DNA from: Tomocerus qinae
Taxonomy: Eukaryota; Arthropoda; Collembola; Entomobryomorpha; Tomoceridae
Direction: 5' to 3'
DNA length: 64,000 nucleotides
Assembly: GCA_020055645.1 (NCBI GenBank)
Contig: CM034546.1
Coordinates: 47,182,001 to 47,246,000, forward strand
The notes below the pieces were generated by a model. The model searched no databases and had not been told where the DNA came from. It saw only the letters and a program-made list of their open reading frames with translations. The position numbers were made by a program, and so were the translations under genes. Positions 1 to 64,000 of the stretch are shown one piece after another (positions within the stretch are counted from its first letter, which is position 1; each line of letters starts with the position of its first letter).

Positions 1-3000
1 GTAGAAGATCTGTATGTGAGAGAAGTTGGTCCAAAATGCATTAGTTTAAGTTTAAACAGAGATAGAATATAATAATTCGTACAGAACTGTAAAAACGAAT
101 AGTCTGTCTGTTGCTTCTAAGGTTTGTGACGCAAGAACCACTCTAAAGTAGGATGGATAGGTAAATGGAAATCAGAAAGCTTCTGCGAAATACAATTACT
201 TTTAATAGTTATTCAACAATATAGTATCTATATCGTTATCTCCATATAATCTGTTTTTGTTGCATCCGTGGGAGTTACTCGGTACTCTTTCTGCTAGCTC
301 ATCTCTCAATCTCTGGTAATATATGCCTGCGTAAAGAAAGGATAGTTATTCCCCACAATGTATTATGCATCTTTCTCAGCTTCCATTCAGTCACAATTCA
401 GAATCGAAAGGCAAACTTTACAATGCAAATTGTGAAGAATTAGAAATCAACTAAAAATTCTGTGGTAATTTTCTCACCATGATTTCATTAAAAGTGAAAA
501 TCAGAATTGTTATACATAAAAAAGATGTCACAGTCTATACATTTTTTCCTGTTTTTGTAATAAACTTCCGTATGAGAATAATATATAGTTATAGCATTTC
601 CTGGATTTGTTAAAATCATTACCTGTAAATCGAATTAACTGTAACTGCTATCAAGTAAACATCTTAATCGGTCAATTTTGATTGGTTTTCAACAGAGGAA
701 GCCTAAAAGGTTAGTAGCTTGAACAATTCTACTAAATTTACCCAATTAAAATCGAAGTATGACTCGTCCTTCTGAAAATTAGCAATATTAAGGAAAGATC
801 TGCATTTTTGTAATTTTTGTGGTAAATGACTTGATCACTTGATATTGAAATACTTCTAAATTGTTCTATCTGTAGTATAGCAGCAACAGTTCCTGCGAAA
901 TCGTCAATAAAACAATATTCTCCACATCTTTAAAAGGAAACTTGATCATTGGCAAATACTTACAATTTCAAAGCTGATCTCTTACACTTCCAAGTATCGC
1001 ATTGGGGCCACTTAAGTATCATCTTTGGTTTTCGGAGTGTATACTTGTACCAAGTATCAGTTGTAAGACAGTTTCTCAACCCACACAGCTTTGGCTTCAG
1101 AAAAAATCCTAAAAATTTCACCTTTCTTCCCTACCAGTGACTAGAAGAGCATCCAATTAGTGAAGCATCACAAAGCGGATACGGCCATGTTTCGATCCCC
1201 TCCACCTCAACTTTCAGCTTCATCCGGTCTCATCTCCTATGAATGTCGTCTGCAACTTTTACAAGATACTTGTAGCTCTTCGTAGTGCAGAAACGTATTC
1301 TAAGCACAGAAATTTCGATAAATGAATCACAAAATCATTTCCATGTAATATAATTGCTTTCCTTTGTCTATCCACACAAAATGTAATCTTTTCTGTGCAA
1401 AACACTAAATTGCATGTCTATACCTCGTTATTAGGAAATACATTAACCGACTTGTCTCGTTTGTAATTACAATTGATTGTCTTTTGACTGCCTTTATTCT
1501 AATTACTATACTCGTGAAAAGCATCGGTATTTGAAATGTCCTTTAAGGTTTGTAAAATGGACTACATAAAAATTATTGTTATGTGAGTGTAAGTCACATC
1601 TATACCATTGTTCTGAATGTAATGTATACATAAGCATCAGAAATGTCCAACAACCATGGCATTTTACAATAAAAGTCATCTATTTCATTTTAAAGTATGT
1701 CAATGCGTAATATAGGTTATTTAATAGCCAAAGATGTATATTCAAAAGACAATTAAGTTCCGCAATAAAGTTCCTGCGGAAATTAAAGCCTGATACTATA
1801 TAATGGAATAAAATAATTTTAAAAATGGCGAAATAAACGAAATAGCATGGATGGAATGGAGGGAGTAAGAGCGCTTACTATATACATAATAACATTTAAA
1901 TATCCCATAAGTATGGATACACCTGGACTTACATTCAAACACTGCATGGTGAGAACCTACCAACCTAGATTTTTCATTTGTATTAACTAGTTTGCATTTA
2001 CTCGACGCATATATCTGTTTTGAACTCATTTACATCTACATGTTAAGTTCTATACTCTACCTTCTGTAATATCGTCGCATCCCCTCAAAAATAACGGCAA
2101 CATACAGAGTACCATTTACACAGTATTGAACGCCACATCGATCCAAGAAATATATAACGTTTCGATAAAGTTTAGTACAATTTGGCATTTCAGGATGGAA
2201 TTTTTTTCTAAAGTGCGGTCACTATATTAAATTGTATAGTGTAAAAAAGATAATAATGTGAATACCTGTATTCACATTCGTATGACTCTTCCTAATTCTT
2301 ACCTAATTTCCTAACCGCACATGTAGTTTGACAGTCAGAATACTTGCCCGGTTTCAGAGAGATACTAGCTTTGAGACTAGACGTGTGTGTTTACTCTTTA
2401 GTCCTTTCCGTCCTCATTTGACTGCCTAAAACCTACCTATCTATTCTAAATTACACCCCAATCATTTCTGCCTCTGAGTCTATATCTTTAGTGGAGATGT
2501 TTGTGTTCTCATACAATACCTTATCTCTTTATAATTATCGTAGACTTGATTAACAATAAATTTACCTACCTATTCTATTATATAATCGTATACTGAAAAA
2601 AAATTACCCATGGCAGGGCAGATGTGAATTTTACCGCGTTGATCCAAGGGGACATTATTATTACTATATATACCTTTCGAAATCGAGTCGGCAATGCTGG
2701 GGGCTACTAGTATATATATATATGTATGTCTGATAGGGCGATCGTAGAAGCAACCTAAAATGTTGACATGTAAATCTTTCAAAATTCAATTGCAGCTCTG
2801 GAGGCCAAGTAATATTAAAATTTCACCAGAGAAATCACATAAGTTGTTGAAAGAACCGTAAACGTATATCTGTCGTTTATTACATCTTATACAATCTGTC
2901 TCCTCTACAAAGTAAAGTAGACAACTTAGATAATTTAGCAGCTACGTTTATTAAAAACTGAATAAATGACGAAGTACCATTACAAAGCCTAATTTGTTTG

Positions 3001-4630
3001 TATTGTCGTCTTACACAACAGTTTTCTCCTATACAGCTATGGGTATACCGCAAAATTGATATTACTCAAGCAAAATCACATTAAGTTTTTGGGAAAATGC
3101 CAAAATGTCCATCATCCTGTTTCATACATTTTCCTGTCTCATCTACACAGTAATTTTATTAGCCTTCCTTTCCCTAACATTTATTACATGGATAGGTTTA
3201 AAGTTAAGCAAACGGACATTGCCAGACAGACAACATAATAATATACATCGACAACGACAACAGGGAGCATGAATCTATTGCTTTGAAAGTGGTTTGTAAT
3301 GAAAGAACACACTTCAAACTTGTGAAAGGGTAGGTAATTGGATTTCAAATATAGTCTCTTATAAAAGGTGCACTTACTCCTCTTGTATAGTATCATCGAC
3401 TGATGCTAAAACTCCCCTATGTTTATATCTACGAAATTGATATATGTTTCCCCCTAATTATAGTTTTTCTCCCGTTACACTCGGGTCTTCTTTTGACATT
3501 TATTCAAATTTGGAATTGTTGGCTGAGAAAGGTTATCATGCTAATAATATTAACTCTTTCATTGGCATTTAAACGTTTATAAATAGGTTACTGAAAACAA
3601 ACCTAAAGTAGGTTACTAAAAGTAGGTTGGATTATAAACTGTATCGTATATTTTGCCAATGACCAAATATTTGCTAAAGTCGACCTGGCTGTCTTATTTA
3701 CCTTATTGTATAGAAATTCATTGAGAAGTATCCTATAACTTTGTAATATACTCTAAAATGTGAGACTTTTCTCCTACAATTTAAATTAGAACGATTTTTA
3801 TTCCTTCCATAGTAATTTTACATTGCTAGTATGAGACATAATGTCAATTCATATCGTATATTTAGTAGTATTGTATTACTATTGTATTACAGTTGCCTTA
3901 ATTCTGGATGTCATGCAGATAGTCTTTATCATCGATCAAGTCGATCATTGAATATATTCCAAGAAAGTACCTGTACTGTTTTATCATGACGTTGACTACT
4001 TTTGCACCCAAATCCTAGAGCTAGGGTTTGAGTACAAAAGTAGTTTAGTCTGAGCACTGAGCGTAGACAAGATATTTTTGGAATGAAAGCACAGCCAGGC
4101 AAACACACAATAATATGTATGGATGGATATTTCCATGTTCCTCTAAATCTAGTTTTGTCTTGTCTCCATATATTTTATTGTACTGCTTTTAGATTCAATC
4201 CCAGAATAACCTCCAATGAAATAATGTGTAATATGCCAATTTGCTTTCCTTCTGATCTGCTTAGCTTATATCCTCAATAATGGCTGCTTTCATATCATGG
4301 CAGTTACCCACTCAAAATAGGCGGTACCTAATACATGGAGACTAACCATTTGGAAAAGCCCTTTTAGTTTGTTGAAATTTGGTTGGCTCAACTCTGTAAT
4401 ATCTCCTGGAGTAATTGAAGAGCTCAGTTCCAAAACGTCCTATTTTCATATAACTTTATATGGAAATTATAGGATACTTTAGAAACAAGCACCTCAATTG
4501 CCCTAGATAAATTATATTTAATATTTCCCTCTCCGTCGAAATAATTCTCCTTCACAAACTATGTTAATACACTTCAACTATAAGAATGAAGGTAACAAAA
4601 AATATTACTTTAAATTCTGTGTACATATAT
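1..4630. repeat. Segmental duplication, modules M1 and M2, copy A
   Basis: No gene is visible. 1-240 resembles 45400-45640. 1320-1500 resembles 28490-28650, and 2940-3420 resembles 29130-29570 (shared stretches include 'gtggtttgtaatgaaagaac'). The copies differ by many substitutions and small indels, so the duplication is old. Confidence 0.6.
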
Positions 4631-5256
4631 TAGGTTGTATTGTATTTCTTGTCATTTAAATAGCAAAAGTAAAACATTCTTTGGTTCTTTTTTCCAAAAA
4701 ATAGCATTAATAATAGCCCGGGGTTATTATAATACAGATCTTATGGTAGATTTACAATCAAATGTGTGCTATGAGGTTGACTTTGGATGGTAACAGTAGT
4801 ATTCATGTACGTATTATAGAGAACGACCACGAATAGCATCTCTGTGGATTTATCTTGCTTTGCCACTGAATCACAACGCAATGTTGAAATATTACAGGTA
4901 GAGCAGCAACAAGTGGTCCAGCTCACAGATCACCCGGATTTCCTCAATTTCCTATCTTGTCTCAGTGCAAATACAACACTCAGCCTTGGAGTCTTAGAGT
5001 CAATCCCGGTCTATCAGGCACAACGGTAATGAATCAGTAGAGCTCTGTCTTGGAAGTGTGTCTCCTTTCACCCTACTACAACTCGACTCCTGTTCTCGCT
5101 AAATACTGATAAAACAAAGGAAAAATCCACCATTCTTGTTCTGGTTTTCACTGAGAAATACGAAAAATGTCTTTGTCTACATTATCAAAAATTAATCAAG
5201 ATATCCTAGGTCCTTCTAAATTATCAATTGAAAACTTAGTGGGACACAACGATGTG
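4630..5256 (+). repeat. Module M4 (promoter and first exon of F-box family), copy A
   Basis: Upstream region of the F-box gene. It shares the block 'actgaatcacaacgcaatg' and following sequence with the other M4 copies near 15413, 43133, 54778 and 58898. This is the only copy followed by intact downstream exons. Confidence 0.5.
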
Positions 5257-8200
5257 GTAAGTATAATTTTCAGCATTACATCGTCCATCGTATATACTTG
5301 TAAATGATATTAATTATTACACGAGTAGATTGAGATGTTAGGTATTTTTGCATGAAAGATAAATAGATTTTAAAATTGAAAAAAAGATTGTATTAATTTT
5401 TAATTACATAAAATACGAAAATGTTTTTAAGAATATCAAAAAATTATCATATTTTACATATTTTTCCGACAGATTTTAAGGCGCAAAATTTATTAAATAT
5501 AAACTTTACGTACCACAATAATTAAAAAAATTAAACAATGCTGAACATCAGAGTCTAAAATTGATTTTTTTAGCAACCATTATCCATAACAAGTTGAAAA
5601 TATTTTTATTTATTACTTTTTAATATAAAATCTGTCAAAAACGTCCTACATGAGCATGTTGAACAATATTTGACAGTTTTAAACACTTTTAAAAGAGTTT
5701 GATGTCATTGTTGACAAGTTTGAGTTACCATATACGACATGTTGCACCTTTAACTGCGACAGAAATTTATTATTGAGGCTCAGGCAGGCATATTCAGCTA
5801 GTGGTAAATTGAAAATAATCCCTTCTAGATGTAAAAGTTGTAAAATACAGATACTGTATGGATTCGTACATATATAAACAGACCACGTACTATAGGTATT
5901 GTCTTTTTAACAAAAAACAAATACGTACAGATACAATTTTTCAATGGATTATACAGAATTTAGCAACTATTAATACTGTCAAAAGAAAAATGGATTTGCT
6001 GGGTTGTTTGAGTGTAGAGTGGGAGGATAATTGTATTAATTATATAGGGAAATGGTACTTTTTATTTTAGGATAGAGCGGCTGAATTAGCGTCTGATGGA
6101 AGTGGTAGGAATAATTTTAGTTTAGAAATAAATGTAATTTTTAACAAAGAAATGAAATAAGTAATTTTATTTGGAAAAAGAGGGGCGTATATCCATAAAT
6201 CTCTCGGTGAGAACAGCACCGTCGAGATGTTGGTAAGGGCTGAGTCAAGAAGTAAGTGATTGTAGAAAGGTAAGTTCAGGTGAGTTTACCTGAGGGAATT
6301 AGATAATAATTAACAGTTAGGATAGAATAGGTAGGTAGTAATAGTAGTAGTGGCAATGGCAGGACAATGTCTAGAAAGATGAAGATAGTAGTGGCGACAT
6401 TTAGATTTTTAGGCAGGTTTAGTCAAATCTGACTGATGCGGCATTGCGGCCATTGAGAATGCGAAGTTAGTTTGCATTCTCTTAACATATTTCCACAGTT
6501 GATTGATAGGATTTTTATTGAATGTACTCGAGGAGCAATGAATGACCTACATCACGTAATATATGACAATTTAGTACATTACATATATATTTACATCATA
6601 GGTATAATAGGTAACAATCGTCCATAAGCCAATAACAACTTCAGAAGAAATACTATACTACACAAGATAATAAAACACATATTATCACTTTTTACTTCAT
6701 GCGTAGACTAAGACTAGTATTTGTCCCTTCCATGATACAGTTTACCACTTTCTATTTGCATAGCTTTCAGACGATTTTGGTAAAGTAAAGCATTGTTTCG
6801 CCTACTTATTTTGCCTATTACAATTTACTATTAAATGACAGTTACAGTTTTTGATTTACAAATCATTGTTATCCCAGCCCAGCCTAGATAATCTGTCTAA
6901 TACTCTTTACTATTACATTTAGAACTTTGTAGAATTTTCGACTGATATTTTTCTACAAAAAAATGTTAGTACTGACAGATACAATTTAAAGACAACTGAA
7001 GGGAAAAGACAGTCAACTCAATTGTCCTTGCATGTTTGCATACGAGGATGCACTAACTGTAGCGTCCTTTCTAGTTGTCATTACTAACCACACTAGAATA
7101 TACTCATATAGAAATCGCTAGTGTTTACAGTCTAAACACAGGAATGCACATAATAATATATCAGATTACACCTAATTTCTTAATTTCTTTTACACTTTTT
7201 ACTTACACAGCTATTTGAATACTTATCATGAGGTGAAGTACTAAATCTTCCTGCTATAGCTTGAAATTATAATTTTTTGTTTGCAAAAATTTCGAGCAAC
7301 TCTAGAAAATGCTCATATTATATCTATAGTATATTTACCCGATCCTAGTTTAAAGAGATGGATGGGGAAGCTTGGTTGTGCTTATACACTTCCCTTCTAT
7401 CTGTGGCGTTAAGTTAAAAGGTACATGTGATGCAGTTTCATACTGTGCTAGATCGAGGGGACGCATCGACATAACTTAATTAGACAATCTTGACTTCCAA
7501 CACAAGGCCGTTGTGTCGCCTTGAACTGAGAAAATTCATTCCAAACCGACGGCATAGTACTACTTCCAAAAACACCCCGGATTTATACAAAAACAGCTTA
7601 GTTTTGTCTAAAACTGATAATTTATTCGGGCCCAGCTCCACATACTGACCAAATTGATACCACTTTTACCATCCATAAACTTTTACAAGCCTTTAAACAA
7701 CAGAAATTAAGTTTTTTGTGGAAAAACAACAGCACACGTAACTCTCTCTCACAAAACACAATCATACTTCACATTCAAATAGTTATCTTTTATACTTTTA
7801 GTTGTATTAATTAAATACAAAATAATTTTTAGCTCGATTCATTGTTTATTTTCTGAAAAAGTGTGTATACAAGTATAAAATTCTAGTTTATAGTTACATG
7901 CTGAAGAACAGAAGAGTATATTTTTAATAACTTTTTATTCCAATAGATACTGGGCAATATTTTTTCAAACTTACACGGGAAAGATTTGAAAGTATGTCGG
8001 CAGGTGTGTCGGAAGTGGCGTGACGTCTCTCAGTTTCAATTCAAAACCGAAATGAATATGGTTGTGGATGAAGCCTACCTAAGGCGTAAAGGAAGAAACT
8101 GCAAACGAAATTTTGAATCCTTTCTTCATGATTTCGGAGAAAATATTCCATTGGACTCGGTCAAATTGTACAACAAATACTGCGTTGCAGAAGAGGATAA

Positions 8201-9765
8201 ATGGATCATAAAATTTCTGGAATTATTTGGAGATGAAATCAAATCTCTGACAGTTGTAGTCTGTCATTCTCGACGCCAAATGTTGATGAATCAACTCTGG
8301 GCTTTTCGATTTCTCATTTTCAAGTATTTTCTCAACTTGGAGAATTTATCGCTGATATTTGTTGCAGCAGACAAGCAAACAATGCCAGATCATGCACCAT
8401 GCAATGATTCTTACAGCATTCCTTGGATCAGTAACTATGGAAAAATAACAGGAATTGAATTACTTGGATTAAAATCCGTTAAGTATCTCATCCACGAAAA
8501 ATCTTACTGGAATTACGACACGAATAGCGAAGTCGTGCGAACTCTATTCGATATCCTCTCTGCTGCAAAAAATTTGGAAACTCTGAAAATGAATCTAAAT
8601 CCAAATAATACTACAACTCTCCTACGGATTCCACCAGAAAGTCTGCAAAACCTGAAAAAATTGTCTCTGGTGGATTGGAAATGCAGTTATTTTCAAGTTC
8701 TCAGAGCAATTAGAAATCTGGCAGACGATCGAGTTGCGAATTTCAAATTGGAAACACTTTCTCTGCGATGCAATTGTCCCCACTACGGATACAGTGGAGT
8801 CGAAGACATTCACTCGAAATTCTTCCTGATTTTTCTTCGAAGTCAAAAGGATTGTCTCAAAAATCTTATTCTCACGCATCCACCATTCCCTGGTTCTGCT
8901 CTGAATACCGAATGTAGAAATCCATTCTTTAACACTCTGCATGGTAATTGCTAACCTTTTACTACATTGTAAATAATTTCCCTCGAATTGGTTTAAGCAT
9001 TGTCAATGCTGCAATGCCTAATTTTTATGCATTATCTGGTAAAGGTAATAATATATTTGTCTTTTCACAGGTGCAGACGATTTCGATTTTCCAAAGCTAG
9101 AGAAACTGGAGCGATTTTCTCTACGCAATTCATACAGTAACTTCGTTTGGGTATTCTCCGACCGCCCAAACTGGACTGCATTATTTCCAAAGTTGAAAAA
9201 ATTCGATTACCATTATGTAATTGACCCAGGATATTCTGCTTTCCCAAAACTCCTGGAGAATATGATGATCCCTTGTGGAAGCGTCTCAGAGGTGACCTTG
9301 ACTGTCAATACGTTTCTATCCTGCTCTGACATTGTTGGAAGTCCAGATGAGGATATTCAATCCATAAAAGGATTGTTCCGTTTGGTGAAAGAAAAGTTTC
9401 CCAACTTACGATTTTTAAATGTTCGGAGTGAGAAGTTCAAAAGGTATTGGGTCTACAAAGGTGGATTCTCCCATGATAGCAAAAGGTACACACTGTGGTC
9501 AGTTACAAATGCTGATCCCGATGAGATTGTCGTCAATGAATACAAATTCTTTGGTAAGATTGAAGAGGAGAGGAACCAAAGGGAAGGCCTAGCGGCATCG
9601 ACGTCCAGTCAAGTGACATCTCCAGCTACTGACGATCTGGAACGCGATTATGACACCTGGCTGCGTCAAATTGCGTTGAGGCCAACTGGACCTGTGTTTT
9701 ATTTTAGCCGGCTTTTTTACATTTTAGTCAGCTACCTGGCTATATTGGTATACAATGCAATGTAA
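5167..9765 (+). CDS. F-box / leucine-rich-repeat protein (3 exons)
   Basis: Exons 5167-5256, 7947-8943 and 9071-9765, with introns of 2690 and 127 bp. Coding length is 1782 nt, giving 593 aa. Exon 1 starts at an ATG after five A's and ends in phase 0 at a strong GTAAGT donor. Exon 2 follows a pyrimidine-rich TAG acceptor. Across the junction the frame gives an F-box core (residues about 28-60: NDV, then ILGNIFSNLHGKDLK, then VCRKWRDV). Irregular leucine-rich segments follow (LENLSLIF, LKKLSLVDW, LETLSLRC, LRFLNVRS). By family knowledge this would be an SCF ubiquitin-ligase substrate adaptor in which the F-box binds Skp1 and the LRRs bind substrate. The last 24 residues are hydrophobic (FYILVSYLAILVY), an unusual possible tail anchor. 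AATAAA lies 96 bp after the stop. Exons 2-3 are firm. The link to exon 1 is inferred from phase and F-box fit. Confidence 0.75.
5257..7946 (+). other. Intron 1 of the F-box/LRR gene
   Basis: This 2.7 kb interval starts GTAAGT and ends in a T-rich CAATAG. It holds short open stretches around 5752-6160, including a CKSCK motif and a TTTTATTTTAG acceptor-like site at about 6070. They look like fragments of a coding sequence, perhaps a transposase, but I cannot identify them. Nothing else is recognisable. Confidence 0.45.
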
Positions 9766-9860
9766 CATGGGGCAGTTGCTAAAAATACCCACTGGTAACA
9801 TTCCTCCCGAAAAAGCAGTCCGAATTTCTTTGAGTATAGAAAATGCTTTTATGTATTCAA

Positions 9861-9866
9861 AATAAA
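9861..9866 (+). terminator. poly(A) signal of the F-box/LRR gene
   Basis: Canonical AATAAA 96 bp past the TAA at 9763-9765. Confidence 0.6.
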
Positions 9867-9869
9867 CGG

Positions 9870-12400
9870 ATCAACCTTCAACCCTTAAAATACAATTTTG
9901 CTGCAAATAATAAATTCAAACGGTCAAATTTGCCAAATGTCTTCTCTAGCGATTGTGCACTTTGAAGACAATTTGCAGGATCAAGGAGTACAAATATTAT
10001 GTAAACCCCATTAACTTCGATCTAACATTTTCAAAATTTAAATACCTTTCTGTATGTATATATTATACTGCTTTTTAAATGTCCGTGACCTAGTATTAAC
10101 TGCATTATTGCCTTTAAAGATTACAATAATGTTTCATAAAGCCATCCAAATAATAGATTGGGTTTGATATGGCTCCGGAGAAAGAAGAATCACCAGAAAC
10201 TCCACGAGAACTTCTTTTCTCCTTCCCAATCAGTGTGTTGAGTAGAAAGGCATCCTAACCGTGAAACGCCATCCAAGTTTTCAGGTTCTACTATTCACTT
10301 CATCGCTCTCCTCTTACCTTCAACCTAACCCATTTTTCGGTATCTTTTCCATTGTCTGAGAGAGGTGGCTTTAGAGTTGCTCTCCTCTTGCAGCTTTACG
10401 TTTGAGTTTGAGAATGTCTAACAGGAATCTCTAAAGTCAACTCAACTGAAAGTTACATAAGTAAAATTGTCTATTGTATAACGCTCTCTGTGATGCATGA
10501 ACTCATTCTACTTTCCGAGATGTCGGTAATTAGATCACAAACAACATCTTTGGTGATACACTTTCTTTCATATCTACATATCCTTGCTACTCCCTAAAAC
10601 CATAACTGGTTTCCTCTGTAATAACAATTTCCGGCTTTTACTAGAATATTCTAAAACAATGTTATACATATAAATATCTAGTTTATGTAAGTAATACAAA
10701 TATATAAATGTAATATGCATGAATATACTTAACCGTAGTGATTTTCGGAATCCATGGTTTAAAGGAAATGATCTTATTTATCTCCAGAATTATTCTTGAC
10801 GCAAGTATATTTCTGGGTAAACATTTCACTATAAGTTGACGTACGTATTTGCATTAAAGGCTTCTTACGTACGTCGTGGATATTTTAGCTTGTATACTAA
10901 TTTAATTGTATTGAAATGCTCTTTAAAGTCTGTAAATGGATCTTAATGCTTAAAATATAAAAATATCTAAATGTACCAACCATTTCATTGTTCGTAATAA
11001 ACAATAAATAGTGTCTAGCAAATATTTTTCGATCTTCATCAATTCATTTGTTCACAGCATTTGTTGTAATAGAAATTTATGTAGGTATAAATAACACCAA
11101 CCAGAATTAGGGAAAGGAATAATAATACGAAGACTCTATTTTTTATGTACTAAAGGCCAAATGAGCAAATTGTAAACAAAACAAACCGAAGATGTTTACT
11201 TTCTGTTTAAAAGACGAAGTTATATAATATTATCTCACTAATTGGTTAAAGTACTTCTTGCATAAATACATCTACAGAAATTGCAAATAAACTGACGAAT
11301 ACATAGCATAGTTGCATAAAAGCAATAAAAGCATATTTGCCTAAAGCTATTACAAAGCCCGAAAACACTTTCGGGCTTTACAGATTTTCAGATAACTGCT
11401 TTTAAGGAATTAGAATCCTGAGTGGTATCTCTTAAATCAGACGGCTTCCTTTTCTGCGATTCTGTTGCAATAACAGTATTCTCAAAGACAGATGTACGGG
11501 CACCTGAATTTCTTACTCTCGACAATTCTCAATATATTTCAAATCTGCATAATTTTTTAACCACTAACACTCTAATTAACATATTATTATTCAAATTTGT
11601 ATAACATCCTGCCTTACAATTTTTCTTTTTTGGTATTAACGTATTATTTTACAATATAAAAATATTTTTTTCGATTAAACTTACAGGATACTAAATATAC
11701 TTTGTCAAGGGTACTTTGTCAAGGGTAATTTCAGTAACTTATTACCACAGTTCGTAGCATAAGTATCAAAATATTATACATACGCACACCTGCTTTGTCA
11801 ATGCTCGACTTTTCATTTTTTTTGCCCTTTCTCAGCCAGCAGCTCTTTTAAGAAATATAAAATGAATGGATAGTTTCTCTCAGTTTCTTAGGGAATCAGA
11901 AATCAGAATCATGGCTTGTATTTAAATATAAACGCAGTCATCATGCTTGTATGTAAACCCTGAAGATTTGAAAATAGATATCCTATGTAGGCACTTTCAC
12001 TGCACACTTACCTTACTCCATGGTGAAAGTACTGTAAATTATTATGTGTATTTCAGTGTGTAAAAGTCATATTTAGCATAGACAACAATGCATGTCATTT
12101 AGGTTAGGTTGGTAGGTTACATTTAGGTGTGTGTACAGTATTGAGAGGAATCTAACAACTTGAAGTAACTTTAGAAAATCAGTGACTTGGAATATTTTCT
12201 GTTTTCTATCTAACAGTAATAAGAAGCAACAATAGCGCTCTTAGTTGCTGCATCCTCACAATAGATAAGGTATCATAGCAATTCTAACACACTCTGGGCT
12301 CTATAGTCATGATATCAACAAATACTTGTTCCTATTCGAAGAAATCAAGATTCGAAATCACCAAAAATGACATACACATACGGTAACCGTGTATAGGATG
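9870..12400. other. Intergenic, nothing recognised
   Basis: AT-rich sequence with only short random open frames. I see no domain, RNA gene or clear repeat. Confidence 0.5.
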
Positions 12401-12454
12401 TAAAATTATTTGCTCGGATCCGAATAACTTTCACTCAGAGGTGGTGCATTCAAA

Positions 12455-13305
12455 AAAAGCAGCAAAACATACGGGTTAATGATTTTGTGGCTGTAAAAGA
12501 AGTAACTTTGGCAGTAAAATAAAGTCTTTGGGGCAAGGGTACTATAGGCAGTACGTCCAAGTTTTCGGGGCAGTAAAATAAAGTACAAAAGGCAGTAATA
12601 CGAGTAGTAGTGGCTGTGATGGGCAGAGTCGTTTTCCCATAAAATAATATCACTATCAACTTGAAGCTTTCGCTTACATGGACACTTTTTATTGTCTTTG
12701 CAAAAATAATATATCACTTTGCTATATTGATTATGGTTTTTGTATTGAATAGACCAGTCACTTTTAATGTCTTCAGAGGCTTCTTCTTGAGTATTATATT
12801 TCTTTACCAGTTTCCAGTTGATTTTAGTATTATTGGTACTATTTTCAATTTCTGAATCTGTGTCAGAACTGGAAGAATAAACAAGTTGGGAAGCCATTTT
12901 TTACTAAAACTGAGTCTTCTAAGTATAAGAATCGAGTTCACGTCTGTGTCTAGTCTGACCGTCTGACCACAACTCCAACGAAATAATGAATTACCTTAAA
13001 TTTCTTATCTGATGTAAAGTAGATAGCAAGTTATCGCTGCATCGCACTACATCATGTTGAATTGTATTCATTTGTATGCTCAAGGAGTATGCAAAGCCTT
13101 AAGTCTTCTAATTAATGCTTTTCAATGAGACATACAATAATTTTTGTGCTACAGCCACTTATACCCGTACTACTGCCTTTCGTACTTTATATTACTGCCG
13201 TCAGTACTCAGTTTTAATGCCTATAGTACCCTTGCCCCAAAGACTTTATTTTACTGCCAAAGTTACTTCTTTTACAGCCCCATAAATCCCTACCCAAGAC
13301 ATACT
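12455..13305. mobile_element. Inverted-repeat element around the FLYWCH-like exon
   Basis: 12455-12620 reversed matches 13150-13305. Both arms share 'gtacccttgccccaaagact' and the series 'ttttactgccaaagttactt'. Within each arm 'actgcc' recurs every 25-35 bp. The 530-bp centre holds the FLYWCH-like exon. The layout fits a MULE or foldback element with long TIRs. Exact ends and a target duplication were not resolved. Confidence 0.5.
12607..12897 (-). CDS. FLYWCH/MULE-transposase-like N-terminal fragment
   Basis: An ATG at 12897 opens about 97 residues: a Ser/Asp-rich start, then a W..V..Y.T.EEA...I..DWSI.Y segment, a YYFCK....CPCKRKL cysteine pair and an HHSH histidine pair. This resembles the FLYWCH/WRKY-like zinc domain at the N-terminus of many Mutator-like transposases. 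After HHSH the frame runs straight into an inverted-repeat arm (12455-12620) that encodes only low-complexity residues, so the transposase core is missing. It is probably a broken transposase or a host exon captured by a non-autonomous element. The family call is from motif memory only. Confidence 0.45.
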
Positions 13306-13419
13306 ATAACCCTATACTATTTTCACTTGCATTTTTTGCTTATATCTCCTTAATTGCCCCTTATATAGGTAGTTACCTTTAGATGTCCCAACTGCAGGTT
13401 TGAGTTCAATTTGACGTTT

Positions 13420-13560
13420 AAATGGGAGACGGTGATAGAAAACCGCTCTCTAGTATAATGAACGTAGTAACGTCCATATTATTATTTCCACTTGAGAACA
13501 AGTAATCTCTCTTTGACTTAAGTTCCCATTTACATAGAAAGAGAGGGCACCGTTTCAATT
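13420..13560. repeat. Dispersed repeat, copy 1
   Basis: Shares 'gggagac', 'tgagaacaagta' and 'aaagagaggg' in the same order and spacing with 15896-16020. The sequence between 13560 and 14700 holds nothing else recognisable. Confidence 0.4.
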
Positions 13561-14699
13561 GACCCCAAATTAATATTAAATGTATTGCTAACGTATTGTA
13601 ATGTAATATGAAGTGCTTTTTATTTATTGGCTGTCCCAAAACCATCACCATCTCGATTTCGTTTCAGTTTTGCTGATACAGTTTTGAATTCACCACGTAA
13701 TAATATAAATATATTTATAAAAATATACACATAGAGAGATATGCACGTTTTGTGCCAACAAAATAAAATGTTAAACTCTGAACATAATCAAACAATACAT
13801 TTTCGCACACAATCATATATTTTGACACATTAGACTTAATTTATAGCATTGATTTCTGTTCACATTCCTATTTGTGTTGTTCCAGTACCAATTGCCAATT
13901 ATAAACTATTACAAATTTGGGGATATATCTACTTAATATTACAATACACTGTATTGTGAGAATACAAACATCTTCAATAAAGGTATAGACCCAGAGGTAG
14001 GAATTATTGGGAAATAATTTAGAATAGATATGTAAGTTAGGTCGTAAAATGATGACGAAAAGGAGTAGTAATCAGATACGGCTATTGGCAATATTGGCAT
14101 CTCTCGCAACCCGGGCAAGTAGTCTGAAATTCTGACCATATGTGCGCATATTGGAAATCAGCGAAGAATTAGGAAGAGTTATTGGTACTATTCACAATAC
14201 TTTTCTTACAGTATAGATCCATTTTCCTACTCAAGAAGGATAACTACTAAAAAAGAGGTGAGCTTTCTCTCAGAGCGTTACCTACTATCTTTGACTAATA
14301 AATATGATAGTTATTAAACTGGTAATATCTTCAGCGTCTGAAAGTTGAATATTAACGTTAATTTATTGATTTACCACTTGAACAAAGAAAGCATTGAGTG
14401 AAACTAAGTGAAAGTTCATCCAGAAGCCAGTAAATTTTAAAGATTGTAAAATATTAACAGTCTAAAAGCTCATCAGTACACAACCGGATGTTTTTCAGAC
14501 TCATAACGTAACATGATAATTAAATTGTGTAAAGTGTTTTTGTAATAAAGGCATTCATACTCTTCATCCATATCATCACAAATTCAGCCATGTATGTATT
14601 TGCCAATTTATTATATTTTAAAACCATACATACATAGTTTTCCTTCCATTAGATAGTTAAATTATTTATCCTGAAATTTGTGTAAAGAGCACGTTCCGG

Positions 14700-15600
14700 A
14701 AATAACAATATCTGTAATGAGGAAACACTTTCCATAGGTATATTTTAAGTGTTCTGGAAATACTCGATTGCAGAACTATGCGATGGGGACGAATCAATTT
14801 TCTGTCGCCAAAACTTCAACAAGTCAATGTCCAATATTGCTACAATTATCGCTATTTGTGGAAGTACTGACCTCAATATTTTTGTAATTGATGATCATAA
14901 TATGGAGATGGCCGTATCCTATATTTCAGGCTGTTCTCTGATATCTGGCTTTCAGGAGGCCACCGATATTCGGTATTTGGTCGATACCTATTCTAGATGC
15001 TATATAGCATCTAGATTCAGAGTAGTTTTTTAATATATTTATTAAAGTAAATATTCAGTCATCAGTAATGAAAACTTATTTCTTTATAAGTAAAAGCATT
15101 TTGCTATCCTCCGGTTTAAAGCGCATCCGGTTTAAAACTTTGGTAATATAATTACAGCAGCACTACTTTAGGATTCTCAAAATGTTTTATACGAAAAACA
15201 TAGCTTGGTTCTACTTATTTGTTTAGACTGCTATAGCAATTTTTAAAGTGCCCTGCGTACTCTCTCTCAAGAGTTTTTCAGTTTGTAAGATGACAGACTA
15301 CTGTAAAGGTATAATAAGCATTGACTACATATAAACATAAAGGTAAAATATATATTACAGGTATTTCCTATTTAGAATTCTAAACATCCATTGCTTTTTC
15401 ACTCCTCCTGTTGCTACTGAATCACAACGCAATGGTAAAGCATCAACAAGCAGTTTGTCTCGTTTCTCTTAGTTTCATCGCACCGTCCAGAATCTGCCTG
15501 TTATCCATTCAGCAATATACACCAAACAAAATATCTTTTCTCTTTATTGAAACTCAAAAAGGCGATTATTGAATCTACACTCAATAAAACAAGTGGTAAG
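14700..15600 (+). repeat. Module M4, copy with decayed first exon
   Basis: Contains the conserved 'ctccggtttaaagcgcatcc' block (about 15111), the 'actgaatcacaacgcaatgg' block (about 15417) and a first-exon end with a GTAAGT donor at 15596. No downstream F-box exons follow. An open frame at 14749-15033 lies in the upstream half, and its homologue near 41960-42100 is not open, so I do not call it a gene. Confidence 0.5.
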
Positions 15601-15895
15601 TTATCATTTGCCATCATATTTCCTTTTAATACTAACATTAACATATTTTTTAAAAAAAACGGAGATAAGTGAGAGAATGCAGTACAGATACTTGAGATCG
15701 AAAGATTTTCATTATTTCTTGTCCTAACTGCAATAAGTTTAATTCACCTTAAGGCTTCTTGCTAAAATTTAAAATGATTTAAAAACCTTTATACAATATC
15801 ATTGTCACTGTCTATATAAAATTAAACTCGTTGATTTATTTTTGGCTAAAAATATTCTCTGTCCATAATTGGACCTTGTATGTCAGTCAAATAAC

Positions 15896-16020
15896 ACTAA
15901 TAGGGAGACAGTGGTGATAACGTCTCTCTGAACGTGGTAATTACTTCCGCTTGCACTTTGAGAACAAGTATTCTGTCACAAACGTTAGCATATAAAGAGA
16001 GGGTGCGATTTTAATCTTTA
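15896..16020. repeat. Dispersed repeat, copy 2
   Basis: Partner of 13420-13560. It lies 3' of an orphan M4 first exon. Confidence 0.4.
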
Positions 16021-16289
16021 ATACATGACAGCTTTCCTTTAATATCACAATATCGATGAATTAAAGATCCTTAAAAAAATAACAACTTTTTCTGTATAAT
16101 AATATTATGCTATTCAGATAGCTAGGTTGATAACACGAAGCTATACAATGGAGTTGATTTGTATAATAAAAACTAATTGAATAGGGTAGAATGGATTTTA
16201 ATGCTAACAGAATTATATCTGCTATACTAATTTATACTGCTTTAAAGATGCATAAAAGTAAAACTGAATATGATATTAGTTGGTTTAAG

Positions 16290-16775
16290 GTTCATCTTCA
16301 TGAAATGGAATAGAGGTAAGAGATGAAGAGTTCAGATCTTTGTGGTACATTTGTACACCACATTGGATACTGCCATGTCAGCGATGCCTTCTTCTTGGTT
16401 TTCCCGCAATAAAAATTGAAACAATCTTCAAAAATAACCTCAATTATTTTTAAAAATTGTAAAACAATATTCCTGACAGGTACCTGAAAGCTGGATGTAA
16501 TTCGGTTGAAAGGAACGGAAATAAGGGCAAATAAAAGCGTTGAGGTACAATTGTACCACACTTGGACGTGGAAGTGTTAATTAAACTTTAACCAAAACTA
16601 CTATTAAGGACAATCATTTTGTTCGTAAGCAAATCTAATTTCATCCTTCTCTTTCATACAATATAAAAACTATCAACCAATGAAATCGTTGCGTTACACA
16701 GGGTGTCGCAGAATGAACGGTAAGGTGTGTGAACGATAACAAACTTCCGCTCATTTTGTGTCGCTCTGTAAAACT
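16290..16775. other. Left flank of element B, palindromic motifs
   Basis: Two near-palindromes around 'ggtacatttgtac' (16340s) and 'ggtacaattgtacc' (16530s) lie about 190 bp apart and may be ends of a small MITE. 16665-16700 ('ccaatgaaatcgtt') matches module M5, so element B sits in M5-type sequence. No gene is seen. Confidence 0.3.
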
Positions 16776-17208
16776 TGTTACGGAGGCTAGACTGGGTCCT
16801 ACCTAATGCTATCGGATTTAGATGCACTGGTACTGTCCCTACCGTAATTGTAGACTGAATAAGGTTCCATTCCCTAAGTTCAAACCTCCTATGTGCAATA
16901 TGCGAATACTTCAAGACTCTCGATCACTCTCAACAATTCAGATACAATAATTTATTACTTGAAACACGATAATTACAGCTTCTCATTGCGAACTAATCTC
17001 AGCTCGCGCAGGTAACATTCCTGCAAGTCAGGCCAAACACAGGCCGGATCTCCAAGACTAGGTTGTTCTCCTCGATGACTCCGCAAGACTGGCTCTCCTA
17101 ATGTAGATTGGCTCCTTTTATAACTTTTCTGACGTCGGTTGTAGTCGTAGTCCTCGTAGTAGATAATGTAAAGTAGTCTCCCACTCTGTGCTAGCTACGT
17201 ACATTATA
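16776..17208 (-). repeat. Element B 3' LTR
   Basis: 433 bp, nearly identical to 24767-25200. On the sense strand it has a TATAAAAG box at 17122-17115 and an AATAAA at 16956-16951, in the right order for U3-R-U5. The ends are TATAAT...AACA in sense, a departure from TG...CA, but both the aact duplication and the extent of identity support them. Confidence 0.85.
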
Positions 17209-17222
17209 CTCTTCCCCCCTTC
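17209..17222 (-). other. Element B polypurine tract
   Basis: The minus strand reads GAAGGGGGGAAGAG directly against the 3' LTR. This is the expected plus-strand primer of an LTR element and fixes its orientation. Confidence 0.8.
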
Positions 17223-17872
17223 AGACCCTGGGCTTCCGAAGTGGTACGTATGGGTTGAATGTTATATGAAAGGGTTGAATTGCTTTGCTTCTGTTGTTGT
17301 TCTGCTTCTGCTCCTGTGGCTCTGCTCCTGCTGTTCGCTATTCGTCTTGTTGCTTGCTCTGCTTCCTGCTGCTTGCTCTGCATTCCGCTGCTATTGCTCT
17401 AGTTATGTTATTATGCGACGATGCATCTTTGTGGTCGCTTCCTTTTGATGTTGAATACGTCGTCGTATCTATTTCATGCATGCTTACATAATAATATTAA
17501 ATAGTTAATTGTTACAGAATGCTTAACCTATGTTAGTGAATACATACTATTGTAACTCATCCGGTGTGACGGGTTGTTTTACTAGTACAATATACAATTA
17601 TTATAATGATATGGGGTAAGTTGATAATTTTGTCCCGCCGGTTGAAAAATAGCAGTTATCCTTGTAATTGTGGTATTTTCCGAACTCCATTCATTCGATA
17701 CTGTTATTGTCGCGTGCTGTTGTCGGAGTTTGAGTTTTTGGAATTGTTGTCGTTTTTCTGCTTTTTCTTGTGTTTGGATTCTTTTTTGGAATTATTTTGT
17801 TGATAGTTTGATTGTGTAGTGTGTAATCTGCATTTGGTAAGTGTTCCTCCATTTCGTTGTCCTATTGTTGAC
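17223..17872. other. Element B 3' region / upstream of the zinc-finger gene
   Basis: 17270-17405 is a low-complexity, CTG/CTT-rich stretch on the + strand. Open frames through it are compositional. The rest would be the promoter and 5' UTR of the antisense zinc-finger gene. A GTAAGT at 17837 could be a 5' UTR donor. No clear TATA box was found. Confidence 0.35.
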
Positions 17873-19409
17873 ATGTCTGAGTTGCCTTTAAGAAATCGTA
17901 CTATAAAACGTGAAATTGAAGATGAATATTCCAGTAGTGCTACTGAAATTGACTCTGACATCGAGATAATCGATTTTATCCTTCCGGATCTTGAAAATAG
18001 TCCTTCTTCGGTTGTTGCTGTCGATGTCGACGAATTTCTTGATGAGATTCTTCTCGGACATGAACAAATTCCAATCCGTAAAGTTATCTGTCGCGGAATT
18101 TGTACGAAAAATTTGATACCAGAAGTGCTTCATTATCTAGTGTACCCAGACAATTGCGATTGTCTATTCCATTACGGTTGTCAGTGTGCCCACGTTTATT
18201 TGAGCATATCTGAGTTACAACGCCGGTATTCTATTGGAGAGTTTATGTTGCGACTCATGAAGTCTCGTCCTGGGCGACGATTTGATTACTCCAGTGCCAT
18301 TTTTGATCAATAATTGAGTTGTCCTGGATGTGGCGTAATCTACGAAGGTGTGCGAGTGTATCTCCCACCTGTTGATGAAGATGTGGACGACGGAAGTCGC
18401 TTAGATGGTGAAGGTAATCATAATTTCATATTTATTTAATTTTTAGAAAAACGAAGTATATGTCATAGTCCTGTTGGGATTCCGTTTTCTAATTAGTGTA
18501 AATATTTGTAGAACTTTTCAATGGGTTATGAGAAATGGTGACGTTTTCTGGTGAAACGGTTCGCGTATTGGCTTGCGATTTGCCTCTAATATTAGAAGAC
18601 TGCAGCGTGGTCATTTCTACAGATCCAGGTAATGAAAATATTCCTCCTTGGTATTATTCGATTTTTCTTTTCAATTTGACATTTTATTGTTGGTATGTGT
18701 CGTAGTCCCAGTTGATGCTCCTGAAGAAGTTGAAGTTCCCTGTAGTTCTGTAGTAGCTGGAAGTAGCCGTAATTTTGCTGCTCCCTTAATTCGTGTTCAG
18801 GCTACTAGTAGTGTATACGTAGCGGGCAGTGGAATCTCTGGTACACATTCTGGTTGTGTTGATGTGGATGTCTCTGTTGCTCCTAACCATTTTGATGTTG
18901 ATGATTTTGGTAAGATATTATTTTTACTATATGTCATCGTCCTATAGGGTAGTCGGTGAAATGTAGGTTTCCCGTCATTGTTATTTATATGTTGGAGTAT
19001 ATTTCAAATTGTATTGATTGTTTGTTTACTGTAGATGCTGTAGTTTCAGTTGATGAAGATGTTGAAGCTCGCCAGTTGATGCTAGAAGAAGCGGTTCAAC
19101 ATGGACCTTCCCCGCGGATGACGGATTATTGCTCCGGATGTGGTAAGTTATATTTTGGAAATTGCGTGACTTAGTTGAAGTTGTCCAATTGCTTGATATT
19201 GATTACTTTACGATTTTAATTACAAAGAAACTTATATAATATGTTTGGTGTTTTTAGGGCGATTCGAGCCAAACGCACGCAAACGTGCAAGATGTTACGA
19301 GACTGATTTAGGAAAAGAAGGGAAATATGTGTGTCATATTTGCAAGAAAACTTTTTCGCGGTCGGATAATTTGAAGAAACACCTTCGCAAGGTTCATAAA
19401 CTTGACTAG
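17873..19409 (+). CDS. C2H2 zinc-finger protein gene, antisense within element B (5 exons)
   Basis: Exons are 17873-18413, 18533 (or 18512)-18628, 18706-18909, 19035-19142 and 19258-19409. Donors are GTAATC, GTAATG, GTAAGA and GTAAGT. All four introns (77-125 bp) are phase 1. The N-terminus is acidic (EIEDEYSSSATEIDSDIEII). Later come two short CxxCG motifs (CPGCG, CSGCG), an acidic VDEDV stretch used twice, and a C-terminal finger C-x2-C-x12-H-x4-H (CHICKKTFSRSDNLKKH). It is probably nuclear and DNA-binding, although a single finger is weak evidence. Oddities: an in-frame TAA at 18311-18313, and a TGA at about 18530 unless the non-standard acceptor at 18532 is used. AATAAA is at 19473. The gene may be inactive, or the stops may be sequence errors. 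Confidence 0.65.
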
Positions 19410-19472
19410 CCTGCTTTCCTGATAATCTCTTTCTTTGTACCACTTTTGGCATTATACATTCCTTTGGGTGTT

Positions 19473-19478
19473 AATAAA
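19473..19478 (+). terminator. poly(A) signal of the zinc-finger gene
   Basis: AATAAA 64 bp past the TAG at 19407-19409, on the antisense strand of element B. It separates the convergent zinc-finger and Gag-like units. Confidence 0.55.
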
Positions 19479-19777
19479 TTAAAGTAGTGCCGTTGTAGTG
19501 GTAGTTGATGTTGCCTATGACATATAGTCATATTTTTGTATTCTTGGTATATGTAGATTTAGTTGTTGCTAATAAAATTATACCTTCTTGTTAACTTAAG
19601 CTTTGCTTGCATTCCATTTTCCAAATTCGCATTTCTTCCCGCAGTGCATATAATAATATTTTGCAATAATATTGTTCTGGGTATTTGTAGTGTCAATTCT
19701 TCGTTGTGTATGTGCCATTCAATCACAAACAGCGTTTACTGATGATATTGAGCAGTTCTGTGAGGTAAGTCTGCATT

Positions 19778-19903
19778 GCAATGGAAACTGCCATTACCCC
19801 TCCATCGGAACTAGGTAATCGTCCCGTTATGCGGACACGCATGTTTTCTGATGACTGATTGGAGATGATTTAATATGGCAATGGAAACTCCCATTACCCC
19901 TCC
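19778..19903 (+). repeat. Paired repeat containing ccattacccctcc
   Basis: A near-perfect 26-bp sequence occurs at 19778-19803 and 19878-19903. Its core 'cattacccctcc' recurs at about 23776 and 23993 in the 5' leader, all on the + strand inside element B. It may be a binding site or a remnant of duplication. The rest of 19480-20254 shows nothing else. Confidence 0.5.
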
Positions 19904-20254
19904 ATTCCAAATTAAAGACAATTGCGGACGCATTTAAACTGATGACTTCACAGCTGATAGTAGTCTTGTTTTGCCAATCTTGCTTTGTACTTATTTTTAT
20001 GTTATACTATATGATCCGTATACTGTATATTATACTATTACAAAAACAACATTATATTGGGTATTCTTTTAAAGTGTACTGTGTATAACATGCTTATGGT
20101 TATATAGCTATTCGTTAAGATATAAGGTATACGAGTCATAACATACCAACTGCTATTACATTTGTTAGTGGTACTATTACTATATTATTGGATATTATGG
20201 CTTACATAAGTAATAGAAAGATATTACTACGTAATAGTATTTAAACTCCTGTAC

Positions 20255-21952
20255 TTAACACACTTTCACTTTCTTACGATGATTACTTGTGTGTACAAAC
20301 GAAGTTACTAACATTTTGATTCGTATGAAATTTACAATGTACGAGTTGTACCCGACTAAAATTTTCCATTGTTTCCCTAATTTAAATATACTTGCTTTCC
20401 AAATTCTTTTATCCTCCGATCCAAAAATTTTCCGACCATTAAAATACATCGAAATCATCTTAAAACAATAACTAACTTTCCTCTTACAGCTTACTTTAAC
20501 CATAACAAAATTATGATTAAAACTATAATTTTTGTTGCTACTACTGTATGTTTTCCGTACACAACTGTTTGTCAACGAAATGTAAGTGTATCTTAATGCT
20601 TTTAAACAAATTATTGCCTTAATTGAACTAGATATACTTTGCCAATTAGATTTAATTATATCGCTAGCTAACCATACCAGATTAACTATACACAATAACG
20701 TTTCTAATACCGTCTTCCATACTCGGTAATGCTTCAATATACGTTTACGTTTTACTCTTCTTTTAGTTGACTGTCCATCACGACAATTTTGCCAACCATA
20801 CGGCATATCTGCATTCATCCTGACGCATGACTTCTCTTCATTGCCTGCATTTTCCATACTGACGCATGACTTTTCTTCATTGCCTGCATCTTCGAAATTG
20901 CTTAAGGCTTCCTTAATACATTTCTTCAATTCAATCTTCCTGATAATCCGAGAATTTCCTCGATATCTTAACCCTTGGTTTGATTGATACAACGATTTTT
21001 CATCGTATTGGCATTCTTCTGTTTCATTCACTCCCATATCCAAAACTTCTATACCATCATTTCTTCTTCGCAACCTTAACTCTTTCTCTTCTCCATGAAC
21101 CGTTTGTCTGCTCTTAAAATCTTCCTCTGTCCTAGATGATGGGTGCGCAATCCAGTCATCTTTGGTTTTCTGATCATTTGTTGTATTTATTACATCATCG
21201 ACTGATTCCGATTCCAAGTCGTCTCCAGTCGTATTCCCAGAAGCTACTGTCCAGTGGCCGCTAAACAAGTAGTCCTTAGAATGGTCCATATTTGATGATA
21301 TAGATGTTATTTTTGCAATTATTTCATGTAACACACAAATAGAATCGATGTTCTTCTTGGCAGATCTCTTCCTTCGTCGCTTTTTCTTCCAATTCTTAAC
21401 AACTAGTGGCGTGTACTCTTCATGACAAGCCCGATTCTTCTCATTCCATCTTTCGTAATCCTTTAAATCTTCCTCAATGGTTATACAACGTTGGACCAAT
21501 TCACTGACAGTGTAGGTCGACAATCCATTCGTAAATATTCTGATACGTGGGTGCAAAGCCTGTCTGCATCTCTTCACGATATCTTCTTCACATTCTTCCG
21601 GAAAAACTTCTTTGTTCAATTTGACAACGGAATAAATAAAACTTTCTGAATTTTCAGTTTCTTCCTGTCGCATATTCATCAATCGCTTCATTTTACAATG
21701 TCTTACACTATACGTTTCATGTCTCTTCCGATATTCTAACTTAAATAAATCCCAAGTTACAATCCCTTGTTTAACATGATTAAACCAACTACGGTCATTG
21801 CCTTTTAGAATTTTAGGTAGGTAGTCTATCCATAACAATTTGTTTAATCTTATTGCCTTAAAATAACATTCTAAATCCAATAAATAATCTGTAACTGAAC
21901 AATCTTCATAACTCTTAGGTATCGGTATATTGCATGTACATAACATATCCAT
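20255..21952 (-). CDS. Gag-like protein of element B
   Basis: 565 aa from an ATG at 21952. Residues about 20-170 follow the retrotransposon Gag (capsid-like) pattern: DYLLDLECYFKAIRL, LPKILKGNDRSWF, TWDLFKLEYRKRH, RQEETENSESFIYSVV, then a C-terminal helix region. A basic stretch (KKKRRRKRSAKK, about 195-210) could bind RNA or direct nuclear import. No CCHC zinc knuckle is present. A peptide motif AGNEEKSCV is repeated twice near residue 355, and the last about 150 residues are hydrophobic/basic with no match. It would form the particle of element B. The missing knuckle and long tail are unusual. Gag assignment is by pattern, not by search. Confidence 0.6.
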   Translation of the reverse strand: MDMLCTCNIPIPKSYEDCSVTDYLLDLECYFKAIRLNKLLWIDYLPKILKGNDRSWFNHVKQGIVTWDLFKLEYRKRHETYSVRHCKMKRLMNMRQEETENSESFIYSVVKLNKEVFPEECEEDIVKRCRQALHPRIRIFTNGLSTYTVSELVQRCITIEEDLKDYERWNEKNRACHEEYTPLVVKNWKKKRRRKRSAKKNIDSICVLHEIIAKITSISSNMDHSKDYLFSGHWTVASGNTTGDDLESESVDDVINTTNDQKTKDDWIAHPSSRTEEDFKSRQTVHGEEKELRLRRRNDGIEVLDMGVNETEECQYDEKSLYQSNQGLRYRGNSRIIRKIELKKCIKEALSNFEDAGNEEKSCVSMENAGNEEKSCVRMNADMPYGWQNCRDGQSTKRRVKRKRILKHYRVWKTVLETLLCIVNLVWLASDIIKSNWQSISSSIKAIICLKALRYTYISLTNSCVRKTYSSSNKNYSFNHNFVMVKVSCKRKVSYCFKMISMYFNGRKIFGSEDKRIWKASIFKLGKQWKILVGYNSYIVNFIRIKMLVTSFVHTSNHRKKVKVC

Positions 21953-22064
21953 CTTTCTTATGCTATTAACAAATTACCATTAACTTAACAAATTCTGAGT
22001 AACCAATAATTAGTCATACACGCATATCGTCAAACCTTAAAACAACTTCTGTCAAAAAAATTGT

Positions 22065-22430
22065 CTAAAATCCTCTATGCCGTGATTGTACTCGATTTGC
22101 CATGTCCATAAGCTCTGAACTTTGTAACAAGTCAATGCCAATTACAATAGGTACATCTAAGAACGGATCTATCTTAAAATTGTGTTCTATGGTAACACCG
22201 TCTTTATATAGTAGTAATTTGAAATAATACGTTCTAGTGTCTTTAGTAATGTCTTCAATAACTGTGTATGCACTACTCCTCTGTATACCAAAAGTCTCTG
22301 CAAATGCTAAAGCAATTTGAATATGTATCAACGATATTTGTTCGTTAGTATTAACTTTCGCTAACAGATTATATTTCGTTCTAGTGTTGCTATATGGATT
22401 TCGTACTTCTATGTCGGTTGTAATTGTCAT
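22065..22430 (-). CDS. Small retropepsin-like frame of element B
   Basis: 121 aa from an ATG at 22430, 112 bp upstream of the Gag-like frame. The end reads FLDVPIVIGIDLLQSSELMD, resembling the second half of a retroviral-type aspartic protease (the I-G-x-D-h-L motif after the flap). No D-T/S-G active-site triad is visible, so it is either half of a protease or a structural relic. A protease-like frame before Gag is the reverse of the usual gag-pro order. Confidence 0.4.
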   Translation of the reverse strand: MTITTDIEVRNPYSNTRTKYNLLAKVNTNEQISLIHIQIALAFAETFGIQRSSAYTVIEDITKDTRTYYFKLLLYKDGVTIEHNFKIDPFLDVPIVIGIDLLQSSELMDMANRVQSRHRGF

Positions 22431-24749
22431 ACTTTATACAAATTATCATAAAGTATTGCTTCTAATCATTTAAAATACAAACTTTTCCAATAAGTCCGTT
22501 TACAATTCATATAATATCTTATAATGATAAAATGCTTAACATCAAAATTTAAATTACTTATGCTTATTTATCTGCCTTAATTAATTAATCTTGCTTAACT
22601 CAAGTTCTTGCGTAGCTTGGAATTTACCTACTACACATACAGTATCAAACGTTCCACTGGTTTAACCACAAACTATTTCCCCAATAGCTCGTTTACATAC
22701 AATTCCAATGACTTTACTTATCTATTTTCCCTGCTACTTGGAATTTACCACAGTAGTTACAATAGATATGTTTCACTCCCATTAACTTTACAAACTTAAT
22801 TTAATTTCTACTTATTGTAATTTTTATCTGCTACCTGGAATTTGCCTGGGCAGTTACAATAGGTTACTTATTCAAATGTACTTTTCCAATTCTCACAATT
22901 TACTTATTTGTATTATAATCTTATTATTATCTGTATTTTAATAATCACAGCCGAATGGAACTTCCCAAATCAGCCTACAGTCACTCAATTGAAATACAAT
23001 ATTCTGTACTCGTATACAAAGTTACAATATTCCAACGTATTGTAAACTATATTCTGCCTTATGGAATTTCCCTTCATGCAGCAAATTTACTCAACTTTAC
23101 ACTTTTACATTTATACATGAGTCTGCGGAGCCAATTCCTAGTCGGTGAACCTGCCTTCCTTATAATTCACAATGCCTGCTATCTTATCCAATATTATACT
23201 TTTACAATAATCTGTGTGTTACTATGTGTTTACTGACGATACGTTCCGCGTACCATTTACAATATTCAAACTTATTACAATTAGTATCTAATTACTTTTA
23301 CAATCATCCTGATTTAAATTAACAAATTTAAATGATAACTATTACAATGCATTACTTCCAAAGAAAAATTATCCATGTGCTTTTAAGTATTAGTCTTTTA
23401 CAGCATAAAATAATGTTTAAAACATCATATTTCTATATAAAAACTTCCAATTTGCATTAATGTTCAAAATCGATAACACAAAGGTAAAATATAATGTAGT
23501 TATAGTAATACCAATCCTTAGCATTAATTAGATAAGGTATTTTCAACTCACGATGAATACAGGTCGTTCACTTCGTCTCTTCAATTATGCTTTGCCAGTA
23601 AAATCACTTACTAGCTTATGTTAATTGCTCTGCCAACTATACTCAGCTAGCATTCCAAATCACTGCTTTTATCTCTAGTTAACCTCAACCAGATTGCCCT
23701 CTCGGCTAATCCAACCATACAACGGCTAGAATATGCAACGCTTTCTTTTCCAACCAATACCGGCTAGATGCAATGCATTACCCCTCCAACTGTACACAGC
23801 TAGATTGCAATGCTTATGTATACGTGTCTTGGTATACGGTGCTATCTGCTTACTGAAGTTCTTTAGCCAGGTCTTATCTTTCCCTTAGCCAATGGCGTTG
23901 CAAGCGTCTCTAGAACTCAGAATAGACACAATTAACATAAATTCTCCGGTTGGTACATGAATGCATAATTTGACCTTTGCTTGAAGTTTTGTCCATTACC
24001 CCTCCAAAACTTTAATTTTGTGATTCAACGTATACTGACATCAAATACGCGTATTTCTTCACTGTTTTATACTTTCCAAACAATAAAATGATTTCAATTT
24101 TTATAAGAATTTTGCTTTTCTTTCCAATAAAATAGTGACAATAAAATGATACTGAAACAGTTACAATGAAATCAACAGAAAGAATGACTTAGTCGTACTT
24201 AATTCTTTAGCTTTAGATATTAAATATAAAATTCTGTTTCTCTGGCATAAAATGAATAGCTCCAAGTTACGTGCATGAAATTAGCTCTTAGGTTTTAATT
24301 CTGCTTCTCCAAAATTGAATTGCTTCTCCCAAAATTTCGGCTAACTGAAGGTAATAAAATAGAACGATACTTTCGTTACCAATTACGATGTGGCCTCGTT
24401 TCCGCTCTAATTCGGATGATCAGCGTCAGCTCCGGTATTTTCTTCTCTGCTCGCTGTCGGACTCGGATCTCGGTTTCCCCCAGGCACAGATCGAAATTTT
24501 GAAGATGTTCACAAGCGTACTCGACCTTCTCTCCTTCAAACCTCCAAATTTTGGTAGTTTTTTTACGGCAGCAAGAACTCACGGATGATAAAACTTGGTT
24601 TCACACAGTTCAGAATTTTATCACTGTCAGATAGCTATTTCACAGTTTTTCCAATGTCACTGTAGCCAATTTTAATTTTTCTTCTTAACGCACTCAAAAT
24701 TTTCCAATTCACGAAGTTTGAAGTATCACAAAATTGCAGAAATTAGGAT
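22431..24749 (-). other. Element B 5' leader
   Basis: 2.3 kb without a convincing gene. 22560-22960 holds imperfect repeats of about 110-130 bp built on 'tggaatttacc' and 'agttacaatag'. 23630-23830 repeats 'ggctagatgcaatgc'-like blocks. A GTGAGT at 24582 on the sense strand could be a splice donor for the downstream frames. Confidence 0.45.
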
Positions 24750-24764
24750 TTTGTTTCGGCACCA
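24750..24764 (-). other. Element B primer-binding site
   Basis: On the minus strand, TGGTGCCGAAAC begins two nucleotides inside the 5' LTR. TGG complements a tRNA CCA end. Which tRNA is used was not determined. Confidence 0.6.
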
Positions 24765-24766
24765 TG

Positions 24767-25200
24767 TGTTACGGAGGCTTAGACTGGGTCCTACCTAATG
24801 CTATCGGTATTAGATGCACTGGTACTGTCCCTACCGTAATTGTAGACTGAATAAGGTTCCATTCCCTAAGTTCAAACCTCCTATGTGCAATATGCGAATA
24901 CTTCAAGACTCTCGATCACTCTCAACAATTCAGATACAATAATTTATTACTTGAAACACGATAATTACAGCTTCTCATTGCGAACTAATCTCAGCTCGCG
25001 CAGGTAACATTCCTGCAAGTCAGGCCAAACACAGGCCGGATCTCCAAGACTAGGTTGTTCTCCTCGATGACTCCGCAAGACTGGCTCTCCTAATGTAGAT
25101 TGGCTCCTTTTATAACTTTTCTGACGTCGGTTGTAGTCGTAGTCCTCGTAGTAGATAATGTAAAGTAGTCTCCCACTCTGTGCTAGCTACGTACATTATA
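24767..25200 (-). repeat. Element B 5' LTR
   Basis: 434 bp partner of 16776-17208. Sense transcription would leave it leftwards from a TATAAAAG box. It is followed on the right by the target duplicate aact. Confidence 0.85.
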
Positions 25201-27700
25201 AACTGTCCTGCCTGATTTATTTCTTCTTCACCGTTTCCTGCTTGCTGTTTGGACTTTGGAATTCTATTTTGCGTTGAATTTAACTATCAACCATACAATT
25301 TGATACAAAATGGACAAAATCAATTTTCCTGGACGAAATTATTTTCGACCTGAAAGTAATAATTTAATTTCCTACATGTCGGAAAAAATTCATAAAACTG
25401 TAAAAAAAATAAAAAAATATATCGTGGATTGTATTTATTTCGTCCATACAAAATCCAGCTCTCACTTATAATGTCAAATATGTTGTGAATTTCTTTACGT
25501 GAGGTTGCACTGCCAGTCGAGCAGTCGTGAGTCCATTTTTTAATTTTTAAGTGAAGTAGTAGCGATAGTTAGTTAGTAGTTTATCTGCTGCTTTGCAGAC
25601 CGTTTTTCTTTAATTTTTCCTAACAAGCATCACATTTCTCTACTTTCAAGGCCATTTTATTCTCTTCCCCTCTTCCATATTTTCGTTCACTCTCTTCCAC
25701 GTTCCAAATACACAATCTAACTCAGCCTAGTCTCATCCATTTACGCTATTTTGCCTGTTCGGAGTTTCCTCCGCCCTCGGTGTCCACCACCACCTCCATC
25801 GACTTGTATCATTCCTTTCAGTGATTTCCTTATCTGTCTACCTTATCATTACCTGCCCTAACTAAGTATTGCACCCGACCTAGCCAATACCCGTACTATA
25901 CCTGTACCACTATACAAACCGTTACACGTTATTAGGCTTCTCGGCTATTAATTAATGTTTTCAATAATGTACCCCAACGCATACCTCTATGTACAAAATT
26001 TATGAAGGTATGCGTTGGGGTACATTATTGAAAACATTAATTAACAATAATACCAGTGTTGAGGAAGTTGAGTCCGTTATTGAGGCCTGCGCCCAGTACT
26101 ATCACTGTATAGTGAGGCAGTACACCCCATATGAGAAAGGTTTAGAAAATCTACAGAATATCCTTGACTTCGATGTTATAGTTACGAAAAATAAAATCCT
26201 TGTTACTTATTATTATCTAAAATTACACCGATTGTAACAAAGTATTAATTAATTAACTTGTAATTAATTTTATTATTGAAATTACTAACTAGTTAACTAA
26301 AGTAATTTGTTCTTAGGTTAAATGTATCCCTCTATAAATTTAAAACTAGCTCAGTTCATCGTATGCTATCATAAGAAGGGTGTCTGAAAATTTTTTATTA
26401 TGTACAGATAAAATAATTAATATACCGAATATTAAATATTATTTAGATTTTAGCCAGAATTAAAATATCGTGGAAGACAAATGAAAGAGTTTGGCAATAT
26501 AGCTATCAAGCCCAACTTCTTTACTAGTCTTCAACTGTGGTTTCCTACTTAATACACCGTTGGCGTTACCGTTTGCCATAACATCGTTGGAGGCTACCAA
26601 ATATAACAAATGCACTACTTCCTGGACAAAATTAGTTTCGTCCTAGGCAAAAATTGCAAAATGAATTTAGCATATGTTCGAAACTAATTTTGTCTGCGAT
26701 TTAAATTATTCATCTTTGAAGGTTACGATTTCAATCGGACATTATAGAAAAAAAATTGAATTGAATTACTTCTTACAAGGGGGTGCGAAATGACCGGTAT
26801 TGGAACTTAGTGCATAAAAAGCAATAGCACCCAGATTCAATTATCGATCATTCTGTGCTACTCCAATTAACTACCGCATCTCACTTCTTACCTTCTACCA
26901 GTCTTCGACTGTTAACTGTTTGGACTTTTGTCAAGACTGAGTCGGATTAAAAAGCATTGTTGGTATACTAATCTGGACGAAATTTTGTCCCGGTCGAAAT
27001 TAGTTTTGAATTTGAAGTGCTAAATTATTACCTTCACGTACATTGCTAATTTCTATCATGGACAAAAACTATATTCATCGTGAACAATTGTCTTCTTTTA
27101 CTCTACACCACTGACAGTTCCCTACTGTTGTGGATTCCGGCATTTTACAAGCTTGATTAACTTGATCTTCTCCGATGTCTCAGTGTGCATTTTCTTGTTA
27201 TGAATAGTTGTTGGGTTAAGCAGTAAAAATAAAACTGTTAAATTGTCTCAAGTCCTAATTATTACAACCTATGATAAGTGATCATTGTTATCTTATTAAA
27301 TTATTTAGTATAACATTTTAGATTAGTTATAACTTACAGCAAAGTAAAATTACGGTTTTCTTTATTTTAAAAAAACTTGCATGCATAATTTGTTTAGTGG
27401 AGATGGAATTTAATGGATAATTGTCTTCAGTTAGGCTACGACGCTGAAAAAGGTGTTTGATAATTGCTCATCATTTCATTTTATTGTTTACCAGAAGTCC
27501 AAAGCCCATTTTATCTGTAGAATTTGAAGGTATGTTTGAAGAAAGCTTTAAAAAGTATAACCAAAGAAATAACATTGTCCATGATGTAAAAACTAAAAGC
27601 ATGTTTTCAAGTTTCCTACTTAACTTAGCCATTTCCTCAAAATTGAAAAATCAACTGTTTCTCAGCATACAAGTAAATCAAAAGCCAATGAATAGCATTT
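25201..27700. repeat. Module M5, copy 1
   Basis: 25230-25400 and 26370-27400 match 43420-44300, 59980-60700 and 61660-62300. Typical are inverted pairs of 'gacaaaattag' and 'ctaattttgtc' and the block 'ttaattatcgatcattctg'. Element B splits it from its left part. An open frame at 25989-26237 reads like protein (RWGTLLKTLINN, VESVIEACAQYYHC) but begins in a palindrome and is unidentified. Confidence 0.5.
25948..26044. mobile_element. 39-bp perfect palindrome, MITE-like
   Basis: Arms 25948-25986 and 26006-26044 are exact reverse complements around a 19-nt loop, with ttaa at both ends. A diverged second copy lies at 60266-60356. The size suggests a miniature transposon or foldback remnant. ttaa or ta targets are possible. 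Confidence 0.6.
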
Positions 27701-30140
27701 ACTAAATAAACATGCCTATCAACATAGGGAACCTATGTAATTTAGGTATGACTAAATAGGAGGATGTGACAAGTAATTGAATCAGTAGTAGAGTGGAGGG
27801 AAGTTCCTCTTAGTTCTTCATTCCTCTCAGTTTGCAACGTCAGAACTTAACCAACTCATAGTGAGGAAGGCAAAACCTAGATCACATAAAAAACAACAGG
27901 GACTCATCGTTATGAAAACTCACTTAATTGAAGGAATATAAAACAAAGAAGCCTTTCAGTCGACAAAGGACAAGTAAATAAGTTACACATCGTCACGGGT
28001 TTGGTATACGTATACGTCCATGGATGGGAATTTGCAAAGACATTGGATAGCAAGCCTCATCCATGACCTGATGAAACGAAATGAATTATATTTTTACTAG
28101 ATTTAAAACGCATAATATACATGGTAGATTATGTGTTAGTTCGGAAAACGTAGACAGTCCAGGTCCAGGAGAGACAGAAGGTGCTCATTGGTATTGTTAT
28201 GCAGAACTCCAAAAGTGAATAGCTTCAAAAGTAGAAAAACAGTACTACCTTACTCCTAAGTCGGAAATAACTCCTAATTGACTTTGTCCTCCATCAACTT
28301 ACGTTACTTCATTTTTCAGTGCCATATTATGCGCGTATACAGTCATTTCACTTCAATTTCACCTGGGTTCTTATATCTTTTCTTTTTACTGTCTGCAACT
28401 TTTATTCGATATTTGTGGCTAACTTTGGTACCGGAAAGTACTAGTATACATACAGTATACTAAGTTTGGAGATGTCGGGAAATGGATCACAAAACCATTT
28501 CCAAGTAGTATAATTGGTTTTCTTTGTCTACCCACACAAATTGTACTCTTTCATGTGCAATACACTAAAATGCACGTTCATGTGTCATTATTAGCTAATA
28601 CATAGATCGATTTGTCTCATTTGTAATTATAAATTGTCTTTTGACTAAGAAACCTGTTAAATGATTATACATTGAAAGTCATGCAATGTAGTGGTATTGG
28701 AAATGTGGTTAAGCGATGTACTAATATTTGCAATGTGCTTTGCATACACCGCGCGACAATTAATTTTCATGAAATGTAATGTGTAAGCCTGTGGAATGAA
28801 ATGTATAGTACTAAGCGGTCATATATGTAAGTATAAAATACTATTGTGGCCAACAACTTTCTACCAGAGTCTGTAGACACGTAATTATTCCCCATTTTTG
28901 AAAAGGCATTCATTTTTACAGAAAATAAAAGTATTTGTACTGAGGATGAGCAATCCAATGATTTTTTAATCGCCAATATGGGTTTGGATTGAACATTCTA
29001 ATATTCTTCAAAATAAGCCCCAGATGTAAAAACGCACATACTACATTATAATGCTGTGTATCATTAATTGAAGAACTTAATAATGTTTTCAGTATTAGCA
29101 TATTATTATAGACTACAGACTGGATAATAGCTGCCTGCTACGTTTATTAAAAACTGAGTAATATGTCGTAGTACTATTATATACCCACCTAATTTACTTC
29201 ATGTTCATTTTCGACTTTCATAATTCTAAAGTTACACAAACAAAATTATAAGTTATTGGAAGAACGCCAAAATGTGCCTCCTGTTTTGTACATCTTGTAC
29301 AACCTGTCTCCTCTCAATATACTTTGTATTAGTCCCTGTCATCTTCCCATGGTTAGCTTTAAAGGTAAGTAAACAGATGTACTCCAGACAGACATAATAA
29401 TATGCATTTATTGTTATAGACAGGCAGAATAAATATATTGCTTTGGAAGTGGTTTGTAATGAAAGAACACACTTCAAGTTGGTGAAAGGGCAGAGATAAT
29501 TGGATTTCTAATATGGTCTCCTGTAATAAGTACACTTACTTCTCTTGTATAGCATAATCTCACTGATACTAAAATTCAACTGTGTTTATACATTCGAAAT
29601 TGATATATAAATGTTTGCCCCGTAATTATAGTTTTCCTCCCGTTCGACTTTTGATATTTTATGCTACTTGGGAATTGTCAGTTGAGATTGACCATGTTAT
29701 ATGTTATGCTAATAATATTAAACTCTTTCAACTCAACTTCAAAGTTTATAAATAGTAGGTTGCTGAAACTGAATCCGTAACGCCACAAAAACTAAAAATA
29801 GGTTAATAGAAGTAGGTTGGATGTTAAACTGTACCATGTATTTTCCCAATGCAGTAAGTTAATGTTACCCTTTTCCCTTTGGCCCTAGTCCTGACCAATT
29901 AGCTATTGGCTTTACTTAAATATTACAAACAAGTTCTCTTTTGGAGCCATTTAATTCAGGAAGCATTCTAGAATGTTGGAATATTCTATTATAAGGGCAT
30001 TTTAACTTTTAGTCGAGAATATTAAAAACAGTTTTAAGGCTTCCAATGGCCTTTTACAATGGCAATGAGGTATATCAATTTGCATTCAGTAATAATAATA
30101 TTTGCCTTAAATCTGGATATTATATTGGGTTCTGTCAAAT
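27700..30140. repeat. Modules M1 and M2, copy B
   Basis: 27700-28010 matches 45110-45430 (shared 'gtaattgaatcagtagtaga'). 28490-30140 matches 1320-3900. No gene is visible. Confidence 0.6.
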
Positions 30141-30154
30141 TGCACAGAAAATAC

Positions 30155-30285
30155 TGCTAAGTATTTTTTAAATTTTGGAGAATTTGTCGCCGATAATAAT
30201 ATTTGTTGCAACAGAAAAGCAAACAATGTTCGATCATGCACCAATTATACTTGACGCATCAGTAAGCATTGATTGGAATTGAACT
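30155..30285 (+). pseudogene. Fragment of F-box/LRR exon 2
   Basis: Matches about 8325-8460 of the F-box gene, sharing 'ttggagaattt', 'atatttgttgcaacaga', 'aagcaaacaatg' and 'gatcatgcacc'. Small insertions (for example an extra 'aat' in 'gataataatattt') break the frame and no flanking exon remains. It is a decayed paralogue in a duplicated block. Confidence 0.7.
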
Positions 30286-30769
30286 TATTTATTCATGCTA
30301 ATCTGTGGATTTAAAAATATGTTCATACTATGACAATTTATAAACAAAATATTTTCTGAGAAACATCACTTTGCTCGTTATACAAAGTATCTCAACAATA
30401 TATGACAGGCTTTAGCATTTAGCATGCATTCTTATGTTGATGTTGGTTACAACCCCCACACTTACACTTAATGATTTCTATACGCCGTGATTAATTATGG
30501 TGGCAATTTTTTTTTGTTTCTAAACAGTATAGATACCAAATTGTTAAATAATATGTGGTACGAATCAATGTTTCAAAATGCAAAGTGTCCAAATATGTTG
30601 CCAAAACTATTTATCGTAATTATATTAAAAAGTACAAATATAAATAATTTTGTAATTTAAAATGTTGTTTTATATATTTGATATTATAATAAAATAAAAA
30701 TTACATATTATAATAAATATTTTTTTCCCTTTTTCTTTAGGTTAATCATATTTATTTTCAGTTTACAAA

Positions 30770-31877
30770 ATACTGTCACGTTTTTAGTGAGGATTGTGAA
30801 TATTGGGATATGATATTGGAGTATAGCGGGGTTAATTGCGGCAGAAGAACAATATCTCAGTATCTATAGTCAGTCAGAAGAGTCGGTACAGTCATCATGA
30901 AATAATATGTGCTTCTTTGCGATAAAATTATATGGTAGTAGGGAGTAGTATAGTGTAGTGGTGTAGTGATATGGGATGGGAATCAGAGTAGAGGGGTTAC
31001 CTGCGAAATTAGCATGGTCTGCTTCAAGTCAAAGCCATTGCAGTGAGTCGGTAGAATCATCATGTAAAAGTCTTTCCTTATGTTAAAGTTATATTATGTG
31101 CAGTGCAGTGCGGTGGTTGAGTTAAGTATTATGGAAATAAGGGTAAAGGGGTTACATGTGACAATACCATAGTATCATCAGTCGGAGTCAGAGTCGTCAT
31201 GCAATACATCCTTATGATAATAATACTAAAGTGGTAGTCAGAAAAGAGTGAGTAGAGTAGTATATAGATAGTTGTGACTGAGTAACGTAGTGTAGTGGAT
31301 GAAGAGCATATCCATATGAGTATACGTATTGATTTTCGGCCTTTGAGATTTTGAGAAGAGTATGGTTACTACATTCTATCTTGTCTGTGATCAAGCGTGC
31401 AACAAGTAAATGCAAAATGCAATCACAGGCAGGCAGTTGGCAGTTTCCCCCAGCACCGTACCTTTCACTTTTAATAAATGCTTTTCGTTGGGTATTAAGG
31501 AGACCAACACTTTTCTTTAACATTAACATAATATTTCTTTGTAGTGCAATTATTAACATTTAAAGGAGAAAGTCCTCTTAAGGAATGGATCAGCCTAAAT
31601 ACACTTTTCGTTTTGTTTAGGTAAATCACATTCGGTTTCAGAATACAAAATACTTTTACATTTTAGCAAGAATGCCAGATGGGATATGATTATGATATAT
31701 GAATCAGAGTGAAGGGGTTATGTGCAACAGTAGAGCAATATCCCAGTTCTCAGTATCTTTTGTCATGAAAATTCAGAAGAGTCAGTGAGTTAGTAGATAT
31801 GCATCATGTAATAAAGTCCTTCGTATGATAACATATTTATACGTTATTGGGTAGTTATATAGGTAGTACAGTGGTAT
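30770..31877. repeat. Module M3, roughly 160-bp repeats, left of element A
   Basis: Degenerate units centred on 'ggggttacntgcgacag' begin near 30828, 30993, 31148 and 31714, followed by 'agtcagtcatcatgaaata'. 31290-31560 matches 41310-41460 and 57880-58080. Element A is inserted in this array. Confidence 0.55.
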
Positions 31878-32515
31878 TGTAAGATTAGTAAATAGCCGGG
31901 ATGAGATCGTTTATGCCCCAAACTAAATGCCACCAGTAGATGCACCTGAGTCTCCGTGATTCTCCGATGAAGATATCAGATTTCTATCTACTAATCACAC
32001 ATCATACACGATATCAGTTTAAGTTCAATATACACATTTAATATAGCCCACACGTCAATGAATCACATCATATTGAACCGGCAAGATAGGTATAGGTACA
32101 TAAATGTTAGCCCCCCCCCAATCAAAATATATAATAATAATAACATAGATCAAATCATGAATTAATTATGCATTTTACTTACGCTACCCAAAACCAAAAT
32201 AACGTCGACAGAAGGTCAAGTCCAAAGGAGGCGAGAGAGTGGCTATTGCGTCGTCATTGGCAGTCGTTGTCAGTCAATTCCACTTCCGGAGCACAGGGCA
32301 GGAGAACACTACAAGTGAACGGCAAGACTTCTCCGAACGTAATAGCGGCGTTAGCGAAGCTCACGTCGTATTCAAGGAAAATGAAGGAGCCGGACAGAGA
32401 AGACGGAATGGACGGACTGACGCAGACGCAACAGCTATACTCTCAACCTCCGTACATTTAATCTCTACACGCACAGCCTACTACTACTAATACAAATACT
32501 CCCTATATACTGTCA
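31878..32515 (-). repeat. Element A 3' LTR
   Basis: 638 bp. Differs from the other LTR by a longer C run near 32110 and a few substitutions. The open frame on its + strand also occurs in the other LTR and is not a gene. Confidence 0.9.
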
Positions 32516-32548
32516 TCCCCATAAATTTCCTAAAACGCCCACGTTTTC

Positions 32549-33181
32549 TTAATTACGACGATATGGGCAATCGTAACGATGATTTCGGGATATCCCAGGA
32601 TGATTTTCGAATCCACACCAACGACACTTGACTGGTGGAGGTTCGACATCCAACTCAGCATTGCATCGGGAAGCTGAGTGACCAAAGCATTTGCACCGAA
32701 AACATTGTAGTGTGCCATCGTTGCGTCTGAACTTATTAGTAAGTCGTCGTGGGTCACTTCTTGGCGCAGGTGGATGAACTGTTGGAGTCGGAGCCTTGGT
32801 TGGTAAATCAACTTGAGGGCGACGGGCTACGTACGAAATAGGACTCCGTTTACGCTTCATCTCAGTGGTATCTGTAACAGCGTCGTTCTCCTCATGATGA
32901 ACGACTTGATTGGGTTCTGCGGCGTTAACAATTACGTCATCGACAGCTTGCGGAGTATGAGCGGCGTTAGAGGCGTCGTCATGTTCCTCCGGAGTGTCGT
33001 TGAGTAAAGCGTCGTCAATTGCGTCGGAACCAGTGCAATCCATAATTTCGTCATCATCCGAGTCAGCAAGTAGCATATCCTCATCGACAATAGGTTGCGC
33101 GGCATAATCAAGAGCCTCGTCCAGGATATGTTCTGGATTTTCCCCTTGTGAAAGCAAGGTCATCAATTCGCTCTCACTCAT
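32549..33181 (-). CDS. ORF3 of element A: acidic protein with zinc knuckles
   Basis: 210 aa from the ATG at 33181; the frame is open slightly further upstream without ATG. The first half is strongly acidic (DEDMLLADSDDDEIMD). A basic/proline-rich linker follows, then a CCHC knuckle (CFRCKCFGHSASRC) and a second cysteine/histidine cluster (CRWCGFENH...C) at the end. It lies where an env gene would be but has no signal peptide or membrane segment. A T-rich splice acceptor (ctgttgtag, ending 33227) lies 46 nt before the ATG, so a spliced subgenomic mRNA is likely. It probably binds nucleic acid. I know no clear family. Confidence 0.75.
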   Translation of the reverse strand: MSESELMTLLSQGENPEHILDEALDYAAQPIVDEDMLLADSDDDEIMDCTGSDAIDDALLNDTPEEHDDASNAAHTPQAVDDVIVNAAEPNQVVHHEENDAVTDTTEMKRKRSPISYVARRPQVDLPTKAPTPTVHPPAPRSDPRRLTNKFRRNDGTLQCFRCKCFGHSASRCNAELDVEPPPVKCRWCGFENHPGISRNHRYDCPYRRN

Positions 33182-33226
33182 CGTGACACCGCGACTCGTA
33201 TTGCAGCTGTATAACACAATATCGTC

Positions 33227-33243
33227 CTACAACAGAAAAAATT
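33227..33243 (-). promoter_or_regulatory. Splice acceptor upstream of ORF3
   Basis: The minus strand reads a run of T, then CTGTTGTAG followed by GAC. It is well placed to deliver a leader to ORF3, as env splicing does in related elements. Confidence 0.5.
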
Positions 33244-33482
33244 GAACGACAATAATTAGAACAATATATTTACAAATGCAAAATATTTTTAATAATAAAT
33301 TGTAACCAGGAACCATTTAACGAGGTGCACATTTCAGTGATGGCCCGCTGATTTGAAATGAAATCCTAACCATACTGAACTACTATTACCATAACCAAAA
33401 AAGAATTATACGAAGTAAATAGGTACTATTACATCAAAATTATATTCTTGTACCTTCAAAACTTATAGGGAAAAATATTAAT

Positions 33483-36400
33483 TTAAATATTATGAACTAC
33501 TGAATTAAATGACTGTATAAGGGCCATCACCATTTCCTGCTTGCTCTGGGCTGCGTCTAATATACAATGTGCACCTCTACTCGTAGAAGCTGCACTTTTA
33601 GTTTTACCACCACTAGAACCTCTTGTGGACTTTCCACGTGTGGTACTTGATTTGGCTGTAGGGGCCTTAGATCCTCGTTTCGACATGTAGTCGTAAACGT
33701 TATTGCCAAAGCGATCCGGCTGGCCTTTTGTCCTCTTACTAGCACGCGAGAAGGTGGCGTCGGAGGTAGTCGAGGTGCCTGCCTCCTCCGGCTGATTCTG
33801 ACTCACACTTTCCTCCGTTTCCTCTGGGATAAATGAATCCGGAGCGTCGGAGTCTTCGTGAACAGTTTCGTCTACATCTGGGTTACCGTCGTCATCGTTC
33901 TCACCCAACGTCATCGGTATAGCTGGCACATTGTGAGGAATGGATCCTCTCTGAGCTGGTGCCGTTAGCAGACGTGAGTGGTTCAAAAAGTCGTCGTCAT
34001 TGGGCGGCGTCTGAAAACTCGTATTAGAACTAGAGAATATAGTTGTATTATCAGAAATACCAGTTTTAACCGGAGCGTTAATTTCTACCGTGTCGCAAGA
34101 GACAATAAAAGACGGATCCGATATTGTCCAATCTTGGTCGACAACGGAGCTAGGGACGTCATGAGCCTCGTACTCTAGAAATTCTTCTACATCGGGATTG
34201 TATTCGTCATAGTAAGGCTCCAAGTGCCTTATATTTTCATTGCGTCTAAAGCCTTTCTTTGCGTCACGTAAATCTTCAATTATGTAATTAATGGGTCCAA
34301 CCTGCTGAATAACTTTAAACGGGCCTTTCCAATGAACCAAAAATTTAGTTGTTTTACCGACTAATCTAGCGAAACTCGCTAGTAGTACTTTGTCACCTGG
34401 TTTATAGTTTACCACGGGATGATGAGCATCCCACTTTACCTTACGTAAATTCTGAAGTAAAATGGTCTTATCTCTAGCTTTTACTCTGGCATCCTTTAAT
34501 CGCATATTAGCTTCTTCAGGCGCGTGTAAATAATGATTTAAAATAGGGTACTTAATGTCACAAGGTAAAGTTGGTTCTCTACCATAAAGTAAGTAGTATG
34601 GGGTGTAACCTGTTTCAGAATGCGTCGTGATATTTATTGACCATTGTACCCGATACAATGTGTGATCCCAATTATTGTGATTATCATTAACGCGCTTTTT
34701 AACGATGCTTTTAAGCGTACCATTTACTCTTTCACATACAGCATTTGTAGTGTGATTATAAGGCGTCGATTTCGTCAAGGTAACGTGGTATTCGTTACAA
34801 AAGTCAGTGAACTCTTGCGACGTAAAATGCGTTCCACAGTCAACTAAAATTTCTTTAGGACATGCAAAGTTAAATATTAGACCACTTTTAATAGCAGCTA
34901 TGGCACATGCAGATGTAATATTTTTTACTGCTCGTAAAATAACAAATCTAGTCAAATGATCGATAATTACAATAATGTAATTATTTCTACTAGGAAAGCT
35001 TGTCTTAAAAGGACCTATGAAGTCAATACCTACTCTGTCCCATGGTTCTATTGGCGGCGGTATTGGTAGCAAAGGACCTGGCCTTGCTTTATGTCGTCTA
35101 TTATGCATTTGGCATACTTGACAACCTAGAATATACTTACGTGTGTCTCGGTACATACCCGGCCAGAAATATCTGGATTTCAAAAGATGATAAACTTTAT
35201 GCAAGCCAAGGTGGCCAGCAGTGGAAATATGAATATTATCCAGAATTTCTTTCTTCATGCCTCTAGGTATCACTGTAAGCCAAAGTTTAGAATCCTCGTC
35301 ATTACTAGCTTTATATAATATGCCATCTTCTATCTTATACATTACATATTTAGGATCAAGAAAATTAGTAGCATTTAACTCAAATGCTTCTATCGCGTCA
35401 AAAATGTCGACCAGCTTGGGGTCATTGCGCTGTAAAACTCCAAATTCTTTATCAGTCTCTAAAGAAAATAATCTATCGTCATATTGTAAATGTTCGGCGT
35501 CACTTAGTGCTGGCGGCGGATTCACGGGATTTCGTGACAAAGCATCGACGTTACTATGCTTCCTACCGGACTTATAGACAATGTTAAATTTAAATGGAGA
35601 TAATCGTGAAGCCCAACGTGCTAATTTACCCTGTGGGTTCTTCATTTCAAGTAGCTGGCACAAAGAGCAGTGATCGGTTACGACCGTAAATATTTTACCA
35701 TGAACGTAAGGACGGAATGTTTCTACAGCGTACAGAATGCCAAGACATTCTAGTTCGGTTGCGCTATAATTACGTTCGTAAGGCAAAAGTGCTCGAGATG
35801 AATACGCAACTACCTTCCACTCTCCCTCGTCTTCAGCTCTTTGCTCTAAAGTGCATCCAACCCCAATATGACTAGCATCTGTGTAAATTCGAGTTTCAGC
35901 GTCGTCTCTCGGAAATGCCATGACAGGAGCGGAAGTTAAAGCTTCCTTTAATTTTTCAAACGCAGTTTGTTGTTCGTCACCCCACTCGAATTTAACGTTT
36001 TTACCCGTTAATTTCGTTAGAGGTCTAGCAATATGCGTAAAATTACGTATAAATCTGCGGTAATAACCTGCTAAATATACGAACTGTCTTACTTCCTTCA
36101 CAGTTGTTGGAGCTTTGTACTCCCGGACACATTTAACTGTGTCTGGATTTGGCGATATTCCTTCAGATGACACAATGTGACCTAGGTACAAAATCTTATC
36201 ATCAGCTACAGTGCATTTTTTAGGTTTTAATCTTAAACCTGCTTTGTCCAGTGCCTGAAACACGGACTCGACATGTCCGAGATGAGAATCGAATTGTTTA
36301 CTATGCACTATAATATCATCCAAGTACCCTAGAGCCACTGTCCATTTAAGTCCTCCTAATACAGCATCAATCAATCGCTGAAAAGTTTGCGCAGCATTGC

Positions 36401-38393
36401 ACAAACCAAAGCTCATGTAATTAAATTGGTACAAACCGTCAGGCGTTACAAAAGCTGTCTTTTCTTTATCCTGCTGCCTCATAGGTACCTAGTGATAAGC
36501 ATTTTCACAATCAAAGATCGAAAAATACTTACAACCAGCAAAACGATCGAGTGCGTCATCCATACGTGGAAGAGGATAGTTGTCTTTACGTGTTACCTTA
36601 TTAATAGCACGATAATCAATACAGAATCTTTTAGTATTATCCTTCTTATCTATAAGCACGACTGGTGAAGACCATGGTGAATCACTATGGCTAATAATTC
36701 CTTTCCGTAACATGTCCTCTGTCTGCCTGTTAATTTCTCTCCTTTCCTCGTATGATACTCGATATGGCTTTTGTTTTATAGGTGCGGCGTCACCTGTTTC
36801 TATGCGATGTTCGACGTAATCACATCTACCAACTTCCTTTCCATCACCTCCGAATAAAGATGCGTATTTTATAAGTAAATTCATTACTTCTGTTTTCATC
36901 GCGTCGTCAAGTTTACTACCTATAGAGATTTTAGAAATAAATTCATTCAATTGAGGACTTAACGAATTCATGAAATTGACATCGTTGAGTAAAGACTCAA
37001 CGGGTTCGTAAGAAGATTTCTTGCTTCGTAATTCTTCATCGACTTCATCTAGATTACATAAAATCTGTTCGTTATTAAAACTCTCATAGGTACCTAGAAC
37101 TGTATTTAAGTATAGCCATAATGGTCGGCTGGATAAATTCAACAAAATTGTATGACCAATTCCTTCTGTAATAGAAAGTAATGTATGTCCAACTCCAACC
37201 TTCTTGGAGTGTTCTAATTGTGACATGGGCTTAACTAAAATGTCACCATTACATTTACTATCTGTCTTTACAGGAACTCTGAGAGCGTAACCTGGCTTTA
37301 TGCATACTGACTTAGCTAATCGAATTTTATTCAGAGCGTAATTTACCATTTCTGATGGTTCAGTAGAAGGACTACTGCTTTCATATGAGTTAGGAACTGA
37401 AAAATCCAACTCTGCATATTCGGTAGGAGCAAAAGAAGAGCCATGTTCGGTTACATTAGTGTCATTGTTCGATAGCGGCGTAGGTGCAAATATTAATGAG
37501 GCTTCTCTATCAGCATAAGAGCCTGGTGCGTCGTTATTCAAATCGATGCCGTAAACTAGCCTCTCATTAGAACATTCGACGAGTACGTCGTAAACCTGCA
37601 AAAAATCTAATCCAAGAACAATGTCATTAGTCAAATTACTGATTACATTGAACTCGTAAAGTATGGGTCTATTATTATCAACGGCGACAATCATCTCAAC
37701 CTTAGCTTTCACTAAATTAACATTATCACTATGGATTGATAATTTTAAGCTAAAAGGTTCAATATTAGTAACTTTATGTACATAATATTTAAATCTACTA
37801 TCTTTTCTCAGAAAATTGAAAAGACGTTCATTGACCGCAGTCATGGAAGCGCCGGTATCAGCAATAGCCTTAAGTTGCTTATTACCGATTGCTACTTTGC
37901 AAACCAATGGATGGTTGCATTTGAGAATGCTCCTGTAACGAGCAGGAAATAAGCCAAGCTTAGTTTCCGTGAAGATTGTGGGTGTCCGCCCCACTGGACT
38001 ATCTACATGAACTAACTTACAACAATTATCAACTTTAGGTTCTATTTTAGATCTAGTGACGATGTCCTTTACTGCAGTAAGTACAACGTCTTTAGCGGCA
38101 TTAGCATCAATAGGCGACTGATCACCTTTAGCGTCTATTTTACTATCTACGTAATTAACATTTTTGCTACTGACTACTGGAGTAGCAGAGCCTTGAATTT
38201 TTAATGAGCTATTATCTACTTTAGAACAAGGGGCATTCAACTTCCCCATAAATTTAGATTTAAATCTATTAGTATTAAGTACGACTAATCCCCCATATTT
38301 ATTATATCTAAACCTACGATGTATTTTATTCCCAGCAAAAAGTTTTAACAAATTATTTAAATTCCAAACACCGATTACGTCGTTATTATTCAT
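33483..38393 (-). CDS. pol: Pol polyprotein of element A (PR-RT-RH-IN), interrupted by TAG
   Basis: Opens at an ATG overlapping the gag stop. Protease active site DTGAS is at residues 179-183 with GLDFL further on. RT fingers and motif A (SIFD) end the first 634 residues. A TAG follows at 36491-36489, and the same frame continues for about 1000 residues: RT (FGLCNAAQTFQRL, catalytic YLDD), RNase H (YTDASHIGVG), the H2C2 zinc-binding region (HLGLHKVYHLLKSRYFWPGM, CQVC), and integrase with D, D and E residues (DFIGPF, VDCGTHF, CERVNG; last D-x35-E). A GPF module and a 200-residue Ser/Thr-rich basic tail follow. The stop inside RT would inactivate this copy unless it is a sequence error. Confidence 0.92.
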
Positions 38394-39430
38394 GCATTTT
38401 GGGAGTTTCCCTGATTCCTATTAGCGTCATTTGCATTTGCACTATTGTTAGGACCAACGACATTGTTAGCCGCGCGTTCGTAATAAGGAGGGTTGCCTGC
38501 TAAGCGATCTCTGCAATGTAATTTTACATGCCCAGCCTTATTACAGTGGTCACAGATAGGACGGCCATCGGCAGTACGATGATAGCGACCAAAAAGAACA
38601 TCATTACCATTATTTGTGACATTAGGTACATTATTATTACGAGCCACGTAATTACGAGCGACGTAATTTCTATTACCTCCTGTTCCACGCACATTATTAT
38701 AATTACGATTATTATAACGTGGAGCAGGACCAGCAGCAGCACCCATCATAGTTGGTGTAGCATAGGTTGACGGGGATGGAGAGTTCATGGCCTTAGTGCT
38801 TTGCTTATTGTCAACCTTTTGTGCCACACAAGTCTCAGCTATCTTACGTAAAATAGATAGAAATTCCAGACACGTCCTGATAGTTTGAGGTGCCAATGTT
38901 AATTGTAGCTTATTAGGTAGACCCTGCAATAGCTGCCTGACCTTTTCCTCCTCTGACATATTTGCATTAAGTAAAGCTAGAATTTTCATTTTACTAGTTA
39001 CGTAAGTCTGAGCGTCGTCACCTATTTCAAATTTGAGTGCTTTATTTTGGGCCCTATAATTTGCCTTCTGGTTGGTGTGGTCAAAAAATTGTACAAAATT
39101 AGCTCTTGTATCTTGCCAAATATCGTCAAAGTTAGGGTCAGCTGCCTGCATTTGTTGGTTAACTACTGGCCACACGGATGACCAATATGCTTTTGCGTCG
39201 TCATCTAACACTCTATCGAGGTTAGTCAGTAGCCATTGATTGTTCAAATGCATATAATTTAAGTCAGCTTCATGCCTAACCAGAAATTCTTGCACACTAG
39301 ACTTGCCGTCATAGTGGCGTAATTGTGCAATGGCTTCATTCTGCACGAGTCGCCTTTCGTTGATGTTCTGGGCTCGTAATGCAATAAGCTCAGCTTGGAG
39401 GTCATTTACTTGAGCCTCTAAATCCTCCAT
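38390..39430 (-). CDS. gag: Gag polyprotein of element A
   Basis: 346 aa. Residues 1-35 form a leucine-zipper-like coiled coil (LEAQVNDLQAELIALRAQ). About 50-210 is the capsid-like domain (YWSSVWPVV, FVQFFDHTNQ, LLQGLPNKL). An Asn/Arg-rich linker follows, and a single CCHC zinc knuckle (CDHCNKAGHVKLHC) lies near 290. It packages the element RNA. The stop overlaps the pol start as ATGA, shifting frame by one. Confidence 0.9.
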   Translation of the reverse strand: MEDLEAQVNDLQAELIALRAQNINERRLVQNEAIAQLRHYDGKSSVQEFLVRHEADLNYMHLNNQWLLTNLDRVLDDDAKAYWSSVWPVVNQQMQAADPNFDDIWQDTRANFVQFFDHTNQKANYRAQNKALKFEIGDDAQTYVTSKMKILALLNANMSEEEKVRQLLQGLPNKLQLTLAPQTIRTCLEFLSILRKIAETCVAQKVDNKQSTKAMNSPSPSTYATPTMMGAAAGPAPRYNNRNYNNVRGTGGNRNYVARNYVARNNNVPNVTNNGNDVLFGRYHRTADGRPICDHCNKAGHVKLHCRDRLAGNPPYYERAANNVVGPNNSANANDANRNQGNSQNA

Positions 39431-39528
39431 TTTGAAATATTTTTACAAAATGTCGAGTGGCAGTACAAAATAATAATTACCCTGGCCAAAGGTTGACGTA
39501 AGACGAGTCTTACCGGAATGTCAACAGG

Positions 39529-40158
39529 CTAATGTGTAAGGACACAACAGGGTAGTCGGGTCAAAAAGAAAATTTTCCTCACTATTATGTCAACGTAAAT
39601 TATGAATGACTCGCAAGTTCGTTCTACATGAGCGACAAAAGTTGAAAGTGAGTCAGAGTTAGGGTCAATCGAAGATGCCACGTAAGTCGGAGATAAATGA
39701 GCCAGAACAATAGTTACGTCGAAATTATGCATGAACTGTTCGTTAGAAAAATTAAGACGCAAAAACATATGGATCTACAATGTAGTAGTAGCAACAAAAA
39801 TATTAGGGCGCTTGAAAGACAAATTACTTCTGGAAAATAGATCGTCAAAAATACTGCACATTAGTTCGACCACAGACTCAACTTTTTTAGCATCGTTAAT
39901 AGGCCCAATTGAAATAGCTAAATTCTCTTCCTGTCCTGTAATTTCTAATTGAGTCACTAACAAACCTAATAAGGCTACACGAATATGTCCAATAATTTTA
40001 TCTCGCGTTAGTTCAATTGCGGCGTAATCCTCAACGTTAATATGAATTACTACTTTTACTATACGTGGTAGCATTTTCAAAACAAAATTACTAATAGCGG
40101 CGTAAAGAATTTTGAACTCATGAACAAAATAGAAATTTTTGGGATAGCGTCGTAACAA
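39529..40158 (-). CDS. Leader ORF of element A, split by TAG
   Basis: Upstream of gag, about 210 codons are open from 40188 to 39529 except for one TAG at 39775-39777. The first ATG is at 40074. The product would be hydrophobic/amphipathic (VVIHINVEDYAAIEL, VALLGLLVTQLEI). I recognise no domain. It could be an N-terminal matrix-like extension, a separate accessory protein, or chance. Confidence 0.35.
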
Positions 40159-40473
40159 AGTAATGGAATTTCGTGACGTGATTGGAATTTATCATCTCTA
40201 TTTTCAAAAATTAATATCAGAATAATCAGATCATACAATATTACTTCGAAACAAAATTAGCTAGACTGTAGTTCAGAGGTTGAGCAACTCGCTTGACAAC
40301 AGAAAGGCACTAGAGAAAGGACGGCGGCGTAATTTTGGGCATAGGTTCGGGGTCATTTCACTACACCAAAAAATGATGAGATTAACTGCTTACCTTAATT
40401 CCCTGTTCAGTAGTCATTCCCGGATATTTTTCAGTGTCGTTTCCAGAACTAGAGGGAACTACCCCTTGCATCT

Positions 40474-41109
40474 TGTAAGATTAGTAAATAGCCGGGATGA
40501 GATCGTTTATGCCCCAAACTAAATGCCACCAGTAGATGCACCTGAGTCTCCGTGATTCTCCGATGAAGATATCAGATTTCTATCTACTAATCACACATCA
40601 TACACGATATCAGTTTAAGTTCAATATACACATTTAATATAGCCCACACGTCAATGAATCACATCATATTGAACCGGCAAGATAGGTATAGGTACATACA
40701 TGTGAGCCCCCCAATCAAAATATATAATAATAATAATATAGATCAAATCATGAATTAATTATGCATTATACTTACGCTACCCAAAACCAAAATAACGTCG
40801 ACAGAAGGTCAAGTCCAAAGGAGGCGAGAGAGTGGCTATTGCGTCGTCATTGGCAGTCGTTGTCAGTCAATTCCACTTCCGGAGCACAGGGCAGGAGAAC
40901 ACTACAAGTGAACGGCAAGACTTCTCCGAACGTAATAGCGGCGTTAGCGAAGCTCACGTCGTATTCAAGGAAAAATGAAGGAGCCGGACAGAGAAGACGG
41001 AATGGACGGACTGACGCAGACGCAACAGCTATACTCTCAACCTCCGTACATTTAATCTCTACACGCACAGCCTACTACTACTAATACAAATACTCCCTAT
41101 ATACTGTCA
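40474..41109 (-). repeat. Element A 5' LTR
   Basis: 636 bp partner of 31878-32515. Sense transcription runs leftwards into the leader. Its outer edge abuts the gtat target duplicate. Confidence 0.9.
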
Positions 41110-41470
41110 GTATTGAGTATAAAGTGTCTGTAGTCTGTAGTGCTAGTGATATGGAAATCAAAGTAGCGGGGTTACTTGAGACAGTAGCATAAAATGATCA
41201 TAGTCGGAGTAAAGTAATACTATGATTATACTGTATACTATGATAATAGTGATAAGAGGTACAAGTAGTCAGTAAGGATTAAGTGGGTGAAGCGTATCTT
41301 CCGTATAATATTATATAGGCATTGGGCGAATGTATTGATTTTCAGCACTTGAGACTTTGAGATCCCTATGGTTATAACATCTTGTCTGTGATCAAGTGAG
41401 CAACAAGTGCAAAGTTACTAGCATTAGGCACACACAGGGAGGTATGGCTTGAATCATGAATGAATCCACC
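41110..41470. repeat. Module M3, right of element A
   Basis: Continues the array broken by element A ('agcggggttacttgagacag') and then the 'cttgtctgtgatcaagtg' block shared with about 31380 and 57945. Confidence 0.55.
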
Positions 41471-41504
41471 ACCTCTGTCGCAGCAACAGCGCAGCTAACA
41501 TTAG

Positions 41505-41768
41505 AGAATTCTCATTTTTCGGAACTTTTTCTAGCAAAGATGAACTGTGTCATTTCAATTCTAATGTTTTTCTCTATTTAACTCATCTGAAATCATTACA
41601 CCCTGGTACACCGTGCAAATTAGATGTGTCTGTATTTCCAGACACCTTTAAATACCATATTATACGGAGCCATAACTCCCTGTGTGAGGCAGACAATGCT
41701 ATCGTTAATGGGATAATGAGAGCTACAACATTCAACATACTATTGCATACTATACATGCTCACTGAAA
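41505..41768 (+). pseudogene. LRR-like coding relic
   Basis: From about 41568 to a TGA near 41766 a frame reads FLYLTHLKSLHPGTPCKLDV and continues with protein-like composition. The preceding 60 bp (SFFGTFSSKDELCHFN) is open in another frame. The pattern resembles the LRR exon of the F-box family, and the position between M3 and M4 fits a lost 3' exon. Confidence 0.3.
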
Positions 41769-41949
41769 TTTAAGGGTATAACGCCAATTAAAAATCGCAG
41801 TATATCAGGTGCGATGCATGGTGCTTAAAGATGGAGTCCTAAGTCACACTCGTAATATTAGACATAACCCCCCAATGTTTCATCTGATCTGTACAGGACC
41901 TGGAACAAACCTAATGGGGTGTATCAATCCATATTTTAATACCAAATCC

Positions 41950-43370
41950 TGAAAATCATATCTTCTTGCAAGCCAATGTTCAAGATTTCGCATTTCGCGA
42001 CACATCGCAATTTGGAGAAGTGCTGATCTCAATATTTTGTATTTTTGAGCATATTATGGAGATGGATGTACTCTGCAAAAAATGTTTTGATTCTCTCAGA
42101 TACGTAGTACATTTTAATTGTTTCTAGGCTATTTTAATTGTTCCATGCAATATTTAAAAAGTATAATAATATTAAGTATATCATTCATTGTTGGTAATTC
42201 TTAGCATTATAAACTGTTGCTGAATGCCCTTTTGCATGTATAAATTGATTTCTTAGAGTTATGATACGTTTGCAATTCAGTTTATTATTCATGTAAGGGA
42301 GTATAGGTAGTTTTTAAAGTCTGGGCTTTTTAAAATAAAAGTATTTGCTACATGGACGATTTATATTGCAACTTATTGGATGTGGAGGCAAGTAATTCTG
42401 AAAGCTATGGTACTATAAGGCAAGATGTAGTTATATAATACTATTTTATATATCTTGGATGACGATTCACAGTCATTGCATGTTGTATTTAATAAAGTAC
42501 ATATTCAGTATAATATAAATATATTTGAATCTGTCTTCTTTTTTGTAAGCATTTTTGTTTAAAGCGCATCCGCTCATTGAAAGCTTCAAGAAGGATGTTA
42601 GGTGATATCATTTATTGCTTTGGCAATCCTAATGTACTTCTTATATTATCAAATTGTATCTCCAAAGCAAAGCTATAGATTCCATATATACTGCAATTTC
42701 GTATCATATACTACAATATCAGTCTTCAAGCACAAGCAGTGTTTGACTAGCCACCGGCTAGTGGTTAAAATAGTTTTAACATGGCTAAAACCAAATTTAG
42801 CCAGTGGTTAAAATTAAAAACAATGTAAATTAGGGTATGGCCATTACAGCCATCAGCCAATTTAGCAGGATAAAATGGCCTACTGGCTGGCTAAAATTTA
42901 AAAAAGCCGGTTAAAGTAAAACACTGCTTGCAAGTCTCTCTGCGTTCTTTCAAGAATTTTTTTGTTTTCTTGAAAGATGATAGACGATAGTAAAGGTATA
43001 TCATAGTAAATTTATGTTGAATACTTATAAACATAATAATATATTTTATTCAACATTTATATCACAGGTACTTCCGTTGTAGAATCATAAATAATACAAT
43101 GTAAACCTCCATTGATTTGTCACTCTTGTTTTGCAGCTGAATCGAACGCAACGGAGACGTAAAGCAACAATCATCATCGTCTTTTCTCAAGTTCCCACTA
43201 ATTTTCACCCTGTCTCAAATTCGTTCGCCTTTAGAAATAAGTATCAAAATGTCTAGCCTTTTATTCTTGAAACCTAAAGGTTCAATAACTGAATCTGCTC
43301 TAGTATTTACAGAAGAATTTATTGGAAACCGACGTGGTAAGTTATAATTTATACCATTTAACTACTTTTA
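41950..43370 (+). repeat. Module M4 with best-preserved orphan first exon
   Basis: Homologous to 14700-15600, 54410-55020 and 58330-59080. At 43249-43336 an ATG (after tatcaaa) opens 29 codons ending RR plus one base, then a GTAAGT donor. The peptide ends SALVFTEEFIGNRR, aligning with TPTLPEDLLEITAY in the 54.9 kb copy. No acceptor exon with an F-box follows in the next kilobases. Confidence 0.55.
42733..42930. mobile_element. hAT-like MITE inside M4
   Basis: About 198 bp absent from the other M4 copies. Ends read caagCAGTGTTTgac and, reversed, caagCAGTGTTTtac. The interior is made of ggctaaaa / ttagcc repeats. The CAGTG ends suggest hAT; the target duplication is not clean. Confidence 0.55.
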
Positions 43371-43419
43371 TGAGCTCATAAAGTATAATGGCATTGCCGA
43401 GGGTTACTTGGAGGTATTC

Positions 43420-45110
43420 TATGCAGCTTTTTAAGGGCTTTCCTGCCCTTCCAATATCTCCTTATTCGGTATCGACCAATAAAATATTGGGAAAGACAAT
43501 TGAAAAATGAATTAGTTCAACAATATATATATACCAACACCAACCTCAATTTTCTTGGCCTTCATCAGTCGTTCATTACGGGCTGTCAGAACATCGGTGG
43601 AGGGAAAAATTGCTTGCTACTAAATGAACAAATTCAATGTCTTCCTTGGCAAAATTAGGGTCGAATTGGACAAATGTAACAAAATGAATTTTGGCCAGTT
43701 TCGAAACTAATTCTGTCCGGGAAGGAAGTTAATTTAAATAAGAGTTTTCATTATTTCCGAACAATATAGAAACCAATGAAATCGTTCGTACAAGTGCAAA
43801 ATGGCCGGTAGTGGAACCTGGTGAATAAAAGGCAATAAAACTCAGATTTAATTGTCAATCATTCTGCGCCACCCTACCTAACTATACTACCACCGAATTC
43901 TACTGTCTTCATTCACTAGTCTCTTTCTGCTGGACGTTTGGAATTTTAAGACTGCAGTGGACAAAATACCGTGGTTGGTACAAATTGGATGAAATCAATT
44001 TTTTCTTGGACGAAATTAGTTTTGAACTTGAAGTGGAAAGTTAGTTTCTTCTAAGTCTTAACTAATTTCTTCCAGGGACAGAGAAACTAAATTCAACATG
44101 GACAATCTACTTCGTTCCCTCTACACCACAGTCACTCCCTTTCCTACGTTGTTTTGGATTCTGGGATTTTTCCAGGTTGTTTTTCTTCGATGTCTTCATT
44201 TTGTATTCAGTCTTCTTCTTAAGAATGCGGTTGCTTAGTAAGTAGTATAGTAAGATTATCGAAAGTCCCAATAATTAATCCTGATATTAGTTAGAATATC
44301 TAAATTAAGTTACATTAGTGTAAGATTTTAGAATTTTTGTAAATTGTGATAATAATATGATTAATCCTAGACTCACCTATATTTTTCGGTTTTTTACCAG
44401 CTTAGTTTCAAATTTCTTTAAATTTTGAAAACTAAAATAGGGGCCGTAAGTATCCGCTTACAAGACAAACTCTTCTTAGCGGGTATCAATAATTATGTGA
44501 TACAGACGTTTAAACTTAGATCTTGGGTAAAAAACGAATAACATTGCGAATTCCATACCTCTTAAGCAACATTAACTCATTTGTATTTCATAGTTAATTA
44601 ATTATATATATGGATATAGTTATATTATATTGATAATAACGATATTGTTTTTCTTGATCTTAATTTGTTACAAATTGATTCTTTGTGTAATGAATGTTAA
44701 TTCGAGAAACACAATAAATATCTTTCTATCTATCTATTTAATAAATCCAACGTATTTTGTGGTCATTAGATATTGTTTTATTTCAATCCGAATTAACGAC
44801 TTGCAAGCGTAACTTGCTTATTAGCCATGGAATTTAATGACTAGTTGCGTTTAGTTAAGACATATAAAGTAGATCAGCAAAATTGGTCAACTTTTCATTT
44901 TGTTGTAGATGTATTGTAGTATTTTATTTATGTAAATTTTATGTGTAGAATTTGACGATAAATAAGAAATCTTTAAAGAATTATAACTTCAAGAAGAACA
45001 TGTTAGGCAGCAAGTACCCTGCTTACCTTTGACATTTCCTCAAAATTGTGAAATCAACTGTTTCTCAGCATACAAGTAAACCATAAAAGCCAACAGAGCA
45101 TTCACTGCAT
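43420..45110. repeat. Module M5, copy 2
   Basis: Collinear with 26370-27700, 59780-60850 and 60890-62420 (shared 'gaaaccaatgaaatcgttcg', 'ctttcctgcccttccaatatctcc'-like block). No gene is recognised. Confidence 0.55.
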
Positions 45111-46100
45111 AAACTTGCCTATCAAACATAGGGGAACAATATAATTTTATTATGAACTAGGGTTAGAGTAAATAGGAGGATATGACAAGTAATTGAATCA
45201 GTAGTAGAGTGGAGCAGTTCTTCATTTCTCTCAGTTTTCAACATTGGAACTTAAACCAACTCAGTGAGCAAGGGAAAATCTAGATCACACAAAAAACAAC
45301 AGGCGACTCAACGTTATGAAAACTCACGTAATTAACGTGGATGAAACAATGAAACCTTTCAGTTGACAAACGACAAGTAAATAAGTTGTCTTCCACACAC
45401 AATCACGGGTTTGGTTTTTCTTTGAGAAAGTAAGCGCAGTTTAGTTGGTTCAAAATGTATTAGTAAGGAAAGTATATTATGGGCAGTCCGAGAGAGACGA
45501 AATGTTTATTAGTAATATCATGCAGAACTCTAATGAAGTGCTTATATAGTAGAGTAGAAGGGCGATACAACAACTACTTGTAAGTCGGATGGATCGGTAA
45601 TTGGAATTCAAAAGGCTTCTTTGCAATACACTTACCTTTTATTATTTATTTCACAAAATAGAACTTTCACTATATCTATAATTAGCTTTCCGTTCAAGTT
45701 GAAGAACTCTCTATCTCTGGTAATAAATGTCTACGTAAAATAAGTGTAGTTAAATTTTCCAATGTCATATGCGTACTTCTAAGCTTCAATTCATTTGTAA
45801 TTCAGATCATAAAGACAAACTTTAACATATACGGCTCAAAAACTTTCAAATCGTAGAAGTCAAATAAAAAATTGTTGCAATTTCTTAACTTGTTTTCTCT
45901 TGAAATTACAACCGAACCTGGTTCTGATATTACTAGCATAGAATGTTTCCAATTACGAAGAAACCAATACACATGGGTGGATAGGGTGAGCTAGTATGCT
46001 TACTGTAATCTTTGAATAAATCCAATTCGATTATTTTGTTTAGAAATGCATTCTGACATTACCAATATTTATATGGTCATATTTTTTGGGTAAGATATTG
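45110..46100. repeat. Module M1, copy C
   Basis: Matches 27700-28010 and, from about 45400, 1-240. No open frame is supported. Confidence 0.55.
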
Positions 46101-46139
46101 TGAAATTTAGACTCTGCTGGGGGCTGTAGGCTGTAGAGC

Positions 46140-46390
46140 ATAGGTACGGTTAGTCAAAGGTGAACGGGTGACCCGGGTATCTGATGACTTAGCGTTGGAT
46201 GCCAATAATGTTACCGGAACCACCATCACCCAGAGCTCTCAATACTGCATACATTCTAGAACTAAACCGTCCATAATATTCTCTAACTCGCGGTCGCCGC
46301 ATGGCACACAAAGAAGCAAGGAGAATTGTGGTGTTTCATCCTACAATTCTCATTGGCTCGCCGGTTCTGCCCCCACCTTTGAGTATTTGA
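46140..46390. other. GC-richer unexplained segment
   Basis: About 250 bp clearly richer in GC than its surroundings, with an inverted pair gagaattgt / acaattct around 46319-46352. An open frame crosses it but has no protein signature. Possibly a SINE or MITE remnant. 46390-46980 shows nothing. Confidence 0.3.
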
Positions 46391-46979
46391 ATATTATGCA
46401 TGTATACAATATTTCATACTATACTATGATTTATATTCCTATGTCACAATATTTTATGAATAACTATAATCTCCGAAATATTGAGGTAATTGGCCTAATG
46501 ATTGGATCCCGTGTGGTACTATCTCTACTTTCTTTGACAACTTTCGGATAAGATTTTCTTCATCGAAAGAGTTAAAAAAGGATATAGTACTATCAGTGAT
46601 AAGAAGTTCATCGGTGATACTTCAAAATCACTTATTTTCTCCTTATTGAAAATTTCGTTACATTATTTAATTTGTTAATTTATTTAAATTATTTCCTAAT
46701 ACCTACATTGAAATCTTATTACTGTGTCTCAGGGCAAACCTTATATATTGTAAGATCAGTAGCAAATAAATGCTTTCTTCCTCTAGCCAGGCCATAAATG
46801 AGACACTTTTTTGAAGTGCATAGCAGCTTCGTTTTACGGTCGACAGTACGTTTATGTAGTAGACGATTCTATTTTCTGTTTCACCCTATATATATTTCAG
46901 ATAATGTCAGAAAGTCTGCTAGATATTCCAATATAACATCATATACTTAGAAATGCTTATTACATGTTAAAACCCTTCT

Positions 46980-47800
46980 AGAAGCAATACCATTCTCATT
47001 CGTTGAACTCGTATCTACCGACTTTCGTTTTGTTTGTGTTTGCTTGTGATTTCTTACTCAACACCCGGCTTACACCGAATGAATACTTGAATACAGGTTC
47101 CAAGTACACATAGTCTTTATCAGTGACAAATGACAGGGTTGTAGATTCTTCCTTTTTCGTATACCTTAAATTAACCAAACCGTATTTCGTAATGCTTTAA
47201 CTCTAAAATTGAAATTATATACTTAACTTTCCAAATATCCAATTTGTTAAAATGACATTTATTATTAACTGCTTTTAAAACACCTTTCCTATCCATTTAT
47301 TTACAAAAAAGGAAAATGGGAATATATTACGTGATGGAGACAATTTTGAAACCATTGTTCTCGACTTCCCACTTATTTCAACTTATAGGTTGTATCTGTA
47401 TGGATAGTTGGTTTACTCTATAACTTTTTGCTTCATGTGACCTCATTTCTACTGTAGTGTAGCTGTAGGGTTTCTGTGCAGATTTTCTCGCGAGCATGCA
47501 ATGCCTGTTCTATCTAAAATAAAACCAACCTTACACGACAACCAGTACCATAATAATTTGGTTGAATAATATAACAGAGAGAATAAAGGACTCCAGCACG
47601 GTTCGTGAATAACTCCAATGCTTTCTTTCTAAATTATAAAACTAACAATCATAGCTAAGGTATGTGAATTGCTGTTGTATTAATATCTGAAATATCCGAC
47701 ATAGCTTACAGAATTATTGAAAGTATTAGGAAATGAAATTTAATTTAAACAAAAGTAAAATCAAAGCATATCATTATTAATTATAGCGTAAACACCAATG
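46980..47800. repeat. Direct repeat 3' of the receptor gene
   Basis: Matches 51700-52570 in the same orientation (shared 'caacacccggcttacaccga', 'attgctgttgtattaatatc'). A 60-codon minus-strand frame at 46996-47178 lies here, but the partner copy is broken, so it is not called. Confidence 0.6.
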
Positions 47801-47950
47801 ATAAATAATCAAGGTATGGGTGCAAAATTAGATGTTCAAAATTGTCAATCAAAAACGATTCTCTAAGCTTTTATCTGCTTGTAATTGTAATATTATTTAT
47901 TAAAAACAATCCTTAAGTTAAAGGGATTGAAATTTCCCTTCAGATAACAT

Positions 47951-50349
47951 TTACCGTGTTAACGAATATGAATTAGAATTTTGAGTAGAAGAACGAGTAC
48001 CAACTATGACGTTGTAAATTAAATACATTCCGTTGATGATTCTATTTTTGGTGATTTTTGCCACTTTCCAAATCTCAATAAGAAATTTCCCTAATTTACT
48101 TTTAAGAGACACTACAATTTCCGCAAAGAAAGCTATTAAAGATGCTAGTAAAATGGACGCAGCAATTATAAATTTTGTTGCGATATTGGAATTGTCAAAG
48201 GTTAAAGGCCGAGGTGGATTTCTGAGCCAGCATGTACGACATCTTGTATAATTATATGATTTGAAGTATTCAAACCAGATGTCAAAAAGTCCAGACTGAC
48301 TCTAAACAAATAAGTTTTGTCTTAAACGTGGAGTGAGTAGAGGTATATCATCAGTTTCGATTAACATATAAAATGATATTGGAATAATATAGTCTTCTTC
48401 CATTCCATGATATAAAGTTTTGAGAGGTTGAACCCCGCCACTCTCAGGATTCCAATGTGAATCATTAAGAAATCGATGCATAGTAGACTTTTCAAGGATC
48501 ATTGCAGAGTTACTGCATTGCGAAATCCACTCGTAAGGAGTACTGTAATAGGGAAATCCAGGAGGGAATTTAAGTGACTTGGCAATTTTAATTACAATTT
48601 CCGGGTGCAAAATGGTAGGAGAAGGGTTATTACCGTAGAAATTCTTATATGCAGCTATTACTTTATATACATAGTGTACTTCTTGATCAAATAGATTCTT
48701 TGAAGTTATATTTTGCAAATTTAGGATCCTCAAGGCTTCTAGTACTAAACTTTTTTCGGGCTCGTGGGAATAATAATGGACCACTCTTTTGTCATGTTTA
48801 CTGTGATACTTTAATAGAATCCAATTTAGTAATCGCATTAATTCTGATAAATCGAAAGGTTCAAACTCATTTGTATCAACCAATGCACCAAAAGTAGTAA
48901 TTTCAGACAGGTTTGCCAAATGTTCCATGGATTCAATTCTCTTGACGGGACGTGGCTCAGTCAAATCTGTAGTGACGATTCCTTTGTAGGCATTTGTTAA
49001 TACAACGAACATAAGCAGGAACGGGCCGATAACTAATTTGATCCACGCTTTTTTATCAGCTTGTGGTGATAGAGAATAACTGACTTCCAAAATATACGCA
49101 TAGCAGATAAGGAAGAACGGGTCGCTATTATCTGCTTTGTAGAATGATACTCCATGAAGAAATGTGATAACAACAAAAACAGAAATGATTATACTAATAT
49201 AAGCATGAAGTTGATAAGGTCGAATATAGCCATAGAAAGAAAGACTTTCGTCTTCTAAAATGACACAAGAAATAAAATTGTAAGAATCTTCCGTTGTTGA
49301 AATTATAGGCCAAGAAGGAGCTCCTTTGGAATGGAAGTTGAGATTTTGCATTTGAAAATGAATATACGTGACTAAATTATCTTTTTGTACATCATCGCAT
49401 TCGAAGCTGTGTTGGTTCCCTATGGTGAAGTTTGGAAAATTATGAAATATAATTGAAGAAATTATTACTGGAAGTCCGTATTTTAGATTGAAATATTCGT
49501 TTGTGAAATACGCACTACGAACTGGTGCCCCACAACGATCATTATTTCCGTCAACATTGTTTTCATCGCTTATTGTAGCCAATACAGTTTTTGCTACTTT
49601 GCTACTTACAATAAATTTTTCTATAGCCATTTGCCGCAGTAGTTTTCCATAGCAAGTTATTCCTGAACACAGAGGCACCATATTATATTTAAATACTCTA
49701 TACCCGTCTTTCCTTCTCAAGCTAATTGGGCACAAATAGAACAATTCTTCATCTTCCCCTTTCCAAGACAAGATAAACCATGGTCTTTCACCCATCATAT
49801 CATTTAAAATCGCATGTCCTGTCCTATGGGAGAAGAATTTGTTAACACGTGATTTCACTACATGCAAAACTTCCTTTTGGACAAGTATGTAAACAGAAGA
49901 ACGTACTGCGTAGTTGAACCCCTCTGAAGCCGAAAACGACCCTTTAGAAGCTACATCCTCTCGAACAATTTGAATAATTTGATCATAATTGCTGTAATCA
50001 GTAAAATAATACAAATATGCATTAAAACATTCTCAGAAACGTCAAATACTATGTCAGTTATACACACTAAACGTCTTTGAAATTGTAAGCTGATAAATTT
50101 GCGATAAATATCCCAATTAATATTCCAATAATTTTTATCATTAGGTTGTGATTTTAGCTTTGTAATTGAGTATGGGATATCCATTTTTTGAAGCTGTATA
50201 ATCAGGCCAGTTTCTTGAGCTTTGTCGACATCAGATTGATCTAAAAACACATTAATGTAACATTCCTTTTCAAAATCTGCTACATCTTTAATTTCCCACC
50301 CTGAAGATAATCCAACAATTAGTAGAATATAAACACAAAATGTTGCCAT
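47951..50349 (-). CDS. Ionotropic-receptor-like (iGluR family) gene with two lesions
   Basis: ATG at 50349 and a signal peptide (ATFCVYILLIVGLSSG). The frame changes by one near 50010; a 74-nt intron (donor in GTGTAT, acceptor TTACAG at about 49993) is an alternative. The main part has a divergent ligand-binding region, M1 (YISIIISVFVVITFL), a pore-like segment (DPFFLICYAYILEVSYSLS) and M3 (LVIGPFLLMFVVLTNAYKG) followed by LTEPRP. A TAG lies at 48304-48302. The same frame then continues SGLFDIWFEYF and M4 (KFIIAASILLASLIAFFAEIV) to a TAA at 47953-47951. By family it is a ligand-gated cation channel for chemosensation, about 680 aa. It could be a pseudogene or carry assembly errors. Confidence 0.78.
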
Positions 50350-53000
50350 ATTTGTTGATCACTGATGAACCGTTTATAATTAAGTCTTGAAAAAATGAGT
50401 TCCTTTTTTCGGTGAGAAAAGATTCAGCGATTAATCCGAATTAGAATATTTTATTAATATTTATTTACAATGTAGGGCTTGTAAGTTAACTAGATATATA
50501 TTATATTAGAAATACTGATTGTTTTATCTCAAATTGTATTAGGATAGTGACCATAGAGGAGGAGCAGCAGCAGTAATATGTTAGCTGAGTTTTGATTGTG
50601 AATTGATTTTGCAGTTGAATATGTTTTTTTTGTCCCTCTAATAAAACTAACTTTGAACTTTTAATTCAAATTCAAATCTTAAATCAGTTAATTTTATCGT
50701 TATAAAGGAAATAATGATGGCAGTCAAATTAATCGAACTTCCTAAACTCAGGTTTAGTTACAATGGAAACTTTTAGGGCAGAAAGAAACTTTAATTGTGA
50801 TAACAGAGTCGGGGAACGGAAAAACATTAAGCAATTATTTTGCAAAATCAGCCGACGTATTGATGTTTTTAATATCCACGTAGTCCAACGGCCAGTAATG
50901 TTTTCAAAGTTGTTCTTGGAAGCCTTCATGTTCTAACTTGCGTGATACTTGTGTTTACTTACACCGACATTCCTCGTATTTTATTATTCAGTTCAGAACC
51001 AAAACAGGGTTTCAAAAATGTCCTGGTAGAGTAAACCAGATTATTACGAATGTAAACTTACCCATTTCCAGTAAAAACCAAATTGTAAAACATTTTAACG
51101 TTTATTTGAATTTTGAAAGTTATTTCAATTTTTATTTGAAGTTTTGAGAGTGGAAGCTGAATTTCTCAAATTAATAGTAATTAAAATTGTCAATGCAAGG
51201 CAAATGTGCAGAAGATTTATGATAAGTGTGTATAATCTTATTCTACGTATTCTTCGATCTCAAACCCCATTCATTTTGGCGGTTTAATGAATTGTATATC
51301 TTGTAGAGTAAGCAGCAGATAATGAGAGATGGAAGACAAAGGATTTGCATTGTTCACTTCCTATTGACATTTTTTATTTATCCATCTATACTTATACCTT
51401 ACCACCTCGTTTGAAGTCAAAATAAGAACTTCAATTAACATTTTAATATTTTCTCAAGCTTTTTATTATTTGGTCCTGCTTACTCTTCCTTAACAAAACA
51501 TTATGTATTCCATTCCAAGTATATCTGATGTTAACCATAACATGCAATTAGAGTCTGTAGGTACTACAGAAATATTTATTGTTTAGTGACTACTTTCAGA
51601 TGATCGATGCTGATACGACAGCTTTGCCGTTCCAATTATCAATGGACAGTAAATTATTTCATTGAATTGGCTAAATTAAAATTTATGTAAAATATCTTGT
51701 ATCTGAAAATCTCATTTCTGAAAGTTGTATCTATCGAGTTTCTTGCTGTTTGTGTCTGCTTATATATATGTCTTATTCAACACCCAGCTTACACCAAATG
51801 AATACTAAATTGCCAAATTGTAAAGCATTCCAACGCTAATTTGAAAAGTTATTTTAATTATGAGAATTTATTTTGTATTTAATCTATTGAGAATGGAAGT
51901 TTAACATTAACAAGCCTATAGGGGCTTCAGGTTTTATACTGTTAATTTTGTAATATAATAATTCTTATGGTAAATATATTTCTCCAAATATGTTTAATTA
52001 TTGACTATTAGTACATCACCAATCATCTTTATCAATTACGACCTTCCTGTCGTTTTCCCATCACAATTTAAATGTCCTAAGATCTAAACCATTTATTTCA
52101 TTTTTGGAAGCAAATAGTAATACGTGCTTACTAAAAGGAAATGTCTGCTGTTTGTCCGATACTAAATATAAGGTGCCATAATTTTGGGCGCTTAAAGATG
52201 TGTATATTTCTTGAGTGAGCAGTGTACAAAATCTTCCACTTTTTAGGCTTTCTTAACATAACAGTGGTAAAAATGCATTTAATGCATTTGACCTTATATT
52301 ATGACAACGTATACCATAACAATTAGAAGAATAACATAATGAAAATAAAGGACTTCAACACGGTTTGGTAACAACGCCAATGGTTACTTTCTGAACTATA
52401 AAAATTGCAATTATAGCTATGAAATGAGGATTGCTGTTGTATTAATATCTAAAATATCTAACCTAGCTAACATTGAACATATTGGGAAATGAAATTTTAT
52501 TTTAATTAACCAAAAGTACAATCATAATTATCAATTATAGCTTAACACAACCAATTCAATGATCATTAATTTTAAACTATAATATTTCCTGACCTTGTTT
52601 ATACATAATATAGGGAAATAGTAATTGCATATAGAACCGCCAATGATAATCAACAACAAAAAAGTAAGGTTCCTGATCGCAGAAATAATGATGTAATGAC
52701 GTCCCAATTCAGGTTATGAGACATTATTATAATTTTACCCCCATTGAATATGACGTCTAGGTATAAAAGCAGAATGTGGTAATTATATTAACAATTATAT
52801 TATCTAGTTAAGTCATGCAATGCGAATCAATATGCCCCATCAAGTAGAAACTGATTTAAATATAAATTATTACTTAAATCCGTCGTTATAATTGATGCTG
52901 CTTCATTTATAGCAATTCCACTTTCTTGGAAATAATTAGTATGGTTTCGAGTAATTCTGTAATCACTTTATTAATTGATTATGTATCAACATTGTTATAC
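50350..53000. repeat. Upstream of the receptor gene; duplicated sequence
   Basis: 51700-52570 is the partner of 46980-47800. About 51070-51150 is repeated, diverged, at 51810-51900 ('ccaaattgtaaaacatt'). No gene is recognised. Confidence 0.5.
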
Positions 53001-53006
53001 TGTACC

Positions 53007-53014
53007 TATATAAG
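53007..53014 (+). promoter_or_regulatory. TATA box of the cysteine-rich peptide gene
   Basis: TATATAAG, 128 bp before the ATG at 53142, leaving room for a 5' UTR of about 100 nt. Confidence 0.6.
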
Positions 53015-53141
53015 CTATTCATAATACCTACGCTGAGCCCATCACGAAGCTCTTCTCACAGAAACTCTTCATCAAGCTAAATCTGCAGCCGTAATTAATA
53101 CATTACCAGTATTTTACTTAACTTAAAATAAAATCGATAAA

Positions 53142-53837
53142 ATGGCAAAAAGCTTGTTGGCATTGATTGTAGCAGTTTCAGTCATTACTGTGATAAATCT
53201 ACACATGGCAAATTCAAGTACAGTTACCTATATAAACTTATTTATTAATCTTATTAACTTATTTTACTTAACATGCAAATAAGGTCAGACTTTTTCCGTT
53301 TTTGGAACGACCTAGGTTTTATTTTACCAGTTTAATACATTTTATTTGATATGTGATCCAGACGAGGTTTAAATATGGTAAACACAAAACTTAGCTTTAA
53401 AGGTACGAACTAACGACAGAGTCAATATTTGAAACGCTTATATATTTATTTACTGCCTCAAATTGAGGTTGCTTAAAAACACAACAAAAAATTCAAATTA
53501 AGCAATGACTATCAAAATTAATGACACTTAGTACATTAAAAAATCATTCCAATTGCAATTATATAAGCTGTTGTCTGTACAAATAAACTAATAGTTAAAA
53601 AAAACGTTTTAAATGTAAAATAAATTACAAAAAAGTAATTTCTAAAAGGATTTAAAATTTTGGTTTTTGTTTACAGAGTGTAACGTTTTCTGTGACCCTA
53701 ACTTGTACCACTATGACTTTGAAAATTGCACTTGCTACCCCATACGCCAAAAAAGAAGGTGTGAACTTCAATGTGACGAAGGCCTCTTCGCTGATTTGCA
53801 CCAATGCACATGTGTGCCCTTTATTCCGATCAACTAA
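53142..53837 (+). CDS. Small secreted eight-cysteine peptide (2 exons)
   Basis: Exon 1 (53142-53217) encodes a 25-residue signal peptide (MAKSLLALIVAVSV...). A phase-1 GTACAG donor, a 459-bp intron and a TTTGTTTACAG acceptor lead to exon 2 (53677-53837). The total is 78 aa. The mature part has eight cysteines in two copies of one spacing: C-x3-C-x11-C-x-C, an eight-residue linker, then C-x3-C-x10-C-x-C. Both modules have aspartate directly after the second cysteine and end C-T-C. The signal peptide ends right before the first cysteine. Secretion is well supported. Function is unknown: defence peptide, protease inhibitor, or another cysteine-stabilised fold. AATAAA overlaps the stop at 53836. 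Confidence 0.8.
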
Positions 53838-53849
53838 TAAAATTTTAAA

Positions 53850-54400
53850 TTCATTCTCTAGTCTCCAGTCAGACCTAATTTTGTTAACAATATATTAACA
53901 ATACTTCTGAATCTTTTACTTTCTTAATTTATTGTAGAAAAGCATATTTTGTAAAATCTTTCTGAAAAAATATTAAAACTTTTGTACGAAAAATAAGCTC
54001 CCTCAACGGCTACAATTTATAAAAAATTTATTCAGCATCCATCAGAGAAATATGCAGTATTCTGATGTACTATGTGTAGTTTCTGAAGTGTAAGCGTAAG
54101 TGTACATTTTGACTGAATGTGCAAAACTATACATAGTGTGTTTGGTGTGGACTTCTGTTTTTAAATCCGATATAAATGAAGTTCGTTATCGAGTTGTTTT
54201 CAATGATTTATGCCCTCGGATATTCCATAATTAACTTGTGTCAATCTCCATCGACTTTATAATTCGTCATGTTTGAAAAACTGTCATTATATCCGGCTTA
54301 ATTCCTCCTAAAGTACTATTTCAATTTTCACGGGGCTTACAGTTACGTATTTAAGTCCGTTAATTATCGGGCTACTAAGTTGTTTGAAATATTTGAATAT
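53850..54400. other. Intergenic, nothing recognised
   Basis: AT-rich 3' flank of the peptide gene with no frame or repeat I can support. Confidence 0.4.
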
Positions 54401-54409
54401 TTCTTCTTT

Positions 54410-55020
54410 TCAGTAAAAGCATTTTGCTACCACCGTTCCGGTTTAGAGCGCATCCGCTCACCAAAAGCTTCAAAGAGGATGTTAGATAATAACGTTTATT
54501 GTTTTAGCAATGCTAATGTACTACTTATATGTATTGTCAATGTATAAAACGAAGTAAAGCTTAACTCTTCTTTCGTACATACTACAATAGCAGTCTTGTA
54601 AGTGCTCTGCGTCATCTCAAAAGTTTATTGTTTCATATTGTATAGATGCCAGACGATAGTAATGGTAGATTATAGTAAATATTCCTTCCTCATAAACATA
54701 GATTCAAAATGTATATTACCAGTACTTCCTATGGAGAACGATAAACAATACGTAAACCTCCATTGGCATGTCACTCCCATTTTGCAACTGAATCGAACAC
54801 CACGGAGAAATGTAAAGCAACAACAAGTTTGTCTCAAGTTTCCTCTTAGCTACACCGCATCGTCTCAAATTTGGTCGCTGTTCAGAAATACACACAGAAA
54901 TACTTTTGTTTTTATTCTTCAAAAAAGTCAATTAATAAAGAATCTACTCCAACATTACCAGAAGACTTATTGGAAATAACGGCGTATGGTAAGTTATAAT
55001 TCATACCCTTTAAATATTTT
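54410..55020 (+). repeat. Module M4 with orphan first exon, copy D
   Basis: The conserved upstream block is followed by a frame ending STPTLPEDLLEITAY and a GTAAGT donor at 54990. LPEDLLE is the start of an F-box. The start codon present in the 43.2 kb copy is absent here and no downstream exons follow. Confidence 0.55.
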
Positions 55021-56250
55021 TAAGCTCGTAAAGTAATGGAATTGTCAAAGTGGGATAACATATTATACCTATTATAATTGAATATAAAATGTAAATAAAT
55101 TTAAATAAGTTATAGTTATAATGAATTTGAAAACTTTTGATTTTAAAATAGTTTGGATATTTTTGAATTCCTACGCAATAACTATTGTACAATCTATATA
55201 CAAGTTAAACTGACTAATAAGTAGCCCATTCAAAGTATAGGCAGATTTAAATGATTTAGGATGTCTACAAATAGCAGTGTTTTGTTAAAGACGCATGGAC
55301 AACACAGTCAGTTATATTAGTACCATTGGCAAGTCTAAAACGAAGGCAACTAAAAAGGCACCGTTACTAAAAAAATAGCATGCAATAATTTTTAGAAAAT
55401 TAGATGATTAGGTTAATGGTTTGAAAGATATTCTTTGAAACTATTTAAAAAATAACAATACAATTTAGTTTAACTTGTTTTTACTACTTGTAATATCAAT
55501 TTATGCATAAAAATTTGCTAAAAATGCAAAAATTATTTATGGCCTTTACGGTATTTACGCCATTTCACCAAATATCAAATGCCGTAAATTTAATTTAATC
55601 CCTTTACCCCACACTCGACACCTTGAAGATTCCTCAATCTCTTAGCGTTCTCTTAGGTTTTGCTCCCGTGTACAGTATAATATATTACAAGTACATAGTA
55701 TAGTCTCATCCATTCATATGCATTCATAAAATAGAGGCGGGTCGTAGCTTTGAGTCGAATGAATACGTAAGTGAAAGAGCTAAACCAAAATTGTCATTTT
55801 TCAGCATAAGCCTGAATCTGTCCGACCGAATTTAGATCCAAAAGTCTTGTGCTGCTGCTGGAGATTTGCCTACCAGTCGGTGAAATTGCAAGAAAATAAC
55901 TTAAAGGGGACATATAGGGTGAGACATGGAAGGAGGGAAAGAGAAAGATCAGCCCAGGTAAGTTTCTATACATAATCTACTAAGTATTTCATTAAAATAG
56001 TCGGTTTTCTGAGAAATTGGATATTGCGCAAATACCTAAAAGTATCGGGGCCTTGTATGTATACGCTCGGGCAACATGCTTTTGTGGAAAGAACGTAAAG
56101 CGGCTTTGTAGCTATAGGGTTGTGCAACAGTGGAGGCTACGAGGTTTTATGGATGGCACTGCTCCGTGTCCACTAACTTTACTTAGTTGTTAATGGGAAA
56201 GAGTGAAATGGAGAGTTGTTATGCAGTTTCTATCTCACTCTTACTCTGCC
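55020..56250. other. Upstream of the DUF4780-like gene
   Basis: 55020-55600 shows nothing. 55680-55965 is less AT-rich, ends in a purine-rich run and a CAG/GTAAGT donor at about 55960, and may be a 5' UTR exon of the next gene. Confidence 0.3.
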
Positions 56251-56254
56251 CTCA

Positions 56255-57490
56255 ATGAATACCAATAACATTTACTACTACCCTAACAGGACTCCACTTG
56301 AGAACTTACACACTGCAACTGTGGCCAACCAAATTAAAAATGAGCGACTGGAAGAAGTAGAGCTATGGTCATCCTATGAGACTGTATATGAAGACGAGGA
56401 GGTTTTAGTGATTTTCCAGGGAAATCCTCGGCCTACTGCAACGTCAACAGAAAATAATAGCTCTCTGGATGAAGAAGTGGCAGCTCTCATGGCGGGTGTC
56501 AATTTAGCTCCCAGTTCCAGTAAAATTGAACAAAATGCTGATGAAATGGAGTTTGGGGTAGAAGAGATACCTGCACCAAACTCTTTGACCGAAAACGGCG
56601 CTGAGATTAAAGGGAAAAAACTCAGTGGAGCCCAGAGAAGAAACATGAAACGGAAAGAAAAGTTGAAAAAACTTTTCGAGCAGGAGAGCTCTAGAGAGCA
56701 CGAGTTTTCAGAACACAAAAAAGTAAAAAGTTCGGAGGTGATGCCAACTATAGGGTCGAAACCGAGCACCTCAAAATCCCTTGCCAAAGCCGGGGATGGG
56801 AGTAACAAAGCGGTAAGCCCTGCTTCCAAACCAATCAAGCGAATAAGGGATACAAAAAACAAAATAGTAGTTATGATATCTTTTTGGGATTCTTCGAGAC
56901 CTTTTTCTTTGGAAGAATACGTTATGATTCAGAAGAATATTTTTGACAGATTGCTTGATTGTAAAAATTTGGGAAGCTTTGCAGGGGAGGCCTTTTTTCC
57001 AATACAAATAGCCGACCGCTGGTTAGAATTTGGTAAAATATACTATTCATGCGACGGGGCTGCTACTGCTGAATGGGTAAGCGAAACCGTAATGGATATT
57101 GTTTATTGGCCTCATACCGGGCCGCATCCTCCTATTAAAGCCTGGATGCCAGGCACATATGAGATGCCTGCGAACGTAGAGGTACTAGTGTATCCAGATG
57201 CAGGTTGTGGGAAGAGATCACCTCCTCTTTTCGGGGAGATACTTAACCGTCTCATCAACGCCAATAAAACATCGGTATGTTGCAGAGACTGGGTCCATAA
57301 AAGGACATTTACCTCTGACGTGAGCAAGGGGGTTAGGTACCAGCTTTGGCTTTGCCGAGACTTAATCACTTGGCTTGAACACTATGAGTATAAACTCTAC
57401 TATGTAGACACGAAACTACGCTTCAAATCACTTGTAAAGCCTCACAACGCTACACTGTCTCCAAAGGCTTTACAACCTCCTAAAGCTTGA
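56255..57490 (+). CDS. DUF4780-like protein, intronless
   Basis: 411 aa from the ATG at 56255 (the frame is open 13 codons further upstream without ATG). Order: acidic N-terminus (YETVYEDEEV, about 40-50), a basic KKLSGAQRRNMKRKEKLKKL helix (121-140), a Ser/Lys linker, then a globular part from about 203 (KIVVMISFWD). The C-terminal region has the family pattern of tryptophans and an LNRLINANKTSVCCRDW...G..YQLWL block. DUF4780 proteins are common in arthropods, often multicopy and near mobile elements; function is unknown. It is intronless and less AT-rich than its surroundings. AATAAA lies at 57698. I see no RT nearby, so host domestication or a solo ORF are both possible. Confidence 0.7.
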   Translation: MNTNNIYYYPNRTPLENLHTATVANQIKNERLEEVELWSSYETVYEDEEVLVIFQGNPRPTATSTENNSSLDEEVAALMAGVNLAPSSSKIEQNADEMEFGVEEIPAPNSLTENGAEIKGKKLSGAQRRNMKRKEKLKKLFEQESSREHEFSEHKKVKSSEVMPTIGSKPSTSKSLAKAGDGSNKAVSPASKPIKRIRDTKNKIVVMISFWDSSRPFSLEEYVMIQKNIFDRLLDCKNLGSFAGEAFFPIQIADRWLEFGKIYYSCDGAATAEWVSETVMDIVYWPHTGPHPPIKAWMPGTYEMPANVEVLVYPDAGCGKRSPPLFGEILNRLINANKTSVCCRDWVHKRTFTSDVSKGVRYQLWLCRDLITWLEHYEYKLYYVDTKLRFKSLVKPHNATLSPKALQPPKA

Positions 57491-57697
57491 TAATCCCAAA
57501 GGCATCACAGCCTTAAATATTCAAAAATGGCTGCAAAATATGCACGAAGGAATTTAAGAAACATTATTATTTAGCATCGATAGAACTTAAATTGTCATGA
57601 TAATTATAATATTCAAACATGTCGTTAGCAATATTATTTACCGTAAAAATTACTAAAATATAAGTATGTACAAATGTAATGCAATAATATTAATTTA

Positions 57698-57703
57698 AAT
57701 AAA
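57698..57703 (+). terminator. poly(A) signal of the DUF4780-like gene
   Basis: AATAAA 208 bp after the stop codon. Confidence 0.45.
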
Positions 57704-57719
57704 TCACTTCATGTTCAGT

Positions 57720-58090
57720 TTAACATTACAACATACTTTTACATTTTAGTGAGGATGGGATATTAGTATATAGCGGGGTTACTTGCGACAGCAGCACAGC
57801 ATGAGCATGATAAGGTAGCTTCTACAGTCAGAGTCTGTGAGTCACCATTGTAATAACCTAACCGTTTAGCATTATGGGCATCGCATATGAATTGATTTTC
57901 AGCCCTTGAGATTTAGAGATGCGTATTTACGTTATAACTTGTCTGCGATCAAGTGTGCAACAAGTGCAAAGTAGAGCAGACAGGTTTCTCCTAAAACACC
58001 GTAGCATACCTTTCGATTTTATTAAATGCATGAATGCTGAAACGAGGGAACATTCTTTTTGTTCACGAAACAGCCTCAATGCATCTATCA
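57720..58090. repeat. Module M3, copy E
   Basis: 'tagcggggttacttgcgaca' and the 'cttgtctgcgatcaagtgtg' block match 30.8-31.5 kb and 41.1-41.4 kb. Confidence 0.55.
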
Positions 58091-58329
58091 CAGGCTAAAT
58101 CGTTCTATAAGGGACGATATAATTACGAATATTTAAGTTAGCATCGCCAATTCAGGATTCAGCTTTACTCACGTTTCGTTTTGTAGATATTGGTAAAAGG
58201 GCCTGAATACACGGGTTAACAAGTATAATACAGAATTTAGAAAAAATAAGGCTTAGCTGTGAAGATAAACCGTATTTTTATTTTATTTGACTGCGGAGAA
58301 TGTATATAGTAATGTAATAAATATTCCTG

Positions 58330-59080
58330 AGATCCAGGGGAAAGTACGGAGTTAGGTCGAACCCGATGTGGAATATGGCCTTAAGTAAGTAATTCTGGGA
58401 GATTTGGTACTATGGGAGATTTGGTTCTATAATATTATTATGTTCTTGAAATCACGTTTCACAGTCTTATATTTGTTATATATAAATGTTATATTTGTTA
58501 AAGTACATATTCAGTAATAATTGAATCTTTCTTCCTTTTAGTATAAGCACTCTGTTACCTCCGGTTTAAAAGCTCCTCCGCTCATAGAATGCTTTAACTT
58601 CAACGAGGATTATTGTTTTGTCATACTAATGTACTACTTATTTTACATTAGTTATGTATTCTCAAATTGTATTTACAAGGCAAAGCTGGGTTTTATATTC
58701 GTTTATAGTTTATACTACAATAGCAGTCTTGAAAGTTATGTTGTAAGAGTTTGTTGTTTCATTTTGGAAAATGCGACAAGACAGTAAAGGTAGATTGTTA
58801 AATATTAGAGTCAAAATGTATTACCAAACCAACTTCCGATGTAGAATGATAAATAATACGTAAACTTCCATTGGTTTGTCACTCCATCCTGTTTTGCAAC
58901 CGAATCGAAAACTACGGAAAACTATAAAGCAACAGCAGTCGGTTTTTCTCAAGTTACCTCTTAGTTATACCTCACCTTAGTTATTTGCTTTATTCTTGAA
59001 TCTTAAAAAAGTCATTTAGTAAATCTGCACTGGTATCAATAGTAAAATTTATTGGCTGAAATAATTAAGTAGTTCCAAAG
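58330..59080 (+). repeat. Module M4, copy E, decayed
   Basis: Upstream homology is clear ('acatattcagtaataattga', 'cctccggtttaaaagc'). The first exon is closed by stops and the donor is lost ('attaagtag'). Confidence 0.5.
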
Positions 59081-59426
59081 TACAAAAGCATTCTAAAAGA
59101 TAGCACGGTATAAATTATTCAACCTTTCCTGTATCTTTCAAATAATTAGATGATTAGATTAACCGTTAAAAAGAAATTCTGTGACAATCTCACACGGTAA
59201 AAGGATAAAGACTACAACACGGAAGCTTTACCCATTTCCTCTCAAGTACGCCTCCTTTATCATGTAAGATAAAATAAAAGTTGTGATATGGTATCAATCT
59301 GCTCTTTGGTGACCGATTTCCAATAGCAAAAACAGAGGGAGGACATCCATATTGACGTTTTTTTGGCTGTCATATATTACCAACTGATTAAATATTTTCT
59401 TTCAAATATATATATCGTCCCTTAAG

Positions 59427-59680
59427 GAACCAAATAGACTATCTCCACTTTTGGTTTTGTGGACGAAATAGCCTATCTCCATTTTTCGTTTTGTGGACGA
59501 AATAGCCTATCTCCATTTTTCGTTTTGTGGACGAAATAGCCTATCTCCATTTTTCGTTTTGTGGACGAAATAGTCTAAACGCCATGTAGCCTAAATGCTG
59601 CGCCATGTATGTAGAGAGTGTCTAGGCTATGGAGATAGGCTATTTCGTCCACAAAACGAAAAATGGAGATAGGCTATGGG
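59427..59680. repeat. 34-bp tandem repeat with an inverted copy
   Basis: Three identical units (59459-59492, 59493-59526, 59527-59560) are flanked by a diverged unit at 59427-59458 and a partial one after 59560. After about 48 bp, 59624-59679 carries 1.6 units in reverse orientation. Each unit holds 'gacgaaatagcctatctcc' and 'ttttcgtttt'. The whole can fold back. Confidence 0.8.
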
Positions 59681-59779
59681 GAAATTTTTCATTGCGCAAC
59701 TCCACTCTGCGATTATCTTATGGGTATGATAAATATCCAGAATAAACACACCTTATTGTCCTTCTCTTGTAATCATTGT

Positions 59780-60850
59780 TACCTAAAAGTATATCAATTG
59801 TAATAAGAAGTTAATTAACTCTATTATTGATATTATTAACTGCTAACTAATGTAATTCGTTGCTAGGTTAAACGTAACCCTCTATTTAAAACTACATCAG
59901 TTAAATGTATTGTCGTAAGAAGAACGTCTAAAATGTTTTATTATCTGCTTGATATTAAATATGAAATATAGAAAATATTAAATGTTAGTTAGAAGATTAT
60001 AACCCGAATCAAAATATTGTGAAAGACAATTGAAAAATAAATAAGTTCGGCTAAAAAGGTATATCAAATTATCAACTCCAAATGTCCTTGGTCTTCATCA
60101 TTTGTCGGAAGAAAAAGTATGATTGCTACAAAATGGAAAAATGTCTTCCTGGACAAAATTAGTTGCGTCCTGGACAAAAATAGCAAAATAAATTTCGTCC
60201 CGTGCGTAACTAATTTTGTCCGCGAAGATAATTACAGCTTGCCAACAGCTAGACAACAGAAACTAATTAATGTTTTCAATAATGTACCCCAACGTATACC
60301 TTCATGTGCTTAGTATATAGAGGTATGCGTTGGGGTACATTATCGAAAACGTTAATAGAATCGCTCGTACAAAATCCAGAATGACTGGTAATGGACTTTA
60401 GTGCATAAAATATAATAATATAACCCCATAAAATGTAATACGCCATACGTGACTAACATCCTTGAATTTCGTCGTCGATATTGTAATTTCTTGCTGGCTG
60501 TTTGGACAAATTGGACGAAATTTTTGTCGCGGGCGAAGTCATTCTTGAATTTGAACTGTAAAATTATTCGGTTCTGTTTCAAGAATGATTTCTCCCATGG
60601 ACAAAAACTAAACTCATCATAGACAATCGTCTTGTTTTCTTCTACACCACTGTCATTTTATTGTCAAAGATGTTGTGGATTCCGGGATGTTACCATCATG
60701 TTCTCTGATTTCCTAGTTGTACAGTCCTCTTATATAAGTAAGTCTGTAGTCTGTCTTATAAACCCGTAAATGTCAAAAGTATTCCGTCAATCACTAAATT
60801 ATTGATCATAGTTTTCATAGATGACAATTAATTTTGAAATCGTAATGTAA
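59780..60850. repeat. Module M5, copy 3
   Basis: Homologous to copies 1 and 2, interrupted by the palindrome at 60266-60356. Confidence 0.5.
60266..60356. mobile_element. Palindrome, second copy
   Basis: Arms 60266-60301 and 60321-60356 pair with a few mismatches around a 19-nt loop. Same sequence as 25948-26044, here inside M5 where copy 2 has none. Confidence 0.6.
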
Positions 60851-60969
60851 CTTATGCCATGTATTTTATTTTTCTCTGTAAATTCTGGAAGCCGTGGGTT
60901 GTATGTTGGTTATAGGGAAATATCCATATGTTCTGTGCAGCTTTTTAAAGGCTTTCCTTTCCATGCACC

Positions 60970-61646
60970 CAGGGTTACCAGGTATACTTAAATGGCAAGT
61001 ATTATACTTAAATTGGGCCCTATACTTAAAATACTTGCAAGTATTTTAAAATACTTAAATTATACTTAAATATACTTAAATATACTTAAATCAGCTAAAA
61101 TCGAAAACAGTGAAATAACTTGAAGTCATTTAATATTAGAACACACTTTGTTATCGCTCAGATACGTTTACTAACTGAAATTTTCTCGCGCTTCGCGCGA
61201 ATTTAAGTATTTCTGTCTTTAAATCCAGTTTAATAGTCAAAATTGTCTTTTCGTAGGAAATGCATCAGTGGGGTATAACTAACATACCTCTCTTCCTCAA
61301 CTATGTCACTAAACCATTAAAACTAAATTAGTCAAAATTCGTTAAGTCTTTATTGATCAGTTTTGAAGTTGAATTTCAAAAATTTCTCGCGCTTCGCGCG
61401 AATAAGTATTTTCTCTTGATTTTCACCTTCATGTATGAAGTATGTGATATTTAATTCAAAATACGTAATTTACTTATTTTTGCTGCTTTTTCAACAAAAA
61501 ACCTTAAATTTGTTAGCTGCGCTCATATGATTGCGCCAAATACGGCTGTATGACATTTACCAAGACGCGCCCGAAGGGCGCGGGTTGGTAAATGGCTATT
61601 GTTGGCCAGGATACTTAAATTCGTTGAAGAAAATCTGGTAACCCTG
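60970..61646. mobile_element. Non-autonomous hAT transposon (677 bp)
   Basis: Perfect 12-bp terminal inverted repeats CAGGGTTACCAG, flanked by an 8-bp target duplication catgcacc (60962-60969 and 61647-61654). Both match hAT-family rules. It splits module M5, giving an empty-site comparison at about 43460. The interior has acttaaat tandem repeats (about 61050-61095), two cgcgcttcgcgcg palindromes (61187, 61388) and a GC-rich hairpin (61554-61594). No transposase frame is present. Confidence 0.9.
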
Positions 61647-61654
61647 CATGCACC

Positions 61655-62420
61655 CCTTCAAATATCTCCTTAATCGGTACAATTGAAAAATGAATTAGTT
61701 CGGCATCCAACCCCAATTTCCGTGGTCTTCATCAGTCGTTTATTACTTGCTGTTATATATCTGTTGAGGGAAAATTGCCTTGCTACAAAATGAACAAAAT
61801 CATTGTATTCCTGTACAAAATTAGGTTCGAACTGGACAAATGTAACAAAATGAAGTTTGGACAGGTTCGAATCTAATTTTGTCCTTGAACAAAGTTAATT
61901 TCACCGGAAGAGTTCTCATCATCTCCGAACAATATAGAAACCAATGAAATCGTTCGTACAAAATCGTGGCAAATAAAACTCAGATTTAATCATCGATCAA
62001 TCTGCGCCACTCTACCTAACTACTACCACCGAATTCTGCTGTCTTCACTAGTATCTTTCTGCTGGATATTTTCACTTTTGTCAAGACTCAATTAGTATGG
62101 TTGGTACAAAATTGGATGAAATCAGTTTTTTCCTGGAGGAAGTTAGTTTTGAACTTAAAGTGGCAATTTAGTTTCTTTTAAGTCTTAACTAAGTTCCTTT
62201 AGGGACAGAAACTAAATTCAACGTGGATACTCTTCTTCTTGTCTACAATGTCAGCACCACAGTCACTCCTTTGCCAACGATGTTGTGGATTCCTGAAGTT
62301 AATCAATCGTTGTAGTAAATTGTTTAGTTTACGTTAGATTATGTGAGTATAAGATTAAGAATTGTTTCCAAAGTGTGATATCTGATTAGTCCTAGACTCA
62401 CCTGCTCAATAATAACTTTG
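61655..62420. repeat. Module M5, copy 4 (right part)
   Basis: Continues 60890-60969 beyond the hAT insertion, collinear with 43460-44400. Confidence 0.55.
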
Positions 62421-63160
62421 TAAAACCCACCTCCTTCCGTTTAGTTACCCATTAATGCTCACTCACCCAAATGACTGCCCTCAATATGAAATTCCAACTT
62501 GCAATCAAAGTAATTTATGTATTCCTTTCCTACACAGTTACACAATTAACGTAAACTTAAAAGACACCTTTAACAGTTACCTACAATTTTTATTATGGCA
62601 CAACGAACGTGGTGTACTATCTAACATCAGTGATCTATCTATGTTACTATTTCGGGCAAAGCATGGTAATGATTTTTGTTTATTGTGTTTTTAAATGGTA
62701 GAATTGTGTGGAAAGGGTTTTTCCAACGCTACTTTCGTAAAATAAAATTGGGTTGATAATCACTCGCTCATGCATCCTCTGTCCCATATCCACAATTTAA
62801 TCTTTATACTTCTTAACTCGGCCGTCGTTTCTCTCCTGTCTGCTCTCGGCTATTATACATGCATACTACACCGGGCTAACATTGCTCGTTTCAAAATGCT
62901 TTCTCTCAGGATCCTTACCAACGCTATTGAGTACTATTGTCTTTACCATTACTATAATGCTTTCATTATTATTTGAAACATTGCTTTTTCGAAATGCATT
63001 CTAAACCATTAAAAATAAAACTACCTGGTGAATAAGTTTTGAAGTGTTTTACCGGTATTAGGGTAACGATTGGATATAAAAGACTCGAAAATTTTACCCA
63101 GGCAGGACCCAAGGTCTTCAGACTTATGCCATGGTTGTTGTATTGTTGTGGTGTTTGAGG
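62420..63160. other. Intergenic, unassigned open stretches
   Basis: 62455-62694 reads like protein (NDCPQYEIPTCNQSNLCIPF, LQFLLWHNERGVLSNISDL) and ends near a KHG/GTAATG donor-like site. It could be an exon of an unknown gene. I have no family match. Confidence 0.25.
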
Positions 63161-63167
63161 GAAGGAT

Positions 63168-63905
63168 CCCTATTTGTCAACACCTTTTTGTCAACAAATT
63201 ATTTTTGAGATCCCTTTTTGTCAACACGTAACTCGCTTTTTATCAACACGTAACACCCTTTTTGTCAACAGAATGTCTATGTATATATAATGTAGCACCA
63301 CTTCCAATTTAAGTTTACATTGTGAGACAAGATGTATAGTTTTAACTAAGCTACTCACTACCCTTGCCACTCGGCCTAGCAGATGCAAGTTTATGGAGTA
63401 AATATCCTGGTTTAAAACGAGCAGCACCTAACCGAGACAACATTAATCCGCATTTATGTGTAACTTTTCCTAACAAAAACAATCTTGAAACTCCACAGTA
63501 TTATTCAAAAATGTTAAAAAAGATTAATCAAAACTGATCTAAAGTGTCTTTCTCTGTATGGATATATACGGGACTTGAAAAAATACACCGCTATCCCCCT
63601 TGAATTTAGCTAATGATAGGGTACGTACAAGACAGTACGTTCTTACAGTCTTGTTATTATCTCATCTGCTTATTTAACCATTTATTTCGAACATTCCAAG
63701 TGCTTATCTAATTTATTACCTCATACTTATTTGACTATTTATTTCATATGCCAGAAATAAACCTCTATAGAAGTGGTGTTGACAAAAAGGGAAATTGCTG
63801 TTGACAAAAAGGAAAGTGGTGTTGACAAAAAAGAAAGCGATGTTGACAAAAAGGTTTTTTAATTTTTTTTACTCTGTTGACATTTTAGTGTTGACAAAAA
63901 GGGGG
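63168..63905. mobile_element. Foldback-type element with clustered tttttgtcaaca repeats
   Basis: Five copies of ccctttttgtcaaca at 63168-63270 face five or six copies of the reverse (tgttgacaaaaaggg) at 63776-63905. The 500-bp middle holds no gene. Multiple short repeats in each inverted arm are typical of foldback transposons. Confidence 0.65.
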
Positions 63906-63939
63906 TGAATCTGTTTGAGTTATACATAAGTACAGGTGC

Positions 63940-63990
63940 CAAGACGACCTACAGGTACAGGTACAGGACGCGACGACGGGTACAGGCGTA
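63940..63990. repeat. Short acaggt tandem repeat
   Basis: ctacaggtacaggtacagga and a further gtacagg nearby. Runs to near the window end. Confidence 0.5.
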
Positions 63991-64000
63991 AATATTATTC

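Follow-up and report, generated by a model that had tools for sequence, protein, structure and literature searches.

How could a gene keep its introns while being copied through RNA? A lack of introns is the usual mark of a retrocopy, and a locus of the collembolan Tomocerus qinae raises the question of whether an LTR retrotransposon can take an intron-bearing gene along in antisense. The window, i.e. the whole stretch of 64,000 nucleotides that was analysed (assembly GCA_020055645.1, contig CM034546.1, positions 47,182,001 to 47,246,000), holds an LTR element on whose opposite strand a five-exon zinc-finger gene is predicted. In our preferred reading, to which we give a probability of about 0.55, the element is a young LTR retrotransposon, gag-only and non-autonomous, in which an accessory gene with several introns lies in antisense between gag and the 3' LTR. 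Such an element would constitute a second route for copying intron-bearing genes through RNA, and the copies made in this way would escape intron-loss criteria.

The ends and terminal signals of the element, in coordinates of the window, are the following.

16776-25200, sense on the minus strand: whole LTR element, a single element with LTRs and AACT duplication
16776-17208, minus strand: 3' LTR, 433 bp, from alignment to the other LTR, with TATAAAA and AATAAA on the minus strand
24767-25200, minus strand: 5' LTR, 434 bp, from the LTR alignment and the promoter/polyA motifs
16772-16775, no strand: left target-site duplication, AACT
25201-25204, no strand: right target-site duplication, AACT
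24753-24764, minus strand: primer binding site TGGTGCCGAAAC, 12 bases, 2 bases inside the 5' LTR
17209-17222, minus strand: polypurine tract GAAGGGGGGAAGAG, 14 bases, directly preceding the 3' LTR
17116-17122 and 25108-25114, minus strand: TATAAAA in the LTRs
16951-16956 and 24943-24948, minus strand: AATAAA in the LTRs

The two LTRs are identical in 431 out of 434 aligned columns, differing by one 1-base indel and one adjacent AT/TA, and the AACT found at both ends marks the element as one insertion event. Within each LTR, TATAAAA lies about 160 bases ahead of AATAAA on the minus strand, which is the usual U3-R order and makes the minus strand the sense strand. Read in that direction, the 5' LTR is followed by 2 bases, the primer site, the internal region, the purine tract and the 3' LTR. 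The original prediction of an intact, young LTR element with its sense on the minus strand is thus borne out: with near-identical LTRs, a target-site duplication, primer site and purine tract, all in one orientation, the element is a young LTR retrotransposon insertion. Behind the locus stands a single assembly, which is what would favor an assembly chimera, or two insertions mimicking one element; this we hold to be very improbable, as AACT is present at both outer ends, the primer site and purine tract occupy the correct inner ends and the LTRs are so closely matched. The primer site has one exact match in the window, namely itself, and three matches with at most two mismatches, against 2.25 expected by chance; presumably TGGTGCCGAAAC would fit the 3' end of a eukaryotic tRNA-Phe. 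At gathering scores, Rfam yielded no match in the window. The internal region has additional minus-strand motifs, two TATAAAA and four AATAAA; three of these AATAAA face the antisense gene, and all four might shorten the sense transcript. The 11-mer ATTACCCCTCC was found four times on the plus strand, always inside the element (at 19793, 19893, 23777 and 23995), and is absent from the rest of the window even when one mismatch is allowed; its occurrences at 19793 and 19893 sit in a 31-base repeat, 100 bases apart.

The original prediction gave no sense gene, and in this respect it has to be amended, since a Gag capsid ORF sits on the sense strand, accompanied by a small ORF.

20255-21952, minus strand: Gag-like ORF of 565 aa, in which the capsid part (residues 21-164) matches Arc in the PDB
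22065-22433, minus strand: small ORF of 122 aa located upstream of gag and resembling, by eye, a retropepsin without the catalytic motif

The best PDB match of residues 21-164 of the Gag-like ORF is the Arc capsid (E 1.6e-8), and the better-coding part of the ORF, 20740-21952, matches the same Arc capsid at E 1e-8. Arc derives from a Ty3/gypsy-type Gag. The Pfam model PF03732 (Retrotrans_gag) scored E 1.1e-4 and 22.8 bits, below its curated cut-off of 24.1, while reaching only E 0.0094 on the gag of the Gypsy element situated elsewhere in the window. Taken together, these matches identify a Gag capsid of the Ty3/gypsy-Arc kind, with PF03732 remaining under its cut-off. The length of the ORF, 572 codons from stop to stop against a maximum of 192 in 300 mononucleotide shuffles, is not due to chance. 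Its coding score is moderate over 20740-21952, where 6 out of 356 controls were equally high, and no coding signal is seen in the final ~160 codons (20255-20740). The CCHC knuckle pattern that was tried was not found in the ORF. A 39-base tandem duplication, with copies 92% alike, occupies 20816-20893, and as 39 is a multiple of three the frame is kept across it. Formal membership in Ty3/gypsy (Metaviridae), which goes by RT phylogeny and gag-pol domain order, neither of them found here, is not claimed because no RT was found.

The small ORF upstream of gag resembles a retropepsin by eye. It had no protease match in Pfam and no match by sequence in NCBIfam or the PDB, and its single-sequence structure model (pLDDT 53) gave no fold match with E <= 0.001, the best being a designed protein at E 0.036. 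Its coding score is weak (45 out of 356 controls equally high). With Pfam, NCBIfam, the PDB and the model all failing to back it, the protease identity was not supported; the sole hint is a sub-threshold match (E 0.022, in a search against one target) to the protease end of a neighboring Gypsy ORF.

Minus-strand ORFs of at least 60 codons in or across the element numbered 14. The domain scan covered 12 of these, the other two lying in or across the LTRs, and detected no reverse transcriptase, RNase H or integrase family, pol remnants shorter than 60 codons being such as could escape it. As a positive control, the same scan of the neighboring Gypsy ORFs returned RVT_1, RT_RNaseH, Integrase_H2C2 and rve. 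When the three Gypsy ORFs were compared with the element by tblastn, four weak matches were obtained (E 0.04 to 8.4), the best of which (22 residues, 24335-24400, plus strand, E 0.04) was taken as a chance match. The element had been described as lacking pol, and the 12 scanned ORFs agree with this; having a gag and no pol domain in 12 out of 14 ORFs, it has the composition of a gag-only, non-autonomous element of the TR-GAG type. Reverse transcription and integration would consequently have to come in trans, as the original prediction also held, no pol domain having been detected that could provide them from within.

The Gypsy element of the window (31877-41109) is young as well, with LTRs at 31877-32515 and 40473-41109 that are about 99% alike. 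It has a gag at 38390-39430, a further ORF at 32549-33217, and a reverse transcriptase split over two ORFs (33483-36482 and 36489-38393), so that the copy is apparently broken. As a partner of the element under study it does not suggest itself: the exact primer-site motif occurs only once in the window, and no long DNA match links that element to any other part of the window. Other features of the window include a 93-base near-palindromic repeat in two copies, 87% alike (25949-26041 and 60264-60356), possibly a small inverted-repeat transposon, and a tandem array of about four copies of a 34-base unit (59429-59598). A 570-codon ORF on the minus strand (48302-50014) had no Pfam or NCBIfam match; by eye, we take it to look like a divergent ionotropic receptor.

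On the plus strand, i.e. antisense to the element, the predicted zinc-finger gene comprises five exons with two polyadenylation motifs downstream.

17873-18413, plus strand: exon 1, interrupted by an in-frame TAA at 18311-18313
18533-18628, plus strand: exon 2, preceded by a weak acceptor ending at 18532
18706-18909, plus strand: exon 3
19035-19142, plus strand: exon 4
19258-19409, plus strand: exon 5, with C2H2 finger and stop codon
19473-19478, plus strand: AATAAA, starting 64 bases past the last base of the stop (19409)
19571-19576, plus strand: second AATAAA

The four introns are all GT-AG and in phase 1, with lengths of 119, 77, 125 and 115 bases. Exon 5 carries one C2H2 finger (PF00096, E 2.4e-8, 34.4 bits against a curated cut-off of 25.2), which makes the predicted product a C2H2 zinc-finger protein. 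Open length alone is no evidence for the gene, the longest single open frame in 17210-19800 being 168 codons, within the range of shuffled sequences (maximum 180 in 300 shuffles). Codon usage, scored after training on the other ORFs of the window, supports the gene well: in all five exons the predicted frame outscores the other five, the intron frames are negative in 12 out of 12 cases on the plus strand and slightly positive in 3 out of 12 on the minus strand, and the joined five-exon frame reaches 0.305 bits per codon, compared with at most 0.059 among 500 stretches of non-coding sequence, each 1100 bases long. When the six exon pieces were ranked against 725 open segments elsewhere in the window, 12, 0, 1, 0, 0 and 14 of these were equally high, and against controls of similar length 0/12, 0/515, 1/461, 0/328, 0/551 and 14/673, ranks that are indicative since the exon ends were placed by visual inspection and the background set shares sequence with the control regions. 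A structure model of exon 1 was unusable (pLDDT 35).

The in-frame TAA does not appear to be the end of the gene. The part of exon 1 beyond it (18314-18413) has the top coding score of the six pieces, with none of the 725 controls equally high, and this coding signal points to a real exon interrupted by a stop. The claim of a five-exon C2H2 gene antisense inside the element therefore holds for the spliced frame, the coding scores and the finger, and fails for the integrity of exon 1; the gene in the sequenced copy is probably broken and without a full-length protein. As the stop truncates the protein, any function would rest on intact relatives.

The coding frame is antisense and lies between gag and the 3' LTR, which is the placement of the antisense accessory genes (aORF-3R) of other LTR retrotransposons. 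This position, which is also that of the plant antisense ORFs, argues in favor of a resident accessory gene, and the retained gag ORF shows that the element is not a bare carrier. Against an accessory gene stand the single copy of the element that was seen, the stop in exon 1, the four internal AATAAA in the sense RNA and the failure to find a homologue of the zinc-finger protein or, outside the PDB, of Gag. The first two of these, along with the host-like layout of the gene (four introns, with a C2H2 finger at the end), speak for the main rival, in which the ancestor of this copy took up, once and in reverse, a zinc-finger gene of the host together with its introns, and the gene has entered decay. 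The stop codon favors such a capture somewhat and the location favors the accessory gene, the slot that it occupies being the one described for resident antisense genes; altogether we consider the capture rather unlikely. Clearly less probable still is that the gene represents a separate DNA insertion, residing in e.g. a DNA transposon, that was nested in the element after integration and whose introns would thus have been spared an RNA stage. In its favor, gag and the antisense gene form two separate blocks, and the age of the gene does not follow from LTR identity alone. Only two inverted repeats of at least 14 bases were found in 17209-20300, however, both of them weak (one of 20 nt at 80%, the other a 15-nt palindrome) and neither bracketing the gene, so that this test, which covers only insertions with such repeats, revealed no nested DNA transposon around it.

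A capture, if recent, might have left a recognisable host relative. None was found, which weighs little in libraries that seem poor in eukaryotes. In a set of 5.8 billion proteins, neither the spliced zinc-finger protein nor the Gag ORF had a match at E<=0.01, and the exon 1 piece had none at E<=0.1; this silence is weak because the search requires shared exact words and missed even the Arc-type Gags that the PDB gave. The viral contigs contained no confirmed relative of Gag or of exon 1, and neither an LTR 20-mer nor a primer-site 22-mer occurred there unchanged; exon 1 had no relative among bacterial and archaeal genome contigs, and the phage collection held no DNA match for 16776-24767. These DNA collections are viral, bacterial and archaeal, and such misses say little about eukaryotes. 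In the collections searched, then, relatives outside the PDB were found neither for the zinc-finger protein nor for Gag, for which the PDB gave Arc.

Under the preferred reading of a gag-only element with a resident antisense gene, the sense RNA would be made from the 5' LTR and packaged, possibly by the element's own Gag, and an autonomous partner would supply the reverse transcriptase and integrase. The introns would outlast the RNA stage due to the antisense placement, which reverses the splice signals in the sense RNA and should leave it unspliced through reverse transcription. The antisense gene, for its part, would be transcribed from the 3' LTR side, and by analogy with HBZ and the plant antisense ORFs its product may have been a zinc-finger regulator of the element or of the host. 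More tentatively, and at somewhat less than even odds, the locus may represent an element family, probably in animals, that permanently carries a four-intron antisense zinc-finger gene, spreads intron-bearing genes via RNA and regulates itself by the encoded protein, in a manner that is HBZ-like and evolved independently. Spliced antisense genes of transcription-factor type would in that case extend from deltaretroviruses to a gag-only retrotransposon.

Parts of this arrangement are familiar from other systems. TR-GAG and other non-autonomous LTR elements keep gag and lack pol, as is the case here, and differ from the Tomocerus element in having no added antisense spliced gene. Among the matches listed in a literature search (titles and abstract openings, with subscription journals thinly covered), we recognised none that describes an LTR retrotransposon with a multi-intron gene in antisense. 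A paper on rotifer LTR elements has no mention of introns and one of antisense, concerning small RNAs, and its extra ORF3s are expressed from spliced messages. In Drosophila, micropia is an LTR retrotransposon with antisense RNA, reported to be without protein-coding capacity (PMC7264820), whereas the antisense frame of the present element is coding by score.

The closest parallel in gene order is provided by the antisense additional ORFs (aORF-3R) of LTR retrotransposons, which are mostly known from plants, e.g. Grande gene23, RIRE2 and Retand TRP28, and also from the fungal Boty (PMC7264820, PMC11963269). These elements resemble that of Tomocerus in that an antisense gene separates the sense genes from the 3' LTR; some of the products are nuclear or predicted to bind DNA, and some Retand elements are likewise non-autonomous (PMC7264820, PMC11963269). 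The word intron is absent from the main text of both papers, compared with four introns in the gene described here (PMC7264820, PMC11963269). The C2H2 finger and the lack of a detected pol also set the present element apart.

Penelope elements disperse intron-containing host genes in rotifers, with antisense templates invoked for the retention of introns, and in this capacity the authors contrast them with all other retrotransposons (PMC3846280). In both cases a retroelement frames an intron-containing gene, and the same antisense-template argument applies (PMC3846280). Penelope is, however, not an LTR retrotransposon, while that of Tomocerus possesses true LTRs together with a primer site and purine tract.

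Lastly, HBZ of HTLV-1, a bZIP protein, and the other deltaretroviral antisense genes are spliced, are expressed from the 3' LTR and encode nuclear proteins resembling transcription factors (PMC10186651). The predicted Tomocerus gene resembles HBZ in its antisense orientation, predicted splicing and transcription-factor-like product (PMC10186651). It differs in having a zinc finger instead of a bZIP, in its four introns, and in being carried by an element in which no pol was found.
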